Assembly (NCBI GenBank): GCA_913775305.1
Contig: CAJYIY010000118.1
Coordinates: forward strand, 1 to 64,000
DNA from: an uncultured Erwinia sp.
GTDB taxonomy: Bacteria; Pseudomonadota; Gammaproteobacteria; Enterobacterales; Enterobacteriaceae
Direction of reading: 5' to 3'
DNA length: 64,000 nucleotides
Made by a program: the position numbers and the translations under genes. This document shows positions 1-64,000 of the stretch, piece by piece (the stretch's first letter is position 1; every line of letters starts with the position of its first letter). The notes beneath the pieces were generated by a model that was not told where the DNA came from, did not search any database, and saw only the letters and a program-made list of their open reading frames with translations.

Positions 1-118
1 TAGAAAAATACCGTCCTGCTCAGTGATAATGTCCTGCATGCCTGACGTACGCTCATCGCAAACTGCGAGACCAGATAACTGGCGAGCTCACGCTTTATCA
101 CTGGTTTTAAAGCTTTTT
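1..118 (-). CDS. IS3-family transposase OrfB, 5' part only
   Basis: This is the start of the catalytic half of an IS3-family transposase, cut by the window edge. In the -1 frame relative to OrfA the minus strand reads KKALKPVIKRELASYLVSQF and then a segment with RQACRTLSLSRTVFF, typical of the OrfB N-terminus. No independent start is needed, because the product is normally made by -1 frameshifting from OrfA at the A-rich run at 114-121. The DDE residues lie outside the window. Confidence 0.85.
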
Positions 119-373
119 TTCTATGACGTCCTTGAGTGCCCGATTCTCAAGACTCAGGTCAGCAAACATCTGTTTAAGACGCCTGTTTTCATCTTCCAGA
201 TCTTTGATTTTCTTAATATCAGCCGCTTCCATCCCGCCATATTTTGCTTTCCAGTTATAGTAGCTGGCTTCTGAAATAGCGGCCTCACGGCAAACATCTT
301 TGACTGTTCGACCAGCTTCGACTGATTTCAGAACGGCGATAATCTGGTGTTCGGTGAATCTTGCTTTACGCAT
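107..373 (-). CDS. IS3-family transposase OrfA (IS1222/ISEhe3-like)
   Basis: 88-residue DNA-binding subunit of an IS3-family transposase. A helix-turn-helix (RFTEHQIIAVLKSVEAGRTV, then CREAAISEASYYNWKAKYGG) is followed by a leucine-zipper-like coiled coil (DLEDENRRLKQMFADLSLEN) that multimerises the transposase. A good ribosome site (AAGGAGA) precedes the ATG. The gene ends in GAA AAA AAG CTT TAA, where A AAA AAG is an efficient bacterial -1 slippery heptamer that leads into OrfB. The IS end lies somewhere around 380-430, but I could not fix the terminal repeat. Confidence 0.9.
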   Translation of the reverse strand: MRKARFTEHQIIAVLKSVEAGRTVKDVCREAAISEASYYNWKAKYGGMEAADIKKIKDLEDENRRLKQMFADLSLENRALKDVIEKKL

Positions 374-426
374 GGCGATCTCCTTCTGGGGACATATTCA
401 GTATGTCGGAAGACCTCTAAAAGTGA

Positions 427-666
427 ATGGTTCTTTTTACAGGGATATTTACACCTCCGCAACCATACGATCAGCGCATGGTGATAAAGATTGTCGCCGA
501 TACTATCAGAGAGGGTTTCGATAATGGCCGCATAATCTCTGAGCGGCTTAATGAGGCGGGATACCAGACTAAGGCGGGCAAAGCATGGGATAAAGATATT
601 TACAGCGCGTGGAAACGGCAGCGGCAGAATGCTGAGAAGCTGGCGGCGGTTGTGGATAGTAATTAA
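427..666 (+). CDS. Small protein, possibly remnant of a serine-recombinase-like DNA-binding domain
   Basis: 79 codons at most; a shorter start at 478 (MVIKIVADTIREGFDNGRII) is equally possible. The segment with ISERLNEAGYQTKAGKAWDK resembles the (I/A)xxLNxxGYxTxxGxxW signature of the 'recombinase' helix in large serine recombinases, but no catalytic domain is present. It directly abuts the IS3 element, so it may be the 3' remnant of a gene cut by the insertion. Function unknown. Confidence 0.4.
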   Translation: MVLFTGIFTPPQPYDQRMVIKIVADTIREGFDNGRIISERLNEAGYQTKAGKAWDKDIYSAWKRQRQNAEKLAAVVDSN

Positions 667-1067
667 AGGCCGTTACGCTCAATAAATCTCAGCACTTTAA
701 ACGACGTGTGTTGGGATGCCTGAAAGCCAGCCATGATTTTCTGCATTACCGCATCGCTAACATTATCGTGAGTTCGGTACTCACCAGAATCAACTTTGTC
801 GATAATCGTCGGGCAGCGCCACAGCACAGAACGGCTATATACAAGGTAACTAGGATGCCTGACAAAAGCGTGTTCGCCAGCATTCAAAATGCAAGAGTTA
901 TCATGAACGCCTGCGGCGGGGACACTGGAAATATTAACAATTAAGACGACATCACAACCATGCTCTGCTGAGTAGATGGGGTCAGAGCATACTATATGCA
1001 AATGGTCTACCGGCCCCGATGGGGCCAGCACAGTGCCTTTTCTGTATGGTGAATAAGGTGCTGTCAT
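663..1067 (-). CDS. Probable toxin of a Panacea-type toxin-antitoxin pair
   Basis: 134 residues. The start (ATGA) overlaps the stop of the upstream Panacea-domain gene by 4 bp, so the two are translationally coupled. The N-terminal part (KGTVLAPSGPVDHLHIVCSD, then CDVVLIVNISS) has the beta-rich layout of PemK/MazF-like SH3-fold proteins, but I see no decisive catalytic motif. The role as toxin is inferred from pairing with a DUF4065/Panacea antitoxin (PanAT-type systems); the toxin class is uncertain. Confidence 0.6.
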   Translation of the reverse strand: MTAPYSPYRKGTVLAPSGPVDHLHIVCSDPIYSAEHGCDVVLIVNISSVPAAGVHDNSCILNAGEHAFVRHPSYLVYSRSVLWRCPTIIDKVDSGEYRTHDNVSDAVMQKIMAGFQASQHTSFKVLRFIERNGL

Positions 1068-1621
1068 CTTAGGCCGGAAGTTAGCTGTTCCAGTTGGTTT
1101 TTGGTCATCAGCTCACGGGCAAGTATTTCCGCTTCTTCTGATGTTTTGCCCAATGCCCTGAAAATATCTTGAATGCGAATTGGTATAGATGAACCATGCG
1201 GATCTTGCCATTCAGGGCAAATACGGTGCGTTTCATTACATAGATCGAAGCGGTTCATATGTCCGTATTGCTCGTAAACTTCATCAATAGCACGAACATC
1301 TGCCCTGCTTAATTCGGTCAAGTCGAAGATGTCATCAATTCGCTGGCGGAGGACTACAGTGTGATCCGCTCCATCCCTTATCCACTCATCCCATTTATTG
1401 CCAACCTGACTTCCATCAGCAATCAGTGAATAAACATTTGAAAGAACCGGGCCATAGTTCATTGATACGTAACGGTCACCACTAATCGGCTCACCGTAAA
1501 GATCCAGTGATTTCCGGTCAGACAGGTACAACAACTTCATGAGCTTAAGAAAGCTCATCTGCCCACCACGTTTATGTAGTAGGTAAGCTGCCATCTGTGC
1601 GGATTTTTCTACGTTGAACAT
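1064..1621 (-). CDS. Panacea (DUF4065) domain antitoxin
   Basis: 185 residues from the ATG at 1621, chosen over an in-frame upstream start because GAGG sits just before it and the family begins here. The conserved core is visible: MAAYLLHKRGGQMSFLKLMK, then LLYLSDRKSLDLYGEP and MNYGPVLSNVYSLI, matching the KLxKLLYLxD...YG...GPV pattern of the Panacea/SocA-like domain. In PanAT systems this domain neutralises diverse toxins by direct binding. It lies upstream of, and overlaps, the probable toxin gene. Confidence 0.8.
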   Translation of the reverse strand: MFNVEKSAQMAAYLLHKRGGQMSFLKLMKLLYLSDRKSLDLYGEPISGDRYVSMNYGPVLSNVYSLIADGSQVGNKWDEWIRDGADHTVVLRQRIDDIFDLTELSRADVRAIDEVYEQYGHMNRFDLCNETHRICPEWQDPHGSSIPIRIQDIFRALGKTSEEAEILARELMTKNQLEQLTSGLR

Positions 1622-1894
1622 ATAAGCCTCGAATCGTCGGATACTGCCGTTTCGCAACGGTATGTGTTCATTTTGACATGAATCTCGCTGGTTGTCATTC
1701 GAGCAACATTTCCAATATGTGTCTTCTGGCGTCTTTATGCGGCTCCCTAAGTCTACACAACATGAGGAAGCGTCAGGACGACAACACAGAACGCCTGGCT
1801 GCGGCGTTATGCTGAACCTTACCAATTCTTACCTTTTACGCTGTGCTGGCTGCTACCTCAGTTTTTAGAAATTGATGTTCAACTTACTAACGCA

Positions 1895-2080
1895 TCATCT
1901 CCGGGTTACAGGCTTCTTCCACTGATAGGTTGGCGCGTTCATCATCTCCCTCCGGCGCTTACGTCGCGCGATGTCGTCGGCAATAGTGCGCTCTATTTCC
2001 CGCTGGTCTGCCGGGGTGAGTGTGTGGCCCGCATGCTCCATCTCTGCGGCAGTCAGTGCTGCTATCTGCTGTGGTGTCAT
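1895..2080 (-). CDS. Small hypothetical protein
   Basis: 61 residues, very charged and probably helical (LTPADQREIERTIADDIARR, then KRRREMMNAPTYQWKKP). No recognised family. The ribosome site is weak (GAG). Its position among accessory phage-type genes on the same strand supports a real but unknown satellite or prophage gene. Confidence 0.4.
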   Translation of the reverse strand: MTPQQIAALTAAEMEHAGHTLTPADQREIERTIADDIARRKRRREMMNAPTYQWKKPVTRR

Positions 2081-2436
2081 AAATCACTCGCTGAAGCGTT
2101 TGGATCTCTCAGGTGGTGCGCACTCTGAAAGTGCCTTTTTGCTGCGTACCTCACTGCGCACCAGCTCAATGCCACCACCGGCCAGAGAAATCATTCACTA
2201 ATTACCCCGATCCTCATGAGCTGTAAGCTCAAAAACCATGCCAAAAGTAGCCAGCTCAATCTTATGAATCTGTTAGTCACGTCGTTATAAGTTATATAGC
2301 CAATCAGATACATGCTGCTTATTTATTAGATTCAGATCACAACACCGCCTCTGAATTGAGTGTTTTATGAACAGATGGATATCAGCATGCCTTACCTATT
2401 ATGGTAAAAAACAGAATAACGTTGGAGTGCAAGGAA
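2081..2436. other. Intergenic stretch without a convincing gene
   Basis: I see no coding sequence with a ribosome site here. The right half (2200-2400) is AT-rich and probably holds the promoter for the rightward gene starting at 2437; a TTGAGT at about 2357 is a possible -35, but no good -10 follows. Confidence 0.5.
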
Positions 2437-2838
2437 ATGGATAATACCCAGAAAGGGAATTTAAAAAAGGTTATGCAAGCCCTTAACATAACATCCCGTG
2501 AGGATTTTGAGCTTGTAATAAACTATCTGACATCAGTGATACTGCCAGAAACGACAGAAAGCGTAGCTGAGAAGGAGGAAGCTTTAAGATATACCGATTC
2601 TCGCAAACCACCATCTGAGCGTGAGAAGCACTTGTATAACGTCAATGCTCTAGCTACCCACTTTGAGTTCATTTACAGCGTTTGGCGCCAGCAACTATAC
2701 CCATCACTTAAAGCTATAGATTCACCACTGGCAAGCAAGCTGTATGATCGGTTTACCGATGGGGGCATCTTTCTTATGAGTATAAAAAGAGTGGCAGAAA
2801 AACAGCTTCTCCCTGGTGAAAAAGCACGAGTCGACTAG
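2437..2838 (+). CDS. Hypothetical protein, rightward
   Basis: 133 residues from the ATG at 2437 (preceded by GGAG at 9 bases); an in-frame ATG at 2401 lacks a ribosome site. Largely helical and charged, with no signal peptide or membrane segment. No family recognised. It is the only clear rightward gene between the IS element and the early operon of the right prophage, so it is separately transcribed from its leftward neighbours, as accessory or moron genes often are. Confidence 0.5.
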   Translation: MDNTQKGNLKKVMQALNITSREDFELVINYLTSVILPETTESVAEKEEALRYTDSRKPPSEREKHLYNVNALATHFEFIYSVWRQQLYPSLKAIDSPLASKLYDRFTDGGIFLMSIKRVAEKQLLPGEKARVD

Positions 2839-3062
2839 CCAGAAAGTAATCTACAATCACGCATTTTTCACGTAAAACGTCAGGACAATAATGCGGACAA
2901 ACTTGCGGCCGAACTGGCTTAATGACCGTCGATCAGCGCCAGAAAACCTTGCCGTAATCTGACCGTGCTCATGGGGTAGGACAGTGGCTGCATGAATTGA
3001 CCTACCAATTATGTTTCTCACCCTCTGACCACCAGCATGAAGACCGCGTGAGCGGGAATGTA

Positions 3063-3401
3063 TCAGGACATATCTTGCGCGGTAATGGTCACTTGCCGTC
3101 TTCTTTCCTGCCAGCGACGGTATCCTTCCAACTGCCTGGCTTTTCCCTCAGGTGTCTTTGCACCAGTACTCATTCCACCGTGGTACTTACAGCGTCCGTT
3201 ACTGTAAATATCCTTTCGTTTACAGGGTATGCCTGCACGGGTAATTGCTTCACATCTCATATCGGCTAAATCTTGCGGGAGCGGCTCGTGGGAGGGTTTT
3301 GCGTAATGTGGATAACCAGAAGCTCGCCATCTGTCAAAGCTCTCTCTGCTGCGCCTGTAGTGGGCTTTAAGACGATTGAGCTTTTCAACACGTTTGTTCA
3401 T
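3063..3401 (-). CDS. HGGxSTG-domain small phage protein
   Basis: 112 residues. The centre holds a conserved cysteine/histidine motif, CEAITRAGIPCKRKDIYSNG followed by RCKYHGGMSTGAKTPEGKAR, the signature of the HGGxSTG family found in many prophages and satellites. The Cys-Cys-Cys-His arrangement suggests a zinc knuckle. The N-terminus is strongly basic (RLKAHYRRSRESFDRWRASG). Function unknown; a nucleic-acid role is only an inference. Confidence 0.7.
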   Translation of the reverse strand: MNKRVEKLNRLKAHYRRSRESFDRWRASGYPHYAKPSHEPLPQDLADMRCEAITRAGIPCKRKDIYSNGRCKYHGGMSTGAKTPEGKARQLEGYRRWQERRRQVTITAQDMS

Positions 3402-3482
3402 TTACGCTCTCCACAAAGTTAGGTTTTATCAACCATTCATGGGGTAGGATATCGATGGTGAGGTTTTGCCGTTTGTTCTGAA

Positions 3483-3704
3483 CTAAAACGCCTTCATCAA
3501 ATCTCTTTGCAATTTCTCAGCTATCGCCATCCTGATAAATTCAGCACGGTTCCCTGCAGCGGCGTGAGGCATCCCATTAAGCCGCCGTCCAGACAGATGC
3601 TGATCCACCAGCTCGACCATTTCCCTCTCAACGGTGACAATCAGACGCATAGTCTCGCCCCCATTGAAGTAACGATTCACTTTCTTTTTGGTGCTGGTGG
3701 CCAT
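3483..3704 (-). CDS. Ribbon-helix-helix type small DNA-binding protein
   Basis: 73 residues from the ATG at 3704 (an ATG at 3716 is also possible). The pattern MRLIVTVEREMVELVDQHL followed by NRAEFIRMAIAEKLQRD fits the beta-strand plus two helices of MetJ/Arc-type repressors, with a basic N-terminal tail. No toxin partner is evident next to it, so it is more likely a regulator than an antitoxin. Confidence 0.55.
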   Translation of the reverse strand: MATSTKKKVNRYFNGGETMRLIVTVEREMVELVDQHLSGRRLNGMPHAAAGNRAEFIRMAIAEKLQRDLMKAF

Positions 3705-3812
3705 CGCTATATCCATTTCGCCATCGATACTATTTTATGGGCTCTGAAAATCATCAAAGCTGGGTGCCACAATGCTAATAAGGTCGAAATGGCACAGCGG
3801 CACCAGGCAGAA

Positions 3813-4178
3813 TCACTTCACATTGCCATAATCGCTAAGGTAGTTTTCCGGTTCTTCAAGGCAATTCCGGTAGTATGACATAGTGAAATCAACCTGCCCG
3901 GCATCCCGAATAATCCTGCGGAAAGATTTATCCTGGTAGACCTTGTCGATAACACTTTTAGCAAAGTTAATACCAGCCTCTGGGGGATTTGTTTTCGGTG
4001 CTGCGGACGGAAGCAACGCATCCTCGGACATTTTCCGATGTGGATAGAATCCAACGGCAGTATTTGAAATTGATGTGAATGCCTGTGCATGGGCCATGCA
4101 ATCCTTGTTAATCTCAGCTTGCCCGGCGATAGCTGGCAGCGACAAAACTCCCAGCAGCAAAAACGGCCATTTCATCAT
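3813..4178 (-). CDS. Exported small protein, last gene of tail-tip operon
   Basis: 121 residues with a signal peptide (MMKWPFLLLGVLSLPAIAGQ, cleavage probably after AIA) and two cysteines in the mature part (DCMAH, RNCLEEP), which suggests a periplasmic protein. The start overlaps the stop of the preceding gene (ATGA). In layout it resembles the exported proteins at 29661-30029 and 30156-30551, which follow the spike gene of the right prophage. Such proteins often act in superinfection exclusion, but nothing here proves it. Confidence 0.6.
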   Translation of the reverse strand: MMKWPFLLLGVLSLPAIAGQAEINKDCMAHAQAFTSISNTAVGFYPHRKMSEDALLPSAAPKTNPPEAGINFAKSVIDKVYQDKSFRRIIRDAGQVDFTMSYYRNCLEEPENYLSDYGNVK

Positions 4179-4912
4179 GATAGTAACCCCACCAACTTTT
4201 TAACCGCAGCATCAAGTTGAGCCTCGCCACCCTGCCCTAATACTGAGCGCTTCACCGTGGTGGCAGCAGTTTCAAATGCTGACGGTATCGAGTTTTTTAA
4301 CGAGTTCAAGACAGCATTAATATCTTCCAGCGTTGAGTAGTTCGCTGAAGCATCAATACACTGCCCGGGAAAAATTTCGTTCGATTTAGAAATGACCTGA
4401 ACAGCCTGAAATACTAGCGTAGCCATCAGAAGCGTCACACCTTCCCGCGCATTAATTTTGTAGTCATATCGCGTCAGATCGTAACTGGTATAGATAGTAT
4501 CTGGCGTCTCAATGTCATACAGCTCAGTGGCCGCGACCATCTTATCAAGAGCTGCCAGAAATCCAGACCGGCTCATGGTCGTGAAATTCGTCAGATTCGG
4601 AATGTCACCACTTAGTCCTGTCCAACCTTCAAAAGCTACAACGATGCTGATTTCAGCCGGGCGCTGGATTTTGTTGTAACTGAGGTAATCCCCGCTTTCC
4701 AAGGGGGCTGTAGTGACGGAAGCATCCCGGCCACGAGACACCTCAAGAAAACTGCTTGGTGCCAACGCTACCTGATTAGCCTTTTCTTTGGTCTTCGTTT
4801 GACTGCTGTAGTAAATGCCATAGCTAGGCGATATGGCGCTGTTAATGACAGAGAAGATGCTCCCGCTTTTCAGGGCGCTGAGTAACGTTGTTTCGTTGAG
4901 AGAGAGGGCCAT
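4175..4912 (-). CDS. Baseplate-associated tail protein, satellite copy
   Basis: 245 residues, homologous to the right prophage protein at 32397-33197: both begin SLNETTLLSAL(K/N)SG(S/N)IFS and share ISPSYGIYY/VYPSYGIYL, EGWTG(L/F)SG(D/G)IPN(L/I)TNF and DLYDIETPDT-type segments. The family sits between the tape measure and the spike in Pam3-like contractile phages and is thought to be a baseplate component. Here it follows the hub gene after 9 bp, whereas in the right prophage it directly follows the tape measure. Full length, with no disruption. Confidence 0.75.
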   Translation of the reverse strand: MALSLNETTLLSALKSGSIFSVINSAISPSYGIYYSSQTKTKEKANQVALAPSSFLEVSRGRDASVTTAPLESGDYLSYNKIQRPAEISIVVAFEGWTGLSGDIPNLTNFTTMSRSGFLAALDKMVAATELYDIETPDTIYTSYDLTRYDYKINAREGVTLLMATLVFQAVQVISKSNEIFPGQCIDASANYSTLEDINAVLNSLKNSIPSAFETAATTVKRSVLGQGGEAQLDAAVKKLVGLLS

Positions 4913-4921
4913 ATTACGATC

Positions 4922-5773
4922 CTAGCTATTGAGTTGCTGAGCGACAGGGTAGACAAGCATTGAAGTTAGCCATGTCCCGCCAGTAGTTTTTGTTGATATG
5001 TTGTGTTCCATCGTGCGAATGACAAAAACACCATTAGCAGCCTGGTTCCCGCTTTTAATCTCTATACGGTTTAATCTGCGCAAACGAGGATTGAATAATA
5101 CGTTGACCAATACCCCTGAGTTAGTGACTGTCGGATAACCGATCATTCCAGTTGCATGCGAAACCTCCGTCACAACATCGGAGATAAAGTCCCCCTTCAT
5201 TGAGATTTCGACAACGCCGTTGTGGATAGTACAACCGATATCAGCGGCATCCACACAGTCCATAATCTGCTCGATTGCGCTACCACTGAGGTACATATCC
5301 CGCAGAACTACACTGACCCCATGATTGACGAATGTGTAGCCACAGGATTGCGCCAGCGTGCTGATGACGTCAGCCACATTCACGCCATTCACGAAACTGC
5401 TTGGAGCCGCTGGTTTTACCCGATAGTAATATGTGCTGGTGGATTTTATCCGTAGCGGAACGTCCGGCATTTGGTTGTAATCAACGAAAGCATCATAGAT
5501 AAATCCCTGGTAAATCTGGCTCTCTTTCCCTTCGCTTCCAGCCAGCACAGAGACTATGGTGCCGCTGACCTGAAAGATGCTGGTTCCCTGCCCCACAATT
5601 AGCTGGGTTAGCGCCTGATTAACGTTGAATATGGCAAGGTCTATCTGGCTTTGGCTCCGCCCACCAGCATTAGTCACCGTTAAAGCACAGCGGTAATTTG
5701 AGAGTCTTACCGGTTGCGCTTTATAAGGGAACTTTAATTCAACGGTGATGAGCTTCTCCGTATACTCTTCCAT
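4922..5773 (-). CDS. Baseplate hub-like protein, satellite copy
   Basis: 283 residues, matching the 286-residue hub at 31235-32095 in length and in its C-terminal third (GMIGYPTVTNSGVLVNVLFN versus GLIGYPAWTRDGLYITTMFS). The fold is expected to be the beta-rich trimeric hub (gp27-like) that carries the membrane-puncturing spike. It starts immediately after the spike stop codon. The reading frame is intact. Assignment is by homology to the neighbour prophage and by position. Confidence 0.75.
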   Translation of the reverse strand: MEEYTEKLITVELKFPYKAQPVRLSNYRCALTVTNAGGRSQSQIDLAIFNVNQALTQLIVGQGTSIFQVSGTIVSVLAGSEGKESQIYQGFIYDAFVDYNQMPDVPLRIKSTSTYYYRVKPAAPSSFVNGVNVADVISTLAQSCGYTFVNHGVSVVLRDMYLSGSAIEQIMDCVDAADIGCTIHNGVVEISMKGDFISDVVTEVSHATGMIGYPTVTNSGVLVNVLFNPRLRRLNRIEIKSGNQAANGVFVIRTMEHNISTKTTGGTWLTSMLVYPVAQQLNS

Positions 5774-6436
5774 TTAGCCTCCTTGGCCCACAGGTTTTCC
5801 GGTATTAGAGCTACCTGACTCCACACCGCTATGAGCATGGTCAGACAAATTAATGCCTTTCCCCTGGACTTCACCTGTACTGCGGATATCGCCTGAAACT
5901 GACAGGTTACCGGCGATCTCAACCTCCGGGGCGTCGATCGTAACCTTCGCAAGGCTACGTATAACGACACTCGTACTTTTAAAATGAATGTACTGCTGCG
6001 GAGTGCCATTTAAAAAACCACCAACGTATAATCCACTCGAAAAATGATTCCGAAGCCTGGTGCCCGGCGGGCCTGATTTGCGGGTTTCCTTCACTATCGA
6101 AATATCTCGATCGGTAAAAATGGCCATACCGATATCCCCCACGGCAGGGTCGATCACAATGGCATTCTCCCCACCCTGCAGACGGCAGTATGGAAGATTA
6201 TAAATTTTGTTATGAGGGATAATTGAGCCGTTCGCTTGGATTTGATGGACCATCGGGGACACCGTCACCATACCAACAGGAGAGAGTTCATCACCGGACT
6301 CGACCGATTCTACTGTCACGAGCCCGGAAAAGCATTTACGCCCCAAAAACTGGCGCATCAAAGCCATCATCACATTTTCCTGGGTGGCCATGTCTTCAGG
6401 GGTCAACTCCCCCTGGTAGCTATCGTGATCACTCAT
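5774..6436 (-). CDS. Membrane-puncturing spike (Gp138-like), satellite copy
   Basis: 220 residues. The N-terminal OB-like domain with VTVESVESGDELSPVGMVTV and NAIVIDPAVGDIGMAIFTDR matches the Gp138 N-terminal domain and the right prophage spike at 30548-31234 (VVMDPVVGDIGPMICMDRD). The C-terminus is a beta-helix tip ending in GKGINLSDHAHSGVESGSSN; the HxH pair is where a metal ion sharpens such spikes. It overlaps the tape-measure gene by 4 bp. The spike pierces the outer membrane on sheath contraction. Confidence 0.85.
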   Translation of the reverse strand: MSDHDSYQGELTPEDMATQENVMMALMRQFLGRKCFSGLVTVESVESGDELSPVGMVTVSPMVHQIQANGSIIPHNKIYNLPYCRLQGGENAIVIDPAVGDIGMAIFTDRDISIVKETRKSGPPGTRLRNHFSSGLYVGGFLNGTPQQYIHFKSTSVVIRSLAKVTIDAPEVEIAGNLSVSGDIRSTGEVQGKGINLSDHAHSGVESGSSNTGKPVGQGG

Positions 6437-8247
6437 GACTGGCCACCATTGGCAATCGCAATTAACGGGTTTTTCCCGAGCTCCTTGCGAACGTCCCTCG
6501 CAATACCTTCAGCATCAGTGGCCTGGGTGTAGATTTTAATTTCCCCGATATGGGTTTCAGATACCGTGCCACCATTCGCGGAACCAGTTCGCATGCCTGA
6601 CGTCACGGTGGAACCGACCCGAATACCGCGAAACATGTCCTTCTCCGTGAAGTATTCTGCTCCATTCTCATAATTAGCTATGCCTTTCATCAATCGAGTA
6701 ACAGCATCCATATCCGTGCCGCTGATCACCTCATTGATGCCTTTACCCATTGCCTTGGATAGATATGACATGTAAGCCGAAACATTATTTCCATCAGCAG
6801 ATGGGGCGTAGGTTTTGACGATCGAGGAAATAGTGTTGATGCCGCGCTTAAAGTAAATCTGCAACTGTCGATAGAGTGCTGCGATACCTTCTGCCATTGT
6901 ACCGAACACGGCAAAGCGTCCATTTGGCCCTGATTCTTTAGTCGCACCGGCCTGATTAGCAAAGTTGAGATTGCCAGGGTTGTTGTTGCGAATGCCTCGC
7001 TTTTTCTCCGCTTCTGGATCGCGCTGCCAGTTACCCTGGGCATCCTTTGCCAAATGATACTCACCGTTGATGGAGTCCCATAACTCACCCCAATCCTTGG
7101 ATGTCCTGACGTTCTGGAACCACTGGTTATCACCAAAAGCAGCATTGAGGGCTTTATCGATATACGGCTCGCTCATGTAAGCCGCAGCCCCCGCTATCCC
7201 TGCCTTTCCTATCACACCACCACCCGATTTGAGCAGCAGTGAGTTGACCATCCCGGTGAGAGCAATGCCGACCTTGACAATACTGGCCATAATCCCTGTC
7301 GCCCAGCTTGCCAATGTGAAGCCGGCCAGAATTTTAATCGCATTACCCCAACCGCCTACTGCCTCTATCGCCTTTTCGATATTCTTCCAAAGGTCGTTGA
7401 AGAAGACCGTAATTTGAGCCTGATGAGCAGCGACCCAGTCAGCCAGTTTGCCCAAGAGTTTGTTTAACGAGTCCAGGACAGGCATCAGACTTACTAGCAA
7501 CCTTTGCTTGGTTACATCGAACCGGGCAGACAAGTCGGCTATCTGCTGCTCGTATCGTTGCGCCGCCTTTGTAGCGTTGTCGGTGGCTCCTGACATAGCT
7601 GTATAGTGCGTTACCTGCCCAGAAACGGCCTCCCTGCCCTGAGCCAGCATATTCACCATTTCCGGCGAAAGGCCAACATCTCGGCCAAACATGGTACGTG
7701 ATGCCGCATCCATATTTTTGAACCGGTCAGCCAGCTCTAAATAAATATCCTGAACGCTTTTAAATTGCCCCTTAGCGTTCTGCAGGTTGATACCCAGTCG
7801 CCCAGTAAGCGTCACCAGGCCTTCACTTAGCTGGCCCTTATTCCTGAAGAGGGAGAGATCATTCTGCAAACTCAACATCGCGCCTTTCACCTGGTCAGCC
7901 GAAGCACCAAACCGGGAAAAAGACTTAATCCAGCCGTCCAGAGACTTGGCACTGAATCCAAGCGTCTGCGAGGCATAGCCAAGTTTACTCAGTGAGTCTG
8001 ATGTTTTAGTGATGAAGTTCGAAACGCCTTGTGCCGTCAGAGCCACCCCGGCCAGAGCGAGAATTTCATTACGAATAGAGCTGAAGAAACTGGCGGCGCG
8101 TTTCCCTGCGGCTTCCATATCCTTAGCCAGCTGTTCCATCTGCTTCTTTTGCCGCTTCATCTCTTCGGTAGCTTCTCTGCTGCCAGATTTAAACTTAGAA
8201 GAGTCAAGGCCCAGCGTAACAATCAGAGCATCCACGACTGTGGCCAT
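6433..8247 (-). CDS. Tape measure protein with a C-terminal wall-hydrolase domain, satellite copy
   Basis: 604 residues from the ATG at 8247, chosen because the homologue at 33197-34945 starts with the same MATV(V/I)DAL(I/V)VTLGLD. It sets tail length and is threaded inside the tube. Residues 1-95 align well with the right prophage copy (AAGKRAA(S/N)FF, ILALAGVAL). A hydrophobic stretch follows at about 305-360. Residues from about 420 carry RGIRNNNPGNLNFANQAG and GRFAVFGTMAEGIAALYRQL, a peptidoglycan-hydrolase type domain different from the lytic transglycosylase of the right copy. Intact. Confidence 0.85.
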   Translation of the reverse strand: MATVVDALIVTLGLDSSKFKSGSREATEEMKRQKKQMEQLAKDMEAAGKRAASFFSSIRNEILALAGVALTAQGVSNFITKTSDSLSKLGYASQTLGFSAKSLDGWIKSFSRFGASADQVKGAMLSLQNDLSLFRNKGQLSEGLVTLTGRLGINLQNAKGQFKSVQDIYLELADRFKNMDAASRTMFGRDVGLSPEMVNMLAQGREAVSGQVTHYTAMSGATDNATKAAQRYEQQIADLSARFDVTKQRLLVSLMPVLDSLNKLLGKLADWVAAHQAQITVFFNDLWKNIEKAIEAVGGWGNAIKILAGFTLASWATGIMASIVKVGIALTGMVNSLLLKSGGGVIGKAGIAGAAAYMSEPYIDKALNAAFGDNQWFQNVRTSKDWGELWDSINGEYHLAKDAQGNWQRDPEAEKKRGIRNNNPGNLNFANQAGATKESGPNGRFAVFGTMAEGIAALYRQLQIYFKRGINTISSIVKTYAPSADGNNVSAYMSYLSKAMGKGINEVISGTDMDAVTRLMKGIANYENGAEYFTEKDMFRGIRVGSTVTSGMRTGSANGGTVSETHIGEIKIYTQATDAEGIARDVRKELGKNPLIAIANGGQS

Positions 8248-8414
8248 CAGACACACTCCTGAGCCAGAGCTTTCGCCATCAGGCCTCGGGCAATCTCATG
8301 GATTGTTGGTGCGACGCCCAAGCCTGAGCGTTTGCGCTGATTCTCCTGGATATAGCGTATTTTCTCGACCTGCTCATTACTCAGCAGCACAGGTTTAACT
8401 TTTGCCTTACTCAT
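8247..8414 (-). CDS. Small regulator-like protein heading the tail-tip operon
   Basis: 55 residues, MSKAKVKPVLLSNEQVEKIR then GVAPTIHEIARGLMAKALAQ. The short strand followed by two helices resembles ribbon-helix-helix proteins. It has a strong ribosome site (AGGGGG) and its stop overlaps the tape-measure start (TGATG). In the right prophage the same position is taken by the frameshifted tail chaperone, so this gene is not part of the usual tail order and may be the operon's own regulator. Confidence 0.6.
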   Translation of the reverse strand: MSKAKVKPVLLSNEQVEKIRYIQENQRKRSGLGVAPTIHEIARGLMAKALAQECV

Positions 8415-8440
8415 AACCACCCCCTGATATTTATACAGTT

Positions 8441-8469
8441 ATTATAATTGCATTTATTGGGATGATTAA
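8441..8469 (-). promoter_or_regulatory. Candidate promoter of the tail-tip operon
   Basis: On the minus strand a perfect -10 TATAAT (8441-8446) lies 27 bp before the start at 8414. The matching -35 at 17 bp is poor (TTAATC), so an activator may be needed. Nothing else between the terminator at 8651-8677 and 8414 could drive the operon. Confidence 0.4.
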
Positions 8470-8650
8470 GTTTAATGTTGCGTTTTATGAAACAAATAAG
8501 AGATCGTTTTGAGAAAGGAAATTGATTGAAATGCAAACTAGTGAGGCAGGAGAAGCATGCCAGGAGGGATGATGGCAAACAGTAATGTGCTCGTTGCCTC
8601 AGCTAGAGATTTTGCTGGGCCTTGTCAGGGAATGAGTCAGTGCGGGTAAG

Positions 8651-8677
8651 TTTAAAACCCGGAGAAGTTCCCGGGTT
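8651..8677 (-). terminator. Intrinsic terminator after the ImmA/IrrE gene
   Basis: Minus-strand hairpin AACCCGG/CCGGGTT (8656-8662 with 8671-8677) with an 8-base loop, followed by TTTTAAAC. It separates the metalloprotease gene from the tail-tip operon. Confidence 0.65.
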
Positions 8678-8688
8678 ATAGTTAATTT

Positions 8689-9834
8689 TTATTTATTTTT
8701 AAGCACAAAAGAAATTACATTATCGCTTTGTGTCAATTCGTCAGCAGTAAGCTGAGTTATTGCTGACAAGTCAGATGTAGGTAACCCAAAAACATCAATT
8801 AAATCTGTGATTTTCAGTATAGAGTGCGTATCCAGCAGTTTCAGAAGAGTATTCAAAAGCTGGGGGCTTTCTTTGGGTATAATATCATCTAATGGTTCCT
8901 TTCTTCTAAAAGGTGCCAACTGCCTAAAAACATAAACCTTCTGATTATCGCTCATGATATTTAAATCATGGGCTCTCATAGTTATCGCACCAATAGATAC
9001 CAGCCAGCGTTCCTTTAACTTCTCAAGGGCCGATATGTTTGGAGAATAATATTCCCTGCCAAATGTGCCTGACGGAAGGAGAAAGCAAGAAGCAAAATAA
9101 TCAGCTTGACTCTCTACCAAGTCGAAAAGTTGCTTATCATCTAAGTAGCTATCTTCAACGGTTCTGTGCATTATTAGGTGCCCGAGTTCATGGGCAAGAC
9201 TAAAGCGCATTCTCACAGCAGTTTTTGATCGATCCAAAATAACCACAGGACGATCTCTTTCCCAAAATGAGAAAGCATCAACTTTCTCACCTGAGGATAG
9301 GTGTGATATAACAATTCCTTTATTTTCCAGTAGCTTGGTTAGATTTAAAATTGGACCATCACCAAGCTGCCAAAATCTACGTACCTTAGTCGCAATTTCC
9401 TCAATGTCAGCCTTTTCGAGAAGCTCAAAGTCAGCGATATCAAGATCGGGTAAGGATACTTGGGGTAACTGAGCATACTTACTGCACTCTTGCAAAATGA
9501 GAGATACCCAACGCCCCCGAACCCTCCCACTCATTCGCGCCTTTTTCGTTGCTGTACTGCGACTACGAAAATGTACTGCCCCCTCAATTTCAGGAGAACT
9601 TTGACTGGAAATAAAAAAGCGCTCAGGAAAACCAAGAACTTTAGTTATATCCATTAATGTTTCGTGAGATGGAGCCTTGATTCCCTTTTCAAATGAAGAA
9701 ATAGCCTGCCTTGAAATACCAAGAACTCTGGCCAAGTCAGCCATTGTCAAACCTTTAGCCTCTCTCGCCTCTGAAAGCCTTGATGGATTGAAAGACCTTT
9801 CTGAAAAGCTGGGAGATATTATCTTGCCGTTCAT
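8689..9834 (-). CDS. XRE repressor fused to ImmA/IrrE metalloprotease
   Basis: 381 residues. Residues about 17-75 form an XRE helix-turn-helix (LSEAREAKGLTMADLARVLG, ISRQAISSFEKGIKAPSHET). A DUF955 zinc protease follows, with HELGH (in RMRFSLAHELGHLIMHR) and a downstream ESQADYFASCFLLPS helix supplying the third ligand. Proteins of this plan act as phage-type anti-repressors, stress regulators or antitoxins. It overlaps the upstream gene by 4 bp (ATGA) and ends at a terminator, so the two form a closed pair. Expected to be cytoplasmic. Confidence 0.85.
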   Translation of the reverse strand: MNGKIISPSFSERSFNPSRLSEAREAKGLTMADLARVLGISRQAISSFEKGIKAPSHETLMDITKVLGFPERFFISSQSSPEIEGAVHFRSRSTATKKARMSGRVRGRWVSLILQECSKYAQLPQVSLPDLDIADFELLEKADIEEIATKVRRFWQLGDGPILNLTKLLENKGIVISHLSSGEKVDAFSFWERDRPVVILDRSKTAVRMRFSLAHELGHLIMHRTVEDSYLDDKQLFDLVESQADYFASCFLLPSGTFGREYYSPNISALEKLKERWLVSIGAITMRAHDLNIMSDNQKVYVFRQLAPFRRKEPLDDIIPKESPQLLNTLLKLLDTHSILKITDLIDVFGLPTSDLSAITQLTADELTQSDNVISFVLKNK

Positions 9835-10442
9835 GATTGTTGATTTCTAATTTTCTGTTCAGTAAGAAGTATGATTTTATCTTCAATATCTGATTCAATG
9901 TCTTCTGCTTCAACTTCTTGAATTGAAGCTATTCGCAATGATTCTGTGTACAGTACATTTAAGTTATCTGGCGTTGGTACTGTGAAATTTAAGAAAGACA
10001 AGTGTTGGTTTTTACCTTCGTGTAAAAGATACACATGCCCACCGAGTTCTTCAGAGGCTGAGGATGAACACCCATCATCAAAAAAATCAAGATTCTGATG
10101 CGAGTATGAGACGCGATATTTGGCCTGCTTAGGCAAAGGTCCGCGGCCGGGAAGGTGATGGACTGTCATTAACCAGTTATTAGAATGGATAGCGATATGC
10201 TTGCAGTTTCCTGCAGCATTTTTACCGATGTCAAAATCCATCCCAAGTTGTCGGGAAGTTTTTTCTAGCAAAGCATCTACATAAAACCAACGTAAGTAGG
10301 ATTGGGCTTGGAACCAAAACGAGCCAAATTCTTTAGCCTTCAGATGAGAGTGCAAATAGGCTTGCGACAGAGACATCGAAAGCTCTTTTCGGCAATCCTG
10401 CCCAAACGCATCAAGTAGTTGTTGAGAGTAGCTGGTAGGCAT
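9831..10442 (-). CDS. Unknown partner of the ImmA/IrrE regulator
   Basis: 203 residues from the ATG at 10442 (GGTGAG ribosome site); a TTG at 10475 is less likely. No family recognised. Visible features are an aromatic-rich N-terminal helix region (FGSFWFQAQSYLRWFYVDAL), a central beta-rich part with HHLPGRGPLPKQAKYRVSYS and an acidic C-terminus (EVEAEDIESDIEDKIILLTE). Tight coupling to an XRE-metalloprotease makes a toxin, or an effector whose regulator is proteolysed, plausible. It is the first gene after the putative origin. Confidence 0.6.
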   Translation of the reverse strand: MPTSYSQQLLDAFGQDCRKELSMSLSQAYLHSHLKAKEFGSFWFQAQSYLRWFYVDALLEKTSRQLGMDFDIGKNAAGNCKHIAIHSNNWLMTVHHLPGRGPLPKQAKYRVSYSHQNLDFFDDGCSSSASEELGGHVYLLHEGKNQHLSFLNFTVPTPDNLNVLYTESLRIASIQEVEAEDIESDIEDKIILLTEQKIRNQQS

Positions 10443-10465
10443 TTTTATCTCACCGTTAGAAATGA

Positions 10466-10504
10466 TGTCAACCAATTTTGCATTTTATCCATGTTTTGTC
10501 AACC
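10466..10504. repeat. GGTTGACA direct repeats upstream of the ImmA pair
   Basis: Two copies of GGTTGACA on the minus strand (10466-10473 and 10497-10504), 31 bp apart, about three helical turns. They overlap possible -35 elements (TTGACA) and are a candidate autoregulatory operator for the XRE protein. Confidence 0.4.
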
Positions 10505-10608
10505 AGACTCTGAGTCAAAATCAATTCTTTAATTAGGCGTCTGCTGACCTCGCAAGGCCTATGAAATTACTTAAGTGGACTGAGTGCGGTTCTGCTGAAA
10601 GTAACTTG

Positions 10609-10717
10609 TTGGTTCAAAACAGCCATTTGTTGGTTCAGTGTTGGTTCAGAAACGAAGATAAAAACCTTATAAATCAACAAAACTTAATCACTGAACCAAC
10701 TGAACCAACTGAACCAA
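10609..10717. repeat. 3+3 iteron array, candidate satellite replication origin
   Basis: Three TTGGTTCA copies (10609, 10630, 10641) face three inverted copies TGAACCAA (10692, 10701, 10710) across about 43 bp of AT-rich DNA. The array lies just downstream of the primase-helicase gene. P4 origins also consist of iterons bound by the alpha protein around an easily melted segment, so this is the likely origin. Confidence 0.6.
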
Positions 10718-10748
10718 CACCTAAACTACGTATGTATTAAAAATTTCC

Positions 10749-13556
10749 TTACTCTGGCTGGCCGTCTTCGGGGAGGAAGTTCAGCACGTAAACCCGAATT
10801 TGCCGTCCCTCGATGCGCGGTGACTTCCGCTGGTAGCCGCGGTCGCTGGTGGGCGGCGTCAGCATCCCGGCCTGTTTCAGCGCCTCAGCGAACTGTTTGG
10901 CGTTGAAGCCCTTTGCGATCTCCTGTTCAAACGTTGACGGGAAAGTGTAGAAAATCATCGGGTCAGCATCGTGAGCGCCTTTCGCGCGGTAGCCGGCCTG
11001 GTCACGAATGGGCAGCCCTGCCGGGTCATACGGGAACGGCGCGTAGCGGCTCAGGCCGTGGGCATTCAGAAACGCCTCGCACTGCTCGATGATCTGCTGA
11101 TGCTCCTTGTTCCCGGTACCGAACTCACGTACCCAGGCGTTAAAGCTGTGCTTTACGGCATCACAGCACGTCTGCTCGTCCCAGCCGGTGATAACCCGGC
11201 CCAGCATCAGCGCAGCCTCGATGATGGCGAACCGGGCCGCCACGCGGTGTACCTGTTCACCATAGTCAGGCGGTATCAGAGCTCGCCAGCGGCTCTCAGC
11301 TTCACTCACGGCATCAGCAGCCTGTTGCTGGTGGTCTGCCAGCCATTTCACCCAAGCTCGCCCGGCAGCACCGTGGTGGCTCTGATAGGCATCTTTCAAC
11401 GCGTCAGCATGCTGCTTACCGTTCTGGTGTTCATGGAACCTCACGGCTTTACTCAGCGGAATATTCAGCAGGCGAACCAGCTGCCCGGCCTTAACTTTCT
11501 GACCAGTGGTGGAGATGAACGTATCCAAATCCATTTCCCCGGTGCTGATTGCCACGGTGCGCCAACGTTTCAGGTCGCGGTTACCGCCTTCCTTCGCTCC
11601 CTGCAGTTTACCCACGCCGTTAAACAGGGCGTAAGCCGACTGCGCCACGCTGCGGGCATCAGCCCCCTGCCCAACCTCATCCAGTGGCATCAGCGCGTCA
11701 TTGTGTGCTGCGGCCTCGTTTGCCAGCCCCAGTGCGGTGCCGTACCACGTCAGGCGCAGCTGGTCGGGATTACCATACAGGCTGCTGGCCACATTGGCCG
11801 TGGTGGTCTTACCGGCACTAGACTGCTCATAGAAATGGATGCCGAACCCGTCAGCGCCCGCCAGGCCGATAAGCGGAGCGGCCAACGCTGCGCCGATGCC
11901 AGTCATCATTGAGTAGTTGCCGTCCACCAGCCGGGCAATGCTGTTTCGCCAGGTGTCAGCCGTTCCGCTGCAGGTGTAACCCGCTGCCGCCGAGCTGCGT
12001 CCGTTAAACAGTACCGGCACATCCGGGGAGCCGATGATCTCGCCGTCGGGCATGATGTACGCGCCGCACTGCCAGCCGGTGGCCTGTGCCACACGCCATA
12101 GCTCACGCGGGCCGCTGCGTTGGAGCCAGTCAGCCAGAGTGGCGCGCATTGCGGGTTTGGTTGTGATGTTGACTCCACCAGCTTTCAGTACGCGCCAGCC
12201 CTCACGTTCCCCGATATCAGCCAGTGGTAGCGCATGTACAGTTGATGTCGCTGCGCCAACAGGCTGCCAGCGCATGATAAGGAACTGGTCTTTGTCGTCA
12301 CGCCCAATGCCAATCACCTCCAGCGGTGAACAGAGCCAGGATTCGTTGGTAATGATCTCCCCGCTGGCGTTATCGACTTTAGCCGTCACCCAGTACACGC
12401 CGTCGGCGCGATTCTCAATCCGGGGCTTTAGCGGGTCGATAAATCTTGTTGCGTTCTTGTTGTCCTCTGGTTCTGCCTCTGGAGCCACCACTGCCTCCCT
12501 TGCCGTATTCTTGCCGTCCTTAGTGGGCTGCGTCTGCGGTATCACCTTTGCGCCCTCTGGCTGGTATAGCCCATCGGCAAAATGTTTTGCTGACGTTTCC
12601 AACCCCTTTTTTTGGCGGTAGTCATCCCAGTCTGCTTTGTAGTCTGTCGGCGGCACTGATACCCAGCCGCCCACAGATAAAGCGGCTTTTTCTGCGGCTT
12701 CTTTTCCCGTGTTTGCCTCTCCGTCCTGCTGGTGGTCGTTATCTGCGGCAATGATGATCTGAGCCTGTGGATACTTTCGTCGCATGGTTTCCGCCACAGG
12801 TGAAATGTTACCAGCGTCGATTGCTGCCACTGTGAGCGCGTCAGGGCGCATCATGTGAACAGTCACCGCAGTAGCAAGTCCCTCAGCAATTAACACATTC
12901 TGTGGCGCTTCTGCTGCGTTTACGGCGTGATATGCCCCGCGCTTCGCTGAACCTGCCAACAATCGTTTTTCACCCTGAGGGGTAATGGTCTGCGCAGCGT
13001 TAACAGCTCCGGTTTCATCTGTCAGCGCCACCAGCATTGCCCCGGCTTTGGTTATCGGGTATGTGAAGCCTGTCAGCCCTTTGTTAATCAGGTACTCAGA
13101 TTCGCCCTGCACGCTGTTTTGCAGGGCCTCACCGTACAGACGGGCAAACGTAGCACGGCGTTGCTCTTTGTCTGCTGTGACCTGTTTCTGGCGCTCATGC
13201 TCACGCTGCTGGTGCGCTGCGGATAACTGACTCCTTCTCTGGCTGGCTGCCTCTGGCGTTTCTGTCGCCCGGTAATCAATTCCCAGCACATCAGCGGCTA
13301 ACTTCGCCGCCTCCGTGGTGTCGCAGTGGTTTACTTTGGCGATAAGGTCGAGGCCGTCACCCGCCCCGCACTGGTTGCAGATATGACTGCCGCGCCCGTT
13401 ATCATCGAACCGGAAGCGATCATTACCGCCGCAGTTCGGGCAGGCGGTATGCTTTCGGGATGAATCAGGCACATCGATAGACAGGCCAGCCAGAACAAAA
13501 GGCCAGTTGCCTGCGGCTGCTCCGGTGACTTCACGGATTAAATCAATGCTTTTCAT
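10749..13556 (-). CDS. P4-type primase with DUF927 helicase-like domain
   Basis: 935 residues from the ATG at 13556 (GGGGG ribosome site, overlapping the preceding stop). The N-terminus has a CHC2-like zinc finger (HTACPNCGGNDRFRFDDNGR, then CNQCGAGDG), followed by a TOPRIM region (VLIAEGLATAVTVHMM, IIIAADNDHQ). The C-terminal half is DUF927-like, with a P-loop (HFYEQSSAGKTTTANVAS) and PLDEVGQGADAR as Walker B. It should unwind and prime the satellite from the adjacent iterons. Function is inferred from the domains and location. Confidence 0.85.
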   Translation of the reverse strand: MKSIDLIREVTGAAAGNWPFVLAGLSIDVPDSSRKHTACPNCGGNDRFRFDDNGRGSHICNQCGAGDGLDLIAKVNHCDTTEAAKLAADVLGIDYRATETPEAASQRRSQLSAAHQQREHERQKQVTADKEQRRATFARLYGEALQNSVQGESEYLINKGLTGFTYPITKAGAMLVALTDETGAVNAAQTITPQGEKRLLAGSAKRGAYHAVNAAEAPQNVLIAEGLATAVTVHMMRPDALTVAAIDAGNISPVAETMRRKYPQAQIIIAADNDHQQDGEANTGKEAAEKAALSVGGWVSVPPTDYKADWDDYRQKKGLETSAKHFADGLYQPEGAKVIPQTQPTKDGKNTAREAVVAPEAEPEDNKNATRFIDPLKPRIENRADGVYWVTAKVDNASGEIITNESWLCSPLEVIGIGRDDKDQFLIMRWQPVGAATSTVHALPLADIGEREGWRVLKAGGVNITTKPAMRATLADWLQRSGPRELWRVAQATGWQCGAYIMPDGEIIGSPDVPVLFNGRSSAAAGYTCSGTADTWRNSIARLVDGNYSMMTGIGAALAAPLIGLAGADGFGIHFYEQSSAGKTTTANVASSLYGNPDQLRLTWYGTALGLANEAAAHNDALMPLDEVGQGADARSVAQSAYALFNGVGKLQGAKEGGNRDLKRWRTVAISTGEMDLDTFISTTGQKVKAGQLVRLLNIPLSKAVRFHEHQNGKQHADALKDAYQSHHGAAGRAWVKWLADHQQQAADAVSEAESRWRALIPPDYGEQVHRVAARFAIIEAALMLGRVITGWDEQTCCDAVKHSFNAWVREFGTGNKEHQQIIEQCEAFLNAHGLSRYAPFPYDPAGLPIRDQAGYRAKGAHDADPMIFYTFPSTFEQEIAKGFNAKQFAEALKQAGMLTPPTSDRGYQRKSPRIEGRQIRVYVLNFLPEDGQPE

Positions 13557-13899
13557 TGAAGCCCCCAGCGTCCAGTGAGTCACCCATGTCGTTAATCATG
13601 CTCGCCCAGGCTTCGCGTCCTGTGTCTGTCAGGCCGTCAGCGCCAATACACCGTTTCAGGTACTGAATACCGATGCTCTCCCATTCATGAGCGTGGAAGG
13701 TATTCTTCATAGCCTCCAGCGCCCAGGAATCCACTAAGTCACGAATGCCATTCACACCGTCTGTAATTGCCACTTCAATGCGGGTGCTGCCAACGTTCAT
13801 CGGGAACCAGTCGCCACCGTTCTGTTGTCTTACACTGTCGTACACGGCTGCAGCGAACTGGTTTGCCAGTGAATTAAGCTGAAAGTTTTTAGTAATCAT
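13543..13899 (-). CDS. Satellite small protein, unknown
   Basis: 118 residues starting at 13899 (GAGGGGG ribosome site). Contains FAAAVYDSVRQQNGGDWFPM and ends ASMINDMGDSLDAGGFNEKH. No family known to me. It is coupled between two operon members: its stop overlaps the primase start region. Confidence 0.55.
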   Translation of the reverse strand: MITKNFQLNSLANQFAAAVYDSVRQQNGGDWFPMNVGSTRIEVAITDGVNGIRDLVDSWALEAMKNTFHAHEWESIGIQYLKRCIGADGLTDTGREAWASMINDMGDSLDAGGFNEKH

Positions 13900-13909
13900 C
13901 AATTCCCCC

Positions 13910-14485
13910 TCAGTGCGCCACTGGCGCATCGGGTACGCCTTCGGTGTTCAGCATTTCAATAAACCCGTCATGAAGCATTGCCAACCCTTTACGGCCTTCA
14001 TCTGACAGCCTCATCCCTTCGCCTGGTACGGCCTCAACCATCGTCTGATAGATATTTACCGCCATCGGGTAGCCCCGTTCCGCGCCGTACTTCTCAAGCG
14101 CCAGCCCTTCAATATGGTTAGCCAGTGAACAACGCTCTGATGACGGATAAACGGCAATCCCGCCATGCTCACCCCGGTAAATTGTGGCGCGGTCAGTGCC
14201 GCCGTCCTCGTTCTCCACGTCCACCGTGCCGTTGGTCTGACGCTGTTCGATGATAAAAAGTGCTGCGACAATCCAACGCCACAAAAAAGCCTTTTGCTCG
14301 TCCGTGGGTTTGAAGTATCCGGCGGCTACTCCACCCCATATGGCGGCAATGATGCGTAACCCCGCTGGAAGATCATCGTCTGACTGTCCTGCATCTAACT
14401 GACGAATCGCAGCGCGGTAGCCTGTCAGAAAGTGCCCGGAACGGATGCCGTTCGGCGTAGCTTCGGTTTGTACGCCTGTTTTCAT
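13910..14485 (-). CDS. Satellite conserved hypothetical protein
   Basis: 191 residues with a GGGGGGAACT ribosome site. A hydrophobic run (LRIIAAIWGGVAAGY, WRWIVAALFIIEQRQ) might be membrane-associated or a buried helix. The C-terminal LSDEGRKGLAMLHDGFIEML is helical. Its start overlaps the previous stop. No function recognised. Confidence 0.55.
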   Translation of the reverse strand: MKTGVQTEATPNGIRSGHFLTGYRAAIRQLDAGQSDDDLPAGLRIIAAIWGGVAAGYFKPTDEQKAFLWRWIVAALFIIEQRQTNGTVDVENEDGGTDRATIYRGEHGGIAVYPSSERCSLANHIEGLALEKYGAERGYPMAVNIYQTMVEAVPGEGMRLSDEGRKGLAMLHDGFIEMLNTEGVPDAPVAH

Positions 14486-14694
14486 AGTTCCCCCCTCGCC
14501 ACGTTCAGCACCATGATTTCGCCAATCATCGTGTCAACCGCCTCGGGTACGCCGTCCAGTAAGGTCAGTACAGCGCCTATTCGGTCTGGAATGTCTCTAT
14601 CTTTATTGGTCATGGTTTCAAGCCACAGGGAAAGGACGGCTTGCGCCTGTTGAATCTGGCAAAACGCATCATCTGCACTGATAATCCGGCTCAT
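14482..14694 (-). CDS. Satellite small helical protein, paralogue 1
   Basis: 70 residues. Shares with the upstream gene the core CxIQQAQxVLxxWLxTMTxxD, then AVLTxLDG, so the two arose by tandem duplication. ATGA overlaps on both sides show translational coupling. Function unknown. Confidence 0.6.
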   Translation of the reverse strand: MSRIISADDAFCQIQQAQAVLSLWLETMTNKDRDIPDRIGAVLTLLDGVPEAVDTMIGEIMVLNVARGEL

Positions 14695-14870
14695 TTGTCA
14701 CTCTCCACTGCCAGCGCATCGGCCAGCCCGTCTAAGATTGTCAGCACGGCGTCCACCATGTCTGGCGCTTTGCCGTCATCGGTGGTCATGGTGTTAAGCC
14801 ATACGGTAAGTACGGTCTGCGCCTGTTGGATCCGACACATGACGGTATCTGTACTTAGTTCTTGCCTCAT
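14691..14870 (-). CDS. Satellite small helical protein, paralogue 2
   Basis: 59 residues, MRQELSTDTVMCRIQQAQTV then LTVWLNTMTTDDGKAPDMVD. It is a paralogue of the next gene (14482-14694). The stop overlaps the next start and the start overlaps the previous stop. Function unknown. Confidence 0.6.
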   Translation of the reverse strand: MRQELSTDTVMCRIQQAQTVLTVWLNTMTTDDGKAPDMVDAVLTILDGLADALAVESDK

Positions 14871-15064
14871 TTCTTCCCCTCCCGCTGTGCCATTTCTTCA
14901 CCCAGCCAGGTGACAACATTGCCGGTCAGCCTTGCTATCAGTGCGGAGAGTGCCTCAATGTCACAATCCGCCATTTGGTGTGGGTATGACTCCATCAGCC
15001 TGGCAATGATTTCTACCTGATAAGCTCTTTCGTGGGCCTGTTCTAATGTAATTTCATGGCTCAT
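14867..15064 (-). CDS. Satellite small helical protein
   Basis: 65 residues, MSHEITLEQAHERAYQVEII then ADCDIEALSALIARLTGNVV. Entirely helical, with one cysteine. It sits in the chain of 4-bp overlaps, so its expression depends on its neighbours. No known function. Confidence 0.55.
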   Translation of the reverse strand: MSHEITLEQAHERAYQVEIIARLMESYPHQMADCDIEALSALIARLTGNVVTWLGEEMAQREGKK

Positions 15065-15237
15065 AGCTCGCCCTCCAGCGCACGGGCTGCCACACTTTCC
15101 GCAATAGCGATTAGCCCAAGTCCGGCCTCTGTTTCCTCGTCTGTACTGGTCAGATACATAGCGGCGTTAAGAATGGCGCGAACCTTGATCAGCGCATCGA
15201 TAGCATCATTTCTGGCGTGTGTGTCAGTGCAGGTCAT
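15061..15237 (-). CDS. Satellite small helical protein
   Basis: 58 residues, MTCTDTHARNDAIDALIKVR then EETEAGLGLIAIAESVAARA. Overlaps both neighbours by 4 bp (ATGA). In size and layout it resembles the other short members of this operon. No function known. Confidence 0.55.
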   Translation of the reverse strand: MTCTDTHARNDAIDALIKVRAILNAAMYLTSTDEETEAGLGLIAIAESVAARALEGEL

Positions 15238-15836
15238 TTGGCAGCCTCCAGTCCGGGAATTGTTATCTGAATCAGTGCGGTTATACGGGCAATGGCAGGG
15301 CGTAACAGTCTAAGCTCACGCTTGCGCTGGCTCATTTCGGCGCTGCCGTGCTTACCGTGCCGCCAGTGTGATTTGTGATCCGCTGCTGCAAGAATGTCCT
15401 GTGCCAGCTGTAACGGCATGGCTTCCAGCTCTGCCAGTGAGGGGATCGGCACCGGGCGGATATCTGAGAAATCAGGGGACGGGCGGAAATAGCCGTTAAC
15501 CAGCTGGCGCTGTACCTGCCACGCTAAATCATCGGTAAATGGCTTTGTCAGAAGCAGATAGCCGAACTCTGTAAACACGGTGACATTGCCACGGATGGGG
15601 CTGGTTATTTTTTTGCCAGGGCGTTTAATGCCCCTGGCTAAACCATCAACACTTGCCGCGTTCACAACAAAGTAATCTTTCCCCTCAATAAAGTGGCGGC
15701 GGTTACGCTGAAATGCTTTTTTGGCTGTGTCTTTCGGGCGCTGGTGGGCTTCGTCAATCATGGCGAATGTCACGACACGCTGCCCCTGATATTCAACCAG
15801 TGGCATTTTTGCATCATGTACGGTGATGGCTCTCAT
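15234..15836 (-). CDS. ORF6N-type antirepressor-like protein
   Basis: 200 residues. The N-terminal part (MPLVEYQGQRVVTFAMIDEA, AFQRNRRHFIEGKDYFVVNA, FTEFGYLLLTKPFTDDLAWQ) is an ORF6N domain, a phage regulatory module shared by antirepressors and related to KilA-N. The C-terminus (GSAEMSQRKRELRLLRPAIA) is helical. Together with the BRO-N and AntA genes it makes three antirepressor-family genes within 3 kb. Its start overlaps the upstream stop. Confidence 0.75.
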   Translation of the reverse strand: MRAITVHDAKMPLVEYQGQRVVTFAMIDEAHQRPKDTAKKAFQRNRRHFIEGKDYFVVNAASVDGLARGIKRPGKKITSPIRGNVTVFTEFGYLLLTKPFTDDLAWQVQRQLVNGYFRPSPDFSDIRPVPIPSLAELEAMPLQLAQDILAAADHKSHWRHGKHGSAEMSQRKRELRLLRPAIARITALIQITIPGLEAAK

Positions 15837-16012
15837 GCTGCCACCTCCTGAACACGAGTAATGCGGATAAGAGACAGGCCGGAATCCTGCGCTTTCAGCA
15901 TGGCGGCGGCTCTGGCGCTTTGTTCGCTCTCAGCGTGGGTTTTATGGTTAATGCCAATGGCCATGCCGCGTTGATTAACGCCGTAGCCGTATACGATGAA
16001 ATGGTTAAGCAT
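15833..16012 (-). CDS. Small protein downstream of the Icd-like gene
   Basis: 59 residues, MLNHFIVYGYGVNQRGMAIG then ARAAAMLKAQDSGLSLIRIT. The start lies inside the 3' end of the Icd/Kil-like gene. It is in frame with the long Ash-type reading frame, but the internal ATG with GGGGG upstream makes independent translation likely. Unknown function. Confidence 0.55.
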   Translation of the reverse strand: MLNHFIVYGYGVNQRGMAIGINHKTHAESEQSARAAAMLKAQDSGLSLIRITRVQEVAA

Positions 16013-16969
16013 GAGCACCCCCTGTACGAATACGGGCAGCGAACAGGCACGGGCTGTCGGGTAACAGGGCGCGGGCTTCTGGTTCAGTAGGAGCAGATAC
16101 AGTGAGATAGCGAGATTGCTGGCAGGAATAAAAACGCCAGATGAAAGACGGTTTTTGGGTGAGGGTAGTAGCCATGTGGCAGCCTCCTTGATCAGTGGAA
16201 TATATCCACCACCGCAGAGGCTAATCTGTCTGGTGGTGAACTGTGCAGGGTTAGCCTTACCGGTGATCAAGGAACCCGGCGCTTCCGAAGAAGCCCCTAC
16301 ACAGCCCACCATAATTTTGCGAGCGGCACGGATTATAACCGTATCGCTGAAAAAAGGGTGTACTGAGTTTACGACACAAAAAAAGACGCTCGGCGCGTCA
16401 TGTGTCGCCCTGATCATTTCCGGGAGGCTAATCCCGGCACCAGATTTTGCTGGTGCCCTATAACCATAGATTGACGGGCAGTGTGATTGCAAGCCCTTTT
16501 TTATGGAGTCCGAAAACTCCTGACTGCTGGGGACGTTTTTGTCCTCGCACAGCCTGGGCATGTCATCATTTGTCATCATTTCGCCGCTTCCGATGTCAAC
16601 ATTTGTCAACATCCCAGCACTTTCTATGTCAAGTTTTGACAAGTTTTCAGTGACAACTTTTGACAGCCAATCGGCCAGATTTTCGGCTGAGCGAATGTCT
16701 TGTTTTGTGAGGTTCTGAGTTATGCCAATGCCCGATACTGCTTGGTTCCAGAACTGAAGTTTTCTGAAGTAGCAGACTGTTTCAATGTCAGGTTTTGTAA
16801 GGTTCACAAAGTGAGGTTCTGTGAGGTTGTGACTTAGTTCGGCTAAGTTCTGAACCATAACAATTGATAACAGGCTACGGGCTGTTGTTTCAGGTTTTTT
16901 CAGGTTCTCAGGGTTAACATTTGTTAACAGGCCAGCCAACGGAAATGCTTCTTTCTGGACGGCGCTCAT
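15833..16969 (-). CDS. Ash-family-like long reading frame spanning the immunity region
   Basis: 378 codons open from 16969 (TAATG overlap with the previous gene). The middle segment (SIYGYRAPAKSGAG, HDAPSVFFCVVNSVHPFF) is what databases label the Ash family in P4-like elements. It is encoded by the same DNA as the CI/C4-type RNA, its target sites and the Icd-like gene, so part of it may be a by-product of constrained RNA structure. The N-terminal third is built of NLTKxDIExA-like repeats. Existence as a protein is uncertain. Confidence 0.35.
   Translation of the reverse strand: MSAVQKEAFPLAGLLTNVNPENLKKPETTARSLLSIVMVQNLAELSHNLTEPHFVNLTKPDIETVCYFRKLQFWNQAVSGIGITQNLTKQDIRSAENLADWLSKVVTENLSKLDIESAGMLTNVDIGSGEMMTNDDMPRLCEDKNVPSSQEFSDSIKKGLQSHCPSIYGYRAPAKSGAGISLPEMIRATHDAPSVFFCVVNSVHPFFSDTVIIRAARKIMVGCVGASSEAPGSLITGKANPAQFTTRQISLCGGGYIPLIKEAATWLLPSPKNRLSSGVFIPASNLAISLYLLLLNQKPAPCYPTARACSLPVFVQGVLMLNHFIVYGYGVNQRGMAIGINHKTHAESEQSARAAAMLKAQDSGLSLIRITRVQEVAA
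16005..16175 (-). CDS. Kil/Icd-like host cell-division inhibitor
   Basis: 56 residues, MATTLTQKPSFIWRFYSCQQ then SRYLTVSAPTEPEARALLPD. It resembles the Icd-like proteins next to C4-type RNAs in P1/P4-type elements and occupies the position of P4 kil. Its strong ribosome site (AAGGAGG at 16183-16189) lies in a stretch perfectly complementary to one loop of the C4-type RNA, so translation should be blocked in the integrated state. Toxicity is inferred from the family. Confidence 0.7.
   Translation of the reverse strand: MATTLTQKPSFIWRFYSCQQSRYLTVSAPTEPEARALLPDSPCLFAARIRTGGAHA
16241..16304 (-). ncRNA. P4 CI / C4-type antisense immunity RNA
   Basis: The minus strand folds into a 10-bp closing stem (CTGTGTAGGG/CCCTGCACAG), a GCTTC-TTCG-GAAGC hairpin and a CCGG-closed hairpin whose loop GTTCCTTGATCA is antisense. 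TCCTTGATCA pairs perfectly with the ribosome-site region of the Icd-like gene (16185-16194). AAGGCTAA pairs with GATTAGCCTC at 16217-16226 and at 16424-16433. This is the architecture of P4 CI RNA and P1 C4 RNA, which silence the lytic operon without a protein repressor. Confidence 0.8.
16369..16401 (-). CDS. Leader peptide overlapping the immunity terminator
   Basis: Ten-residue reading frame MTRRASFFVS with an AGGGCG ribosome site 8 bases upstream, just after the first antisense target. The terminator at 16378-16399 lies inside it. In P4, translation of the leader region counteracts early termination; this arrangement suggests the same, but translation is unproven. Confidence 0.45.
   Translation of the reverse strand: MTRRASFFVS
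16378..16399 (-). terminator. Early terminator in the immunity leader
   Basis: Minus-strand hairpin GACGC-GCCGA-GCGTC followed directly by seven T residues. It lies between the promoter-proximal antisense target and the C4-type RNA, where early stop of the lytic transcript is expected. Confidence 0.75.
16463..16492 (-). promoter_or_regulatory. P_LE-like promoter of the immunity/lytic operon
   Basis: Minus strand: TTGCAA (16487-16492), an 18-bp spacer, then TATGGT (16463-16468). The transcript would start about 16455 and first form a strong hairpin GGCACCAG-CAAAAT-CTGGTGCC, then the target GATTAGCCTC. The position matches P_LE of P4. Confidence 0.6.
16558..16840. repeat. Degenerate direct repeats with internal GTCAA dyads
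   Basis: Imperfect units recur at irregular intervals: ATGTCAACATTTGTCAACAT (about 16592), ATGTCAAGTTTTGACAAGTT (about 16626), ATGTCTTGTTTTGTGAGGTT (about 16697), ATGTCAGGTTTTGTAAGGTT (about 16787). They encode the NLTKxDIE-type repeats of the Ash-like frame, but could also be protein-binding sites upstream of the promoter. Confidence 0.45.
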
Positions 16970-17532
16970 TAGTGAACCTCCGGCAGTTGGGGCTGGTATC
17001 TGCGCCATAACTCCGCTTCTTCGGCAATCAGGCGGGATTTTTCAGCTTTGCAGGATTGAAGGGCAGAGCCGCGCTTGCTGGCCTTCTGGGTGTAAGCCGC
17101 TTTGCGCTTGCTGTGGTCATTCAGGAGCGCGAAGGGAACCCCATACGCACCTGTTTTGCGGATAGATGGGATAACGTCACGGAATACCCAGTTAGTGAAC
17201 CGATGGGCGAATGTGCCGGGTGTGCTGGCCTTCCTGCTGCGGGCGATCAGTTTGTAGAAACCAGACTCAGCTACCACGTTCCAGCTCCGGGCACCACCAC
17301 GCCGGCCAGAATGGCCCTCAGTTAAAGTGAGGGTCATTACCTCGTCACTATCGATAGAGGAAACGGCGCTGGTGGGGTTGCCGATTTCCAGCGACAGGCA
17401 AACGTCAGCAGCCACAAACCACGGCTCACCGTAAACGCTCACGATGCGAACGGTCTTACCTTCGAACTTAATTACCGAAATATCGCTGCTATTAGCGGTA
17501 AACGTAGCTTTACTGCCGGTGAGCTTAGTCAT
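16969..17532 (-). CDS. BRO-N domain antirepressor-like protein
   Basis: 187 residues from the ATG at 17532 (GGGGG ribosome site). The N-terminal BRO domain is clear: ISVIKFEGKTVRIVSVYGEP, WFVAADVCLSLEIGNPTSAV, then SGFYKLIARSRKASTPGTFA, HRFTNWVFRDVIPSIRKTGA. Such proteins inhibit phage repressors or bind DNA. The C-terminus is basic (HSKRKAAYTQKASKRGSALQ). Its start overlaps the end of the AntA-type gene. Confidence 0.8.
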   Translation of the reverse strand: MTKLTGSKATFTANSSDISVIKFEGKTVRIVSVYGEPWFVAADVCLSLEIGNPTSAVSSIDSDEVMTLTLTEGHSGRRGGARSWNVVAESGFYKLIARSRKASTPGTFAHRFTNWVFRDVIPSIRKTGAYGVPFALLNDHSKRKAAYTQKASKRGSALQSCKAEKSRLIAEEAELWRRYQPQLPEVH

Positions 17533-18367
17533 GGCTAACCCCCAGTCGTTTAGCCAGCCAGCGCTGCGACAGGCGCACCAGTTCCGGCTTACGCTGCTCA
17601 TACGGCATACCCATGTCGATCAGTGTAACGTTGGTGCTCTCCAGATAGGTGAGATGCTCCAGCTGCTCGGTGCTCATGCTGTCGCGTGACTCTCCGCTAA
17701 CCCCGTTCACCTGCGCCCACTGTTTAGCCGTGAGGCCCGCCAGGACAATGCGGGCGATCATGTTGCTCTCGTTGGAATAGTGGCGGGGTAATGTCTGCTT
17801 ACCTTGCTCAGCGCGGGCAGTCTCCAGCGCGGCACACATCGGCGTGAACATGTTGGCGGCACCGATCCGGGCTTTTAGCTGGCGACGGTATTTGGCGGCT
17901 ATCGCTGGCGCACTGAGCTGTAACGCTTCCTCGCACTGGATGAAGTATCGGCGAACGGCCCGGCCCTGTTCGGTACGTTCCACCATTGCCAGCTCTTTTG
18001 CCATGCCTACGGAAAGGCTGTAATCCTTACTGCGACGATCTCCGCCGCGCTTCGTTACCCACCCACTGGCAGACTGATCGATATTTGTACTTTGGTTCCT
18101 GAAATCTGAGGAATCAAAAACGATGTAATCAATATCCAGGGTAAAACCATACTCACCAATACGCAGCTTCATCCAGGTAGAAAAGTCATTACCCACGCCT
18201 AGCACTTTATGCAGTGCTTTCGCACTCACGATATTGGTTTCACGCCCGCCAATCAGACCGGAAGTAATCGGGATAATTGCGGCAAAGTCGCTGCCGGTAA
18301 TATCGCTGCGGCTGTGCTCGATGTGAGGGATGGCCTCAGAAATTAATCTGATTTTTTCAGTTTTCAT
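17525..18367 (-). CDS. AntA/AntB-type antirepressor
   Basis: 280 residues. The AntA domain is visible at about 40-135: TNIVSAKALHKVLGVGNDFS, TWMKLRIGEYGFTLDIDYIV, KDYSLSVGMAKELAMVERTE, RAVRRYFIQCEEAL. The rest contains a probable DNA- or protein-binding region ending in KPELVRLSQRWLAKRLGVSH. In P1 the Ant proteins inactivate the repressor and are controlled by C4 RNA. Here the RNA lies downstream, so the link is not direct. It may act on a helper prophage repressor. Confidence 0.75.
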   Translation of the reverse strand: MKTEKIRLISEAIPHIEHSRSDITGSDFAAIIPITSGLIGGRETNIVSAKALHKVLGVGNDFSTWMKLRIGEYGFTLDIDYIVFDSSDFRNQSTNIDQSASGWVTKRGGDRRSKDYSLSVGMAKELAMVERTEQGRAVRRYFIQCEEALQLSAPAIAAKYRRQLKARIGAANMFTPMCAALETARAEQGKQTLPRHYSNESNMIARIVLAGLTAKQWAQVNGVSGESRDSMSTEQLEHLTYLESTNVTLIDMGMPYEQRKPELVRLSQRWLAKRLGVSHD

Positions 18368-18381
18368 TTTTCAGGCTCCGA

Positions 18382-18801
18382 TTAAGCGGCGGGAAACGCG
18401 TCCGGGTACAAGGTCAGAATGTCGTTAATTTCACGCTGAGACAGACCGGTATAGCCACCAGCTGCGGCATTGCCATTAACGAGCTGGATCACGCGCATGA
18501 CATCAGCACGACAGGTAATGCGGTAACGGAAGTGGCTTCCGATCCCGTCGCCGTTCGGCTCATTAATGCGTTCAAGCTGAATATCAAGCCGCCGCTCCAG
18601 GTCGGAAGCGTAATTCCTTCCTGACGACAGCCGGCAGTATCGAAGAATCTCGTTCTCAGTGAAGCCATTAACGCCTGTACGCATCATGTAGACGCGGGCG
18701 CGGTGCTTTTTCGGTGCTGGTTTAATGGTGCTGGTGCGGGTATCATCGTAGGCGCTAACCTGTCCGATGATGCCCGCCTCTGTGCGGGTTTTCTTTTGCA
18801 T
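18382..18801 (-). CDS. Satellite conserved protein, possible winged helix
   Basis: 139 residues. The central GFTENEILRYCRLSSGRNYA, SDLERRLDIQLERI looks like a helix-turn-helix or winged helix, with a basic N-terminus (KPAPKKHRARVYMMR). Its ATG overlaps the AlpA stop (TAATG). Probably a regulator, but no family is certain. Confidence 0.55.
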   Translation of the reverse strand: MQKKTRTEAGIIGQVSAYDDTRTSTIKPAPKKHRARVYMMRTGVNGFTENEILRYCRLSSGRNYASDLERRLDIQLERINEPNGDGIGSHFRYRITCRADVMRVIQLVNGNAAAGGYTGLSQREINDILTLYPDAFPAA

Positions 18802-18998
18802 TACGCCACCTCGCCGCGCGACTCAGCGATCCGCTGTTTTACCCAGGCATCAACCTCACTTTCAATGAAGGCAATGGCCCGCGCGCCAATTTTCACAGCC
18901 GGTGGGAAGCGCTCCTGACGCATCAGACGATAAATCCACGCTTTGCTGTATCCTGTGCGACGTTGTACTTCCGGGAAACGTATCAATGATTGAGACAT
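18801..18998 (-). CDS. alpA: AlpA-family transcriptional regulator
   Basis: 65 residues with the standard AlpA plan: LIRFPEVQRRTGYSKAWIYR (MerR-like helix-turn-helix), QERFPPAVKIGARAIAFIES and EVDAWVKQRIAESR. AlpA proteins control integrase/excision genes of P4-like islands. It heads the leftward operon, with about 100 bp of upstream non-coding DNA for its promoter. Confidence 0.85.
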   Translation of the reverse strand: MSQSLIRFPEVQRRTGYSKAWIYRLMRQERFPPAVKIGARAIAFIESEVDAWVKQRIAESRGEVA

Positions 18999-19098
18999 CT
19001 GTAAGGCTCCTGTAGTTGCTTGAGGTTTACCGGGCAGATGATGGGCTTTTGCTTAAGGGAAAGGCGCAATATTGCAGGCCTAAAATGTAATATTGCAA

Positions 19099-20031
19099 TT
19101 AATCTATGTCTGACAGCCAGTTTTCAACAGTAACCCCGCTGGGGCAAGGTAAATCCTTTGCTGCCAAATCATCTCGGATTTGAGCCATTTTCCCATCGAT
19201 GTGTTTGCGGGGTGAGTTGGCCATATCTTCACCATACATGACGGTAAGTAGGCTTTTGATAAACCTGGCTTGAGCATTTTCAGTTTTTTTGGATTGCTTA
19301 GGTGTGCTGGTCACAGGCGCAGCATTCAATAATTCCACCAGCTTATCTAAATTTGCGGTTCTGGCTACAAAATACACATCGTCAGGAAATGTAGGGACCG
19401 GGATATACCTGATATGAGCGTTCGTATCCCACATGCTTACACCTTTCATAGCGTTAAACATGTCTATAATCCCCTTAAATGCCGGGTGATTAACGTCTCC
19501 TGCGACTGATGCGGCGCGATAAAGATGATCAACCTCTGTATCAACGTCGATAAAATGCTGTAACTGATAGAGGCCATTGGGGCCGCCTGATATGGTGACT
19601 CCTCTGATTATATCCTGCTTCCTTGATGGTTTCGGTAAGTTGAGGCATTCGCAATACTGTTCCTCGGCAAATAGTCGTTCAATACCAAGCAATGGAGTGT
19701 CTTGAACGCCACTAAGGCTGAATGTCTCACTACCAATTGGAACAGCAAAGTCTATTTCCCGCTCTGGAGAAAAAGACTCACCAATAAATACCCCCCAATT
19801 ATCACGGACGTAAACTTCAGGAGCATTGGCTGTTTCAGCCATCCTTACTTTTTTTACGGTTACCTTTTTTGCGATCTTGGGTGATTGAAGGTTTACCGAT
19901 AATGTCAGATAACCATCCAAGGCAAAACGCAGGACATCTCTGACTGCGACCTGCTCTTCAATTTTTCTTTCAAGATATTGAGCTGCCTCTTCAAGGCTCA
20001 GCCACTTCCGTAGATTATTCAGTTTAGACAA
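19099..20031 (-). CDS. Satellite conserved protein of unknown function
   Basis: 310 residues. The N-terminus begins with a helix-turn-helix-like segment (WLSLEEAAQYLERKIEEQVA, VRDVLRFALDGYLTL), followed by a beta-rich middle and a helical C-terminus (FIKSLLTVMYGEDMANSPRK, HIDGKMAQIRDDLAAKDLPC) ending in PSGVTVENWLSDID. The type is frequent next to integrases of P4-like islands. No biochemical role is known to me. Confidence 0.6.
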   Translation of the reverse strand: MSKLNNLRKWLSLEEAAQYLERKIEEQVAVRDVLRFALDGYLTLSVNLQSPKIAKKVTVKKVRMAETANAPEVYVRDNWGVFIGESFSPEREIDFAVPIGSETFSLSGVQDTPLLGIERLFAEEQYCECLNLPKPSRKQDIIRGVTISGGPNGLYQLQHFIDVDTEVDHLYRAASVAGDVNHPAFKGIIDMFNAMKGVSMWDTNAHIRYIPVPTFPDDVYFVARTANLDKLVELLNAAPVTSTPKQSKKTENAQARFIKSLLTVMYGEDMANSPRKHIDGKMAQIRDDLAAKDLPCPSGVTVENWLSDID

Positions 20032-20160
20032 AGGTGTTCCCCACTACCTTCCCCCCCTTTTTTGTGAACTGGCACCAACCGATGGGGTATCGGCTTTCGG
20101 GAGCTACCCTAGGTGCCAGCAGCAGGCATTTTACCACGTCCCTGCTACGTCGTGTTGCCT

Positions 20161-21375
20161 CTATGCGCGTTGCCCAAATCTCCCATAAGCAACGTTTCCG
20201 CCGTTCGCCAGCGCTTCCATATAGTCGGCATACCATTGAAGCATCTCCCGTCGGCCGTCCAGGTACTGGGCGTGGTTATAAGTGCCGCGGATCGAGTTTT
20301 TATCGACATGCGCCAGCTGTGTTTCTATCCACGCGGTGTTGTATCCCTGTTCGTGCAAAATGGTGCTCATAGTGTGCCGGAAACCGTGCCCAGTAGCTTT
20401 GCCGTCATAGCCAATACGTTTGATCACCTGATTAATGCTGGCCTCGCTCATTGGCTTGCCGGCGTCATTACGGCCAGGGAAGACATACTTACCACGGCCG
20501 GTGAGCTGGTGGATTTCCTCCAGCATCGCTTTAACCTGGCTGGATAAAGGCACGACGTGCGGGCGGCGCATCTTCATTCGTTCAGCGGGTATCTGCCAGA
20601 GATCTTTCTCCAGATCGATATCAGCCCACTCAGAAGCACGCAGCTCGATTGTTCGCAGTCCGGTGAGCATTAGCAGGCTGGTAGCAGAACGTGTCACCAT
20701 ACTGCCGCTGTAGCCGCTAAGTGCTTTGAGAAAGTCAGGTATCTGTTCGAGGTTCAGATGAGGGAAGTGCTTCTGCTTCGGTGCTTTCAGCGCACCAGCA
20801 AGATCGATAACGGGATTATTCTCTGCCCTGCCGGTAATTACCGCATGGGTAAAAATTTGCCTACAGGCTTGCCGGGTCTTCTTCAACTTGTCCAAAACAC
20901 CGCGTTGTTCCATTTTACGCAGCACGGCCAGCATCTCAGCCGGTTTAATGTCGTTGATTGCCCGCTTACCGATGAAGGGAAAAATGTCTTTGGAGAGGTA
21001 TTCCAGGATGTCGGAGGCATAGCCTTCTGACCAATTGCCTTTTTTATGGTCGTGCCACTCGATAGCGATCGCCTCAAAGCTGTTCTGAACGGCTAATACT
21101 TTGGCTTGTTTTTCGGCCTGCTTCTCCTGCCCCGGATCGCCACCAGCTGCCAATACCTTTTTTGCGTCATCGCGCCGCCGCCTGGCATCGGCCAGTGGCA
21201 CATCAGGATATACCCCCACCGCCAGCAGCTTCTCTTTACCTGCAACGCGGTATTTCAGCCGCCAGTATTTTGCGCCGTTAGGGTTCACCAGCAGATACAG
21301 GCCGCCGCCGTCAGCCAGCTTATAGGGTTTATCCTTTCCTTTGGCAGACTCGATCTGACGGGCATTAAGCTTCAC
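20161..21375 (-). CDS. int: P4-type tyrosine recombinase integrase
   Basis: 404 residues from a GTG at 21375 (an in-frame stop lies just upstream). The N-terminal DUF4102 arm-binding domain (LADGGGLYLLVNPNGAKYWR) is followed by the catalytic domain with Arg in TGLRTIELRASEWADIDL, HGFRHTMSTILHEQG, the second His in QLAHVDKNSIRGTY and the nucleophilic Tyr nearby. It faces away from the tRNA-Arg fragment, as integrases of tRNA-borne islands do, and should act at 21542-21585. Confidence 0.9.
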   Translation of the reverse strand: MKLNARQIESAKGKDKPYKLADGGGLYLLVNPNGAKYWRLKYRVAGKEKLLAVGVYPDVPLADARRRRDDAKKVLAAGGDPGQEKQAEKQAKVLAVQNSFEAIAIEWHDHKKGNWSEGYASDILEYLSKDIFPFIGKRAINDIKPAEMLAVLRKMEQRGVLDKLKKTRQACRQIFTHAVITGRAENNPVIDLAGALKAPKQKHFPHLNLEQIPDFLKALSGYSGSMVTRSATSLLMLTGLRTIELRASEWADIDLEKDLWQIPAERMKMRRPHVVPLSSQVKAMLEEIHQLTGRGKYVFPGRNDAGKPMSEASINQVIKRIGYDGKATGHGFRHTMSTILHEQGYNTAWIETQLAHVDKNSIRGTYNHAQYLDGRREMLQWYADYMEALANGGNVAYGRFGQRA

Positions 21376-21380
21376 TTTGG

Positions 21381-21428
21381 GGGTATCTCATTTCATTGAA
21401 CGGGACTGTACCCCCAAATGTACCCCCA
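21381..21428. repeat. TGTACCCCCA repeats, probable integrase arm sites
   Basis: TGTACCCCCA occurs at 21407-21416 and 21419-21428, and a related inverted GGGGGTA lies at about 21380, overlapping the integrase start. Spacing of 12 bp and position between int and the core site suggest arm-type binding sites, possibly also repressing int. Confidence 0.5.
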
Positions 21429-21541
21429 CAGAGATGTAGACTTCAATAGAAGTTAGTACACGTCACGATAACGAGATTTCGCTTGAAAGCATGATTTACT
21501 GGGGTTTTGTAGACTTTGAGATACTTCAGGAGAGATGAAAT

Positions 21542-21585
21542 TGGCACGCCCTACAGGATTCGAACCTGTGACCTACGGCTTAGAA
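21542..21585 (-). other. Attachment site: 3' 44 bp of a tRNA-Arg(UCU) gene
   Basis: The minus strand reads TTCTAAG (anticodon loop region), then a T-arm ACAGG-TTCGAAT-CCTGT and ends GTGCCA, matching the 3' part of argU-type tRNA-Arg. The 5' half is missing, so this is an att fragment and not a gene. It marks the junction of the two elements; the intact tRNA should lie at the far right end of the prophage, beyond 64 kb. Confidence 0.75.
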
Positions 21586-21647
21586 GATAGTAGATCACAT
21601 CTCAACACACTGTAAATGAACAATAAATCCATGCTCGCATCATGATT

Positions 21648-21720
21648 TGTGTCGTTACGTGTCGTTTGGTGAAATCCTTTGCCTTTCCACTAATTCCTTT
21701 AACGACACATCCACGACACA
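21648..21720. repeat. Paired GTGTCGT repeats, probable arm sites of the prophage integrase
   Basis: Two direct copies (TGTGTCGT 21648-21655; GTGTCGT 21659-21665) face two inverted copies (ACGACACA 21702-21709 and 21713-21720), each pair spaced 11 bp. They lie on the prophage side of the tRNA fragment and differ from the satellite repeats, so they are likely arm sites of the unseen prophage integrase. Confidence 0.45.
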
Positions 21721-21739
21721 CCTCACCTACCCCACCACC

Positions 21740-22126
21740 TCACACAGGCACATCATCAAACTCAAAAGTAGTCGTGTCATTCACTGAGTACGTGACGACT
21801 CCAAATATCTCCGTTCCCTCATCAGCATAAAAATCCCCGTCAAGATACTTCACCACTCTTCGCGAAAGCGGATCTGTAAGTGCAGGTCGGGGATGCAGAC
21901 GCAGAACGAATATCCGAAACTCTCCCTCAACATCAGCAATGACCACCGATCCATCAACCGGCTTTCTGGCACTGTCAACGATCAGCAGGGAATCGGGCAT
22001 GATGCCCAGTTGCGGATAGCCCGAGCCGGACTTAATCAGGTAAGTCGCAGCCGGGCGCTTGATACAAAGCTCATCAAGAGAAATCCGTTTCTCTACATAG
22101 TCTTGTGCTGGTGATGGGAATCCCAT
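21740..22126 (-). CDS. Orphan UmuD-like protein lacking the catalytic dyad
   Basis: 128 residues from the ATG at 22126 (GGAGG ribosome site). It begins MGFPSPAQDYVEKRISLDEL like UmuD. Where UmuD has GDSM (nucleophilic Ser60) this protein has SGSGYPQLGI, and where UmuD has the catalytic lysine (VKKLQLRP) it has IFVLRLHP, so it should not self-cleave. No umuC follows; downstream is only the attachment site. A LexA box precedes it. It may mimic uncleaved UmuD and damp SOS mutagenesis. That role is inference. Confidence 0.75.
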   Translation of the reverse strand: MGFPSPAQDYVEKRISLDELCIKRPAATYLIKSGSGYPQLGIMPDSLLIVDSARKPVDGSVVIADVEGEFRIFVLRLHPRPALTDPLSRRVVKYLDGDFYADEGTEIFGVVTYSVNDTTTFEFDDVPV

Positions 22127-22143
22127 GATGACCTCCGATAGAA

Positions 22144-22163
22144 TACTGTACGCATGTACAGTA
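22144..22163 (-). promoter_or_regulatory. LexA (SOS) box
   Basis: TACTGTACGCATGTACAGTA is a near-perfect LexA site (CTGT-N8-ACAG) 18 bp before the UmuD-like start, so the gene should be induced by DNA damage together with the prophage. Confidence 0.85.
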
Positions 22164-22267
22164 TTTTGAAAGTCGCCAGCGATCAAGGGAAATTTTTAGT
22201 GCATGGCAATCACACCGGCACATCATCAAAATATATCCTCCCCATTCAATAATAATTCTTGAAAACG

Positions 22268-25200
22268 TTAAAAGTTACGGGTGCTAGCTCTCCTGAAATA
22301 CTCTCTTAACCATATGTCTGCCATCCCGTTCGCAACAAACGGAATGTCAGTGATTGCATAGCTTTCAGAAGTAGTACCATCGAATCCAAAAGCTCGCTTC
22401 GGATAACCCGGCTTCGGCCCCAATTCAGAATCAAAAAGGTTCATGAGACTCGCCGCAAGATTTGTCGCTGATGCCGATTTTGCATAGAGAAGATTGTACA
22501 TTGCCAGCTGATACGTGTTGAATGACCCCCTCCGACTCTCAGATATGCAGTAGTCAATTTCATGAAATCCACCTTTTGCAGATGATGCCATCAACATGTA
22601 ATTTATCATATTGAAAGCCGGTTCTTTGTTCAGAAGATAGCACGCGCAAGCATAACTGTTCATTGAATAAAGCTGGTAATGCAGCCAGTTCGATGTTGTT
22701 ATTTTTTCGTCAGCACCATCTTTTATAACGTTCTCAACGTACATATATGTATTAGTGTTTTTCAGCAATGACTCAATTCCATTGAACGCCGATATATAAC
22801 GCCCACTGTCCTGTCCAGCGTAAATTCCGAGAGCCAGAATCCTCATAGCTGCCGCATTGGAGTTTGAGTTCCCAGCACCGGCTTTTGAACCATCAAGGCT
22901 AACTCCACCGTTTGACTCGTAGTAAGTAGAAATAGCATCTGCGAATGATTTAATACACCCCTCAAGTTTGTTTTTTACCGTTAGATTTCCCTCTTTTACA
23001 GCAACTTTGTACAGCCACTCAAGCGGTGGAACACATAGTCTTGATGCGAACTGAAGCAGAACTTTCCCGGCAAGATATCTTGTGCCTATGTCGTTAATTG
23101 TCGCTGCGCCATACGTCCATCGAATATATTTATCAAGTGTGCTAAACAGTCCGTCAACAGTATTCCAACCGTCTCTGACGTGTCGGATGATATCGTAGCT
23201 GATTGCAGCGTACTGCCATACCCGATCTGCAACAGGATTGTTATAAGGCATACCCCCGGAACCGGCTGCATCGAATGAGTACCACCATTCCATTGAGCCA
23301 TCTAAATGATCTTCAATTCGTCTCAGTAAATTCTGTTTGATAACTGTCGGATAAGACGACTCACCCATAAATCCCACAGGACGATTATAAGGCAGGCTTA
23401 TTATGTCGCGTGCGTTTAAATTTACGTTTGCATTACAATCAATCCAGAATTCCTGAACCCATGTCCAGTCCTTCTTGACTGGCCAGTTTTTTAGAGAATA
23501 GTCATTTGCAGAACCGTATTTCCATCCAAGATATATGCGTGTTGAGACTCCATTTGGATAAAGTATTGCTGCATGAGCTGGCCTTGTAGGTCCATACCTT
23601 TCACCATCCCTGTGCTCATCCCCTGCACCGCGAATTGCTGTAACCGTAAATTTTTTCCCGCTGATTTCGTCAGTCCACCAGGCAGACATTGCGTTATTAT
23701 CTGATGAATAAACAGCATCATTTAGCGATAGTCGAGAGTGAGCACCTGCCAGAACCCCCGCCGGGATATCCTTATCTGCCTGAACAATGACATTTATCTG
23801 AAATTTACCGTTTGCAAAAAATCGGTATCGAGTCGTAAATCTTACAGATTTTTCCGGTATGTTAAGCTGAGTGTCATTAAAAATAACATGCTCAATTTCT
23901 GTAAAAACCGGTCCAGATTCAATCATTCGAAGTGACGGCATCATAGGCGCAGATATTTCAGCAACAGAGTTGTTACTGATACCAGCAAGGTGCGTTGAAT
24001 GAACAATTGAGTGAACCGTGCCATTTGGGTCTGTAACAGATGTAAGGCACCAGTTTTGCTGACGTGTAAAGCTATATGTATACCCACCAATTGAAACACG
24101 TTTCAGGCTTTCGTTAACAACAATAAGGGGTGAGCGGGGTATGCTACTCATCGGGACTGAGAATGCACGGAGCTCTAAATTTCTCCTCGTTGCAGGGCCG
24201 AGGCTATCAGTGTAAAAAAGCGATCCGGAATTAAAACTATCATCAGCATGCCTGGCTCTCTCGGACCGAAGGCGCTTGTTTGGATGATATTCACCAGAAA
24301 ATTGGCAAGGATACTCATTTCCTTCTTCATCAATCAAAACAAGGCAGGAATCATCTTTTGCAATACACTTAGGGAAGCAGACTTTCAACTCTGTGGGGTA
24401 GTTTGTGAATGTGTAGCTACTTCTATTAACAACATCCGCAGTCAACCGAAGAAAATCACTCTGATATCGCGAAAAGTCAGAACGTGCAGCGTACAAAGAA
24501 ATAATTACTGAATAAGAGCTTGCAGAATCCCGTCCGTCACTAAGAAGTGATTTACAACTTATTTTTGCATCACCTTCTTTTAACTCAATCTGAGCATAAC
24601 GGGATAAATCTTCGCTCATGTTCCAGTTATTGGTTTTAACTAAAATGTAACTTCCAGACCCTTTTTCTCGGAGATAATTATATATAGAGTTAGCGTCTTC
24701 AGATGAATAACCGGCTGATTCAATATCTGAAACGGGGATAATAAAGCGGATACTACTCGCATCCGTACTGCCTGAAACAGTTGGAGCCGTGTATGAAATC
24801 CCTCCTGAAGCCGTGCCTGGAGAAAAAATACCGGATACATCGATCGCAGTAAAGGCTGAATTATCAGATACGTCGATAGTTTTCCCGCAATCGAATGTCA
24901 CACGAACCATGCCGCCTACGGTTTCATTTATAGCTCCGTTCTTCAGATCAAAAATATCAACATGCTCATAATACGACCATGTTTTGCCGTCCTGCATCAT
25001 AAGTAAAGTAGCGGGAAGGAATCGACGCGTGATCAGACCTGCCACATTAGCGGTAAGGAGTAAATATGACCGCGTGTCAATAGATTTTGCAGCCAGATCA
25101 CGTATAACGGCCAGCTTTCTTCCATAATATGGAATAGAAATAGATTCAATTGGACCGCTGGAAATCAAATTTGGGTATAGTGCGCTAACTGATACAGCTG

Positions 25201-25747
25201 ATGTCTCTTCCAATTTTTTTTTCAGAAGGTAACTAACCCCTGAAATTTCTTCAGCTTCTTTTTTTACTAGATCAACATATGCTTGAGACGGAAGCCCCCT
25301 TCCTGTTGGCGTTAATGTGCCAGCCAGGTTCATGTACTCTACAGCCAGCGCAGACTCGTCAGAGCTGCGTACATAAGTGACCGAGCCAACAGGAATGTTA
25401 GAAATATCAGTCTGTGCTGCCGCAAGGGTCATATACTGACGACTTAAAGGAACCAGGTTGGCGAGCGTGGACTCATACTCAGATTTTCTTTCTGCTTGAT
25501 CAGAATCAAACTCTGCCTTTTGCTCTGCTAGCTGACCATTGATAATTTCAGTCGCATTGCTGGCAGCATTGAGCGCAGCGTCCTGAGCCTGCTGCGCAGC
25601 ATTAGCGGCTTCTTGCGCAGACTCAGCAGCCTGGTTTGCATACTCCGGTGCTTTTAAAGCATCTTGCACTGCCGCTGTAGCTTGGGAAGCAGCAACCTCG
25701 GCGATAGAAGCGTACTTCTGCGCCTTTGTAGTGTCCGATATTGACAT
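22268..25747 (-). CDS. Tailspike/fibre, possible polysaccharide-degrading
   Basis: 1159 residues. The N-terminal 100 residues form an Ala/Gln-rich coiled coil (AAESAQEAANAAQQAQDAAL), then an attachment region with IPVGSVTYVRSSDESALAVE. The C-terminal 500 residues are not the usual beta-helix: FRFFANGKFQINVIV-type beta segments, then an alpha-helical region with WWYSFDAAGSGGMPYNNPVA and SLDGSKAGAGNSNSNAAAMR, suggestive of an alpha/alpha-toroid lyase. It would degrade capsule or O-antigen at the host surface. Last gene of the late operon before the UmuD-like gene. Confidence 0.7.
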   Translation of the reverse strand: MSISDTTKAQKYASIAEVAASQATAAVQDALKAPEYANQAAESAQEAANAAQQAQDAALNAASNATEIINGQLAEQKAEFDSDQAERKSEYESTLANLVPLSRQYMTLAAAQTDISNIPVGSVTYVRSSDESALAVEYMNLAGTLTPTGRGLPSQAYVDLVKKEAEEISGVSYLLKKKLEETSAVSVSALYPNLISSGPIESISIPYYGRKLAVIRDLAAKSIDTRSYLLLTANVAGLITRRFLPATLLMMQDGKTWSYYEHVDIFDLKNGAINETVGGMVRVTFDCGKTIDVSDNSAFTAIDVSGIFSPGTASGGISYTAPTVSGSTDASSIRFIIPVSDIESAGYSSEDANSIYNYLREKGSGSYILVKTNNWNMSEDLSRYAQIELKEGDAKISCKSLLSDGRDSASSYSVIISLYAARSDFSRYQSDFLRLTADVVNRSSYTFTNYPTELKVCFPKCIAKDDSCLVLIDEEGNEYPCQFSGEYHPNKRLRSERARHADDSFNSGSLFYTDSLGPATRRNLELRAFSVPMSSIPRSPLIVVNESLKRVSIGGYTYSFTRQQNWCLTSVTDPNGTVHSIVHSTHLAGISNNSVAEISAPMMPSLRMIESGPVFTEIEHVIFNDTQLNIPEKSVRFTTRYRFFANGKFQINVIVQADKDIPAGVLAGAHSRLSLNDAVYSSDNNAMSAWWTDEISGKKFTVTAIRGAGDEHRDGERYGPTRPAHAAILYPNGVSTRIYLGWKYGSANDYSLKNWPVKKDWTWVQEFWIDCNANVNLNARDIISLPYNRPVGFMGESSYPTVIKQNLLRRIEDHLDGSMEWWYSFDAAGSGGMPYNNPVADRVWQYAAISYDIIRHVRDGWNTVDGLFSTLDKYIRWTYGAATINDIGTRYLAGKVLLQFASRLCVPPLEWLYKVAVKEGNLTVKNKLEGCIKSFADAISTYYESNGGVSLDGSKAGAGNSNSNAAAMRILALGIYAGQDSGRYISAFNGIESLLKNTNTYMYVENVIKDGADEKITTSNWLHYQLYSMNSYACACYLLNKEPAFNMINYMLMASSAKGGFHEIDYCISESRRGSFNTYQLAMYNLLYAKSASATNLAASLMNLFDSELGPKPGYPKRAFGFDGTTSESYAITDIPFVANGMADIWLREYFRRASTRNF

Positions 25748-25775
25748 TTATCACCCCAATGGGAATTTGTTTAAT

Positions 25776-26204
25776 TCAGGCGGGTATTTCCGGCCAGTTA
25801 ATTTCTTTTTGTTTGATGTCAATCCGGTTGACTGCGATTCGGTAAAGCTTCCATTTCTTTAAAGATTCTTTTTCTTCTTCTGTCGCCACTTCAAGATCAA
25901 CAGCATCCTGAAGTGGGTTAATCAATTCAGTTGCAGAACTGATTAACTCATATTTATTGCGCGTGTTTGACGCAATCGTTTCTTCTTTTGTCGGTTTCGC
26001 CTGAGGGGAAAGAATTGGGTAGCCTTCCCCATCCGGGGTAATCCTTTTGCCCTCCTGCTGACCAGCCATTAACTCTTTGTATTTTTCCTCTTCCACAACC
26101 ACCAAATCATCAGGGACCCCGTTAATGCTGTTCTCGTAAATATTCATCATTGAAGAAGGGTAAATCCCACCAGTTTTGGCGCTATATAAATATATTTCGG
26201 ACAT
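25776..26204 (-). CDS. Tail fibre assembly chaperone
   Basis: 142 residues, Caudo_TAP/Tfa type: SEIYLYSAKTGGIYPSSMMN at the start and KKWKLYRIAVNRIDIKQKEI, NWPEIPA at the end, the common C-terminal signature. It helps the adjacent fibre (26213-27412) to trimerise and attach. Expression as part of the late operon. Confidence 0.85.
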   Translation of the reverse strand: MSEIYLYSAKTGGIYPSSMMNIYENSINGVPDDLVVVEEEKYKELMAGQQEGKRITPDGEGYPILSPQAKPTKEETIASNTRNKYELISSATELINPLQDAVDLEVATEEEKESLKKWKLYRIAVNRIDIKQKEINWPEIPA

Positions 26205-26212
26205 CTTTTACC

Positions 26213-27412
26213 TCAGTAGCCGATGGCTAGCCAGGAAGCGCTGCGCTCTTGATTATACATGACTGCGGTGAACCCATTTACAGTCTGATTTATTGCGGAC
26301 ATATTCGCCATAGAATTTGAACCGGTGGCGCTTTCATTTTTAGTCATGAAAACCCCTACACACGCATTTGGGAATGAAAATGGAAATGTAACGGCATTTA
26401 AATCTGCTGTGCGTGTAACTTGACCACTTTGTACGACAAATCCTGTCGAGCCATCAATACTCCGGGCATAAGATGGTGACAGTGCTGCAGTGTTAAGGCG
26501 GTTAAACCTCGCGTCTGAATCCTCCCTGCTGTGAACCTCTCCCCTGGAGTAGACATTCAGGTTTCCCCTGGCATCGCTTGCATTATTCGCTCCTGTTCCC
26601 CCGCGTTCCACAGGTGCTGTATTGAGTATCGAAAGAGCCCCAAGCCCGAGGTTTGTTCGGGCTGAAGCCGCTGTTGTCGCCCCAGTCCCCCCCATCCCTA
26701 CTGGTAAAACATCCTGCATGGAAACATCCCCTGAATCCTTCGTGATGTTAGTGCCATAGCAATAAATAGTTGTCTTAATACCACTGGGCAGGGTGACGCC
26801 AGATCCTGATGGCGTCTTGATGATGACTTGATAACCACCCGTGCAGTTATTTACCACATCCCACTTCATCACCCATGCAGGGATAATAACGTTTATGCCC
26901 GATGTTAGCGCACCACTCAGAACAATTCGGCTTCGAGATGCTTCAAGTGTTGACAGTGTCCGCGAAGACCCGGCCAGACCGGTGACATTCGTTATGCCCC
27001 TTGGTGAATATGGGACCCACCCGGTAAGTGACGCGCTGGAAATTTCTGGATTGGCGCTGTTCTGCTCAATGGTGTTTATCCATGAGCCATCGCCCTGCGA
27101 GTTAGGGATGACAGCCCCTTTAGGGTAGCCGCCAATCGCACTGGCAAATGACGCATCAAATGGATATGACATTCCAGCGCTAACCCATTTGGCAGCATCT
27201 GACAGAGAAAACAGAATGCCGTTAAAATCTCGACCATCTGGCGGCACACCCCCGGCGCTTCGGGGCAACATAGTGACAGGTGGGAATCCCTTATCAAGAG
27301 ACGCTGCTCCTGAGTTTTCCTGTGATGTGGATGTTGTCACCGGAATGTTGTTCTTATCCCCGTTCAGTGCAAATGCTTTCTGGAGTTTTTCAGGTATATC
27401 AGTTGTTCTCAT
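26213..27412 (-). CDS. Tail fibre protein
   Basis: 399 residues. The N-terminal part (NIPEKLQKAFALNGDKNNIP-like: DIPEKLQKAFALNGDKNNIP, PPDGRDFNGILFSLSDAAKW) is the typical baseplate-attachment module of contractile-phage fibres. Two copies of a VGMGGTGATTAASARTNLGL / VERGGTGANNASDARGNL repeat form the shaft, followed by a short receptor-binding tip. A chaperone gene follows. Confidence 0.85.
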   Translation of the reverse strand: MRTTDIPEKLQKAFALNGDKNNIPVTTSTSQENSGAASLDKGFPPVTMLPRSAGGVPPDGRDFNGILFSLSDAAKWVSAGMSYPFDASFASAIGGYPKGAVIPNSQGDGSWINTIEQNSANPEISSASLTGWVPYSPRGITNVTGLAGSSRTLSTLEASRSRIVLSGALTSGINVIIPAWVMKWDVVNNCTGGYQVIIKTPSGSGVTLPSGIKTTIYCYGTNITKDSGDVSMQDVLPVGMGGTGATTAASARTNLGLGALSILNTAPVERGGTGANNASDARGNLNVYSRGEVHSREDSDARFNRLNTAALSPSYARSIDGSTGFVVQSGQVTRTADLNAVTFPFSFPNACVGVFMTKNESATGSNSMANMSAINQTVNGFTAVMYNQERSASWLAIGY

Positions 27413-28005
27413 TGTGTCACCTGTTGAACAATATTAATTAACACGCCAGCGGGTGCAGGAAATGCGCCGGAATCCTGAATGATTGCAAGGTCTGAAGGGG
27501 TAAGCGCAAATTCGAAAACATAGCTCATCTGCATATTGCTATCGTTACTCACATAAGCTCTGCCCCGCTCACCAAACATCATCTGCAAAAGCCTGTTCAG
27601 ATTGGGTATCGTGCAGTCAGATATATTTGCCGCCGCTTTTACGATGATGAGTTTCCGGAATGCATCATCACTCAGTGTGACTGTTGATGTTGCTGAAGTC
27701 CCGCGAGTATAAAACGGTGCCTGGTTAAATGGCTCCGGGTCATTTACTACTGGCGTTTGTGATGACGCCTCATCAAATCCGAAATACACTTCCGAGGGGG
27801 TGACTGTGAGATTTCTGCCAATTCCGACAATCTTTCCCCACACATCAAGCCCATACGTCTCGGCTGTCTGGATATTCCATACCTGGTCGTAAAACTCATC
27901 AATAAAATCATCAAGCCCCAGCGACTGATTGAATGTCCCGATGACGGCGGCAGTGACAGGGTCGGCAGCATATTGCCGAAGGATGGTGTCTGCAGGATTT
28001 ATCAT
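27409..28005 (-). CDS. DUF2612 baseplate protein
   Basis: 198 residues. The start MINPADTILRQYAADPVTAA and the WNIQTAETYGLDVWGKIVGI motif identify DUF2612, the counterpart of tail protein I that links the baseplate wedge to the fibre. It overlaps both neighbours by 4 bp. Confidence 0.8.
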   Translation of the reverse strand: MINPADTILRQYAADPVTAAVIGTFNQSLGLDDFIDEFYDQVWNIQTAETYGLDVWGKIVGIGRNLTVTPSEVYFGFDEASSQTPVVNDPEPFNQAPFYTRGTSATSTVTLSDDAFRKLIIVKAAANISDCTIPNLNRLLQMMFGERGRAYVSNDSNMQMSYVFEFALTPSDLAIIQDSGAFPAPAGVLINIVQQVTQ

Positions 28006-29234
28006 GTCAGCGTTACCGTTATATTTGATGCATCCAGCGTCGGCACCTCATCAATTCCGAACCTCACGGATGAAGAATATGTCGTGCCATTTCGACTTAA
28101 GGAGATGCTGTAAATGTCGACATTTTCCGGGTCAATATCCTGAACTCCAGAGTAGTAACGTCCCGAGAATACGGATGAAGCAATACGAGCGCGTGTTCCA
28201 CCGTCTTCTCCGTTAAATTGAGCGATGATCGCCTCTTTTACCTTTGCGACAATATCACCCGGAAGGGAATTGTTGTTTGCCAGCTCAATTTTGAAGTAAA
28301 CACTCGCTGCTGACGGCGTATTCCATCGGATTTCATATTCTGGATATGGCTGCACATAGTTTTCGCTGTCTACGATAGTGAATGCAGTGTTGCCCAGCAT
28401 GGAAGGGCCGGGGTTCAGTTTGCGAAATATTGCATCAGCTATGTCAGCCTGAGCGCCGCCGTATGCCGCGATATAGAGCGAATGCGGCTCCATGCTGTAG
28501 TTAGTAACCCCTTTTGTTACCGTTGCGCCAGTGTTGTTCTGAATCACGTAGGCATCGGTAACGCCGGGCACACTCAGTACACTGGCATAGATTGCTCCGA
28601 GTTGGTTTTTTGCGTTGCCTGCAACCGACTGCTTTCTCCGGTATTCGAAGTTTGCTCGGCTCTCTACGTCATTGCCCAGCACGCCAGCCGTAGCATTCGT
28701 GACGCCAGACCAACCGGCGATTGCTCGATAGATAATGTTCAGCGCGCCAATTGGGCATGCTATAGGCCCGGTGGCCTGGTTCTGGAAAACGACATCAACA
28801 GATCCGCTTGCTGGAATGGTTGCTTCAGCGAGGGAGTAGTACAGATAGCCTTTATTGTCCGATGCTACGCTGTTAGCCGGAATGACGGTTCCGACAAGGC
28901 CGGTGCATGTTGCTGTGACAGTCGTCCCCAGTGCGGGAATACGGTCAAGAAAGTATATCTGGCCGATGGCGTCCTGCATTCTCCCTTCGGCAAAGTCAGG
29001 GTTTATCTGGTTAATTAGCCAGGCCAAATCGTCATTGCGTGAAGCAATGATGGCTGTTTCGCTCATCGCAATCTGACCTTGCGGAGTTGTGAGACTTTTA
29101 CTCATACCACCGCCGAATGCGGTATCCAGGTCGCTTAGTCGACCGTTCAGAATATCCACTTCGTCAGGGACGGATATCCCGGTATCTGACAGCGTCACTG
29201 ACGGCACGGCTGTGGTAACTGTTACGTCAGCCAT
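28002..29234 (-). CDS. Baseplate J-like wedge protein
   Basis: 410 residues with the Baseplate_J layout: N-terminal helical part (NPDFAEGRMQDAIGQIYFLD), VTATCTGLVGTVIPANSVAS, a beta domain and VPGVTDAYVIQNNTGATVTK. It forms the wedge ring that triggers sheath contraction, as T4 gp6 and P2 gpJ do. Confidence 0.9.
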   Translation of the reverse strand: MADVTVTTAVPSVTLSDTGISVPDEVDILNGRLSDLDTAFGGGMSKSLTTPQGQIAMSETAIIASRNDDLAWLINQINPDFAEGRMQDAIGQIYFLDRIPALGTTVTATCTGLVGTVIPANSVASDNKGYLYYSLAEATIPASGSVDVVFQNQATGPIACPIGALNIIYRAIAGWSGVTNATAGVLGNDVESRANFEYRRKQSVAGNAKNQLGAIYASVLSVPGVTDAYVIQNNTGATVTKGVTNYSMEPHSLYIAAYGGAQADIADAIFRKLNPGPSMLGNTAFTIVDSENYVQPYPEYEIRWNTPSAASVYFKIELANNNSLPGDIVAKVKEAIIAQFNGEDGGTRARIASSVFSGRYYSGVQDIDPENVDIYSISLSRNGTTYSSSVRFGIDEVPTLDASNITVTLT

Positions 29235-29242
29235 TGATTACC

Positions 29243-29602
29243 TCAAAATTGGATTGTCGATTGAACGTTGTTTGTGTCGGTTATTGTCATCACACCGGAT
29301 GCTGCACGGTCGCCCTTGCCAATAACTGTTGTGCAGAACGCCGACTGAACATATGGCAGCTTTAAAGCTTCAGTCTGCATCTTCGTATTAATCAGTTGAG
29401 TGCCAGGCCAGTGACCGAGAATTCGCTCGTAGTACGGAATGCCCAACTTTGTGTCGTACCAGCATTCGCCGAGGAACGTTGAGCAAGCACAGGCAACATC
29501 CTGCGCCACTGCGTAGGGGTTGGAGGTGATCGCAATATTGCCGTTGTCGTCGAGCATCAACCCCCAAGTCTCAGGGTTGAGCTGGAATGATTTGGTTAGC
29601 AT
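29243..29602 (-). CDS. Baseplate wedge protein (gp25/GP46-like position)
   Basis: 119 residues, with LDDNGNIAITSNPYAVAQDV, ECWYDTKLGIPYYERILGHW, typical of the small gp25/GP46-type wedge protein placed before the J gene. Separated from the upstream exported-protein gene by an intrinsic terminator. Confidence 0.75.
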   Translation of the reverse strand: MLTKSFQLNPETWGLMLDDNGNIAITSNPYAVAQDVACACSTFLGECWYDTKLGIPYYERILGHWPGTQLINTKMQTEALKLPYVQSAFCTTVIGKGDRAASGVMTITDTNNVQSTIQF

Positions 29603-29614
29603 GGGTTGCTCCGG

Positions 29615-29641
29615 GCATAAAAAACCCGCCAGAGCGGGTTT
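29615..29641 (-). terminator. Intrinsic terminator inside the late operon
   Basis: Minus strand AAACCCGC-TCTG-GCGGGTTT followed by a T run. It lies between the exported-protein genes and the wedge gene, so late transcription must be antiterminated (Q) to reach baseplate and fibres. Confidence 0.85.
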
Positions 29642-29660
29642 GGTTGAATTAGCATAAGGG

Positions 29661-30029
29661 CTAATCGCGTTTTAAGGATTTATTCCCCGGGTTGCTTTTG
29701 CAGTCATTAATGAACCCGCTTCGATAAGCGTTAGCAAATGAGGGATCTGAAAGATATTGATATGCAAACTGATTAGAATGTGGACTGCCGGATGCCATAA
29801 CAATCATCCTGTCAGTTTCACTTTTATCAATACCCAGCCAGCCGCCACTGTCATACGCCTCAGACCGGTATTCTTCTCTGGATGCATCACTAAATGCGCT
29901 TCCAGCTAATTGAACAGCCACGTTGTATCTCATGCTGTTGTAGCAAACATCTTGTAGTGTATCCCCTTGTCCGTAAGCAGCAGATGCAACCATGAAGATA
30001 CTGAATACAGAAGAGATGACCATCTTCAT
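29661..30029 (-). CDS. Exported small protein, cargo type
   Basis: 122 residues with a signal peptide (MKMVISSVFSIFMVASAAYG) and two cysteines (DVCYNS, NDCKSN), probably forming a periplasmic disulfide. Its start overlaps the stop of a spike 3' relic (TAATG) and a terminator follows, the layout of a moron. A role in superinfection exclusion is possible but unproven. Confidence 0.65.
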   Translation of the reverse strand: MKMVISSVFSIFMVASAAYGQGDTLQDVCYNSMRYNVAVQLAGSAFSDASREEYRSEAYDSGGWLGIDKSETDRMIVMASGSPHSNQFAYQYLSDPSFANAYRSGFINDCKSNPGNKSLKRD

Positions 30030-30135
30030 TAGTTCGGTCCTTGTGTGTTGGAGTCTCCAAATTCTACACCGCCGTGTGTATGCGTGGAAAGACTGATTCC
30101 TGCGCCTTTAACGTCACCCACATTCTGCCGCGAAC
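30029..30135 (-). pseudogene. Relic of a second spike-gene 3' end
   Basis: The minus strand reads VGDVKGAGISLSTHTHGGVE then FGDSNTQGPN and a stop, matching the last residues of the spike at 30548-31234 (VSGKGINLSTHVHGGVES, SNTQGP). No 5' part is present. It marks an old recombination between spike genes that brought in the exported protein downstream. Confidence 0.75.
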
Positions 30136-30155
30136 AAAAATCCCACCTGATGTGG

Positions 30156-30551
30156 CTACATTCCGATTGAATAACTGACGCCCATCAATGATGTGAATCC
30201 GGCACTTCCGCACACTGAGAAGTCAACCCAGTATCTTCTTCCCTCTTCAAGAAGGCGTTGAAGGTCTGCGTATTGACCCTTGTCCAGCTGGTCAAAGTTT
30301 GTAGGGATAGCGAAAACCTCGCCATCCCCGCGCGAAAACTGGATTAATTTGATGGTGTTACCACTATCCGAATATTGAAACCTCTTTGCCGTAAAAAGAC
30401 CAGAGTGCGCCTCACACCCGTCAAGGACATCTGATAGGCCCTTTACACCGCCGGTAAGCGTTAGTTTGTCCCGGTATACCTCTGGCTTAGAGTCAGCGAA
30501 GCAGTTTGCGCTAATAAGAACAGATAGAATCATTAGAAATTTAAAGTTCAT
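30156..30551 (-). CDS. Exported small protein downstream of the spike
   Basis: 131 residues with a signal peptide (MNFKFLMILSVLISANCFAD) and two further cysteines (LDGCEAHS, FSVCGSAG). The start overlaps the spike stop by 4 bp. AIPTNFDQLDKGQYADLQRL is helical. It probably acts in the periplasm; the function is unknown. Confidence 0.65.
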   Translation of the reverse strand: MNFKFLMILSVLISANCFADSKPEVYRDKLTLTGGVKGLSDVLDGCEAHSGLFTAKRFQYSDSGNTIKLIQFSRGDGEVFAIPTNFDQLDKGQYADLQRLLEEGRRYWVDFSVCGSAGFTSLMGVSYSIGM

Positions 30552-31234
30552 TGCTGTGGCCCCTGAGTATTAGATCCTCCTGATTCTACTCCACCATGGA
30601 CATGCGTGGATAGGTTAATACCTTTCCCTGAAACCTCGCCAGAGGCGCTAAGGCTACCATCGAAAGTAGAGTTGCCACCAGATTGGGATAGATTGCCATT
30701 AATCTCTACATCTGGAGCATTCAGAGATATTTTCCCTTCAGCCTTTATGCTTACAGACAGAGGGGTTACCAACTCTATGCCATCACCACTAAACTTGGCG
30801 TATTGCGTGGGGGTTTTGTTAAGAACTCCACCTAAATAAATCCCGTCTGATTTGCTGTGCGTCCTCATAGATGCCGGCAGCGACTCTTTCTTTTCTGCCC
30901 TAGCGTTAGTAATGTCCCTGTCCATGCAAATCATTGGTCCGATATCACCAACAACAGGGTCCATCACAACGGCGCTGTTGCCTGCCTGCAGCCGCCAGAC
31001 TGGAATGTTGTATACCGGGGAATTTGGTATTTTTGATCCGTCAGCGGAGAATCCGCTAATCATAGGGGTAACATCCACCAAGGGATTGCCATCTGAATCA
31101 TTGCTAACGCTGTTTACCACAACAAGTTGAACAAATGCGTTCTTAGAAAGAAGCAGGTTAAAAATAAATTCATTGATATTAGCCTCGCAGTTAACATCTT
31201 GAGGCTTGTATGAAAACTCGCCCTTTTGTGACAC
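30548..31234 (-). CDS. Membrane-puncturing spike (Gp138-like)
   Basis: 228 residues. N-terminal OB-type domain (AFVQLVVVNSVSNDSDGNPL, VVMDPVVGDIGPMICMDRDI), then a repetitive beta-helix (VSIKAEGKISLNAPDVEING) and the tip THVHGGVESGGSN, with HxH for a metal ion. It forms the needle of the contractile tail and sits on the hub. Homologous to the satellite copy at 5774-6436. Confidence 0.88.
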   Translation of the reverse strand: MSQKGEFSYKPQDVNCEANINEFIFNLLLSKNAFVQLVVVNSVSNDSDGNPLVDVTPMISGFSADGSKIPNSPVYNIPVWRLQAGNSAVVMDPVVGDIGPMICMDRDITNARAEKKESLPASMRTHSKSDGIYLGGVLNKTPTQYAKFSGDGIELVTPLSVSIKAEGKISLNAPDVEINGNLSQSGGNSTFDGSLSASGEVSGKGINLSTHVHGGVESGGSNTQGPQQ

Positions 31235-32095
31235 TTAAGCCTCCGAGTCCTGATTGGCGATTACAAAAGAAAACCAAGGCCCCCCCTCTATCCATGAAGA
31301 AATGACGTGTTTTACCGTATTTATTGTGTACAGCCCGGATGCCCCAGGTAGTTCGGTATCCAGCCTCATCTGCCGAGGGGCTATCAGGTTGGATGAAAAC
31401 ATTGTGGTTATATATAGCCCATCCCTCGTCCATGCTGGATATCCAATCAATCCATTGTTTTTTGATACATAAGGAACAATGTCATTCCATGACCCCTTCA
31501 TTTTCCACAGCCGGATGATGCCAATGCTGCAGTCAATGTTAAGATTCGCACTTTTTGCTAAACTGATTATCTGGCTTACCGGGTCGCCAACAACGTAAGG
31601 ATTGTAAAGAGTAAATTTAATGTCCTCTAACGTTGACACCATTATCCCTAATGGGTCGGCAATAGACCTGATCGCATCGATAACATCCACCTCACCTTTA
31701 ACTGAAAATGGCATGGATGGCAGAGATCTTTCTGCGGCAATTGCGTGGGCCTCTAAAATTAATGGTGCGTCAGGAGCCTCATTGAAATCAGTCGTGGCGA
31801 AGGTGATTGTTCCAGTAAATATAAGCTCATCTTGAGCCCATATTTTTATGTAATTGTTTTTGGTGGGCCCCCTAAGGTTTCCGGCATAACTCAACTTAGC
31901 CATGTTACTGAGATTCAACCCATAAACACGACATGAAACAGTAGTTAACGCGGCACCCCCATAACCATTGTACTCTACGATCGCTCGGGCGTTCTCGATA
32001 GTTAGGATGTTATCTTTGGATGGACCTTGAGATCCATCAAAAACCTGGTCAGTTAGAGTAAACTGAAATTTTATATTCCTTTCTTTGTAACTCAT
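31235..32095 (-). CDS. Baseplate hub-like protein
   Basis: 286 residues, beta-rich, with SVKGEVDVIDAIRSIADPLG in the middle and NGLIGYPAWTRDGLYITTMF near the end. Placed between plug and spike as in Pam3-like phages. Homologous to the satellite protein at 4922-5773. Confidence 0.78.
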   Translation of the reverse strand: MSYKERNIKFQFTLTDQVFDGSQGPSKDNILTIENARAIVEYNGYGGAALTTVSCRVYGLNLSNMAKLSYAGNLRGPTKNNYIKIWAQDELIFTGTITFATTDFNEAPDAPLILEAHAIAAERSLPSMPFSVKGEVDVIDAIRSIADPLGIMVSTLEDIKFTLYNPYVVGDPVSQIISLAKSANLNIDCSIGIIRLWKMKGSWNDIVPYVSKNNGLIGYPAWTRDGLYITTMFSSNLIAPRQMRLDTELPGASGLYTINTVKHVISSWIEGGPWFSFVIANQDSEA

Positions 32096-32400
32096 CGCGC
32101 CATCTCTTCAGACGTGGCATAGAAAAGCTTGTATCTTTTCCCCAATTCATCGTATATAGGGTCGCATGACCCTTTGATGTCGACAAAGAAAAGTTCACCA
32201 GAGAACTTAAGATGGGGATATCTTACAAGCCTATTACAGTTCAGACACAAAATCCCTTGCGCAATCCAGATTTCATCTACGCCAATATCTATAAACATGC
32301 CAGAGGTGCGCTGATTTATTCTCAGAGTCACGCGCTGACCAGAAAGGGATACGTGTAGCGTCTGACCCTTTACGGGCTCTAAGGATATCTCTAGCATCAA
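32092..32400 (-). CDS. Baseplate plug-like protein
   Basis: 102 residues, all beta (MLEISLEPVKGQTLHVSLSG, QRVTLRINQRTSGMFIDIGV), resembling the small plug protein of Pam3-like baseplates that closes the hub channel. 4-bp overlaps on both sides. This gene is absent from the satellite tail-tip operon. Confidence 0.65.
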   Translation of the reverse strand: MMLEISLEPVKGQTLHVSLSGQRVTLRINQRTSGMFIDIGVDEIWIAQGILCLNCNRLVRYPHLKFSGELFFVDIKGSCDPIYDELGKRYKLFYATSEEMAR

Positions 32401-33197
32401 GACAACCCCTTAACCAGCTCATCAATTGACTGCGAAAGGTCATTGATGGATGATTCGGCCGCACTGTTAATTGCATTTGTAATGCCTTTCGTAGAGCTGC
32501 TTACAGCAGTAGAAACCGAAGTGGCCACTGAAGTGGCAGCGCTTGATAATGATGACTTTAGACCAGCAAGAGCGCCTTTAACATCATCAATGGTTGCATC
32601 GCTTGCATTGGTGTTTACATTCCCCGAAGATACAGAACCACCCCTTGATGTATCATTCTTTGCTGGCTGACTCTTTGCTGTTGTGTTAGCAATCCCGACC
32701 TCCGCCTCTTGCATTACGGCTTGGAAAATCGCTTCTACAGTCAATAAAGTTACATCTTGGGACGATGTGCGATAGTTGTATCTTTGTAGATCGTAATCCT
32801 CATACGTGGTGTCAGGAGTTTCTATATCGTACAAATCAGCTGAAGAAACCATTCTATCCAGCGATGAAAGTAGGTCTGAGCGGCTCGTCAGAGAGAAGTT
32901 GGTTATATTCGGTATTCCACCACTGAAACCAGTCCATCCTTCCAAGGTGAAAACAACACGGATAAGAGCCGGTCGCTTTACCTTGTTATATGTAGTGTAA
33001 GAGCCGCCCTCAATAGGTGCAGAAACAGAAACAGCGTCAGCCCCATACTCAATTCCCAGAAACGATGTTGGTGAAACAGCCTTAGCTCCTGACTTTAAAT
33101 ATATTCCGTAACTCGGATAAACCGTACTGTTTATGATGGAAAATATATTCCCACTATTCAGTGCGCTTAACAGTGTTGTTTCATTTAGACTAAACAT
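32397..33197 (-). CDS. Baseplate-associated tail protein
   Basis: 266 residues. N-terminal two thirds match the satellite protein at 4175-4912 (SLNETTLLSALNSGNIFSII, VYPSYGIYLKSG, GWTGFSGGIPNITNF). The C-terminus is Ser/Ala-rich and low complexity (LKSSLSSAATSVATSVSTAV), which differs from the satellite copy. Directly downstream of the tape measure. Confidence 0.75.
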   Translation of the reverse strand: MFSLNETTLLSALNSGNIFSIINSTVYPSYGIYLKSGAKAVSPTSFLGIEYGADAVSVSAPIEGGSYTTYNKVKRPALIRVVFTLEGWTGFSGGIPNITNFSLTSRSDLLSSLDRMVSSADLYDIETPDTTYEDYDLQRYNYRTSSQDVTLLTVEAIFQAVMQEAEVGIANTTAKSQPAKNDTSRGGSVSSGNVNTNASDATIDDVKGALAGLKSSLSSAATSVATSVSTAVSSSTKGITNAINSAAESSINDLSQSIDELVKGLS

Positions 33198-34945
33198 TAG
33201 TTGTTCTGCCCCGTCATAAATGTTTGTGTCAGGCTGCTTTGCGATATCCCCTTACTTGCGGCATCTTTTGCCAAGCTTTGCAAGTTGTTCGCATCTGTCT
33301 TTATTGTGGTGTTCTGGAAAGTTATATGTGTGCCGCCTGACTGCTGGCTTGACTGAGAATGGACCGCATATCGCTGTGAAGACTGCATTCTTGCGATTAT
33401 TGGACCGGCATAGTTTCTTGTCTCTGCCGGAGCATTCTGCAGGCCTTTTCTATCGACATTGCCCTCACCCCAGTTGTATGCAGAAAGAGCCTTTGTGAGA
33501 TCGCCATTATATTTCTTTAACAGCCTACCCATGTGCCGGGCACCGGCTGTTAAAGATGCCAGAGGGTCGTATTCCCTCCCTGCTATGCCAAGGTCTTCTG
33601 CAGTTCCCGGCATTATTTGCATAAGCCCCTTGGCTCCAGCCTTGGACAGCGCTGAAGGATTCCAGGAAGATTCTTTTTCAACCTGTGCGTCTAATAGACC
33701 GGGTGGTAGGCCATTTTCCTTTTCTAGCCTAGCTGTCTCTCCGAAGAAAAATGACCGCACCTTATTACCAACAGAACGAGGGTCAACCCCAGTTTTCTCC
33801 TGAATCCAATCCGCAGCGCTGTTTGCGTTTTCGCTCACAGACGGAAGATTGTCACCTCCCTGACCAAGCTTAAACAACCCCCTTACTTTGTCACCAAACT
33901 CACTGAAATTAAGGTTAAAAAGGCTTTTGAAGGCATCGATTATCCCCTCAACGGTTTGCCTACCTTCGTTTAGGTTAATGTTTAAATTTGCAATATCTTC
34001 TGACATGGACCAGTTGTCAGCATCTATATCGAGCAGATCGCCAATAGCCTTGGAAGCGTCCTTAACATCTGTCCAAAGAATATCAAAGGTTTTGCCAAGC
34101 TGGGAAAATGATGAGTCTATCTCTGCGCCGTGGCGGGTAACCCAGGCACTCATATCATCTAACGCACCAATTATTTTGTTTACTGCCGGAAGAAGATTTG
34201 CATAAAGAGTTAATGAAGTGCTTTCCCATGACTGACGAACGCGAACAAACTGCTCATTAAGCCTCCTGGCTTTATCCGTTAGCTCTTCGGTCTGCTTCGA
34301 TGAGGATTCCATTTGCTTCTGGATTTCCAGCAATCTTCCGCTTTGCAACCCCTGAATAGTCGCGTTATCCAGATTAAGCTGCTGACCATAGAATCTCTGC
34401 TGATTCTTATTAAGCTTGTTCCAATTCTCCGCCAGGTATTTCATAACCTGTCCGGGGTCCATATTAGTGTCGAATTGAGCTCCAGTTTGAGCGCCGAAAT
34501 TAAACAGCGTGTTCAGCGTATCATCAGCGCCAAAGCCAGAATTAAATTGAGAAAGAGAGCTTTGGAAGCGCTGCAGATTAGACGTCATGCTAGAGGCTGA
34601 TGACCCTAAAGCCTCTGCAGACTTTGTCCAACCATCCAATGCCTTTGAAGATAGGTCTAATGCCGATGACTGCACGCCCAGATCAACCAAAGATTTGGTC
34701 GTCTCAGTTACAAAATTCTTAACCCCATTGGCGCTCAGCGCTACACCAGCTAGCGCAAGGATGCTTTTACTAATGCTCGTAAAGAAATTAGCAGCCCTTT
34801 TCCCTGCTGCCTCAAGATCTTTCGCCGTTCTATCTGCATCTTCTCTGGTGGTTTTCAGGCCATCTTTGACCTTTTCTCCACCTTCCTGAAACTTAGAAGG
34901 GTCAAGGCCCAATGTGACCACAAGTGCATCAATTACCGTTGCCAT
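33197..34945 (-). CDS. Tape measure protein with lytic transglycosylase domain
   Basis: 582 residues. The N-terminus is shared with the satellite copy (MATVIDALVVTLGLD, AGKRAANFFTSI, ILALAGVAL). Residues from about 400 form an SLT transglycosylase: LEKENGLPPGLLDAQVEKES with the catalytic Glu, then GAKGLMQIMPGTAEDLGI and LSAYNWGEGNV. The domain locally opens peptidoglycan for DNA entry. The stop of the upstream frameshift product overlaps its start (TAATG). Confidence 0.88.
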   Translation of the reverse strand: MATVIDALVVTLGLDPSKFQEGGEKVKDGLKTTREDADRTAKDLEAAGKRAANFFTSISKSILALAGVALSANGVKNFVTETTKSLVDLGVQSSALDLSSKALDGWTKSAEALGSSASSMTSNLQRFQSSLSQFNSGFGADDTLNTLFNFGAQTGAQFDTNMDPGQVMKYLAENWNKLNKNQQRFYGQQLNLDNATIQGLQSGRLLEIQKQMESSSKQTEELTDKARRLNEQFVRVRQSWESTSLTLYANLLPAVNKIIGALDDMSAWVTRHGAEIDSSFSQLGKTFDILWTDVKDASKAIGDLLDIDADNWSMSEDIANLNINLNEGRQTVEGIIDAFKSLFNLNFSEFGDKVRGLFKLGQGGDNLPSVSENANSAADWIQEKTGVDPRSVGNKVRSFFFGETARLEKENGLPPGLLDAQVEKESSWNPSALSKAGAKGLMQIMPGTAEDLGIAGREYDPLASLTAGARHMGRLLKKYNGDLTKALSAYNWGEGNVDRKGLQNAPAETRNYAGPIIARMQSSQRYAVHSQSSQQSGGTHITFQNTTIKTDANNLQSLAKDAASKGISQSSLTQTFMTGQNN

Positions 34946-35175
34946 TATTGAGCCTCTTCCGCAAGCTTGATTACCTTCATGTTGCTGTCATCGACGATGA
35001 TCACTTCTAGCCACCACCACATATCCTCTACGCCTAAAGTCGTGCTTAATTCTGTCAATGAGCACTTGCCTGATGACATGATTACAGCAATGGATTTTGG
35101 GACGTTTGCATAGTCAGTCAGTCCAGGAATTGATGACCCGGCTAAGATGGGGAGATCTAATTGGCGGCGGCTTTG
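34945..35175 (-). CDS. Tail chaperone extension made by -1 frameshift
   Basis: 76 codons open in the -1 frame after the slippery T TTT TTC at 35175-35181. The product continues as QSRRQLDLPILAGSSIPGLT and ends WWWLEVIIVDDSNMKVIKLA, EEAQ. There is no good independent start near the 5' end. As with lambda G/GT, the long form should bring tube protein to the tape measure encoded next. Confidence 0.75.
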   Translation of the reverse strand, partial: QSRRQLDLPILAGSSIPGLTDYANVPKSIAVIMSSGKCSLTELSTTLGVEDMWWWLEVIIVDDSNMKVIKLAEEAQ

Positions 35176-35561
35176 AAAAAATCTACGTGGAGTTTGAACG
35201 CCTCAGCTCTTAACTTCAGTCGAGTGGAAACCTCTTCTATATCATCTTCGATAAGGCCACGCTTAATGGAGTGATCGGAAGGGTTTGGCACAAACTGTAC
35301 GCACGCCATTAGCTCATCGAGTAAAGGCTTTGCGTCTGCTGGGGAAATCCCACCCAGCAGGTCGAAGCCAATTTGAGACAAGCCAACCATCCCCATTTTT
35401 GCAATATCATCTGGGATTTTTACCCCGTTCTTCGCCATTGCCAGGCCAGCACGGATAGCCCACCACTCGGCAGCGGTAGCCGACATTTCTCTGATGAAGA
35501 AGACCTTGCCATTGTCGCGGCCTTTGCCTTCTTCGGTGTAATAAATCTCTTTGCGTGCCAT
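35157..35561 (-). CDS. Tail assembly chaperone, short form
   Basis: 134 residues, MARKEIYYTEEGKGRDNGKV then FFIREMSATAAEWWAIRAGL, typical of chaperones between tail tube and tape measure. Its last codons GAT TTT TTC contain the -1 slippery heptamer, 16 bases before the stop. Confidence 0.8.
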   Translation of the reverse strand: MARKEIYYTEEGKGRDNGKVFFIREMSATAAEWWAIRAGLAMAKNGVKIPDDIAKMGMVGLSQIGFDLLGGISPADAKPLLDELMACVQFVPNPSDHSIKRGLIEDDIEEVSTRLKLRAEAFKLHVDFFKAAAN

Positions 35562-35569
35562 GATAGCCC

Positions 35570-36010
35570 TTATACGTTGTAAGCTTCTGCTGTTACTGAC
35601 TCCCAGTTAATCTGGAAAGTCATTGCCTGCAATACGCGCTGAGCGTCAGGCATTGCTTTAACGCGCTGTAAAACTCCATTAGTGAGCGTGTATTTGCGAC
35701 CGAGCGCAGGGAGGATGATTGTTGCATTACACCGGAATACAGCGATTGAGGTGCGAGAAGTCAGCATCCACGTTTCAAAAATATCCTTGCTCGGACTGTC
35801 GGGCATGATAGTGATCGTTTGCAGGTATTCACCAAAAACGAAACCGGCAGACAGCTTTCCATCAGCCCCACGAACTGTCTGTGCCAGTTCTGTATCCCCC
35901 AATGCAAACATGGCGTCTGCGGCGTAACCCTCAAGAATCTGAGCGGATGGGTACAGATTAGTTACTGTCAGCGAGAAAATTGAATCGGCGCTTGTAATTG
36001 TATTAGCCAT
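35570..36010 (-). CDS. Tail tube protein (DUF3277)
   Basis: 146 residues, MANTITSADSIFSLTVTNLY, GYAADAMFALGDTELAQTVR, matching DUF3277, the inner tube protein that pairs with DUF3383 sheaths. Between sheath and chaperone genes as expected. Confidence 0.82.
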   Translation of the reverse strand: MANTITSADSIFSLTVTNLYPSAQILEGYAADAMFALGDTELAQTVRGADGKLSAGFVFGEYLQTITIMPDSPSKDIFETWMLTSRTSIAVFRCNATIILPALGRKYTLTNGVLQRVKAMPDAQRVLQAMTFQINWESVTAEAYNV

Positions 36011-36020
36011 TGATTTCCCC

Positions 36021-37499
36021 TTACTGAACCATGATGGAGGCTAAAGTGATTGACTGAACGCTGCCGCCGTCAAGGTAGAAGAGCGTACATCCAGGGCGAA
36101 CCCTTTCGGCTCTTTGCGCTGGCGTTGCTTTCGGAATATTCAGATACCAGCCCTTTGAGATAATTGAAGAGCCTACCTGCACGCCAACCGCATTATTGAT
36201 TTCTGAGATTTGCGCTGCCGAGAGGTCTACACCTGTTCGGATGCCGCCGAATGCGATCCCCTGCGCGATTGTATCTGCCATAGATGATTCAATTGCGGCA
36301 TCACCACGCGCATTGTACGGCAGCGAACGATTGGACTTAAACAAGCGAATACAGTCAGCCATCAGACTGGCGTTAAGCCAAATCTGGAATGCGAATGAGT
36401 CAGCCCATTTGAAATCTCCCGTCACTTTGCCGGGTGACCAGTAGCGCTCATCATGTTTGTTAGCTGAGTAATCGCCGTAGAAGTTATAACCGTTGGCAAT
36501 CAGGGCATCGTAAGCAGCAGAAGTACCGACAGTAGTCAGCAGGCCGTCAAGCTCACGGAACTTCATTGGCACACGACCTTCGAGGCGATCAAAATCCAGC
36601 GAGGCGAAGTAGCCCAGCACTGCAGCTGCATGTGTCACGCTGCCATAAACGGGCAGCACGTTTGCGTAGCTGTACGTGTTAATGATGTCGTAGGTCATCG
36701 TGTCAGTTGACCCGGCGACCAGCGCTGAACCGTCCAGCGTGTACGGCACATAACCAAACCGGTAGTTCTGAGCACTTACCCAGGCTGAGAATGACAGCGC
36801 CTGTGATTTAGTCGGTGCGAAAGCAGTAGTAAATACCGCCCAGTTCTGCGAAGAATCCAGCACTGCGGTCATTGCATCGTTGACATTTGCTGCTGCTGAA
36901 CCCTGAGACAGAGTCGCGCCAGTGGATGCGGTTAGCTTCAGGTCGCTCGAAAGCGTGCCTGATGCGTAGCTGATTGTGCTGGCAGCGCCGGTAGTAGCGG
37001 AAGTAATGATAAAAGCTTTTTGCGTTGTGTCGAACACAACATCAACGCTTGCGCCGATACCTGTTTTAATCAGAGATGCTGCCTGAGCAAAGCTTGTCGC
37101 AGAACTCAGATTGATTGATGCAGATGTGCGTGCTGTGCCGTCAACGGTGAGTGTCAGCACTCCTGACATCAGCTTTAGCTGCTCAAGCGTGACGTTGGCC
37201 ATTGAGCCAGAGCGAAGCCATGCTGCTGCTGCATCAGTGTTGAATCGGGCAAACAGTATCGCACCAGGGGTTTTCGTTGCCGAATTGTAGCCCTGAAAAT
37301 AAATCTCAGCCATGCTGAACTCAGTCGATGCACTGCCGAAGTAAGAAGAAACATCTTCTTTGGTGGTAAACGTCACCACGCTGCCCACTGGTGCGTACTG
37401 GCTGTTAGTCAGTACAAGCCCGTTCAGGTCCAGCGCGGAGCCGCCCGCAGGCAGAACGCCGGGGTTTATCTGCACATCTTTACGTAATGGGATTGGCAT
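36021..37499 (-). CDS. Contractile tail sheath protein (DUF3383)
   Basis: 492 residues. N-terminus VQINPGVLPAGGSALDLNGL, then TTKEDVSSYFGSASTEFSMA, and the C-terminal GIRTGVDLSAAQISEINNAV, VGSSIISKGWYLNI. This is the DUF3383 sheath that contracts around the tube. The central insertion with Ala/Ser repeats is a surface domain typical of the family. It proves that this lambdoid prophage makes a myovirus-type tail. Confidence 0.87.
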   Translation of the reverse strand: MPIPLRKDVQINPGVLPAGGSALDLNGLVLTNSQYAPVGSVVTFTTKEDVSSYFGSASTEFSMAEIYFQGYNSATKTPGAILFARFNTDAAAAWLRSGSMANVTLEQLKLMSGVLTLTVDGTARTSASINLSSATSFAQAASLIKTGIGASVDVVFDTTQKAFIITSATTGAASTISYASGTLSSDLKLTASTGATLSQGSAAANVNDAMTAVLDSSQNWAVFTTAFAPTKSQALSFSAWVSAQNYRFGYVPYTLDGSALVAGSTDTMTYDIINTYSYANVLPVYGSVTHAAAVLGYFASLDFDRLEGRVPMKFRELDGLLTTVGTSAAYDALIANGYNFYGDYSANKHDERYWSPGKVTGDFKWADSFAFQIWLNASLMADCIRLFKSNRSLPYNARGDAAIESSMADTIAQGIAFGGIRTGVDLSAAQISEINNAVGVQVGSSIISKGWYLNIPKATPAQRAERVRPGCTLFYLDGGSVQSITLASIMVQ

Positions 37500-38048
37500 T
37501 TAAGCGCTCTCCGTTGGGTATTTTAAATCTGCTGCGACAACGCCGACAGAAACGTTATCAAAGAAGTCCTGCCGCGTTGAAACGGTCGGGTTGAACTGAC
37601 CGATGAAGTCCATCGTCCAGCGATTTTCGTACTGCTGTTCACCGTTAATCATCGTGGTCTGATGCGGATCGCTGCAGTAATGAGGGGTTAGTGGGCTGTT
37701 GTTGTTTCGGAACCATTCACAGGCGTATTCAGAGCGAACCATCGTCCCGATAATCGTTGCGTTATCCGCCGCTGAGGGGCCGTAACAGTCAATCTGACAC
37801 GGCCACTGGACGCTACGCTGCGTCAGCTCCTTCCCTTCTCCGTACACACTGTTATCATCAAACAGGACGCGGTTTGTTGAGAGTCCAACCTGACGCATGG
37901 GGGTCATGATAATGAAGTCGCTGGTCGGCATTGGAGTCAGGTTTTGCTGGCCATCCAGCACGTTATCCATTGGGAGCCCGGTTAACTCCATCAGAAAAGA
38001 CTGTAGCGCGATGAGCAGGTCCAGCTCTTTGATGCTTACTGTTGCCAT
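37500..38048 (-). CDS. LIC_12616-type neck/tail protein
   Basis: 182 residues from the ATG at 38048 (a GTG at 38051 precedes it). MATVSIKELDLLIALQSFLM at the start and SVQWPCQIDCYGPSAADNAT in the middle fit the LIC_12616 family placed just before sheath genes; likely tail terminator or neck. Overlaps the previous stop (TGATG). Confidence 0.7.
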   Translation of the reverse strand: MATVSIKELDLLIALQSFLMELTGLPMDNVLDGQQNLTPMPTSDFIIMTPMRQVGLSTNRVLFDDNSVYGEGKELTQRSVQWPCQIDCYGPSAADNATIIGTMVRSEYACEWFRNNNSPLTPHYCSDPHQTTMINGEQQYENRWTMDFIGQFNPTVSTRQDFFDNVSVGVVAADLKYPTESA

Positions 38049-38413
38049 CACGTCACCTGCTGATTAACGATAACTTTCACCCAATCCGGCCAAAGCTCTA
38101 CGACCTTCACAACCAGCCACTTCTGCTCCCCGAGCATCAGAATGTCACCACCTTTCTGCTCCGGTCGATTGATGCCGCTGAAATTCCCGTTCAGGTATGC
38201 AGTGCGCAAAATTCCCTGAATGTTCACAGCATCAACCTGCCGCAGATCAGTAGATGAAAGCTCCTGCAACTGCACCGTTACCGGAACATCGGTGTAGGAT
38301 GGTTCACGCTTGCCGCCCGGCAGTGTGGTGTGACCACTGTAGACCTTGAACACTGCCGCAACATTAGGGTTGATCGCTCTGGTAGCCCGGTTAGCTATGC
38401 CTCTCAGGTTCAT
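38048..38413 (-). CDS. Head-tail connector region protein
   Basis: 121 residues, MNLRGIANRATRAINPNVAA, then beta-rich VPVTVQLQELSSTDLRQVDA and LMLGEQKWLVVKVVELWPDW. Position suggests a head-tail stopper or neck protein. No stronger assignment. Confidence 0.6.
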   Translation of the reverse strand: MNLRGIANRATRAINPNVAAVFKVYSGHTTLPGGKREPSYTDVPVTVQLQELSSTDLRQVDAVNIQGILRTAYLNGNFSGINRPEQKGGDILMLGEQKWLVVKVVELWPDWVKVIVNQQVT

Positions 38414-38865
38414 TCGATGCCGCCCTTAACTTCATAGTCCACGCTGTTGAGCATGTGTGAAGTGTCAATTAACGGCTTGCTGAAACCTTTCTTCGCTATC
38501 GTTGTGGGTGAAAGCTCGGGCTCTGTAAGTTCGCGAATTGACCCTTGCAGCTGACCCTTAATGTGCTCACCCATTCGGCCCATAAAAAGCTCGACATCGT
38601 AATCACCGGCCTCAGCCAGATTCGCCAGGTCATCAGCCCACTGGGGAGATTTGGCAGCTATCATGTTCCTGAAGAAAGGACGTGGAGGCTGGTTATTTGC
38701 CGGATTTCCGAACTCATTAGAAGCAGCAACCATAGCAACCGGCTGCCCATCAGGATATGTCGCACCTTCAAGGAAGCCGACGCGTAACACCTTCCCGTCA
38801 CCCAGCTTTTCAGCAAGCTCCTTCAGCTTTCGCTCCAGCGCCTCGCCGCCGCTCAATGTTGTCAT
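38410..38865 (-). CDS. Virion morphogenesis / HK97 gp10-like protein
   Basis: 151 residues, GEALERKLKELAEKLGDGKV, then MVAASNEFGNPANNQPPRPF and SPTTIAKKGFSKPLIDTSHM, the typical ending of gp10-like head-tail joining proteins. Overlaps its neighbour by 4 bp. Confidence 0.72.
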   Translation of the reverse strand: MTTLSGGEALERKLKELAEKLGDGKVLRVGFLEGATYPDGQPVAMVAASNEFGNPANNQPPRPFFRNMIAAKSPQWADDLANLAEAGDYDVELFMGRMGEHIKGQLQGSIRELTEPELSPTTIAKKGFSKPLIDTSHMLNSVDYEVKGGIE

Positions 38866-38867
38866 GA

Positions 38868-39311
38868 TTACCTCCTCCAGTAACCTCTGCGGTTATAGTG
38901 GTATGGATACATTGAAGGTGAGCCACCTGGGACATACATTGCCTGACGATAAGGCGCTGTTGCCTGCCAGTAGGCTGCACCGTATGGTGTTTGCAGATAC
39001 CACCACGACGCGGAACTGCCTGGCACATCACCAAGGCTGACCGATACCGAACCTTCTGAAGCACTGGCAACACGCCCAACCAGACCAGACGGCCTCTCAC
39101 CTCCCACGCCAGAATGCAACGCAGAAAGATGAGCAACAAGCATGTTCAGGTAAACCGCGCGCACCTCAGCATCCTTAACCGGGCTACAGTCAGTGTTGTT
39201 CAGGTAAACCGTTGCCTCGACAAAGTAAGCGTTTAGCAGGCTGTCACTTACGGAATCGAACTCCGGGTAGCGCTCCCTGAACGCTGCTATGTCAAAGACA
39301 ACGACCGCCAT
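38868..39311 (-). CDS. DUF4054 head-completion adaptor
   Basis: 147 residues, [40 protein letters not shown], then [22 protein letters not shown]4054 proteins are adaptors that bind below the portal. Position between capsid and neck genes agrees. Confidence 0.8.
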
Positions 39312-39313
39312 CG

Positions 39314-39655
39314 TTAACCCCGCCCCTTCATGGCTTCTTCATCCTTTTCAATGCCTTCAACCGGCTTATCTTGAGGAAGACCCTCAAGACCAGTTTTAAC
39401 TTTGGCATTCTCGGATGCTTTGGATTGAGCGCTGTTGGTTTTAGCCTGGGCGAAAACCAGCTCACCCTTAACGTATGGCTGGTTAGCATGCTCTTTCAGC
39501 CAGATGTCAAAATAATCCTTATCGACGCCCTCGGTCAGACCATAACCTCCAATCACGCTGGATGAGTTAGCACCCAGCAGGCGAACCACCTTGCCACCCA
39601 CATCAATCAGCAAACCATTTGGGAGTTTGCACCCTACAGTTACTACTTCAGCCAT
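39314..39655 (-). CDS. Small structural-region protein
   Basis: 113 residues, [40 protein letters not shown]; the C-terminal third is charged and probably unfolded. Directly follows the capsid gene. Probably a virion accessory protein. Confidence 0.6.
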
Positions 39656-39658
39656 TTC

Positions 39659-40702
39659 TTACACTCCCAGCATGCTGGCGATCGCCAGCGGTTGACGAAT
39701 GATGGTGCCCCACGTACCACCGGATTTTTTCTGCTTCCAGCTCGACTCTTCTGTAACAACAGCGTGAGCACGCATCTTCTCAGTGAAGGCTGTATAGGTG
39801 GTGTCCTGCTCTCCAAGTCGTTCAGCGACCATCTGGACAATCTCACCGGCTGGAGTTGAGTATTCAATCGCAGTCTCAATGGTGAGATTTGGGAAGTTTT
39901 TCTTCAGCAGATCGGTAACGTTCACGTTGTACATGTTTGTCTTAGTGAGGTTTACTTCTGCCGTTGGCGACATGCCCAATTTAATTCTGTCGGTACGCTC
40001 AACCAGGCCTTTGGTCTGAGCAACAAGCTGCTTCCACAGCCTTCCTGAAATGTCGTCATATACAGCCTGACCATCTTTCGAATCCCAATCCACAGCGCCA
40101 TTAGCTCCAGTTGCCGCTGGTGTTACTGATGGCTGGAGTGATGGGTCGTTCAGTGCGCCGTAGTTCTGAAGACCGCTGATGCCGAAGAAGTAAGATTTAT
40201 TCTGGAACTTGTTCAGGATAAGAGCAGATGCAACGTTAAGCTCTGCGGCGTAACCAATTCGTGCCGCACCATACATATCTAACTCACGCTCACCCCATCG
40301 GGTGTGCGTTTGATAGTGGTAGGACTGGCGAGGGACCCAATTCACGTTAGCGGTGACCATGCCGTTATTGTTGAAGTCTCCATAGGAGCTAACTTCACCT
40401 GCACTTTCCACAATAGGGAACTGAGCGGTAAGCGTGGTCCAGTCGCCTTTTCTAACCTCGCCATAAATTTGCGCGGCTTTCATTGGAGTCACAAGAACGC
40501 GAATTAGCTCAGGGTCGACGTAGTTGGTGAAATAAGCCGGAATACCGGAGTTTCCAGTAGTTACCATTGATGGCTGGGCATCGGCGGCCAACTGGAAGTT
40601 GCTGGCATGCTCAGGATTCAGGTACTGAGATCGGGTTGGATCGCGCAGCACGATACCGTATTTACCTGATACCAGGTTGTAATCTTTCTGAAATTGGTTC
40701 AT
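39659..40702 (-). CDS. Major capsid protein (DUF2184)
   Basis: 347 residues. [60 protein letters not shown] and [13 protein letters not shown] are characteristic of the DUF2184 HK97-fold capsid family. No cleaved N-terminal scaffold is evident. The DUF2213 gene upstream may supply scaffold or protease functions. Confidence 0.85.
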
Positions 40703-41184
40703 TACTTGCTCCAGGTGCTGATTTTGACGAGTTCGCCAGCGTCACAGTTGCTACCAGCGGTGAATGCTGTTTCGACGTAACCGGCGATAGTTGCACCAGC
40801 CGCGCCAGTCTGAACCTGGCCAGTGGTTAGCGATGCAAAAATTTTCTGGCCACGTGTTGCTGCGGTAGAGGTTCGCGCCCAAAAATCGCCAGCGGTCATG
40901 AGGGTGATTTCACGACCGGCCTGAATAACATTTGACGCCTTGCCTAGCCAGGTGGTGATTGAAGCCTGTTCGTCACGATGAACAAAGCCAGATGGTGCGC
41001 CAGTGCCGGCATTAGACGCCACGCCACCATCGACCCAGGCAAATCGACCCACTGTTACACCACTGGCTCCAGCAACCAGAGCTGCCTCGCCAGCAAGAAA
41101 AGTTGCATGCGGGTTAGTGCTGGCAAAGCCACCCTCTACCCCCGGTGCCGGATACTGATTAATTACACTCTGAAAACCTGCCAT
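40702..41184 (-). CDS. Capsid cement protein (Gp24-like)
   Basis: 160 residues, [20 protein letters not shown], then [13 protein letters not shown] and [20 protein letters not shown], matching the structural cement family that decorates DUF2184 capsids. Directly upstream of the capsid gene in the operon. Confidence 0.78.
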
Positions 41185-41185
41185 A

Positions 41186-42364
41186 TCAGAAACCTCGTTT
41201 CAGTTTGCCAGCGCTCGGGAATCGTGATTCGAAATCGCTGATTGATGCGGAGTCCTGAGCCAGTGGCGCAGAACGTGAATTTTCTTTCTGGCTGATAGCC
41301 ATGCGAACCAGCGACGGGAAAGCTGATGCGTGAACGCCATCGATATCAACACCAGATTGCTCCAGAGCAGTTCGGTAGACATCTTCAGCGGAGTCCATAG
41401 CAATCACATCGCCAATCAGAGGACGAACAGCTTGCTCAGCCTCGCGAATCTTCCGGAAGTTAGCAGCGGCCTCACGTGTTGCGCTGTCAGCCGCCAGTCG
41501 AATGGCGGAATCCATTGCTGTCTTTGAAACTTTTTCGTCTTTATCGTCGTCTTCGTCATCAGCGGTCTTTTTCTTCTCGTCATCCTCATCGTCGTCCGAA
41601 TCGTCTGCCGTTTTTTTCTTTTCCTTCTCGTCTTCGTCGTCTTCGTCATCAGCCGTTTTTTTGTCTTTCTCGTCTTCCTTTTCGGCTTCGTCGAGTGCCA
41701 GAAGCGCTTTACGCACCTCTTCGTCCAGATTCGCGTCTGCTGCCAGTAACGGCTTCAGCGTGGCGCGAATAGCCGCAGCTTTGCGTTTGCTCATGTGTCT
41801 TAACTCCAGGGGTAGTGAATCTGCGACCAATACGTCGCTTCCTGCGCGGCCTGTTTCAACCAGCGCTACGTGGTTCCCGATAATGTCCCGCATGATTCCG
41901 TCATAGACTTCACCAGTAGGGGTAGTGCCGGGGGTCATGTCAGCGACGTATTGGTACGACGAAGACAATTCTTCCTGCTCTTCCGTCTCGATACCGGCGA
42001 TGGCTGAGTTGTCCCACACGGACAGGCCGTTAGTGAGATACGTTCCGTCAAAGTCAGCGTTCGAGTGGGTAACCCCTACGCGATATTCGCGAGGAGGATC
42101 GCCGGGGAAGTCAGGGGTATGGATTGAAAGGAGCGGAATGTTGTTGAATGTTTCAGCGGCTTTCTTCAGTTCGTCAGGGTGTCGCCAGAGCCGGTAAATC
42201 TTCTCGGGGTCCAGTCCTAACTTATCAGCGCCGGGAATCTCTCTCCCGAAGTAAGGGCAGACATTGGCCTTGCTGATGTTGCTGACCTTTACCTGAAGCC
42301 TGCCGTTGCCATCGAACGAGCGCACTGATGCGCGGTCGAATGCCAACCGTTCAGTAGGTTTCAT
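41186..42364 (-). CDS. DUF2213 prohead protease/scaffold-like protein
   Basis: 392 residues from the ATG at 42364 (GAGAG ribosome site). The N-terminal half is DUF2213 ([55 protein letters not shown]), a head-maturation protease fold. The middle contains an acidic-lysine repeat, [15 protein letters not shown]-like, present three or four times. The C-terminal third is helical and scaffold-like. DNA of the repeat is low-complexity and may vary in copy number. Confidence 0.72.
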
Positions 42365-42375
42365 ATTTCTCTCGT

Positions 42376-43188
42376 TTATTTCAGGCCGGGAAGGATAGCG
42401 CTCCAAGTGCAGCGGCAATTGATTTCTTCACCAGGCATCACCCACTTGCCATCCAGATACATTCCCCTGTCGAGATCGAACACCTTTCCATCCGCTTTAA
42501 CGTGCGATGGTCGGGGCTCTTTACCTGCATGGGAGTGCCGCCAGATGCCCTGAGTAATGCCGAGCGACTTCTGTCTGGCTGCCTGCATGGCTGAGGTGGC
42601 TTTATTATTCTGGTCACGTGCGATGAGAGCAGCACGGCGACGAGTGATGCCGTAACGCTTCTGCAATTCATCGGTGAGGTATGACAGGTCACGACCTCGG
42701 GACACCGACCGCATCACCAATCCCTCCACTTCGGTGAAATACTTCTCCGGTATGGAACGAATCAGCCCAACATTTTCAGTGATGATTGCCTGCAACGCGT
42801 TATTCATCGGCGCGGACATTTTAAACTCGACCGTAAATCCTGACTTTTTCAGCGCGTTGCTGATAGACACGTCAGTGTTTTGCATCGCATCACTGGCGAA
42901 ACGTGTAGCCAGTTTCTGCGCCAAATCATCAAACACTCTGGTCCAGCGCTTTGTCAGCTTTCGCATCGCTTCACGAAGGAATACCGCCGGGGATGCGTCC
43001 ATTGCCACCGCTGCTCCGCTTGCTTTGTAATTAGCGGTCAGCCAGTAGAAAACGGACTTCTGCATTGCTCTGACCTGGTTATCAAGCTGCCTGCGATACC
43101 ATGCTTCCACTCCTGCATTAGGTCTTATCGGGCTTATCGTCTTCTGACTCTTCCTCTTCATCGAACTCGTTTTCTTCTTCAATACCAT
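42376..43188 (-). CDS. Head morphogenesis protein (SPP1 gp7 / Mu F-like)
   Basis: 270 residues; a start at 43161 is also possible, both inside the portal 3' end. [40 protein letters not shown] and the end [20 protein letters not shown] are the hallmark of the minor head protein family. It binds the portal and is injected or structural. Confidence 0.82.
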
Positions 43189-44638
43189 CGCTTAAATCCA
43201 GTGAGTGATAAGGGGAGTCAGGGTCGTCGGCAACTTTCTGGCGCACTTCGTTGTTTGAGAGAACACCCTCAGTCACGTAAACAACATCTGTATCAGCATT
43301 AATCTTGCGAATCTCTGCTTTCTCTTTCTCGCTCATCTCGTATAGCGGCTCGAATTCAAAGTAGATATCCGGGTCTATGTCGCCGAACTCCGACAGCTGG
43401 ATAATGTCCAGGACGCGCTTTAGCGGCTCTTTAAACATTGCCTGTTGCAGAGAGTGGATGTAGTCGTAGAAAACGCGAATTTCTCCCTCAGACGATGCGT
43501 TTAAACCGCTTGGAGTGATACCAGCGTATTTAACCATCGGCTCGCCGGAAACAACGCACAGCTGCTCCAGAGCTTGGTACTGGAGCGTGTCCAGCCCGGT
43601 TAACGGAGCGCTCTTGAACTCCATACCCTCCGGCTTAGTGGGGTCGTTGTCTACAGCAAATGCGCCACGGTTATCGCGACACTGGTTGAACATCTGCAGG
43701 CGGTAAAGCAATGTGTCAGCCGCGCCGCCTGACAGGATGTTCTGCATGTCAGTACTGAGCACCGGCACAGAGAACGAGTGAATCATATCGCTTACACTAT
43801 CGCGCGTGCGAAGCCAGTTGTTCACATATGGCTCTGCAATCTGCACCAGAGAAATGCCACGGAAGTTATAGGACGCCTTCAGCAGGTCAGGAACCTGCCG
43901 AGACACGAAATCAATCATGCGGCTGGCATCTACAGTCTTGCCCATCACGAACCACTGCGAAGGCTTATAGAAATCTTTGCTCAGTGGGTTCTGCGCGTTG
44001 TACACGCCCGGGTAAGTCCATACTGGCTCGATAACCTGAAAGCCGTTCAAGCTGCCTTTAGTTATCTTCTTCGGGCTGATGAATAGCTTCGACTGAAGCT
44101 CTGTGTCATCAGTCCATGCCGACACATTACGTGCTGATTTCACATCAATATAAATCTGCCCGCCGCCAAAGTAGCCGTCATGCTCTGCCGCTTCTTTAAA
44201 GCGCTCCCGAACCTGGAATTTCTCCAGCGCGTTATGAAGCAACTTTGCTCGCTCTGACAGGTCATCATCGCCGACTGTTTTCAGCTTGATAAACTTGCGC
44301 GTCATTTCTTCGGCGAGGGTGCCGACCATTTTCCTGTATTCTGGCTTCTGCGCCAGCATTGCCAGATACGGATAGCCGGGGAATGCGTCAAGATCGCCGT
44401 AGGCGTAGCCGTTCTGGTATGACGCATTCAGTGCGCCATAGTCGCATGAGTCCATAGCAAGGACTGCTGAGCGAATGTTCTCGGGGATAACCCCTTTTGG
44501 CGGTTCGTATCTCTTAAACTCTCTCGGCGGCTTAGCCTGAATCGCAGCGACAGCCATTGGGTTAATTTTTATCTGAACCTTTTCAGGCTCTTTCACCGGC
44601 TCAGGCGCGGCGATTTGTTTCTTTTTAAACGGCCACAC
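43118..44638 (-). CDS. Portal protein (DUF1073)
   Basis: 506 residues. The core (YLAMLAQKPEYRKMVGTLAE, VWTYPGVYNAQNPLSKDFYK, KPEGMEFKSAPLTGLDTLQY, FYDYIHSLQQAMFKEPLKRV) is the DUF1073 portal type. Databases sometimes label this family 'anti-CBASS Acb1-like' through a shared domain name; here the place between TerL and the head protein indicates portal. The C-terminus is acidic ([18 protein letters not shown]). Confidence 0.8.
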   Translation of the reverse strand: MWPFKKKQIAAPEPVKEPEKVQIKINPMAVAAIQAKPPREFKRYEPPKGVIPENIRSAVLAMDSCDYGALNASYQNGYAYGDLDAFPGYPYLAMLAQKPEYRKMVGTLAEEMTRKFIKLKTVGDDDLSERAKLLHNALEKFQVRERFKEAAEHDGYFGGGQIYIDVKSARNVSAWTDDTELQSKLFISPKKITKGSLNGFQVIEPVWTYPGVYNAQNPLSKDFYKPSQWFVMGKTVDASRMIDFVSRQVPDLLKASYNFRGISLVQIAEPYVNNWLRTRDSVSDMIHSFSVPVLSTDMQNILSGGAADTLLYRLQMFNQCRDNRGAFAVDNDPTKPEGMEFKSAPLTGLDTLQYQALEQLCVVSGEPMVKYAGITPSGLNASSEGEIRVFYDYIHSLQQAMFKEPLKRVLDIIQLSEFGDIDPDIYFEFEPLYEMSEKEKAEIRKINADTDVVYVTEGVLSNNEVRQKVADDPDSPYHSLDLSDGIEEENEFDEEEESEDDKPDKT

Positions 44639-46009
44639 TTAAATTCTCCCGAGTTGGCTTGGGTCGATACGCATTGGTTTTTTGACAAGTGGAGCGAACG
44701 CCATAATTAGCGAGTCAGCCATGTTTGGTGATGGGATGCCTCGCTTTTTCATGTCCTTCTTGCTCTCCACTTTCACTTTCCCGTTGTTGTCGTAATCAAC
44801 CCATGGGCGCGATAGTTCAGCTTTCAGGTACTCCAATTTCACGATCGATGATGAGAGGCTTATCAGTTCTTCTGGCTTGTACTCCAATTCGCAAGTGGGA
44901 TTGGCCTTTCTGGCCTCTACACATCGCCACGTGCGATAAAACCTGTCGCGTACGTGCCACCATGCCTGCGCCTTGATGTTCGCAAACATGTCCTTATTCT
45001 TCTTACCAGCGACATATTCAGACTCAGGGTAAAGAACAGCGCCGCCTGCATTAAACCCCTGAATGTTAATTTTCGCGATTCTTCCCAATTGTGCTTTTAC
45101 TCCAGCGCCAACACCGATGGAGTCGTAAATTATCTCATCGGCATTTTGCTGCTCTGAGTAGACGTTGACGCGGTTAGACGATTCGATAACATCGCCTCGA
45201 TTCCACTCCTGAACATCAACAGCAACCGAGCCATGCCGTAGCGTTGTCGCGTTACTATCCTCACCTTCATCTGCAACATCGAACCCGACTCGCCTTTCTC
45301 CTTCAGCGTCAAAGCCCAGGGATTTGTGCGCGTCTACGGCGGCAGCAATCCACGATGGCTTGATGATTGCCATGTCACTGTCTGCAACCGGCTCGCCTTC
45401 CCAGATGTGCAGATAGAGGTCGTAGTCTCGCTCTTTGCACTCGGCCATCTGCGCTGGCAGCGGGGAGTCGTGGAAGTGAGGGTTATTGTTGTAATTCGCT
45501 TTCAGCACGATTGCGCCAGCAGGAGGATTTACGATGAAGCGCTGGTATGTGTCGTCGAGAATGTTCTTTGGGTTGAAGCTGACCCATATCTCAGAGTGTT
45601 TGTCGCCACGAATGGACGGGATTAGCACATCCCAAGAATCCTTCGTAACCGCTTCAGCCTCTTCCACCCAGCAAATGCCAACGCCCTGAATGGATTTAAT
45701 CTTTGTGACGTTGTTCTTGATGCCGGAGAACACGAAGCTTGCGCCCGTACCGAGATGGATGATCGTGCTCTTCTGAACCTCGAACTCCGCCGTGTAACCA
45801 AGCCGGTCTATCGTCTCACACAGTAGCTTGTGAACAGAGTCACTGATAGAACCCTGAAACTCACGCGTGCACAGGATGACGGTGTTAATGCGGCGGGACA
45901 CTTCGACGGCCAACTCTGCAAAGAAGTATGACTTACCGCTTCCCCGTCCACCGTAAGCGATTTTGTAAGGTGCGCTCTCGGCGAATGGCCGGAAATGTGG
46001 GTTAGCCAT
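44639..46009 (-). CDS. Terminase large subunit
   Basis: 456 residues. Walker A GGRGSGKS (near residue 22), Walker B-type [11 protein letters not shown], and a nuclease domain beginning [17 protein letters not shown]. It packages DNA through the portal. Overlaps the small subunit by 8 bp. Confidence 0.92.
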
Positions 46010-46514
46010 CGTCGAAGATATCCTTGATAGAACGTTGCTCTACAGCAATAGCGCCAGAGATTTCTGTTTTGTCTTTGAACGCCTGAACATCGACGTGTTT
46101 ACCGAGTAATTCAAGGTTCTTCACTTTGTCCGGCCATTTGATTTTCTTCAGTAGGCCAGCAGCGTCACCAGCAAGCTCTGTAACGTCAATCCCTGACAGT
46201 GAGGTGCGCCAGACTTTCGGCCACTGAGGCAGTGGCTTTAGCTCGCCATTGGCAAGCAGGATATCCAGCACATCCATCTGGTCGATTTCAACCAGTCGCT
46301 TGAGAACATAGGCGGCGTCAATTCCAACCTCTTCATTGCGAGCGCCTTTCAGCTCAATGATTCGCGCGGCGATATTAGGTTTTATAAGGTTCTCGCAACC
46401 CTGAGCGGCGGCGGATTTCTCGCTGTAGCCCGCCCTGATAGCTGCCTGAGTGGCGTTTAGATCTTTCAGGTACTCACGGGCAAACAGCTCTTGTTTGTCA
46501 GTGAGCTTTGCCAT
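46002..46514 (-). CDS. Terminase small subunit
   Basis: 170 residues, [40 protein letters not shown], the Terminase_2 helix-turn-helix, followed by a central oligomerisation region. It recognises the packaging site, probably located just upstream (46.9-47.2 kb). Confidence 0.9.
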
Positions 46515-46537
46515 TCAGAATTTCCTCCTGGTTGGTT

Positions 46538-46873
46538 TTATTTAGGAGGGTTAACGAAGCCGCTGAACCCGTTTGAATCAAGCTCAGCCATGACTGAAAC
46601 AACGACCCGAACTCCTTCATCCATCGTCACGTCAAAATACTCACCATGCAGGTGATGAGCAGAAAGCCGATCATGAGTCATCTTCTCAACCAGCCTGAAG
46701 TCGTAACGCCGGTCTGTTATGTAGCTTTCGGTAACCTCGAACCCTTCATACTTTTTGAGCTCGGTAAATCTCCCTATGCATTTATGACGGGAAGACATTC
46801 CTACCTTAACTTTCTCACCATTGCTTGCGACATAAACTCTGCCGCCGTTACGAGTTAATAGCTTCGCTACCAT
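46538..46873 (-). CDS. GIY-YIG-like nuclease family small protein
   Basis: 111 residues from the ATG at 46873 (AGGAAAG). GRVYVASNGEKVKVGMSSRH has the VYV(A)...VKVGMS shape of T5orf172-type GIY-YIG proteins, then ELKKYEGFEVTESYITDRRY, HDRLSAHHLHGEYFDV with His-His and Glu as possible active-site residues. Nuclease genes beside terminase often aid cos cleavage. Confidence 0.55.
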   Translation of the reverse strand: MVAKLLTRNGGRVYVASNGEKVKVGMSSRHKCIGRFTELKKYEGFEVTESYITDRRYDFRLVEKMTHDRLSAHHLHGEYFDVTMDEGVRVVVSVMAELDSNGFSGFVNPPK

Positions 46874-47161
46874 GTGCTTTCCTTTCGGTGGTGAGCCTAA
46901 GTTCACGCGGATAAAAGCAGCCCACAGAGTGAAAGCATTACTGCTTACCCCATAGACTCACCCCGCAAGGCTCTGTGGATTATTGCCCCGTGACAGGCAT
47001 TCAGAAGAATTGACTGGCTGGTTTTCAATCGGTGTGTATTTTTGCGGTAATATTCGATACCACTGCATCAGGATTCAGTGTGTTTATTCTGTGAAGGCCA
47101 CTATTTAGCAGCCTTGGTAGAATATTCTAAAAAGCCGTTGTGAAAGTGGCTCTCAGATTGG
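46874..47161. other. Non-coding stretch before the terminase genes, possible packaging site
   Basis: No gene seen. An inverted repeat CCACAGAG (46922-46929) / CTCTGTGG (46971-46978) encloses a smaller hairpin AGCA-TTAC-TGCT. The location just ahead of the terminase genes fits a cos or pac site, but no known cos sequence is recognisable. Confidence 0.4.
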
Positions 47162-47341
47162 TTATTTTTTTTGTTCCGAAACTTCTCTTCGCTCTCTCAA
47201 GGCCAGAAGTATGTCAATCAGTAAATCGACGTTCTCCACGAATGCGACACCTTTTGCTACCCGACCACTTGAGAAGTAATCAACTGCGTTTTTGAGGTAT
47301 CGCTGAGCGGTTTCCAGTTGCGCCTTCTCGCTTTTAGTCAC
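47162..47341 (-). CDS. Small hypothetical protein, GTG start
   Basis: 59 residues, MTKSEKAQLETAQRYLKNAV then ENVDLLIDILLALRERREVS. The GTG at 47341 lies inside the Rha stop region (8-base overlap) after a GGGGGTG ribosome site, so it is coupled to rha. Helical; unknown role. Confidence 0.6.
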   Translation of the reverse strand: MTKSEKAQLETAQRYLKNAVDYFSSGRVAKGVAFVENVDLLIDILLALRERREVSEQKK

Positions 47342-47873
47342 TAAGCACCCCCGGGAGACTAATTTGTGATTTTTTTTCTAACTGCTCTATCCTGGCTAGC
47401 AGTACAGGCTTCTTCACCCTACCCCATCGATTGAGCAGGCGACCTGACATGCTGGCCACGTCTTTCTCTTTCATGTATTCCAGCATTACGGCGTTGCGCT
47501 CTGCTTCATGGCTTTCACTGTACTTGCGGAGTTCTGATGTCATCCAGTTGAAGGCGTTTATGTACGCCTCTTTAACCGCATCTGCTTTTGCCCCGGTAAA
47601 CCCCATTACAAGCATCATGAATCCGCTGAAGTCCATTCGGTAATAAGCCTGGCTTTTATCGAACAATCCTAACTCATTGATTTTCTCGACTGCGCAAAAG
47701 TGCGCTTTCCTGAATTCTTCAGAGAATCGACTGTTTCTATAAGCTCTCATAACATCCGCGTGTCGCTTGTTGAATGCTTTGGCTATCTGCAGAGTGTCAG
47801 TTACCGGCTCACCATCAGCAGCAGTGATCAGCTGGCGGAAATCGAATTCAGGAATTATCTTTAGTTCGTTCAT
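47334..47873 (-). CDS. Rha-family phage regulatory protein
   Basis: 179 residues from the ATG at 47873. GEPVTDTLQIAKAFNKRHAD, VMRAYRNSRFSEEFRKAHFC, MDFSGFMMLVMGFTGAKADA, FNWMTSELRKYSESHEAERN are diagnostic of Rha (pRha). Rha proteins interfere with phage growth in hosts lacking IHF and probably bind DNA. Lies between lysis and packaging genes. Confidence 0.85.
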   Translation of the reverse strand: MNELKIIPEFDFRQLITAADGEPVTDTLQIAKAFNKRHADVMRAYRNSRFSEEFRKAHFCAVEKINELGLFDKSQAYYRMDFSGFMMLVMGFTGAKADAVKEAYINAFNWMTSELRKYSESHEAERNAVMLEYMKEKDVASMSGRLLNRWGRVKKPVLLARIEQLEKKSQISLPGVLSD

Positions 47874-48029
47874 TGCGTTTACCTTTCTTTGAGATGAACC
47901 TTTGCCGCATAGGAAACCAGCCCGTCGAGGCTCGCCAGCACTAACTGACTTCCTCAAAGGCTCATTTCAAAGGGTTCGGTTCGACGTGGTTTTATGCGCG
48001 TGCGGTGCGCGGTGATTTACTTCGGGTGC

Positions 48030-48053
48030 AAAAAAGCCCCGCTAATGCGAGGC
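48030..48053 (-). terminator. Intrinsic terminator after the lysis genes
   Basis: Minus strand GCCTCGC-ATTA-GCGGGGC followed by six T. It overlaps the Rz1 stop codon and would stop non-antiterminated transcripts before the packaging genes. Confidence 0.8.
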
Positions 48054-48329
48054 TCGTGATTCTTCTATCTGCTGTATTGCCCTGATCTTTCCATTGCACT
48101 CGTCGAGTGAGTCGAGCAACTTAAGATTCAACAGAACGCTGTCGCCGTATGTGAATTGTGCAGGTACGTCAGGGATATAACATTCAATCAGCAGGTTTGC
48201 CGTGATTGGCAGATATGGCTGCTTTACTGTTGCGTACTGCGTCTGTTTGTTTCCGCAGCTTGTCAGTAGCAGCGTCAGGCACAGCAACGATGCTGCACGT
48301 ATTGCTACGCAGGGCCTCTTTGACTTCAT
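48042..48329 (-). CDS. Rz1: Rz1-like outer-membrane spanin lipoprotein
   Basis: 95 residues with a lipobox (SLLCLTLLLTSCGNK, acylated Cys near residue 25). Its 5' 146 bp are embedded in the Rz gene in another frame, the usual nested arrangement. It connects with Rz to fuse inner and outer membranes at lysis. Confidence 0.82.
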   Translation of the reverse strand: MKSKRPCVAIRAASLLCLTLLLTSCGNKQTQYATVKQPYLPITANLLIECYIPDVPAQFTYGDSVLLNLKLLDSLDECNGKIRAIQQIEESRASH

Positions 48330-48609
48330 CTTGCAACCTCTGCTGTTTCATCTCTGCTGCCGCCCGGCGTCGTGCTTCGGTTTTGACGATTTCGTTTTGC
48401 TCTCCGACCCTGTCAGCAAGATTGTTTAACGTGGCCGCCAGGTCATTATTCTTACTGCTCAATTCTGTGTTTGCGTCCCGAAGTCGCTCATTGCGAGCTG
48501 TCAGCACAGTATTGTCATAGCCAAGTTTGCCGATGAAACCGAAAATGATGAGAAGGAAAATGTACGGGATGAGCGTTTTAATTCGCTCCGGTGTGAGAAG
48601 ACTCAGCAT
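48184..48609 (-). CDS. Rz: Rz-like inner-membrane spanin
   Basis: 141 residues. One N-terminal membrane segment (TLIPYIFLLIIFGFIGKLGY), then a periplasmic coiled coil (RNERLRDANTELSSKNNDLA, ALNNLADRVGEQNEIV-like). Overlaps the endolysin gene by 7 bp. Confidence 0.85.
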   Translation of the reverse strand: MLSLLTPERIKTLIPYIFLLIIFGFIGKLGYDNTVLTARNERLRDANTELSSKNNDLAATLNNLADRVGEQNEIVKTEARRRAAAEMKQQRLQDEVKEALRSNTCSIVAVPDAATDKLRKQTDAVRNSKAAISANHGKPAD

Positions 48610-49229
48610 AAAACAGACTCCGCCAGTTTCGTTCTGGTTTTGCGATCATTCAGGCCGTTGGTGCCGCCGTTGATGCGTTTAGTCAGACCGGTTACATCGC
48701 CGGTATCAGCGAACTGGTTGCAGTTGTTGGATTTCCAGAACCAGCCAGCAGAACGAGCTGCGTTCTCGTCCGTCAGTAGCAGGTCGGGGTTTTTCAGCAG
48801 GTCAATGCCCAGTGCCTTTCCGCATGCGGCGTAATTGTCGCGGAACGTCACTTGTTTCAGGCCTCTGCCCCTATACTTCCAGCCGTCACCATTAAGGTTA
48901 TTTCCGTATCGCCCGCCGTAGACGATGTTTGCAATTGCCGCCTGTCGCGCCAGGGATAGTGGCGGCTCTCCGGCTTTGCGCCCGAATTGCTCACGCTGCG
49001 CTGCAGTTAACCGACTTCCGAAGATGGCCAGCCCGGCAATAGAGTAATTCAGGCTTTCTGATACAGCCCGGAATCCGTTTGATTCAGTGCCAACCTGAGC
49101 AATGAAGTGAGCAAGCCGTGTCGGCGTGTCGATGCCGAACTCTTTCGCTGCAGCAGTGATATGATCGAACCACTTTTCAGCCAGCGCACCACTGATACCT
49201 GCAGCTTTTGCAAACTGTTGCTTATTCAC
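48603..49229 (-). CDS. Endolysin, glycoside hydrolase family 19
   Basis: 208 residues. RLAHFIAQVGTESNGFRAVS, YGGRYGNNLNGDGWKYRGRG, LKQVTFRDNYAACGKALGID, TKRINGGTNGLNDRK are the GH19 chitinase/lysozyme-like motifs. There is no signal sequence, so export relies on the holin. It overlaps the holin gene by 8 bp. Confidence 0.9.
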   Translation of the reverse strand: MNKQQFAKAAGISGALAEKWFDHITAAAKEFGIDTPTRLAHFIAQVGTESNGFRAVSESLNYSIAGLAIFGSRLTAAQREQFGRKAGEPPLSLARQAAIANIVYGGRYGNNLNGDGWKYRGRGLKQVTFRDNYAACGKALGIDLLKNPDLLLTDENAARSAGWFWKSNNCNQFADTGDVTGLTKRINGGTNGLNDRKTRTKLAESVLC

Positions 49230-49539
49230 TCTTGGCCTCTCCGGATGCTTTGTTCAGAAATCTGGCTTCAAGAGCCTTTATGAATGCGGGGCCAGTCCAT
49301 CCAGCCAGGCCGCAGCAACTGCCGATCATCTCAACAGGCCAGCCGTAATAGCTGGCTATCATCCCCATTAGCAACCCGGCAAAAATGCTGACGATTATTT
49401 GCAGGCACAATGTGCGCCAGCTGAATGCATCGCCATTCAATACTTTGTATGAGTAGCTTGCAATCGCACCGACAAGGGTCATTACGAAAGCAATGAGCAT
49501 GGACAGCAGATTGGGATCGTTCTTCCAGGGCATTTTCAT
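49222..49539 (-). CDS. Holin with dual-start MKM motif
   Basis: 105 residues from the ATG at 49539. It begins MKMPWKNDPNLLSMLIAFVM and has hydrophobic segments LIAFVMTLVGAIASYSY, LCLQIIVSIFAGLLMGMIAS and possibly a third, with a charged C-terminus. The ATG AAA ATG start recalls lambda S, whose two starts give holin and antiholin. First gene of the lysis cassette. Confidence 0.8.
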   Translation of the reverse strand: MKMPWKNDPNLLSMLIAFVMTLVGAIASYSYKVLNGDAFSWRTLCLQIIVSIFAGLLMGMIASYYGWPVEMIGSCCGLAGWTGPAFIKALEARFLNKASGEAKSE

Positions 49540-49612
49540 GTCTCTTACCTCTGCCAAGGAGGTGCTTTGCAAGTGAATTAAGGCGCAGTGCGTTGTAATC
49601 GCTATGCAAAGC

Positions 49613-49642
49613 GCAAAAAAAAGGCCGCTCTATGGCGACCTT
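49613..49642 (-). terminator. Intrinsic terminator between tRNA-Thr and holin
   Basis: Minus strand AAGGTCGC-CATAGA-GCGGCCTT (one A-C mismatch) followed by eight T. It ends the tRNA-containing leader unless Q antiterminates. Confidence 0.78.
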
Positions 49643-49649
49643 GAAGTGT

Positions 49650-49725
49650 TGGTGCAAACTGAGGGGCTCGAACCCCCGACCTCCTGATTACAAATCCGGC
49701 GCTCTACCATCTGAGCTAAGCATGC
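49650..49725 (-). tRNA. Prophage-encoded tRNA-Thr (anticodon TGT)
   Basis: 76 nt with encoded CCA. D-arm GCTC-AGATGGTA-GAGC, anticodon loop TTTGTAA, T-arm GGGGG-TTCGAGC-CCCTC. The acceptor (GCATGCT/AGTTTGC) has one T-T mismatch and one G-T, and the anticodon stem has one G-A mismatch, so it may be weak or unprocessed. It lies in the late leader between two terminators, like tRNAs of Shiga-toxin phages. Confidence 0.85.
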
Positions 49726-50036
49726 AAATGATTGTGTGGTGGCCGGTGCTGATCTCCGGCATCTGTCGTTGGGCTGGACGCGCTGGTGACGAAGGTATTC
49801 AGCCCTAAACCGTTATGTCACCCACACTCGACACGCTATTTTTTGCTGCGCATCAGCCTGCGCATTCACCACATCGCTAATGCCGGGTGGCCGGGTCTTT
49901 GTAATACCCCTTACCTGGATGGGTGGCTAATTATTTCCGCCCAGCATTGCGATGCGTACTCCGTTTCGTGGAGTTACCGGCGGTTGCGAACTCCGCACCA
50001 GTGCAGAACTTATTTTTTCCGCAGAAGGACATGCCA

Positions 50037-50106
50037 CATCGGTTAAGAGCATTCAACGGACTCGTTCAGGTGGAATCCGAAGGTGTGAGAAATGCTCTTA
50101 CCGATG
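50037..50106 (-). ncRNA. Structured 70-nt RNA element of unknown role
   Basis: Minus strand: outer stem CATCGGT-AAGAGCATT paired with AATGCTCTT-A-ACCGATG (16 bp, one bulge), an internal loop, then an inner stem CGGATTC/GAGTCCG with a 9-base loop. It sits directly downstream of the leader terminator and upstream of tRNA-Thr. It is not a recognisable tRNA. It may be a small RNA or part of an antitermination/processing signal. Confidence 0.55.
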
Positions 50107-50110
50107 CAAT

Positions 50111-50137
50111 AAAAAAGCCCCGGACTATGCCAGGGCT
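50111..50137 (-). terminator. Late-leader terminator (tR'-like)
   Basis: Minus strand AGCCCTGG-CATAGT-CCGGGGCT followed by six T, about 190 bp after the Q gene. This is where the lambda late promoter transcript stops unless Q is present. Confidence 0.82.
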
Positions 50138-50326
50138 AATTATTGTCAGACCTCCCAGCCTGACCGCACCTTGTACCCACGCACACGCGTGGTTTGGGGT
50201 GTAGGCGGTATCAGCGATTCAGGAGCCGCCTCTGTATTCCTGAACCGCCGCTCAGTTCGTTTTACTCCCCGAGCTTAGCTGTACTTTGCCAGGTCACATG
50301 CCCTTTGTCTTTAGCAATTCGTGCTA
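50138..50326 (-). promoter_or_regulatory. Late promoter/leader region (pR'-like)
   Basis: Between Q and its terminator. A -10 candidate CATAAT lies at about 50313-50318, without a clear -35. The leader has competing dyads: TTCAGGA/TCCTGAA, or GGCGG with either of two CCGCC copies (about 50205-50250). Position is the argument; the promoter elements are weakly supported. Confidence 0.4.
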
Positions 50327-50950
50327 TTATGCCACATCAAATAGAAATTCCTTCTGTGATGCACGATTAAGGGCATAAAACATTTCCCCCTCAAGGATAT
50401 CCAGCGACCATTCTATTCTATTCCGGGCCTCTTTCGATGACAGACCGGTGTAGTAGATTAGTGAGCGCTCGATATTTTGCGCGCTCTTGCATTTGCAGTA
50501 GCGTAATCTGGCTACATTCTTTACCGGGTTATCACGCCCAAATGTTTTGACCATAACAGCTTCAACGAAGGCGGCATCATCTGATTCTTTGGCGAGAGCG
50601 ATGATGTTTGCCGTTGCTGAATGGGGAATTAGCAGGTCGCGTGCCTTTCGGAACAGTCCATCCCCCCTCAACCCTTCGCAATACAGTTCAGAAACAACTT
50701 TTTCAATTTGCCTCCCCTTTTGTTCGCTCCACTCAGAGCGCATCATCAGGCGGCCGATTACGTTTACCTCACCCCGATCGTAATCATCATTGCCGAGGTG
50801 CTGGCCCCAGAGCGTGAGAAGATGGCGCACCCAAGCCTGCTGAGATTTATTTATGGTCTTCCATCCGGTTCCGAATAGGCGGCGCATGTCGGCCGCACTA
50901 CGAACACCGGCCAGCCGGGAAATCTGCTGAAAGTCGCGCTCTATTCTCAT
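50327..50950 (-). CDS. Late antitermination protein Q-like (DUF1133)
   Basis: 207 residues. MRRLFGTGWKTINKSQQAWV, RHLLTLWGQHLGNDDYDRGE, VARLRYCKCKSAQNIERSLI with a Cys pair match the DUF1133/Q family of lambdoid phages. It loads on RNA polymerase at the late promoter and permits read-through of the terminators in the late operon. Last gene of the early right operon. Confidence 0.82.
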   Translation of the reverse strand: MRIERDFQQISRLAGVRSAADMRRLFGTGWKTINKSQQAWVRHLLTLWGQHLGNDDYDRGEVNVIGRLMMRSEWSEQKGRQIEKVVSELYCEGLRGDGLFRKARDLLIPHSATANIIALAKESDDAAFVEAVMVKTFGRDNPVKNVARLRYCKCKSAQNIERSLIYYTGLSSKEARNRIEWSLDILEGEMFYALNRASQKEFLFDVA

Positions 50951-51066
50951 TTTCCCGCCTTAAGCATGTGACTGAAGTTTTGAAGAATTCGATAATCAAA
51001 CATAAAGCCGCCTTTCGTTCGAAACATCCGAAGCAATAGCCATTTCTTTCTGAGGTATTCGGTCAC
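50947..51066 (-). CDS. Small coupled protein between PAPS reductase-like and Q
   Basis: 39 residues from a GTG at 51066, MTEYLRKKWLLLRMFRTKGG then FMFDYRILQNFSHMLKAGK. Its start overlaps the upstream stop (GTGA) and its stop overlaps the Q start (ATGA). Basic. The exact coupling supports a real gene; function unknown. Confidence 0.55.
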   Translation of the reverse strand: MTEYLRKKWLLLRMFRTKGGFMFDYRILQNFSHMLKAGK

Positions 51067-51899
51067 GCTGCCTCCATTGAAAAATCAAAATCTATCTGGC
51101 CGCCGAATGACTCGCAGCTTTCAGAGCAAGAACCTGTGTCGTACTGCCGCATGGATGTCATTCTTGAGGCGAGCTCATCTCTTCCAACATCGGAAAATAA
51201 GGCGATTACTTGCTCCAGCGAGTTGTTATTCCGATACATAACCTTGTCCGATTTAGTGTCAAAGTCATGGAGGGTTTGGATGAATTTATCGGCAAGAAAA
51301 GGCTCATCTTTAGTCGCAAGCGCAACTTTCTGAAGGCTCTTTTTTATGCAGAAAACACAGTTACCTAAATGTTCCTGAATGCCGAGATCAAAGGGCTGCT
51401 TATGCCACCATTCGATTACATCCTGTTTTTCGAAGTCGCTTATTTCTGCCAGATAACGAATTCCAGATTTGGGGTTTATCCTCTTTGGCTCATCCACTCT
51501 CATCCCAAGCCAGGTCATATAATTCCCTCGCCCATACTTCTCGTCGCAATACTTTATAAAGGGCACTGTCTTCATCCTGTCAGTGCAGAACGCGCCACCT
51601 ACGTATGGATGGCCATACTTTTTCAACATGCGCTTCCATGGCTCAAGGTCTGGGCCAATTTGTTCAATGCTGAGGATTTCGTAGGTACTGGGTTTGTTCA
51701 TTTCCGGATTCGGAATAACACGAAGGCAGGTGAGTCTGATTTTCCAATGCTTGACGATGTTGCGGATAAACTCGTATGTCTTGGGGTGCTCTGCACCGGT
51801 GTCCATGAATATAAATTCTGTTTCCGGGTCTCGCTCTTTCATGATATGAGCCAGATATGCAGACGTTAACCCGCCAGACAGGCTGACGACGTTCTTCAT
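51063..51899 (-). CDS. Phage PAPS-reductase-like PP-loop ATPase
   Basis: 278 residues. The PP-loop SLSGGLTSAYLAHIMKERDP, FMDTGAEHPKTYEFIRNIVK, GAFCTDRMKTVPFIKYCDEK, CVFCIKKSLQK put it in the adenylyl-sulfate/tRNA-thiolation-type ATPase family. Cysteines Cys-Val-Phe-Cys may bind a metal cluster. Next to a DNA methyltransferase, a role in nucleic-acid modification is possible. GGAGG ribosome site. Confidence 0.75.
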   Translation of the reverse strand: MKNVVSLSGGLTSAYLAHIMKERDPETEFIFMDTGAEHPKTYEFIRNIVKHWKIRLTCLRVIPNPEMNKPSTYEILSIEQIGPDLEPWKRMLKKYGHPYVGGAFCTDRMKTVPFIKYCDEKYGRGNYMTWLGMRVDEPKRINPKSGIRYLAEISDFEKQDVIEWWHKQPFDLGIQEHLGNCVFCIKKSLQKVALATKDEPFLADKFIQTLHDFDTKSDKVMYRNNNSLEQVIALFSDVGRDELASRMTSMRQYDTGSCSESCESFGGQIDFDFSMEAA

Positions 51900-52018
51900 T
51901 ATTTCCTCCGCTTAATGTTTCTCTTCTGCTGTACGGGCCAGCTGTTGGCTTTCTTTGGTGGAAGTGGTGATGGGATAACAGGGGTGAAGGTGTGGAGTAT
52001 TAGGGTTAGCCAGGTCAT
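51899..52018 (-). CDS. Small coupled membrane-like peptide
   Basis: 39 residues, MTWLTLILHTFTPVIPSPLP then PKKANSWPVQQKRNIKRRK. Short hydrophobic start and basic tail. Start overlaps the methyltransferase stop (ATGA) and stop overlaps the next start (TAATG). Translation is likely, role unknown. Confidence 0.5.
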   Translation of the reverse strand: MTWLTLILHTFTPVIPSPLPPKKANSWPVQQKRNIKRRK

Positions 52019-52749
52019 GCTGCCTCCGTGATTTCTTTTCGATACCCAACGCGCTCGCATGCCACTTTGTAAATGGCGGGGTCTTTCTCAATCCCAATAA
52101 AGTTGCGCCCTAATTCCTGACAGGCGACAGCTGCGGTACCGCTACCCATTGTGAAATCCAGAACCATCTCGCCGGGATTGCTGTAGGTTTCGATTAGGTA
52201 CCGGAGCAATGCCACTGGCTTTTGAGTTGGGTGGTAATTTCCTTTCTGCTTGTCACTAGAGAAGAACTGCACGTCGCGGGGGTACCGTGATGTCGAATCA
52301 TATTCGCTAAGTGTGAAAGCCTTACCATAGCACTCTGAATTGACCGATTTTCGCTTGCTAGTCTTTCGATCGTGGCCATGCGTGAACTGAGGGTTATATG
52401 TTGGCTGTCGGCGATAAAAAACTTCGATGTTTTCATGAGCGCGTAGTGGCTGCTTTTTTGCATTCAGAAATCCTGTGGCATTACCCTTCTCCCATATCCA
52501 CTCGCTACGCCAGTGCTTAAGGTTGCTGGAAACTAAAACGCTAGTGAATGGCTGAGCTGAAAAGATGACGATTGCCGCATTTGGTTTTGCTACGCGATAT
52601 AACTCTCGCCACATGCGATCCAGGTCCAGAACTGAATCCCATTTGCACTCGGTGGTTCCATAGGGCACGTCTGCGCAAATAAAATCTATGCTTTCTGCTG
52701 CTATGCTGGGCAGCACGTCAAAACAGTTGCCATGATGTAATTGGATCAT
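52015..52749 (-). CDS. DNA adenine/cytosine-N4 methyltransferase, beta class
   Basis: 244 residues. Motif IV (ICADVPYGTTECKWDSVLDL) precedes the target domain and the SAM-binding motif I (GEMVLDFTMGSGTAAVACQE), the order of beta-class enzymes. The catalytic tetrapeptide is DVPY instead of DPPY. HPTQKPVALLRYLIETYSNP (motif X region) is intact. No restriction enzyme is adjacent, so it is an orphan that probably protects or regulates phage DNA. Confidence 0.85.
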   Translation of the reverse strand: MIQLHHGNCFDVLPSIAAESIDFICADVPYGTTECKWDSVLDLDRMWRELYRVAKPNAAIVIFSAQPFTSVLVSSNLKHWRSEWIWEKGNATGFLNAKKQPLRAHENIEVFYRRQPTYNPQFTHGHDRKTSKRKSVNSECYGKAFTLSEYDSTSRYPRDVQFFSSDKQKGNYHPTQKPVALLRYLIETYSNPGEMVLDFTMGSGTAAVACQELGRNFIGIEKDPAIYKVACERVGYRKEITEAA

Positions 52750-53348
52750 GCAGCCTCTCTTTGCTTTTTCATCTCACGGATAAGCGCTCTGTAGTGCTTC
52801 CTGATGCTCTCAAGTTCTTCGCGGCTGTATCTGTGAGGGGTGTTGTTGTTTTCGAGCGCCTCGACGCGCTGAGTGCCGATTTTGGCTATCAGGTTGATTC
52901 GGTACTGCTGTTGATTTCCTGACAGTTGGACGTTGCAGTTATGGCACTGCTTATGAATATTGTCCTCGTTGTAGCGAAGATGTGACGCTTTGCCTCTTGA
53001 CCGGTAATGCCCTGCCTCCCACCGAACCGTTTCCCATGTTCCGCAGCTGATACACGGAAGGTCTTTATCTCTTAGCCTGATGAAGTCATTAACCACGCGC
53101 TGGGTTAAATCTTCCCAGTGCTTTAATGGCTTCAGGTCGGCCTTGCGCTTGTTCCACTCAGCGCGCTTTAGCCTCTCCTGCTTGCGCATTTCGCGTGCTG
53201 CTTTCTCGGCTTTTTGCTGACGTGAAAACGCCAGGCCGCATTGACCGTTATGGCAGGTTTTTTGAGTGGATGACCAGGGGGTGTAATAGGTTTTGCAGAT
53301 GGGGCATTTCTTCAGTTTCGGCGGCTTCGGCTGTGCCGGTTTAGCCAT
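52746..53348 (-). CDS. ninG: NinG/Rap recombination protein
   Basis: 200 residues. Two zinc-binding clusters: CPICKTYYTPWSSTQKTCHN and CISCGTWETVRWEAGHYRSR, then HKQCHNCNVQLSGNQQQYRI, matching lambda Rap (NinG), a Holliday/D-loop endonuclease. Part of the nin region of the early right operon. Confidence 0.9.
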   Translation of the reverse strand: MAKPAQPKPPKLKKCPICKTYYTPWSSTQKTCHNGQCGLAFSRQQKAEKAAREMRKQERLKRAEWNKRKADLKPLKHWEDLTQRVVNDFIRLRDKDLPCISCGTWETVRWEAGHYRSRGKASHLRYNEDNIHKQCHNCNVQLSGNQQQYRINLIAKIGTQRVEALENNNTPHRYSREELESIRKHYRALIREMKKQREAA

Positions 53349-53610
53349 TCGTCAGCTCCTTCTCTCGCTCGTCTTCTGTAAAGTCGTGGCCGTCGATTGG
53401 CATTAGTTGTCGTGGTTTAAGAATTATCATTCCATCTGGCAAATCACACAGCCATGCGGGGCCTTCATCGTCTTTGAATACGTAGGTTATCCCTTCGAGT
53501 TTGACTCGGCCAGGACTAAGCAGCCTGATTAGCTTCACGCAAGTTCCTACTAAATCAGGAATCTTGCTGCTTATTACTATTGCCAGACCGCCCGCTCTTA
53601 ATCCTCTCAT
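53341..53610 (-). CDS. Small nin-region protein
   Basis: 89 residues from the ATG at 53610. GGLAIVISSKIPDLVGTCVK, LIRLLSPGRVKLEGITYVFK, a beta-barrel-like sequence, then a charged tail. Overlaps both neighbours. No family recognised. Confidence 0.6.
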   Translation of the reverse strand: MRGLRAGGLAIVISSKIPDLVGTCVKLIRLLSPGRVKLEGITYVFKDDEGPAWLCDLPDGMIILKPRQLMPIDGHDFTEDEREKELTNG

Positions 53611-53777
53611 CGCACTTTCCTCGCTCTCAATCTGTCCCACATTGTTTTGCGCATCTTCCAGCCGTAGTCGAAGGTTTTCACTTCGCTGGCCGTGGGTATC
53701 GGCTTGCGCTTCGCCCTTGATCGCTTTGTCGGCTGTATTGCCGCGTGTTCACAGCACAGTAAAATCGATGATTTCAT
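53607..53777 (-). CDS. Small basic nin-region protein
   Basis: 56 residues, MKSSILLCCEHAAIQPTKRS then FDYGWKMRKTMWDRLRARKV. Highly basic, with CC near the start. GAGGT ribosome site; ATGA overlap with the next gene. Unknown; possibly nucleic-acid binding. Confidence 0.55.
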   Translation of the reverse strand: MKSSILLCCEHAAIQPTKRSRAKRKPIPTASEVKTFDYGWKMRKTMWDRLRARKVR

Positions 53778-54040
53778 GTGCGTACCTCTTTCAGGAGACG
53801 GTCAAGCATCGACATGTTCTCACTGATGCCAAACCCTGCCGGGACATTCCCGCGCTTGAACAGGAAGCTACCGGGGCAATCAGGATTTTCTTTCCGAAGA
53901 ACGCTCCCTGATCTTACAAGAGAAGAAAGTGATACGCTGACAGACCTGGCTGGCAAGCCTGCAGCGCGTGCTAAATCCACAGGGCAAATCCAGCCAACAT
54001 TTTCGAGTGCTTCGATAATTGCTAACGACATTTTGCTCAT
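53774..54040 (-). CDS. Small winged-helix-like protein
   Basis: 88 residues. SLAIIEALENVGWICPVDLA, RAAGLPARSVSVSLSSLVRS, GSVLRKENPDCPGSFLFKRG reads as a winged helix-turn-helix with a beta-hairpin wing. Probably DNA-binding. Nin-region member. Confidence 0.6.
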   Translation of the reverse strand: MSKMSLAIIEALENVGWICPVDLARAAGLPARSVSVSLSSLVRSGSVLRKENPDCPGSFLFKRGNVPAGFGISENMSMLDRLLKEVRT

Positions 54041-54252
54041 GATGGTTCTCGCTTTTTTGGGAGATATTCGGGCCAGTGCTTTTTCAGCAGTTTGTGTGGG
54101 ACTTTCATTGCCAACTTGTGACGAAAGCAGAAGTCTCGAACGCTTTTTACATCTCGCTCAATGTGCTGACTGATAAACTCAATCGGCACGCGGCCTGCTA
54201 CGCGCTTAAGGTAATCCTTTTCTGTGTCTGAAAATGTCTTGAATGGCTTCAT
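54037..54252 (-). CDS. Small helix-turn-helix-like nin protein
   Basis: 71 residues from the ATG at 54252. MKPFKTFSDTEKDYLKRVAG, RVPIEFISQHIERDVKSVRD, FCFRHKLAMKVPHKLL looks like a helix-turn-helix with a basic tail (KKHWPEYLPKKREPS). Coupled to ninB by a 4-bp overlap. Confidence 0.6.
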   Translation of the reverse strand: MKPFKTFSDTEKDYLKRVAGRVPIEFISQHIERDVKSVRDFCFRHKLAMKVPHKLLKKHWPEYLPKKREPS

Positions 54253-54686
54253 GCTGCTCTCCCGTAGTAATCGCCCGTATAACGAACCTCTCGCAGCTGC
54301 ACGCCATTGCCGACCGCCCAGGCTGTTGAATATTCGATAAGGCTGGCCATGCGTTTTATGCCCATCTTTGCGGTTGACTCCCTCAGGTTGCATACCTCAC
54401 CTTCAAGCCCTACCGTCATGTCGACCCCAAGCCCAGTAGCTATTGCGTGGCCAGACACAAATAACGTTTTCCACTGAAGGGGTTTCCGCTCCTTCTCCAT
54501 CCATACAGCCTGTGCAGCCACATCCCCACATAGGGCATGGAACAGGCTGTTTTGCAGTAGAGAGCGGTCAAAGTCAGTGATGCGGATGGTGAGGGGGTGA
54601 TGGTCGTCGAGGGGTAACTTCTGGATGGCTTCTATCAGGTTTCGTCGTATCTGTTCATTCCGGAGAAAGAACGTTTGTTTGTTCAT
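54249..54686 (-). CDS. ninB: NinB recombination mediator
   Basis: 145 residues. FFLRNEQIRRNLIEAIQKLP, LTIRITDFDRSLLQNSLFHA, KTLFVSGHAIATGLG, STAKMGIKRMASLIEYSTAW are the lambda NinB (Orf) family motifs. It binds single-stranded DNA and replaces RecFOR functions. Confidence 0.9.
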   Translation of the reverse strand: MNKQTFFLRNEQIRRNLIEAIQKLPLDDHHPLTIRITDFDRSLLQNSLFHALCGDVAAQAVWMEKERKPLQWKTLFVSGHAIATGLGVDMTVGLEGEVCNLRESTAKMGIKRMASLIEYSTAWAVGNGVQLREVRYTGDYYGRAA

Positions 54687-54951
54687 CCCCTTCTCCTTTA
54701 ACGGTTATCCCTGCGGCGCGGATATGCTCGATGACCTCTTTTTTATCGAGCAAGTCGCACAAATTGAAAGCGCAAACTTCGGGGAGAGTCACTACAAGCA
54801 CCTTCCTGCTGGCCTGCCATGCCTGCCACATGTATGTGTAAATCTGAATTGAGTAGCCACCACGTGGGTTGCGCTGGCGCTTCAGATATCCCCAAGGCAA
54901 TGCCCCGGCTTCTTCTGCCCAACCCTCAAAATCTTCACGAATCTTATCCAC
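54655..54951 (-). CDS. Phage early protein, WA-region type
   Basis: 98 residues from a GTG with AGGAGGT upstream. IREDFEGWAEEAGALPWGYL, GGYSIQIYTYMWQAWQASRK is a pattern common in short early phage proteins (FxxWA...YxxxxxxxMWxAWxAS). Function unknown. Overlaps ninB. Confidence 0.65.
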   Translation of the reverse strand: MDKIREDFEGWAEEAGALPWGYLKRQRNPRGGYSIQIYTYMWQAWQASRKVLVVTLPEVCAFNLCDLLDKKEVIEHIRAAGITVKGEGDEQTNVLSPE

Positions 54952-55036
54952 TCTTACCTCCTGCCCAGCGCCAAATAAAAAGGGCCGCTAAAATTAGAGG
55001 CCCTGCCGTTAACTCTGTTATGTAGATGGGTAGCAT
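54944..55036 (-). CDS. Thirty-residue membrane peptide
   Basis: MLPIYITELTAGPLILAALF then IWRWAGGKSG, one membrane segment. The ATG overlaps the previous stop (TGATG). A strong terminator lies inside the reading frame. Could be translated, or merely the terminator's coding shadow. Confidence 0.4.
   Translation of the reverse strand: MLPIYITELTAGPLILAALFIWRWAGGKSG
54977..55004 (-). terminator. Intrinsic terminator within the early right operon
   Basis: Minus strand AGGGCC-T-CTAA-TT-TTAG-C-GGCCCT followed by TTTTATTT. An early operon carrying it needs N antitermination to reach nin genes and Q. Confidence 0.72.
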
Positions 55037-55248
55037 CACTCCCCCTCCTTTGGTGGCCCTGGGAGTAGCTGGTAATGACAGTACGCCGGGTCGATTTTGA
55101 AGGGGTCCAATTCCTCATACCAGTCCTGCCATGTATCATCTGTCGGGTCATAATCGTAAACGGCCCGCTGAACAACGCCGTTATTGCATAGCAGCAATGG
55201 CACGCCAGAAGGTGGGGGGTTGTAGCTACAGCGAATCCAGTTGCTCAT
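55036..55248 (-). CDS. DUF551-like early phage protein
   Basis: 70 residues from the ATG at 55248. MSNWIRCSYNPPPSGVPLLL, CNNGVVQRAVYDYDPTDD, HYQLLPGPP matches the DUF551 pattern (WIxCxxxxPxxGxxVLxxxxG...WxPLPxPP). Short cytoplasmic protein of unknown role. Confidence 0.65.
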   Translation of the reverse strand: MSNWIRCSYNPPPSGVPLLLCNNGVVQRAVYDYDPTDDTWQDWYEELDPFKIDPAYCHYQLLPGPPKEGE

Positions 55249-55628
55249 CACTCCCCCTCATTCATCATCAGGAATACTATGCAGATAGCGCGGCAAGGGT
55301 TTTCACAGATTTCACTTAACAAATTTTTCGGGTCAGCCATTTGCGTTAGTGTTTCCCCTTTATTTTTCCACGCCAGCCATTTATGACGACCATGAGCATT
55401 GATACTTATGCGGTTCTTCGTCGCTATCGTCCCAGCATCAGCCCATGAGTTGCAGGGGTCGAATTCAACCCAGCCCAGGCACATTTCGCCGAATCCTCCG
55501 ACTAGAGGGTGATATTCATGGATGCATGCTTTCCCGTTCATGCCTACGAGCGCCTGACCGTCTTTGCTGACATACTTTCCAACCCGAACAGCGATATCTA
55601 CATCGCTCATCTTGCTGTAATCAGTCAC
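55248..55628 (-). CDS. DUF2591-like early phage protein, copy 1
   Basis: 126 residues. MTDYSKMSDVDIAVRVGKYV at the start, then NRISINAHGRHKWLAWKNKG and CRAICIVFLMMNEGE at the end; a paralogue lies at 56378-56716. DUF2591 proteins are common next to replication genes of lambdoid prophages. Unknown function. Confidence 0.68.
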   Translation of the reverse strand: MTDYSKMSDVDIAVRVGKYVSKDGQALVGMNGKACIHEYHPLVGGFGEMCLGWVEFDPCNSWADAGTIATKNRISINAHGRHKWLAWKNKGETLTQMADPKNLLSEICENPCRAICIVFLMMNEGE

Positions 55629-55809
55629 GATGCTCTCCCTTCACATAGGTTGTCCCCATCGGGGTTAAGAACCATCCGACAAACATTGCATACTTCACCA
55701 GCCCCAGCTGCCTTAAGGCATTGGCTGTCTTCGAGTATGGCGATTTCACTTTTTTTCCTTCGGATAGAGAGTTAATTAATCTTTGCTGAGCGGTTGTTAA
55801 TTTTCCCAT
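55621..55809 (-). CDS. Small hypothetical protein
   Basis: 62 residues, MGKLTTAQQRLINSLSEGKK, then NALRQLGLVKYAMFVGWFLT, PMGTTYVKGEH. Looks like a small winged-helix (TAQQRLINSL... LT.PMG). Starts within TGATG of the previous stop. Confidence 0.55.
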   Translation of the reverse strand: MGKLTTAQQRLINSLSEGKKVKSPYSKTANALRQLGLVKYAMFVGWFLTPMGTTYVKGEHRD

Positions 55810-56048
55810 CACTGCTCTCCTTCCTGCTTAACGGGTACGGGTGGGGCTGTGTAAAGATCTAGGCCACAATACGTGTAGCCTGTCGTCTTCGCCGTAAGTG
55901 CTGCGAGGGCGATTTCCATCAACTCAACCATGAAGCCGCCGCGCTGCTGGTCTGCGCATGACTTCCATCGCTTTACCTCGATTTTCGCCAGGCTGATTAA
56001 TGCCTCCCGCTCCCGCTCACTCAGTACCGGCATGGTGTAATCAATCAT
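55809..56048 (-). CDS. Small early phage protein
   Basis: 79 residues from the ATG at 56048. MIDYTMPVLSEREREALISL, MVELMEIALAALTAKTTGYT, CGLDLYTAPPVPVKQEGEQ; the YTAPP tail is frequent in short lambdoid early proteins. Overlaps the previous gene. Confidence 0.6.
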   Translation of the reverse strand: MIDYTMPVLSEREREALISLAKIEVKRWKSCADQQRGGFMVELMEIALAALTAKTTGYTYCGLDLYTAPPVPVKQEGEQ

Positions 56049-56205
56049 TTTTAGCTCCTTCTGATTCCTGCTGCTCAAGGATGGGGAGTGCGATGTGCAA
56101 CGCCTGAAGGTGATATTCACCGTTGATCGACAGATATCCTCGTTCACGTAGCGACTCCAACTCTTCAATCAGCTTCCGGCACTTCTCTGCTGTTAGCTTC
56201 TTCAT
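56041..56205 (-). CDS. Small early phage protein
   Basis: 54 residues, MKKLTAEKCRKLIEELESLR then GYLSINGEYHLQALHIALPI. GGGGGAAGG ribosome site. The LTAEKCRKLIEEL start recalls many short early ORFs of lambdoid phages. Unknown. Confidence 0.6.
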   Translation of the reverse strand: MKKLTAEKCRKLIEELESLRERGYLSINGEYHLQALHIALPILEQQESEGAKND

Positions 56206-56381
56206 TGCCCTTCCCCCTGTTTAGCTGGCTCGACCAACGCCCAAAGCATCGCCTCAGTAACCAGCACCTGAACCTGCGCCAGTAGCTGCACAGAGCCACC
56301 AATCGGCATCGGGCCATATACCAGCCGCATAATCTCCTGAGCTGTCTTGAGTGCTTTGTCGTCGCATTCGTAGCGGTTCAT
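56202..56381 (-). CDS. Small early phage protein
   Basis: 59 residues, MNRYECDDKALKTAQEIMRL then VQLLAQVQVLVTEAMLWALV. 4-bp overlaps on both sides show coupling. Helical and partly hydrophobic. Unknown. Confidence 0.58.
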   Translation of the reverse strand: MNRYECDDKALKTAQEIMRLVYGPMPIGGSVQLLAQVQVLVTEAMLWALVEPAKQGEGQ

Positions 56382-56716
56382 GATTTCACCTGCCCGGCCT
56401 TTTCAGCCTCTTCGCAAAGCATCAAATAAACGATCATCGCCGCCCTAATAGGCTTTGCATCTGTCACGCTCATGCCGTTCTCGTGGTAAGCCATCCATCG
56501 TGTTTTACCGTGAGGTATGAGGGCGATCCGGTTAGCCTGCATGATGACAAACCCCTCCTCAGCCCTGTTTACAGCCATGAAAGCGTATTCGTGACCGTAT
56601 CGAGATATGGCTGCTGCCTTGATATTTCGGGGGTGAGGGTACACTTCATATTTTTTACACCAGTTCGCAGCCACCAATAAATTAAGCTCCTGGTCGCTCA
56701 TTTTTTTGTAATTCAT
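56378..56716 (-). CDS. DUF2591-like early phage protein, copy 2
   Basis: 112 residues. MNYKKMSDQELNLLVAANWC, NRIALIPHGKTRWMAYHENG, IRAAMIVYLMLCEEAEKAGQ; same layout as 55248-55628, so the two are paralogues about 750 bp apart. Confidence 0.66.
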   Translation of the reverse strand: MNYKKMSDQELNLLVAANWCKKYEVYPHPRNIKAAAISRYGHEYAFMAVNRAEEGFVIMQANRIALIPHGKTRWMAYHENGMSVTDAKPIRAAMIVYLMLCEEAEKAGQVKS

Positions 56717-56746
56717 GATTTCACCTTCTTGCGGTAGCCCATCCGG

Positions 56747-58090
56747 TTATCCTCTCCAGTCATTGCTGCTGGCCGATTCTTTCTGGTTTTCTGCATAGCG
56801 CCTCGCAGCATCACCCTGGTCAATGTTGACGAAGTGCCCGTTCTTCCAGCCCATGTAGAAAGTCTTGGGCTGTCCTGACCGGTACTTGCCGATGATTATT
56901 TCTGCGATGCCTTTCAGATCACTGTTCTCGTGATATACCTCATCGCGGTATGGGAAAATAATCACGTCGGCATCCTGCTCAATGGCTCCTGATTCACGCA
57001 GGTCACCCATCGTCGGTCGCTTCTCAGAACGGCTCTCAACACCTCGGTTAAGCTGGGACAGGAGAATTACAGGGACCTTGTTGCGCAGACAGAACTGCTT
57101 CAGCTTGCGGGTGATTTCCGCAATAGCCAGGTCCGGACGTTCTGCTTTGGGTTTTGGAATCAGCTGCAGGTAGTCGATAGCCAGGAAGCTCAGGCCTTCA
57201 TCTCCCATGTTCATTCGCTCAGCATGGGTGATGATTTCATCCACAGTGAATGAACCGTCGAGAACGTAGTTCTGCTCGTCCATCAGGGAGCCGGTAGCAT
57301 TAGTCAGTCGGGTGTAATGCTCGTCGAGCATGTCAAGCGGGTTTCGCAGTACGCCAATTGAAAGCCCTGCACGGTCTGCAACATGACGCTCAACGACCTG
57401 CATGTCTGACATTTCCATCGATATGAACAGGCCTTTCCCCTTCTGCCGGCCGATTGCGTTGGCGATGTTAATCGTCAGTTCCGTTTTCCCCATGCCAGGC
57501 CTTCCAGCAACGATAATCAGGTCAGTACGGTCGAATCCGCCATACTCATCATCCATCGGCTCGATACCGGTACGCAGATACAGGCCAGACTCAGAACCCT
57601 TCATGCGTTTCTCCAGAACCTGCATGTAATCGTCCAGCATGTCTCCAACACGGCGAGGCAGGCGATCATTGGTTTCGAACTGGAGACGGGACAGGATGCC
57701 CGTCACATCAGCTATGCGGTCGTTGATGTCGTGTACTCCCGCGCCGTTCAGAGTGTTTACGGCCGCCATCAGGTCGGTGACGCCTTTGCGGATCATCCAG
57801 CACTGTCGCACCCGCTTTGCCCATGCCCTGATGTTCGCGCCAGATACCCCACGTGTTATCAGCGGCAGAACAAGCTCTTTCGTTTCCTGCGGCACACCTG
57901 CCTGAACCGTAAACGGGTCGATAGGCTCGGATTTGTTCAGAAGGGATGTGATTACCTGATACATGTGGCGGAGATGGAAGTTCTCAAAAGCTTCTGCAGG
58001 TAGCTTACCAGCGATGTCACGACAGTCGATGTGGTCGCCCTTGAACATCATCGAGATGACAAGCTGCTCCTCAAATTCGTAGGAATCCAT
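56747..58090 (-). CDS. DnaB-type replicative helicase
   Basis: 447 residues. The N-terminal DnaB domain is followed by the RecA-like core: Walker A VAGRPGMGKTELTINIANAI, SMEMSDMQVVERHVADRAGL, Walker B FLAIDYLQLIPKPKAERPDL, and QLNRGVESRSEKRPTMGDLR. It replaces lambda P: instead of a helicase loader the phage brings its own helicase, as P22 does. Overlaps the O-like gene by one base. Confidence 0.92.
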   Translation of the reverse strand: MDSYEFEEQLVISMMFKGDHIDCRDIAGKLPAEAFENFHLRHMYQVITSLLNKSEPIDPFTVQAGVPQETKELVLPLITRGVSGANIRAWAKRVRQCWMIRKGVTDLMAAVNTLNGAGVHDINDRIADVTGILSRLQFETNDRLPRRVGDMLDDYMQVLEKRMKGSESGLYLRTGIEPMDDEYGGFDRTDLIIVAGRPGMGKTELTINIANAIGRQKGKGLFISMEMSDMQVVERHVADRAGLSIGVLRNPLDMLDEHYTRLTNATGSLMDEQNYVLDGSFTVDEIITHAERMNMGDEGLSFLAIDYLQLIPKPKAERPDLAIAEITRKLKQFCLRNKVPVILLSQLNRGVESRSEKRPTMGDLRESGAIEQDADVIIFPYRDEVYHENSDLKGIAEIIIGKYRSGQPKTFYMGWKNGHFVNIDQGDAARRYAENQKESASSNDWRG

Positions 58091-59055
58091 CAGCCGCCCG
58101 CCCCCAAGATCTGGTCAATTTTCTCCTGACGGAATGCGGTATCAATCCCGTAAATCGTCCCGTCGGGGTTATTCCCTAGCGCCCACTGTGTAGGCTGATA
58201 TCCATGCTCGACATAGCCATTCAGGATGTCGTCGATCGGACGTGGCTCTTTGCCAAGTTCTTTGCACTGCTTCAGGTAGGATGACCAGAGGCGCTTAATT
58301 CCGTTCTCGGTGGTAGTTGTGATACTGCGAATTGTCGGCATACCCAGGCGGCGGGCCTTGGTGTTCCATGTTTGCTTGAAGCGATCCCGGTCGAATTCTG
58401 GCACTTCAGCGCGAGGGTTTGTTTTTCTGGCTCGGGGATTAGTTCCCTTTTGCCGTGGGGTTAATTTTTCCACTTCAGGAACCTCCGCTTCGCGGGTTTG
58501 GGTAATGTTTTTATTTTCTTGTTCTAATAACTTCTTACTCTGTTCGACCTCTTTAGTTACCAGCTTTGTTACCTCAGCAACCTCTGAGGCCGCACCCTGA
58601 CTGGCTTCATTTGTTACCTCGTTACTTACTTTCTTTGTTACCTCAAAATCACCCTGATAATCTGTGTAATTTATGACCGTAATCAAGGTCCCATGTCGGT
58701 TGCCAGCGAAGGTAATCATCTTCTCTTTTGCAAAGAATTCGAGCATGTCCCGAACCTGCTTTGAGGTCTTTTCATTGCCCTGAGAATCTTTGAGCTTTCT
58801 GGCGAGAATGGATATTTTCGTGACTAACTGCCCAGGCTGGAGGTCCCACTCTACGCCATCAAAATCGACCGTCTTGGGCTTGTACTGCGCCTGTCCAATC
58901 AGCCTGATGAAGAGTGATAGCTTTGCTGTATCACTGGCCCAATCTTTGGACAGAAGGCTCCTGAACAGAGCGAAATGCCCCTGCTTTTGGTTTTCCATCC
59001 GAGAACTCCTGCGCTTATGCTCGGCGCTGAAATCGAATAATTTGGCTAAACTCAT
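58090..59055 (-). CDS. O-like replication initiator
   Basis: 321 residues from the ATG at 59055 (AAAGG). The N-terminal part (FALFRSLLSKDWASDTAKLS, TKISILARKLKDSQG, VRDMLEFFAKEKMITF) is a winged-helix origin-binding region. The middle is low complexity and encoded by iterons (58565-58644), and the C-terminus (DRFKQTWNTKARRLGMPTIR) probably contacts the helicase. Corresponds to lambda O / P22 gp18 in position. Confidence 0.78.
   Translation of the reverse strand: MSLAKLFDFSAEHKRRSSRMENQKQGHFALFRSLLSKDWASDTAKLSLFIRLIGQAQYKPKTVDFDGVEWDLQPGQLVTKISILARKLKDSQGNEKTSKQVRDMLEFFAKEKMITFAGNRHGTLITVINYTDYQGDFEVTKKVSNEVTNEASQGAASEVAEVTKLVTKEVEQSKKLLEQENKNITQTREAEVPEVEKLTPRQKGTNPRARKTNPRAEVPEFDRDRFKQTWNTKARRLGMPTIRSITTTTENGIKRLWSSYLKQCKELGKEPRPIDDILNGYVEHGYQPTQWALGNNPDGTIYGIDTAFRQEKIDQILGAGG
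58565..58644. repeat. TTTGTTACCTC iterons, candidate prophage replication origin
   Basis: Exact 11-mers at 58565-58575, 58610-58620 and 58634-58644 lie inside the O-like gene, next to an AT-rich stretch (about 58505-58545). Lambda's origin also consists of iterons plus an AT-rich segment within O. Confidence 0.5.
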
Positions 59056-59192
59056 TTGCCTTTCCCCTTAGCCTGATGTTCTTTGACGATCGCCATCAAC
59101 CGGATGAGAACGATTGGATTGCAGCCTTTCAGGTATCGGGTACGGACAATGGTTTTATGCAGTTCGTCCTGGTGGACAACGTGCTTTTTCAT
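59052..59192 (-). CDS. Small protein between cII and the O-like gene
   Basis: 46 residues, MKKHVVHQDELHKTIVRTRY then NPIVLIRLMAIVKEHQAKGK. The stop overlaps the next start (ATGA). The OOP promoter -10 lies at its 5' edge. Function unknown. Confidence 0.6.
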   Translation of the reverse strand: MKKHVVHQDELHKTIVRTRYLKGCNPIVLIRLMAIVKEHQAKGKGK

Positions 59193-59193
59193 G

Positions 59194-59260
59194 TATAATT
59201 ACCCTCAGAAATTGATAGTGATTTGTGAATCAGCCTCGGTTGCCGCCGGGGCTTTTTTAC
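59194..59260 (+). ncRNA. oop: OOP-like antisense RNA to cII, with its promoter -10
   Basis: A perfect TATAAT at 59194-59199 precedes a short transcript from about 59206 that ends at AGCCTCGG-TTGCCG-CCGGGGCT-like hairpin (59232-59253) plus six T. The sequence CTCGGTTGCCGCCGGG is nearly identical to lambda OOP. The RNA is complementary to the cII 3' end and should promote cII mRNA decay. Confidence 0.85.
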
Positions 59261-59498
59261 TTGTCAGAATCGAAGCAACCTGCCGCGCTAAGTGCGCCAT
59301 ATCTTCATCGACTATTCCGTATTCCAGTACAGCCAGTAGCATCGATATCTTGGGCACCCAGTCGCGCTTCCAGCGGCTTATCTGCGCTTTATCAACGCCA
59401 ACTGCCTTGGCTGTCTTCTCTGTACCCAGCAATGAAATCTTGTTCAGTAAGGCGCTCTCTATGCGTAGCGCCTCGTTGCGTTTGTTTGCGTGTTCCAT
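59205..59498 (-). CDS. cII: CII transcriptional activator
   Basis: 97 residues, closely similar to lambda CII: ANKRNEALRIESALLNKISL, GTEKTAKAVGVDKAQISRWK, then RDWVPKISMLLAVLEYGIVD. It activates cI synthesis from pRE for lysogeny and is degraded by FtsH. Its 3' end is opposed by the OOP RNA; its 5' end contains pRE. Confidence 0.95.
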   Translation of the reverse strand: MEHANKRNEALRIESALLNKISLLGTEKTAKAVGVDKAQISRWKRDWVPKISMLLAVLEYGIVDEDMAHLARQVASILTSKKAPAATEADSQITINF

Positions 59499-59508
59499 TG
59501 ATTACTAT
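59476..59508 (+). promoter_or_regulatory. CII-dependent promoter pRE
   Basis: TTGC-N6-TTGC (59476-59479 and 59486-59489), the CII binding repeat with the same bases as lambda pRE (TTGCGTTTGTTTGC), then a -10 TACTAT at 59503-59508 with 13-bp spacing as in lambda. It transcribes across cro antisense into cI. Confidence 0.85.
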
Positions 59509-59630
59509 GTCCTTGAATTAGTTAGTTACGCGCTCACTCCGCGAGTGAACACGGTGTTATGTGTTTATCGTGCACCATTGACAGTCAACCTTGACCACGC
59601 CGGGCACCCGACCGTATACCGGGCCGTTCG

Positions 59631-59643
59631 GTACTTAAAGTAC
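59631..59643. promoter_or_regulatory. Operator-like palindrome between cro and cII
   Basis: GTACTTAAAGTAC is identical to the operator at 60730-60742. It lies downstream of cro, away from the known promoter, so CI or Cro may act here as a roadblock or regulate cII. Confidence 0.5.
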
Positions 59644-59658
59644 ATATTCAAAGCATTG

Positions 59659-59880
59659 CTAAGCTGCTTTCCCGATGCGTTTAATCAGTGATGGTGAGAA
59701 CTTGCCGCCTGATGCTCGGGAGATTTTTTTCGCGTAATCCGTTTCATCAGTAAACTCTGTACGCGGTAATCCCCCTTTCTCCAGCCATTTGTAGACAGCT
59801 TTTGGAGTTAGGCCACAAACCTCAGCCACAACTGAAACACGAACGGACTTGATGACGTCTCCAAACGTAATGTCGCTCAT
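59659..59880 (-). CDS. cro: Cro-like repressor
   Basis: 73 residues. MSDITFGDVIKSVRVSVVAE, VCGLTPKAVYKWLEKGGLPR, a helix-turn-helix of the DNA-binding Cro/YdaS type, and a tail SGGKFSPSLIKRIGKAA. AGGAG ribosome site. Divergent from cI. Confidence 0.85.
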   Translation of the reverse strand: MSDITFGDVIKSVRVSVVAEVCGLTPKAVYKWLEKGGLPRTEFTDETDYAKKISRASGGKFSPSLIKRIGKAA

Positions 59881-59897
59881 GTAATTTCTCCTGTGGT

Positions 59898-59940
59898 GAA
59901 CTATGAGTACATTCTATGACGGAACTGAAAGTACAGTCAA
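59898..59940 (-). promoter_or_regulatory. pR promoter with operators OR
   Basis: Minus strand TTGACT (59935-59940), 18-bp spacer, TAGAAT (59911-59916). Operator-like sites GAACTGAAAGTAC (59922-59934) in the spacer and GAACTATGAGTAC (59898-59910) after the -10 resemble GTACTTAAAGTAC. CI binding here would shut off cro and the early right operon. Confidence 0.75.
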
Positions 59941-59960
59941 TTAAATATATATTTGAACCC

Positions 59961-60668
59961 ATGGTTCCTAATAAAAAGCGTGAAGATTTCCCCCACAGGC
60001 TTGCGCTGGCCTGCTCTAAAGCGGGGATGCAAGATCATGGCAGGCAGGCAGAACTAGCCTCCAGAATGAAGCTGACACCTAAAGCTGTGAGTAAGTGGTT
60101 TAATGGTGAGACCGTTCCTCGCCCGGATAAGATGGAAAAGCTGGCGAAGATATTGGGCACCACAGCCGCCTACCTGCACGGCTTTTCCGATGAGGATGGG
60201 ATAAAGGAAAACCACATGGCTGTTGCAGAAAGCTATTACAGGGTGGATGTTCTTGATGTCCAAGCTAGTGCTGGCCCCGGTACTTTCATTACCGATACAT
60301 TTGTTGAAAAGATAAGGGCTATCGAGTACACCACTGAGCAAGCGAGATCTCTTTTTAACGGAAGGGAGGCATCTTCTGTAAAGGTTATCACCGTAAGCGG
60401 TGACAGCATGGAAGGCACCATTAATCCGGGGGATGAGATCTTCGTTGATATATCTGTGCACCGGTTCGAAGGCGATGGGATCTACGTTTTTGTCTACGAC
60501 AAAACCCTTCACGTTAAGCGACTTCAGATGCAGAAAAGCCGTATAGCTGTGATATCTGATAACTCAATATATGAGAAATGGTATATAGAACAGGCAGATG
60601 AAACATGCCTATACATAATGGCCAAGGTTCTTCTCCGGCAGAGCATTGACTATCGCCGTTTCGCATAA
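59961..60668 (+). CDS. cI: CI-like prophage repressor (XRE + S24 protease)
   Basis: 235 residues from the ATG at 59961. XRE helix-turn-helix (GRQAELASRMKLTPKAVSKW, FNGETVPRPDKMEKLAKILG), a linker with the Ala-Gly cleavage site (DVQASAGPG), then the LexA-like peptidase with nucleophile VSGDSMEGTINPGDEIFVDI and lysine in LHVKRLQMQ. RecA-dependent self-cleavage makes the prophage SOS-inducible. Confidence 0.93.
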   Translation: MVPNKKREDFPHRLALACSKAGMQDHGRQAELASRMKLTPKAVSKWFNGETVPRPDKMEKLAKILGTTAAYLHGFSDEDGIKENHMAVAESYYRVDVLDVQASAGPGTFITDTFVEKIRAIEYTTEQARSLFNGREASSVKVITVSGDSMEGTINPGDEIFVDISVHRFEGDGIYVFVYDKTLHVKRLQMQKSRIAVISDNSIYEKWYIEQADETCLYIMAKVLLRQSIDYRRFA

Positions 60669-60680
60669 AAATAAATTACC

Positions 60681-60716
60681 TTAAAGTTCATTGCGTTATG
60701 TGCAAATGAACTTTAA
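60681..60716. repeat. Perfect 12-bp inverted repeat after cI
   Basis: TTAAAGTTCATT (60681-60692) and AATGAACTTTAA (60705-60716) separated by 12 bp. Not followed by a T run, so not a standard terminator. Each arm contains a half-site related to the CI operators, suggesting part of OL. Confidence 0.55.
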
Positions 60717-60729
60717 ACATTAAAAAAGT

Positions 60730-60742
60730 GTACTTAAAGTAC
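60730..60742. promoter_or_regulatory. OL-type operator palindrome
   Basis: GTACTTAAAGTAC, perfectly symmetrical, in front of the rightward early operon. It matches 11 of 13 bases in the OR site at 59922-59934. The adjacent -10/-35 of pL is not clear to me. Confidence 0.6.
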
Positions 60743-60863
60743 TTTACATAAATGAACTGGTGGTACATTATGAACCCATCGAAACGCAACAGCGGGTTGA
60801 TAAGTCGAACGGCGCGACATTAAACCATGCGTCGGGAGCGCGGCGGGTTCAGGATGAACGTCA

Positions 60864-61004
60864 ATGCTGCTCACTAATGAATTACAGATCGCTTTTACGA
60901 GAACGATGCGTAATTCAAGTTCCGGCTCTGTATGCCTGCCTCAGGTGGCGTTATACAGCGCTGGTTATCGTAAACCAACCAAGAGCATCTATCAGGCGAG
61001 GTAA
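60864..61004 (+). CDS. Short protein with an N-type C-terminus (N-gene relic)
   Basis: 46 residues, MLLTNELQIAFTRTMRNSSS then GSVCLPQVALYSAGYRKPTK and SIYQAR. From GSVCLPQV onward it matches the end of the N gene at 62484-62777, at DNA level too. The arginine-rich RNA-binding part is missing, so it cannot be a working N. It may be a translated leader or a relic. Confidence 0.5.
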   Translation: MLLTNELQIAFTRTMRNSSSGSVCLPQVALYSAGYRKPTKSIYQAR

Positions 61005-61006
61005 GT
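60970..61006 (+). repeat. N-3'-end boundary repeat, copy 1 (type A)
   Basis: GTAAACCAACCAAGAGCATC then TATCAGGCGAGGTAAGT. It encodes RKPTKSIYQAR-stop and at the same time supplies the GCGAGG ribosome site of the next gene. Related copies lie at 63167 and 63398. Confidence 0.8.
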
Positions 61007-61501
61007 GTGAGTAAGCGATTAGAAATTCTAAAAGCCTCTCTCGCAAAGAAAGAGGCGCGGTTCGATGAGAGGCTTCAGAACCACTTAAACACCGTGGCTC
61101 AGGCGAACGGACAGCCACTGAACGACAAACGTAATGGCCGTGCAACACTAAATAAGTGGGACAAGCAAAATGACTTGCTAAGAGGCATCCAGGATAGCAT
61201 CCAGAGAACGAAGGGCGCTATTGAGCGCGAAGAAGTCAAGATTGCCAATGCCAGTCTTGTTGATTTACCACCGTACCTACAGCAAGCGATTGATGATGGT
61301 TTAATAACTCAGTGGCGAAAGTTTCCGCGTTTCTTCTTCGTGGTTGGAGTAAAATGCGGCAGAATTGTTCTCGATGAAGACTCCGGAATTATCGGACATC
61401 GATACCTGAATAGGGTCGAAGCGGATGAATACCCAATATTCCGGGATGTTTTCAATAAATTGAAACGGCAATGCCGAGAATACAAACAGGTCGCTAAATA
61501 G
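61007..61501 (+). CDS. Early left-operon protein, conserved in lambdoid phages
   Basis: 164 residues from a GTG. N-terminal coiled coil (MSKRLEILKASLAKKEARFD, RATLNKWDKQNDLLRGIQDS), then a compact C-terminal domain (LITQWRKFPRFFFVVGVKCG, GIIGHRYLNRVEADEYPIFR). Frequent in P22-type early operons. Function unknown. Ribosome site comes from the boundary repeat. Confidence 0.65.
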   Translation: MSKRLEILKASLAKKEARFDERLQNHLNTVAQANGQPLNDKRNGRATLNKWDKQNDLLRGIQDSIQRTKGAIEREEVKIANASLVDLPPYLQQAIDDGLITQWRKFPRFFFVVGVKCGRIVLDEDSGIIGHRYLNRVEADEYPIFRDVFNKLKRQCREYKQVAK

Positions 61502-61536
61502 CGGCCTTTTTTATTACCTAAATTCAGGATAACAAC

Positions 61537-62115
61537 ATGAAAATTAATATAACCGTAGACTTGGAATGGCTTGGCGAAGATGGCGATATGGACGCCGAAG
61601 TTAAGCACGAAATCATCAGCGGCGTTAAGAACGCCATATCTAGAGATTGCCTTGCTAAAGTCGAAAAAGAAGCTTCCGCACAAATCAACGCGGCGATTCA
61701 GGAGTCTATCGATATAGCGAAGTTTTCCATTCAGGAAAAGGCCATTAAGTTCGCTGATGACTGGTTGGAAAAGGAAGTAACCATCACTGACAAGTGGGGT
61801 GACGCACAGGATTGCCTGACAATTACCGACCTTATCAAGCGCACATTTGATGGTTTGATGGAGAAAAAGGTTAATGACAATGGCGAGTTTACCGACGGTT
61901 ATAGCGGTAACACGCGACTTATCAACTGGCTTACAGGAAAGCGCGTTCAGGATGTCGTTCAGCAAAAGCTGAAGGGTATTAACAAGGACATCGACCGGCA
62001 AATCACTGAGGCAGTAAACGCAGGAATTCGCGAAAACGTAGCCAATAAATTTGCAGAAATGGTTGTTCAAACTGCCCGGCATAATTACAGTGCTTCCATC
62101 GAGAAAAAGCAGTAA
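61537..62115 (+). CDS. Early left-operon hypothetical protein
   Basis: 192 residues. MKINITVDLEWLGEDGDMDA, then helical repeats (KVEKEASAQINAAIQESIDI, RQITEAVNAGIRENVANKFA). No catalytic motif. Found with the previous gene type in lambdoid early operons; function unknown. Confidence 0.6.
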   Translation: MKINITVDLEWLGEDGDMDAEVKHEIISGVKNAISRDCLAKVEKEASAQINAAIQESIDIAKFSIQEKAIKFADDWLEKEVTITDKWGDAQDCLTITDLIKRTFDGLMEKKVNDNGEFTDGYSGNTRLINWLTGKRVQDVVQQKLKGINKDIDRQITEAVNAGIRENVANKFAEMVVQTARHNYSASIEKKQ

Positions 62116-62136
62116 TTCGATCCTTTTTTATTACCT

Positions 62137-62163
62137 AATCAGACGTTATTAGTGCGAGGTGAG
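62137..62163 (+). repeat. N-3'-end boundary repeat, type B copy 1
   Basis: AATCAGACGTTATTAGTGCG then AGGTGAG, a 27-base exact match to the end of the N gene (62752-62778). Encodes SDVISAR-stop and provides GCGAGG before a 17-codon frame starting at 62165. Confidence 0.8.
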
Positions 62164-62274
62164 GATGGCTATTAGTGGAAAAATTAAGGCGAAGCAACTA
62201 AATGGAGAAGCGAATTGAAATCTGGGAATATGACAGGTCCCGGCGCCCGTACCCAAGTCAATTGGGAGGTAATT

Positions 62275-62475
62275 ATGTCTAGCCGTATCAGTCCTGAAAA
62301 CAAGAAGCGGCTCCGTAGCCTGTTGATGGAGTTTGGTGTTCGTATTGAGCGCTCGATCGATGGTTTCAAAGTCCTTGGTCTTGGCAATAACACAGAACCC
62401 CGCGCCGACAGTTTAGATTCTGCAATTGAAGTGGCTGAAAAAGAATGCCATCGGATCTACGCAAAATACTTATAG
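62275..62475 (+). CDS. Small early phage protein
   Basis: 66 residues from the ATG at 62275 (GGGAGG). MSSRISPENKKRLRSLLMEF, GVRIERSIDGFKVLGLGNNT, SLDSAIEVAEKECHRIYAKY. Unknown; lies just ahead of N. Confidence 0.58.
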   Translation: MSSRISPENKKRLRSLLMEFGVRIERSIDGFKVLGLGNNTEPRADSLDSAIEVAEKECHRIYAKYL

Positions 62476-62483
62476 GTGAAGCC

Positions 62484-62777
62484 ATGACAGACATCGTCTT
62501 TAAACGCAGGAAAGAAAACAGCAAGTCTCGCCGGATGCGTGAGTGTGGTGAGCATTACGCAGCGTACAAGGCTCTGTGTGATGCTGACAGATTGATGGCA
62601 AGGAAGCTTGATGCAGCATTTACGAAGCTGTCAGAGGGCTGCACAGCTAAGGTGCTGAGGGCAATCAACGGCCGAAGCGTTCGTGAATTAGAAACAGAAT
62701 CCGGCTCTGTATGCCTGCCTCAGGTGGAGTTGTACAGCGCTGGTTATCGTAAATCAGACGTTATTAGTGCGAGGTGA
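62484..62777 (+). CDS. N: N-type early antitermination protein
   Basis: 97 residues. N-terminal arginine-rich motif (FKRRKENSKSRRMREC) to bind boxB RNA; the C-terminus GSVCLPQVELYSAGYRKSDV, ISAR resembles the end of P22 gp24 (SVLLPGVALYAAGHRKSKQITAR-like, partial). It lets polymerase pass early terminators such as 54977-55004. nut sites could not be located with confidence. Confidence 0.8.
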   Translation: MTDIVFKRRKENSKSRRMRECGEHYAAYKALCDADRLMARKLDAAFTKLSEGCTAKVLRAINGRSVRELETESGSVCLPQVELYSAGYRKSDVISAR

Positions 62778-62778
62778 G
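62752..62778 (+). repeat. N-3'-end boundary repeat, type B copy 2 (N itself)
   Basis: The last codons of N (SDVISAR-stop). Exact 27-base match to 62137-62163, and GCGAGG serves as ribosome site of the next gene. Confidence 0.8.
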
Positions 62779-62779
62779 C

Positions 62780-63124
62780 ATGAAGCTTGGAGAGGTAGGA
62801 AAAAGTGATCGTACTTATTTTGGTGAAGATGAAGAGTTTGACAATTCATTAACCGTTGACGGATTAGCCGCTGTTATCGCGGCCTATAAGATTCATGAAA
62901 GACTTGAGCACATTTATTCGCTTGATGGTGCCAATACCTTGTCACCAAAAACACTTTCTCATGCGCACTACCACAGAACCGTGGCGGGTGTGCTGGAGGG
63001 GGTTTTAAGAATGCTGAGCAAAACCACGCAGGAATATGACCTTGAGGACTTCCGTGAGAAATATTGCGGAACATTCACCCCCGACATTAGCCTGATCCTC
63101 AAGCCTGAACCATCGAAAGATTGA
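62780..63124 (+). CDS. Early left-operon hypothetical protein
   Basis: 114 residues from the ATG at 62780 (a GTG two codons upstream is possible). DNSLTVDGLAAVIAAYKIHE, HAHYHRTVAGVLEGVLRMLS: helical. Follows N after the boundary repeat. Unknown. Confidence 0.58.
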   Translation: MKLGEVGKSDRTYFGEDEEFDNSLTVDGLAAVIAAYKIHERLEHIYSLDGANTLSPKTLSHAHYHRTVAGVLEGVLRMLSKTTQEYDLEDFREKYCGTFTPDISLILKPEPSKD

Positions 63125-63166
63125 CCAACTTATGCGCCATTACAGCGATACAGTCTGTAGGGCATC

Positions 63167-63203
63167 GTAAACCAACTAAGAGCATCTATCAGGCGAGGTG
63201 AGT
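63167..63203 (+). repeat. N-3'-end boundary repeat, type A copy 2
   Basis: GTAAACCAACTAAGAGCATC then TATCAGGCGAGGTGAGT, differing from copy 1 at two positions. Precedes the gene at 63204. Confidence 0.8.
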
Positions 63204-63383
63204 ATGTCGGAAAAAATAATAGTTGTAGAGGGTGTCTTTCACCAGAATTATGGGCCTGAAGATGGCATACCACCTCACTGGTGCTGCAAGTACTACTGGA
63301 ATGGATTTGCAGAATATGAGTATTTTGACACAAGGGATGAGGCCTATGAATTTGCGTTCAACCACGGTTATGTGCCGGTATAA
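63204..63383 (+). CDS. Small acidic early protein
   Basis: 59 residues, MSEKIIVVEGVFHQNYGPED then WCCKYYWNGFAEYEYFDTRD. Acidic, aromatic-rich, with a CC pair. Starts right after a boundary repeat. Could be a host-protein inhibitor, but that is a guess. Confidence 0.55.
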   Translation: MSEKIIVVEGVFHQNYGPEDGIPPHWCCKYYWNGFAEYEYFDTRDEAYEFAFNHGYVPV

Positions 63384-63397
63384 CACGACAGAATATG

Positions 63398-63434
63398 GTA
63401 AACCAACCAAGAGTATCTATCAGGCGAGGTAAGT
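63398..63434 (+). repeat. N-3'-end boundary repeat, type A copy 3
   Basis: GTAAACCAACCAAGAGTATC then TATCAGGCGAGGTAAGT, one base different from copy 1. Supplies the ribosome site to a TTG-started gene. Confidence 0.8.
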
Positions 63435-63641
63435 TTGGACAGATACAGCAAGGCAAGTGCTGCTAGAGCAATAGATGGATATTACCTTCCCAGACCTCAT
63501 GAGGAGTCGTTAGGTAAGAATGAGCAATCTTTTCACAGAGCCAAAGAAGATCTTATCAGCAATCTGTTTAAGTCTATCGAGAATATAAAAGATGTCTCTT
63601 TCGATGAATTTTTGTCTTTAAGAGCAAAAGGATTTAATTAA
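63435..63641 (+). CDS. Small early protein with TTG start
   Basis: 68 residues, MDRYSKASAARAIDGYYLPR then HRAKEDLISNLFKSIENIKD. TTG is used at exactly the place where the other cassettes have GTG or ATG after GCGAGG. Unknown function. Confidence 0.55.
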   Translation: MDRYSKASAARAIDGYYLPRPHEESLGKNEQSFHRAKEDLISNLFKSIENIKDVSFDEFLSLRAKGFN

Positions 63642-63679
63642 CTTGTGGCATATCCCGACATTTTTTATTGGAGCACCAC

Positions 63680-63763
63680 ATGAGTTACAGAGGCAAATAT
63701 TGGCTATTGATGATTATCTTATGTGCCGCGTTCTGGTGGGGTGTGGCACTGTTAATAATGTGA
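63680..63763 (+). CDS. 27-residue membrane peptide
   Basis: MSYRGKYWLLMIILCAAFWW then GVALLIM, a single membrane helix with a basic N-terminus, ribosome site TTGGAG. Small membrane peptides are usual in lambdoid left operons. Confidence 0.5.
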   Translation: MSYRGKYWLLMIILCAAFWWGVALLIM

Positions 63764-63820
63764 GTAACAGCCCAATGCCGTGACAGGCGGCATGATGAAG
63801 TTATTCCTATGAGCGCCTTT

Positions 63821-63850
63821 GCCAGAGTTAACCCTCTGGCTTTTTTATTT
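63821..63850 (+). terminator. Intrinsic terminator before cIII
   Basis: GCCAGAG-TTAACC-CTCTGGC followed by six T and ATTT. Early left transcription must be antiterminated by N to express cIII and the recombination genes. Confidence 0.88.
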
Positions 63851-63909
63851 CAATGCCGATTGCATCAGTCGGCACCGACATAAATCAACCATACATCCAA
63901 GGAAAACCT

Positions 63910-64000
63910 ATGCAACTAGCTTTTGCAGGGTGGCCTGTTGCTGCGCCATCTGAATCCCTGCTGGACATTATCACACGCCGTGTCCGTTCGTTAATTGACA
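63910..64000 (+). CDS. cIII: CIII protein, 5' part
   Basis: Thirty residues visible before the window edge: MQLAFAGWPVAAPSESLLDI, ITRRVRSLID, closely matching lambda CIII (MQYAIAGWPVAGCPSESLLE). CIII inhibits FtsH and so protects CII. AAGGA ribosome site. Confidence 0.9.
   Translation, partial: MQLAFAGWPVAAPSESLLDIITRRVRSLID

Follow-up and report, generated by a model that had tools for sequence, protein, structure and literature searches.

The window, by which we mean the whole 64-kb stretch of DNA analysed here, carries a satellite of ~23 kb that includes an operon of six tightly packed minus-strand genes, all intact and each with one stop codon (Table 1). Neighbouring genes overlap by 1–4 bases, abut or stand 9 bases apart, in agreement with the single operon of full-length frames that an earlier note on this DNA had described. 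No sheath, tube, capsid or terminase gene accompanies the operon, also as described there; the operon thus encodes a tape measure protein (TMP) and a hub without tube, sheath or capsid, a feature of chimeric-tail satellites. The tail tip had been called complete, a word we do not retain, as the operon lacks the 102-aa phrog_349 protein, wedge genes and fibre genes. The promoter and terminator proposed in the note did not stand out from chance, scans of positions 3400–8760 giving two promoters against 6.5 in shuffled sequences and five terminators against 5.1. By eye, a GC-rich hairpin with a short T run is visible at 8656–8677.

Table 1. Features in and around the satellite, in window coordinates (G098 is the second satellite described below)
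Feature	Position	Strand	Evidence
IS element end (IS3-like by eye), closing contig	1..450	.	by eye
Chassis gene, 3′ half after IS split	451..666	+	5′ half is C49:884-1108
HGG-motif small protein, chassis gene past cassette	3063..3401	-	49% identity to G098; in other relatives too
77-aa gene, cassette far edge	3483..3716	-	ORF; likeness to L169 gene by eye
Small exported protein, signal peptide by eye	3813..4178	-	family matches: none
Dit-like baseplate protein	4175..4912	-	PF21821 (Dit_like), phrog_1830
Baseplate hub (E217_GP41)	4922..5773	-	PF22759, phrog_196
Baseplate spike, gpV Apex motif	5774..6436	-	PF18946; weak PF18715, PF18352
TMP, 604 aa, C-terminal transglycosylase-like region	6433..8247	-	phrog_2013, phrog_2276, phrog_873, phrog_7182
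Small cassette-head gene, 55 aa, ribbon-helix-helix-like by inference	8247..8414	-	alignment A8 and structure model
RmrA-like HTH and M78 peptidase defence gene, accessory	8689..9834	-	PADLOC 1.8e-111; PF06114, PF01381
RmrT-like defence gene, accessory	9831..10475	-	PADLOC 1.4e-11; phrog_35814
Primase-helicase (zinc ribbon, Toprim, DUF927)	10749..13583	-	domain matches and alignment A6
AntA antirepressor	17525..18367	-	PF08346
AlpA regulator	18801..18998	-	PF05930; 75% identity to G098
Tyrosine integrase	20161..21375	-	PF00589, PF22022, PF13356; 71% identity to G098
Right attachment site, tRNA-Arg 3′ end (anticodon tct in relatives)	21549..21590	-	att-core match
TMP, Dit, phrog_349, hub and spike of neighbouring prophage; possible helper counterparts	30548..34945	-	family matches; pairwise comparison

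An alternative GTG start of the TMP at 8256 was judged less likely because the TMP of a relative also begins MAT. The exported protein has no match in 50,697 phage records; among 392 family genomes its gene occurs in the window's own genome only, and it is otherwise known from G098. Its structure prediction, made from these two sequences, is unreliable (pLDDT 49). At the far edge of the cassette, the 77-aa gene has a counterpart, similar by eye, in the cassette-free relative L169, where it directly follows the small gene.

Satellite boundaries and core

The operon lies between the two attachment sites of the satellite, the left one on a contig linked to the window through a split gene. The att core occurs once in the 64-kb window, at position 21549, so the left end does not fall between 8.4 and 10.6 kb, an interval that the earlier note had set against its own reading. 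The left att core was found instead outside the window, at position 2641 of contig C49 and ~1.8 kb past an IS; the join between C49 and the window is a chassis gene interrupted by this IS at the window's left edge. The operon is therefore on the satellite side of the tRNA att fragment, as had been proposed. Full tRNA-Arg genes stand close to the integrase gene in four relatives (L131, L133, L136 and L175), att pairs were also located in three relatives, and the tRNA-Arg site is occupied by elements in tandem.

P4-like satellites integrate at tRNA genes, have an AlpA-like regulator and a primase, and carry psu, sid and delta genes. The satellite had been labelled P4-type; we rejected this membership, as the psu, sid and delta families are absent from the 20 window proteins scanned with Pfam. 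Judged by its sequence, the core is PICI-like, with three features of Gram-negative PICIs: an integrase at one end beside the att site, an AlpA-type regulator and a primase/rep gene. Among the satellite proteins scanned, which include a subset of the small ORFs, neither terS nor another packaging redirector was recognised, and there is no capsid, portal or terminase gene of its own; terS-like genes occur in several relatives.

The operon recurs in a second satellite

A search for the same core followed by the same operon, suggested in the note, returned an independent viral contig, G098, which has the integrase–AlpA–primase core and then the operon with its genes in the same order. Amino acid identities between the two copies are 70% for the TMP, 72% for the spike, 75% for the hub, 62% for the Dit-like protein and 66% for the exported protein. 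The operon thus occurs elsewhere in a satellite with the same core and not solely inside complete prophages. All operon frames are intact in both copies, and the pair shows dN of 0.17–0.26 with saturated dS, which indicates purifying selection. The shared order, TMP–spike–hub–Dit–exported, is rearranged relative to complete phages. No match to the window stretch turned up in the E. coli collection, and a hub scan of genome contigs found no relative.

The module resembles that of complete myophages. A homologous hub is present in Pantoea phage PA-1 and in the Aeromonas phage 56 group, and PA-1 shares the whole tail module, in the order TMP–(Dit)–phrog_349-like–hub–spike (the places of TMP, Dit and phrog_349 being read from the gene list) and together with sheath and head genes. 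A related TMP is also encoded at 65 further viral loci (the viral loci set being the best 80 of 129); 62 of the 65 have sheath or tube markers and none has the AlpA, primase or exported gene.

To the right of the satellite lies a myo-prophage with large terminase, portal, major head and sheath genes and its own TMP, Dit, phrog_349, hub and spike. The satellite TMP resembles that of the prophage in the N-terminal half only (36% over ~300 residues), while counterpart lengths are similar (satellite/prophage: TMP 604/582, others 220/228, 283/286 and 245/266 aa). Looking for resident phages whose tail type fits the cassette, searches of 17 cassette-bearing genomes matched TMP_3 in 12, with the satellites' own copies included among the matches, and the hub in none, the latter search being run without a positive control.

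A cassette slot downstream of the primase

In this satellite family, the DNA that follows the primase holds a slot for cassettes. Two of 120 loci (L168 and L188) lacked a primase ORF and were excluded; of the 118 relatives whose primase was recognised, 76 have a cassette, as do 68 of the 98 with at least 7 kb of downstream sequence. The search covered all available downstream sequence, to a maximum of 10 kb and irrespective of where the far att lies, so that for some relatives genes of an adjacent element may have entered the count. No such cassette was found in 42 of the 118 (12 of these 42 with less than 7 kb downstream), and it is therefore not needed by the family; among these 42, a tail gene is present instead in seven, of gpZ type in five and of gpI type in two.

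Cassettes were classed by phmmer (E up to 1e-5) against references named by PHROGs or Pfam, and comprise TMPs of several families, tips of hub, spike and Dit, P22-type ejection proteins, and other internal virion-type proteins. The last class holds eight loci whose PHROGs families are head protein, endolysin, virion structural protein or unknown. Tip genes stand without a TMP in 12 of the 76. Certain labels are soft. In L268, the TMP-like protein (in a cluster that includes those of L189, L266 and L267) matches an unknown PHROGs family over its full length and a TMP family in its C-terminal half. Its likeness to the window TMP, and that of an 844-aa protein in L213, covers only ~125–145 residues near the C-terminus of the window protein, in the transglycosylase-like part. 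The spikes of L228, L235 and L265 have no PHROGs match and are named by likeness to the window spike or by gene order. In a Pfam scan of 110 slot proteins, chosen from 134 candidates, single proteins match portal, capsid and large-terminase families, so a few relatives do have capsid or packaging genes nearby.

Closely related satellites carry different cassettes. The primases of L166 (TMP) and L214 (P22-type gp7-gp20-gp16) are 92.6% identical over 919 aa, and those of L163 (internal virion-type) and L174 (TMP_3-type) are 94.3% identical over 670 aa. Across the primase tree we counted 33 cassette changes, against a minimum possible of 6 and a shuffled mean of 42.7. Gene sets (TMP, hub and spike, or P22-type gp7-gp20-gp16) stay together and are mostly full length. 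The primases of L261 and L267 are 98.4% identical, the cassette label of L267 being soft.

The small gene at the head of the operon is found near most cassettes of relatives. Its profile has matches at 69 of the 120 loci of the satellite family, whereas the 65 control phage loci yield none; it was not found in the tail stretch of Pantoea phage PA-1. Its structure model (pLDDT 91) places helices at residues 13–29 and 38–52, and from this predicted layout and the sequence pattern we infer a ribbon-helix-helix-like protein, which probably regulates the cassette.

Interpretation and alternatives

The operon exists as described, has no broken frame and belongs to the satellite. We consider it probable, judging from the sequence, that it is the injection cassette of a PICI-like satellite whose particles would be chimeras of a helper shell and satellite injection parts. 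Its position between the att sites and its recurrence in G098 support the earlier proposal of a satellite that brings its own tip. Upon helper induction, the satellite would make its own TMP, hub, spike and Dit-like protein; these would seed the tail tip, on which helper tube, sheath, wedges and fibres would assemble to give such chimeric particles. The gain is likely entry into cells that block helper injection, through superinfection exclusion or tail-targeting defence, or the sparing of the satellite while the helper is impaired.

The same genes could instead serve interference, the tip proteins acting as dominant-negative parts or decoys that poison helper tail assembly and are not built into particles. 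Among the accessory genes that PICIs carry after pri are tail-assembly inhibitors (Tai; PMC11364771), and RmrA/RmrT-like defence genes adjoin the window cassette. However, a poison would need one part only, whereas whole sets are kept, mostly full length, and the window/G098 pair is under purifying selection; we regard interference as unlikely for this operon. Because defence genes, too, are housed as accessories in the slot (PMC11364771), some cassettes could act in this way. A cassette that mainly sets the tail length of satellite particles is more doubtful still. TMPs do determine how long a tail is, and the tails of PLE11 fall short of those of ICP1 by ~10 nm (PMC12987554), yet the TMP of the window and that of the neighbouring prophage are about equal in length, cassettes with hub, spike or Dit dispense with a TMP in a dozen relatives, and P22-type cassettes substitute proteins of phages without a long tail. 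We rejected this reading, which leaves the P22-type cassettes uncovered.

The earlier note had also considered a well-preserved remnant of a prophage that once occupied the same tRNA site. Tandem elements at tRNA-Arg and the likeness to the module of complete myophages fit such a history, but it is weakened because both copies are intact, with proteins 65–75% identical and synonymous change saturated, and because complete phages do not share their gene order, which G098 shows after the same core. Dozens of satellites, moreover, carry other cassettes in the slot. Recurrence, selection and slot diversity together largely refute a remnant, which we hold to be very improbable.

The injection-cassette reading may extend beyond this operon. 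That many relatives hold injection parts of other phages in the slot suggests, from sequence comparison, that such satellites refit stolen particles with their own injection machinery. We lean slightly towards a general form of this view, an Enterobacterales chassis with a plug-in slot, usually headed by the satellite-specific small ribbon-helix-helix-like gene, for proteins of the current helper's injection conduit. These would be TMP and tip where the helper has a long tail, and gp7-gp20-gp16 or other internal virion proteins where it is a podovirus.

Relation to known satellites

The closest precedent is PLE11, where mass spectrometry, western blot and deletion experiments demonstrated chimeric tails with satellite TMP and hub. 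In that work, Mathur, Boyd et al. (Nature 2026) put PLEs forward as the first known case of chimeric tails made by satellites (PMC12987554). In both systems the satellite encodes its own TMP and baseplate hub; the remaining tail parts come from the helper in PLEs and would do so here. PLEs parasitise the lytic phage ICP1 in Vibrio cholerae and carry TMP, TAC and BhuB (PMC12987554), whereas the window family has an integrase–AlpA–DUF927 primase chassis in Enterobacterales and the set TMP, spike, hub, Dit and exported protein. Its relatives also swap cassettes that apparently span myovirus, siphovirus and podovirus types, assignments that are our own, the libraries naming only P22-type.

Gram-negative PICIs of the EcCICFT073 type (PMC6092414) share the integrase, AlpA regulator and primase-rep, as well as the terS-like genes of several relatives; the window satellite differs in its size of ~23 kb and in that terS was not seen in the window. 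The term 'tape measure' is absent from the main text of PMC6092414, according to which the AlpA, Pri-Rep and Int proteins of PICIs are no more than distant homologues of their P4 counterparts. The capsid-forming cf-PICIs are PICI-like as well, and some have a predicted tmp (PMC12987554, legend of Extended Data Fig. 10b), but the window satellite has no capsid gene among the proteins scanned.

Satellites are known for stealing or resizing capsids and redirecting packaging. If our reading holds, the injection machinery in a common enterobacterial satellite group is exchangeable and drawn from various phage kinds, and why a satellite changes the tail becomes testable, since the swapped parts deliver DNA. 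If the plug-in slot is real, replacing the helper's injection machinery, and not its capsid, would be a general satellite strategy, perhaps one that bypasses the helper's superinfection exclusion and allows entry into helper lysogens. In E. coli, searches with two relatives gave no place reaching 80% query coverage and one further search gave no match. An element of the P22-type form is annotated in NZ_CP200347.1, with its gp16 flagged as incomplete. The P22-type form is common enough to study, one primase-plus-ejection stretch being present at a coverage of at least 80% in 245 of 5426 complete E. coli genomes.

Operon and boundaries of the satellite

The earlier note had described a six-gene operon with full-length frames at the left of the window, and this was borne out, each gene lying on the minus strand and closing with a single stop (table). 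The note had also listed a candidate promoter and a terminator; promoter-like and terminator-like sites were no commoner than chance. The window comprises bases 1-64000 of contig C118 (123,259 bases), one of 134 contigs in a 3.96-Mb genome. Its exported protein found zero matches among 50,697 phage records and matched only the window's own genome among 392 family genomes searched.

Genes of the satellite tail-tip operon, in window coordinates
Gene	Position	Strand	Stops	Family matches
Small gene	8247-8414	minus	one	
Tape measure (TMP)	6433-8247	minus	one	TMP families phrog_2013, phrog_2276
Spike	5774-6436	minus	one	gpV Apex motif PF18946; weak spike matches
Hub	4922-5773	minus	one	E217_GP41 hub PF22759, phrog_196
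Dit-like	4175-4912	minus	one	Dit_like PF21821
Exported gene	3813-4178	minus	one	

To the right of this cassette lie a primase (zinc ribbon, Toprim, DUF927), AntA, Bro-N and ORF6N antirepressors, AlpA and a tyrosine integrase, beyond which a tRNA-Arg 3'-end fragment occurs at 21549; RmrA-like and RmrT-like defence genes (8689-10475) sit between primase and cassette. The satellite extends leftward beyond the window. Positions 451-666 hold the 3' half of a gene whose 5' half lies at 884-1108 of C49, a second contig of the same genome, with an insertion sequence in between, and because one gene is thus split between both contigs, we infer that they are linked. The insertion sequence (window 1-450 and C49 1-877), IS3-like by eye, interrupts a conserved left-end satellite gene and breaks the assembly.

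A left attachment site, which the earlier note had suggested seeking further leftward, was located on this linked contig: the att core at C49:2641 follows 126 bases of int-upstream sequence that match window 21436-21561 at 92% identity. The att cores at 21549 and C49:2641 therefore delimit a satellite of about 23 kb without the insertion sequence, with the operon inside. A second, truncated element occupies C49 2641-5752, its int sequence 90% identical to that of the satellite over 561 bases, and another att copy occurs at C49 5752; the tRNA-Arg site is therefore a tandem array. Att pairs sharing the core AATCCTGTAGGG bound elements of approximately 13, 16 and 19 kb in three other genomes (G016, G017 and G033). 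A second att copy was not found for G006 and L175, which are the same element, and the att search motif was not found in locus L169.

The same operon in a second satellite

Scanning 2.9 million viral contigs with a hub pattern returned one relative, IMGVR_UViG_3300046794_000699 (G098), and the spike scan again returned this contig. Here the operon recurs behind an int/primase core, the arrangement that the earlier note had proposed to look for in other genomes, with gene order the same throughout. Identity to the window is 71% for int, 75% for AlpA and 75% for the C-terminal half of the primase, compared with 70% for TMP, 72% for spike, 75% for hub, 62% for Dit, 66% for the exported protein and 49% for the HGG-motif protein beyond the cassette. 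Across the five cassette genes other than the small gene, dN is 0.17-0.26 and dS is saturated. A SoFic-like gene lies near the left end of G098.

The TMP scan yielded 66 loci, G098 among them, leaving 65 control phage loci. Counted from the locus list, 62 of the 65 contain a sheath marker or a marker behind the sheath, read as tube, and the other three start just upstream of TMP. Controls with a full tail module have the order TMP-Dit-phrog_349-hub-spike; L089 and L090 are without parts of the module. AlpA, primase and exported markers were absent from all 65, and an integrase match occurred in three (L068, L074, L088).

Cassette content and exchange among satellite relatives

Relatives were found with an alignment of eight primases, giving 40 loci from named genome contigs and, from viral contigs, the 80 best of 129; the 118 of these 120 loci with a primase ORF form the basis of the cassette counts. 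A cassette follows the primase on the same strand in 76 of the 118; among the 98 loci whose downstream DNA reaches 7 kb or more, the count is 68. Of the 76, 39 have TMP alone (four of these being TMP-like), 11 combine TMP with tip genes, 12 have tip genes but no TMP, 6 are P22-type and 8 are of other internal virion types; the other 42 loci have none. When rows sharing a label were thinned at 95% primase identity, 82 remained, the window and G098 among them, and 50 of these carried a cassette. Among near core relatives, the slot holds a TMP_2 protein in G020, a TMP_3 protein in G006 (Pantoea coffeiphila) and a lambda gpI-like protein in G016. P22-type cassettes matched phrog_598 (DNA ejection), phrog_917 (released upon infection), phrog_770 (DNA transfer) and the Pfam families P22_gp7 and Inj_translocase. 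The other internal virion-type cassettes matched phrog_1044, 992, 684, 3003 and 1145 (endolysin, head protein, virion structural protein or unknown) and probably derive from podoviruses.

The seven cassette labels require 33 changes when mapped on a 71-row primase tree, against a minimum possible of 6, and shuffled labels need 42.7 on average (33 or fewer in 0 of 200 shuffles); cassettes therefore track the chassis loosely and exchange often. Primases are 92.6% identical over 919 aa between L166 (TMP) and L214 (P22-type), 94.3% over 670 between L163 (internal virion-type) and L174 (TMP_3-type), 93.7% over 923 between L173 (tip without TMP) and L225 (tip with TMP), and 98.4% between L261 (TMP_3-type) and L267 (TMP-like, a soft label). 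Of the chassis relatives closest to the window on this tree, L175 has a TMP_3 protein and L152 a gpI gene.

Among 5426 complete E. coli genomes, 245 cover at least 80% of the L196 stretch that holds the primase and P22-type ejection genes, and 1338 show some match to it. The element of strain EC38 is flanked by a tRNA-Thr and the pao genes; its annotation lists integrase, antA, ash, TOPRIM/DUF927, three proteins for DNA ejection (gp16 as incomplete in this strain) and an Abi gene, and no capsid genes.

Several further features accompany these loci. A ~108-aa protein (phrog_19131), possibly a chaperone or adaptor, occurs in 29 loci (including L158, L159 and L175); in 28 of these a TMP_2/TMP_3-type gene is present, just behind it. 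A conserved ~200-aa protein of unknown function (label x199) occurs in 23 of 120 loci (e.g., L159 21831-22457, L150 14326-14937). A more distant chassis group (L245, L248, L249, L251, L252) has a gpZ-like minor tail gene, followed by a TerS-like gene in L245, L248 and L251. The enterobacterial satellite core of L153 stands in a record titled Chryseobacterium, where contamination is likely.

Proposed role in genome delivery, and interference as a rival reading

TMP, hub and spike serve genome delivery, as do the internal proteins that podoviruses eject, and genome delivery, not tail length, is the common denominator of the cassettes. The window TMP matches that of a neighbouring prophage only in its N-terminal half, and the hubs (25%), spikes (41%) and Dit proteins (45%) of the two have diverged at similar lengths; this combination fits a chimeric tail. 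The C-terminus of a TMP faces the tail tip. In such a chimera, the helper tube would enclose the satellite TMP, whose C-terminus would fit the satellite tip.

PMC12987554 shows PLE11 particles in which satellite TMP and hub replace those of ICP1 and a ~96-99.9% lower transfer upon tmp deletion in three PLEs; its Extended Data Fig. 10 legend also lists putative tmp genes for PLE-like elements and for some of the cf-PICIs. Interference, in which satellite tail proteins would hinder the helper, remains a rival to chimeric delivery, because Tai inhibitors occupy PICI accessory regions downstream of pri (PMC11364771). In the open-access literature that was searched, we did not find satellites described as carrying interchangeable injection cassettes.

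A small gene at the head of the slot

A profile of the 55-aa head gene matched 69 of 120 satellite loci versus 0 of 65 control phage loci. The gene lies downstream of the primase in 63 of the 76 cassettes, at most 450 bases from the first cassette gene in 57 and at most 100 in 27. Its relative in L189 had zero matches among 50,697 phage records. The structure model contains two confident helices, and the protein may be a ribbon-helix-helix protein.

Used alone as query, the small gene was found in 27 of 392 family genomes, the window's included. Sixteen of 25 further places have the chassis primase, 14 of these with a cassette; the remaining nine include four that have int and AlpA with different genes behind the small gene, as well as places with little or nothing recognised. 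In L169, the small gene is directly followed by a gene like the 77-aa gene at the far edge of the window's cassette and then the HGG gene, an arrangement resembling an empty slot. Five loci with the small gene and neither chassis primase nor recognised cassette (L306-L309 and L314) encode unknown proteins of ~115-265 aa directly behind it, with TerS-like genes further on.
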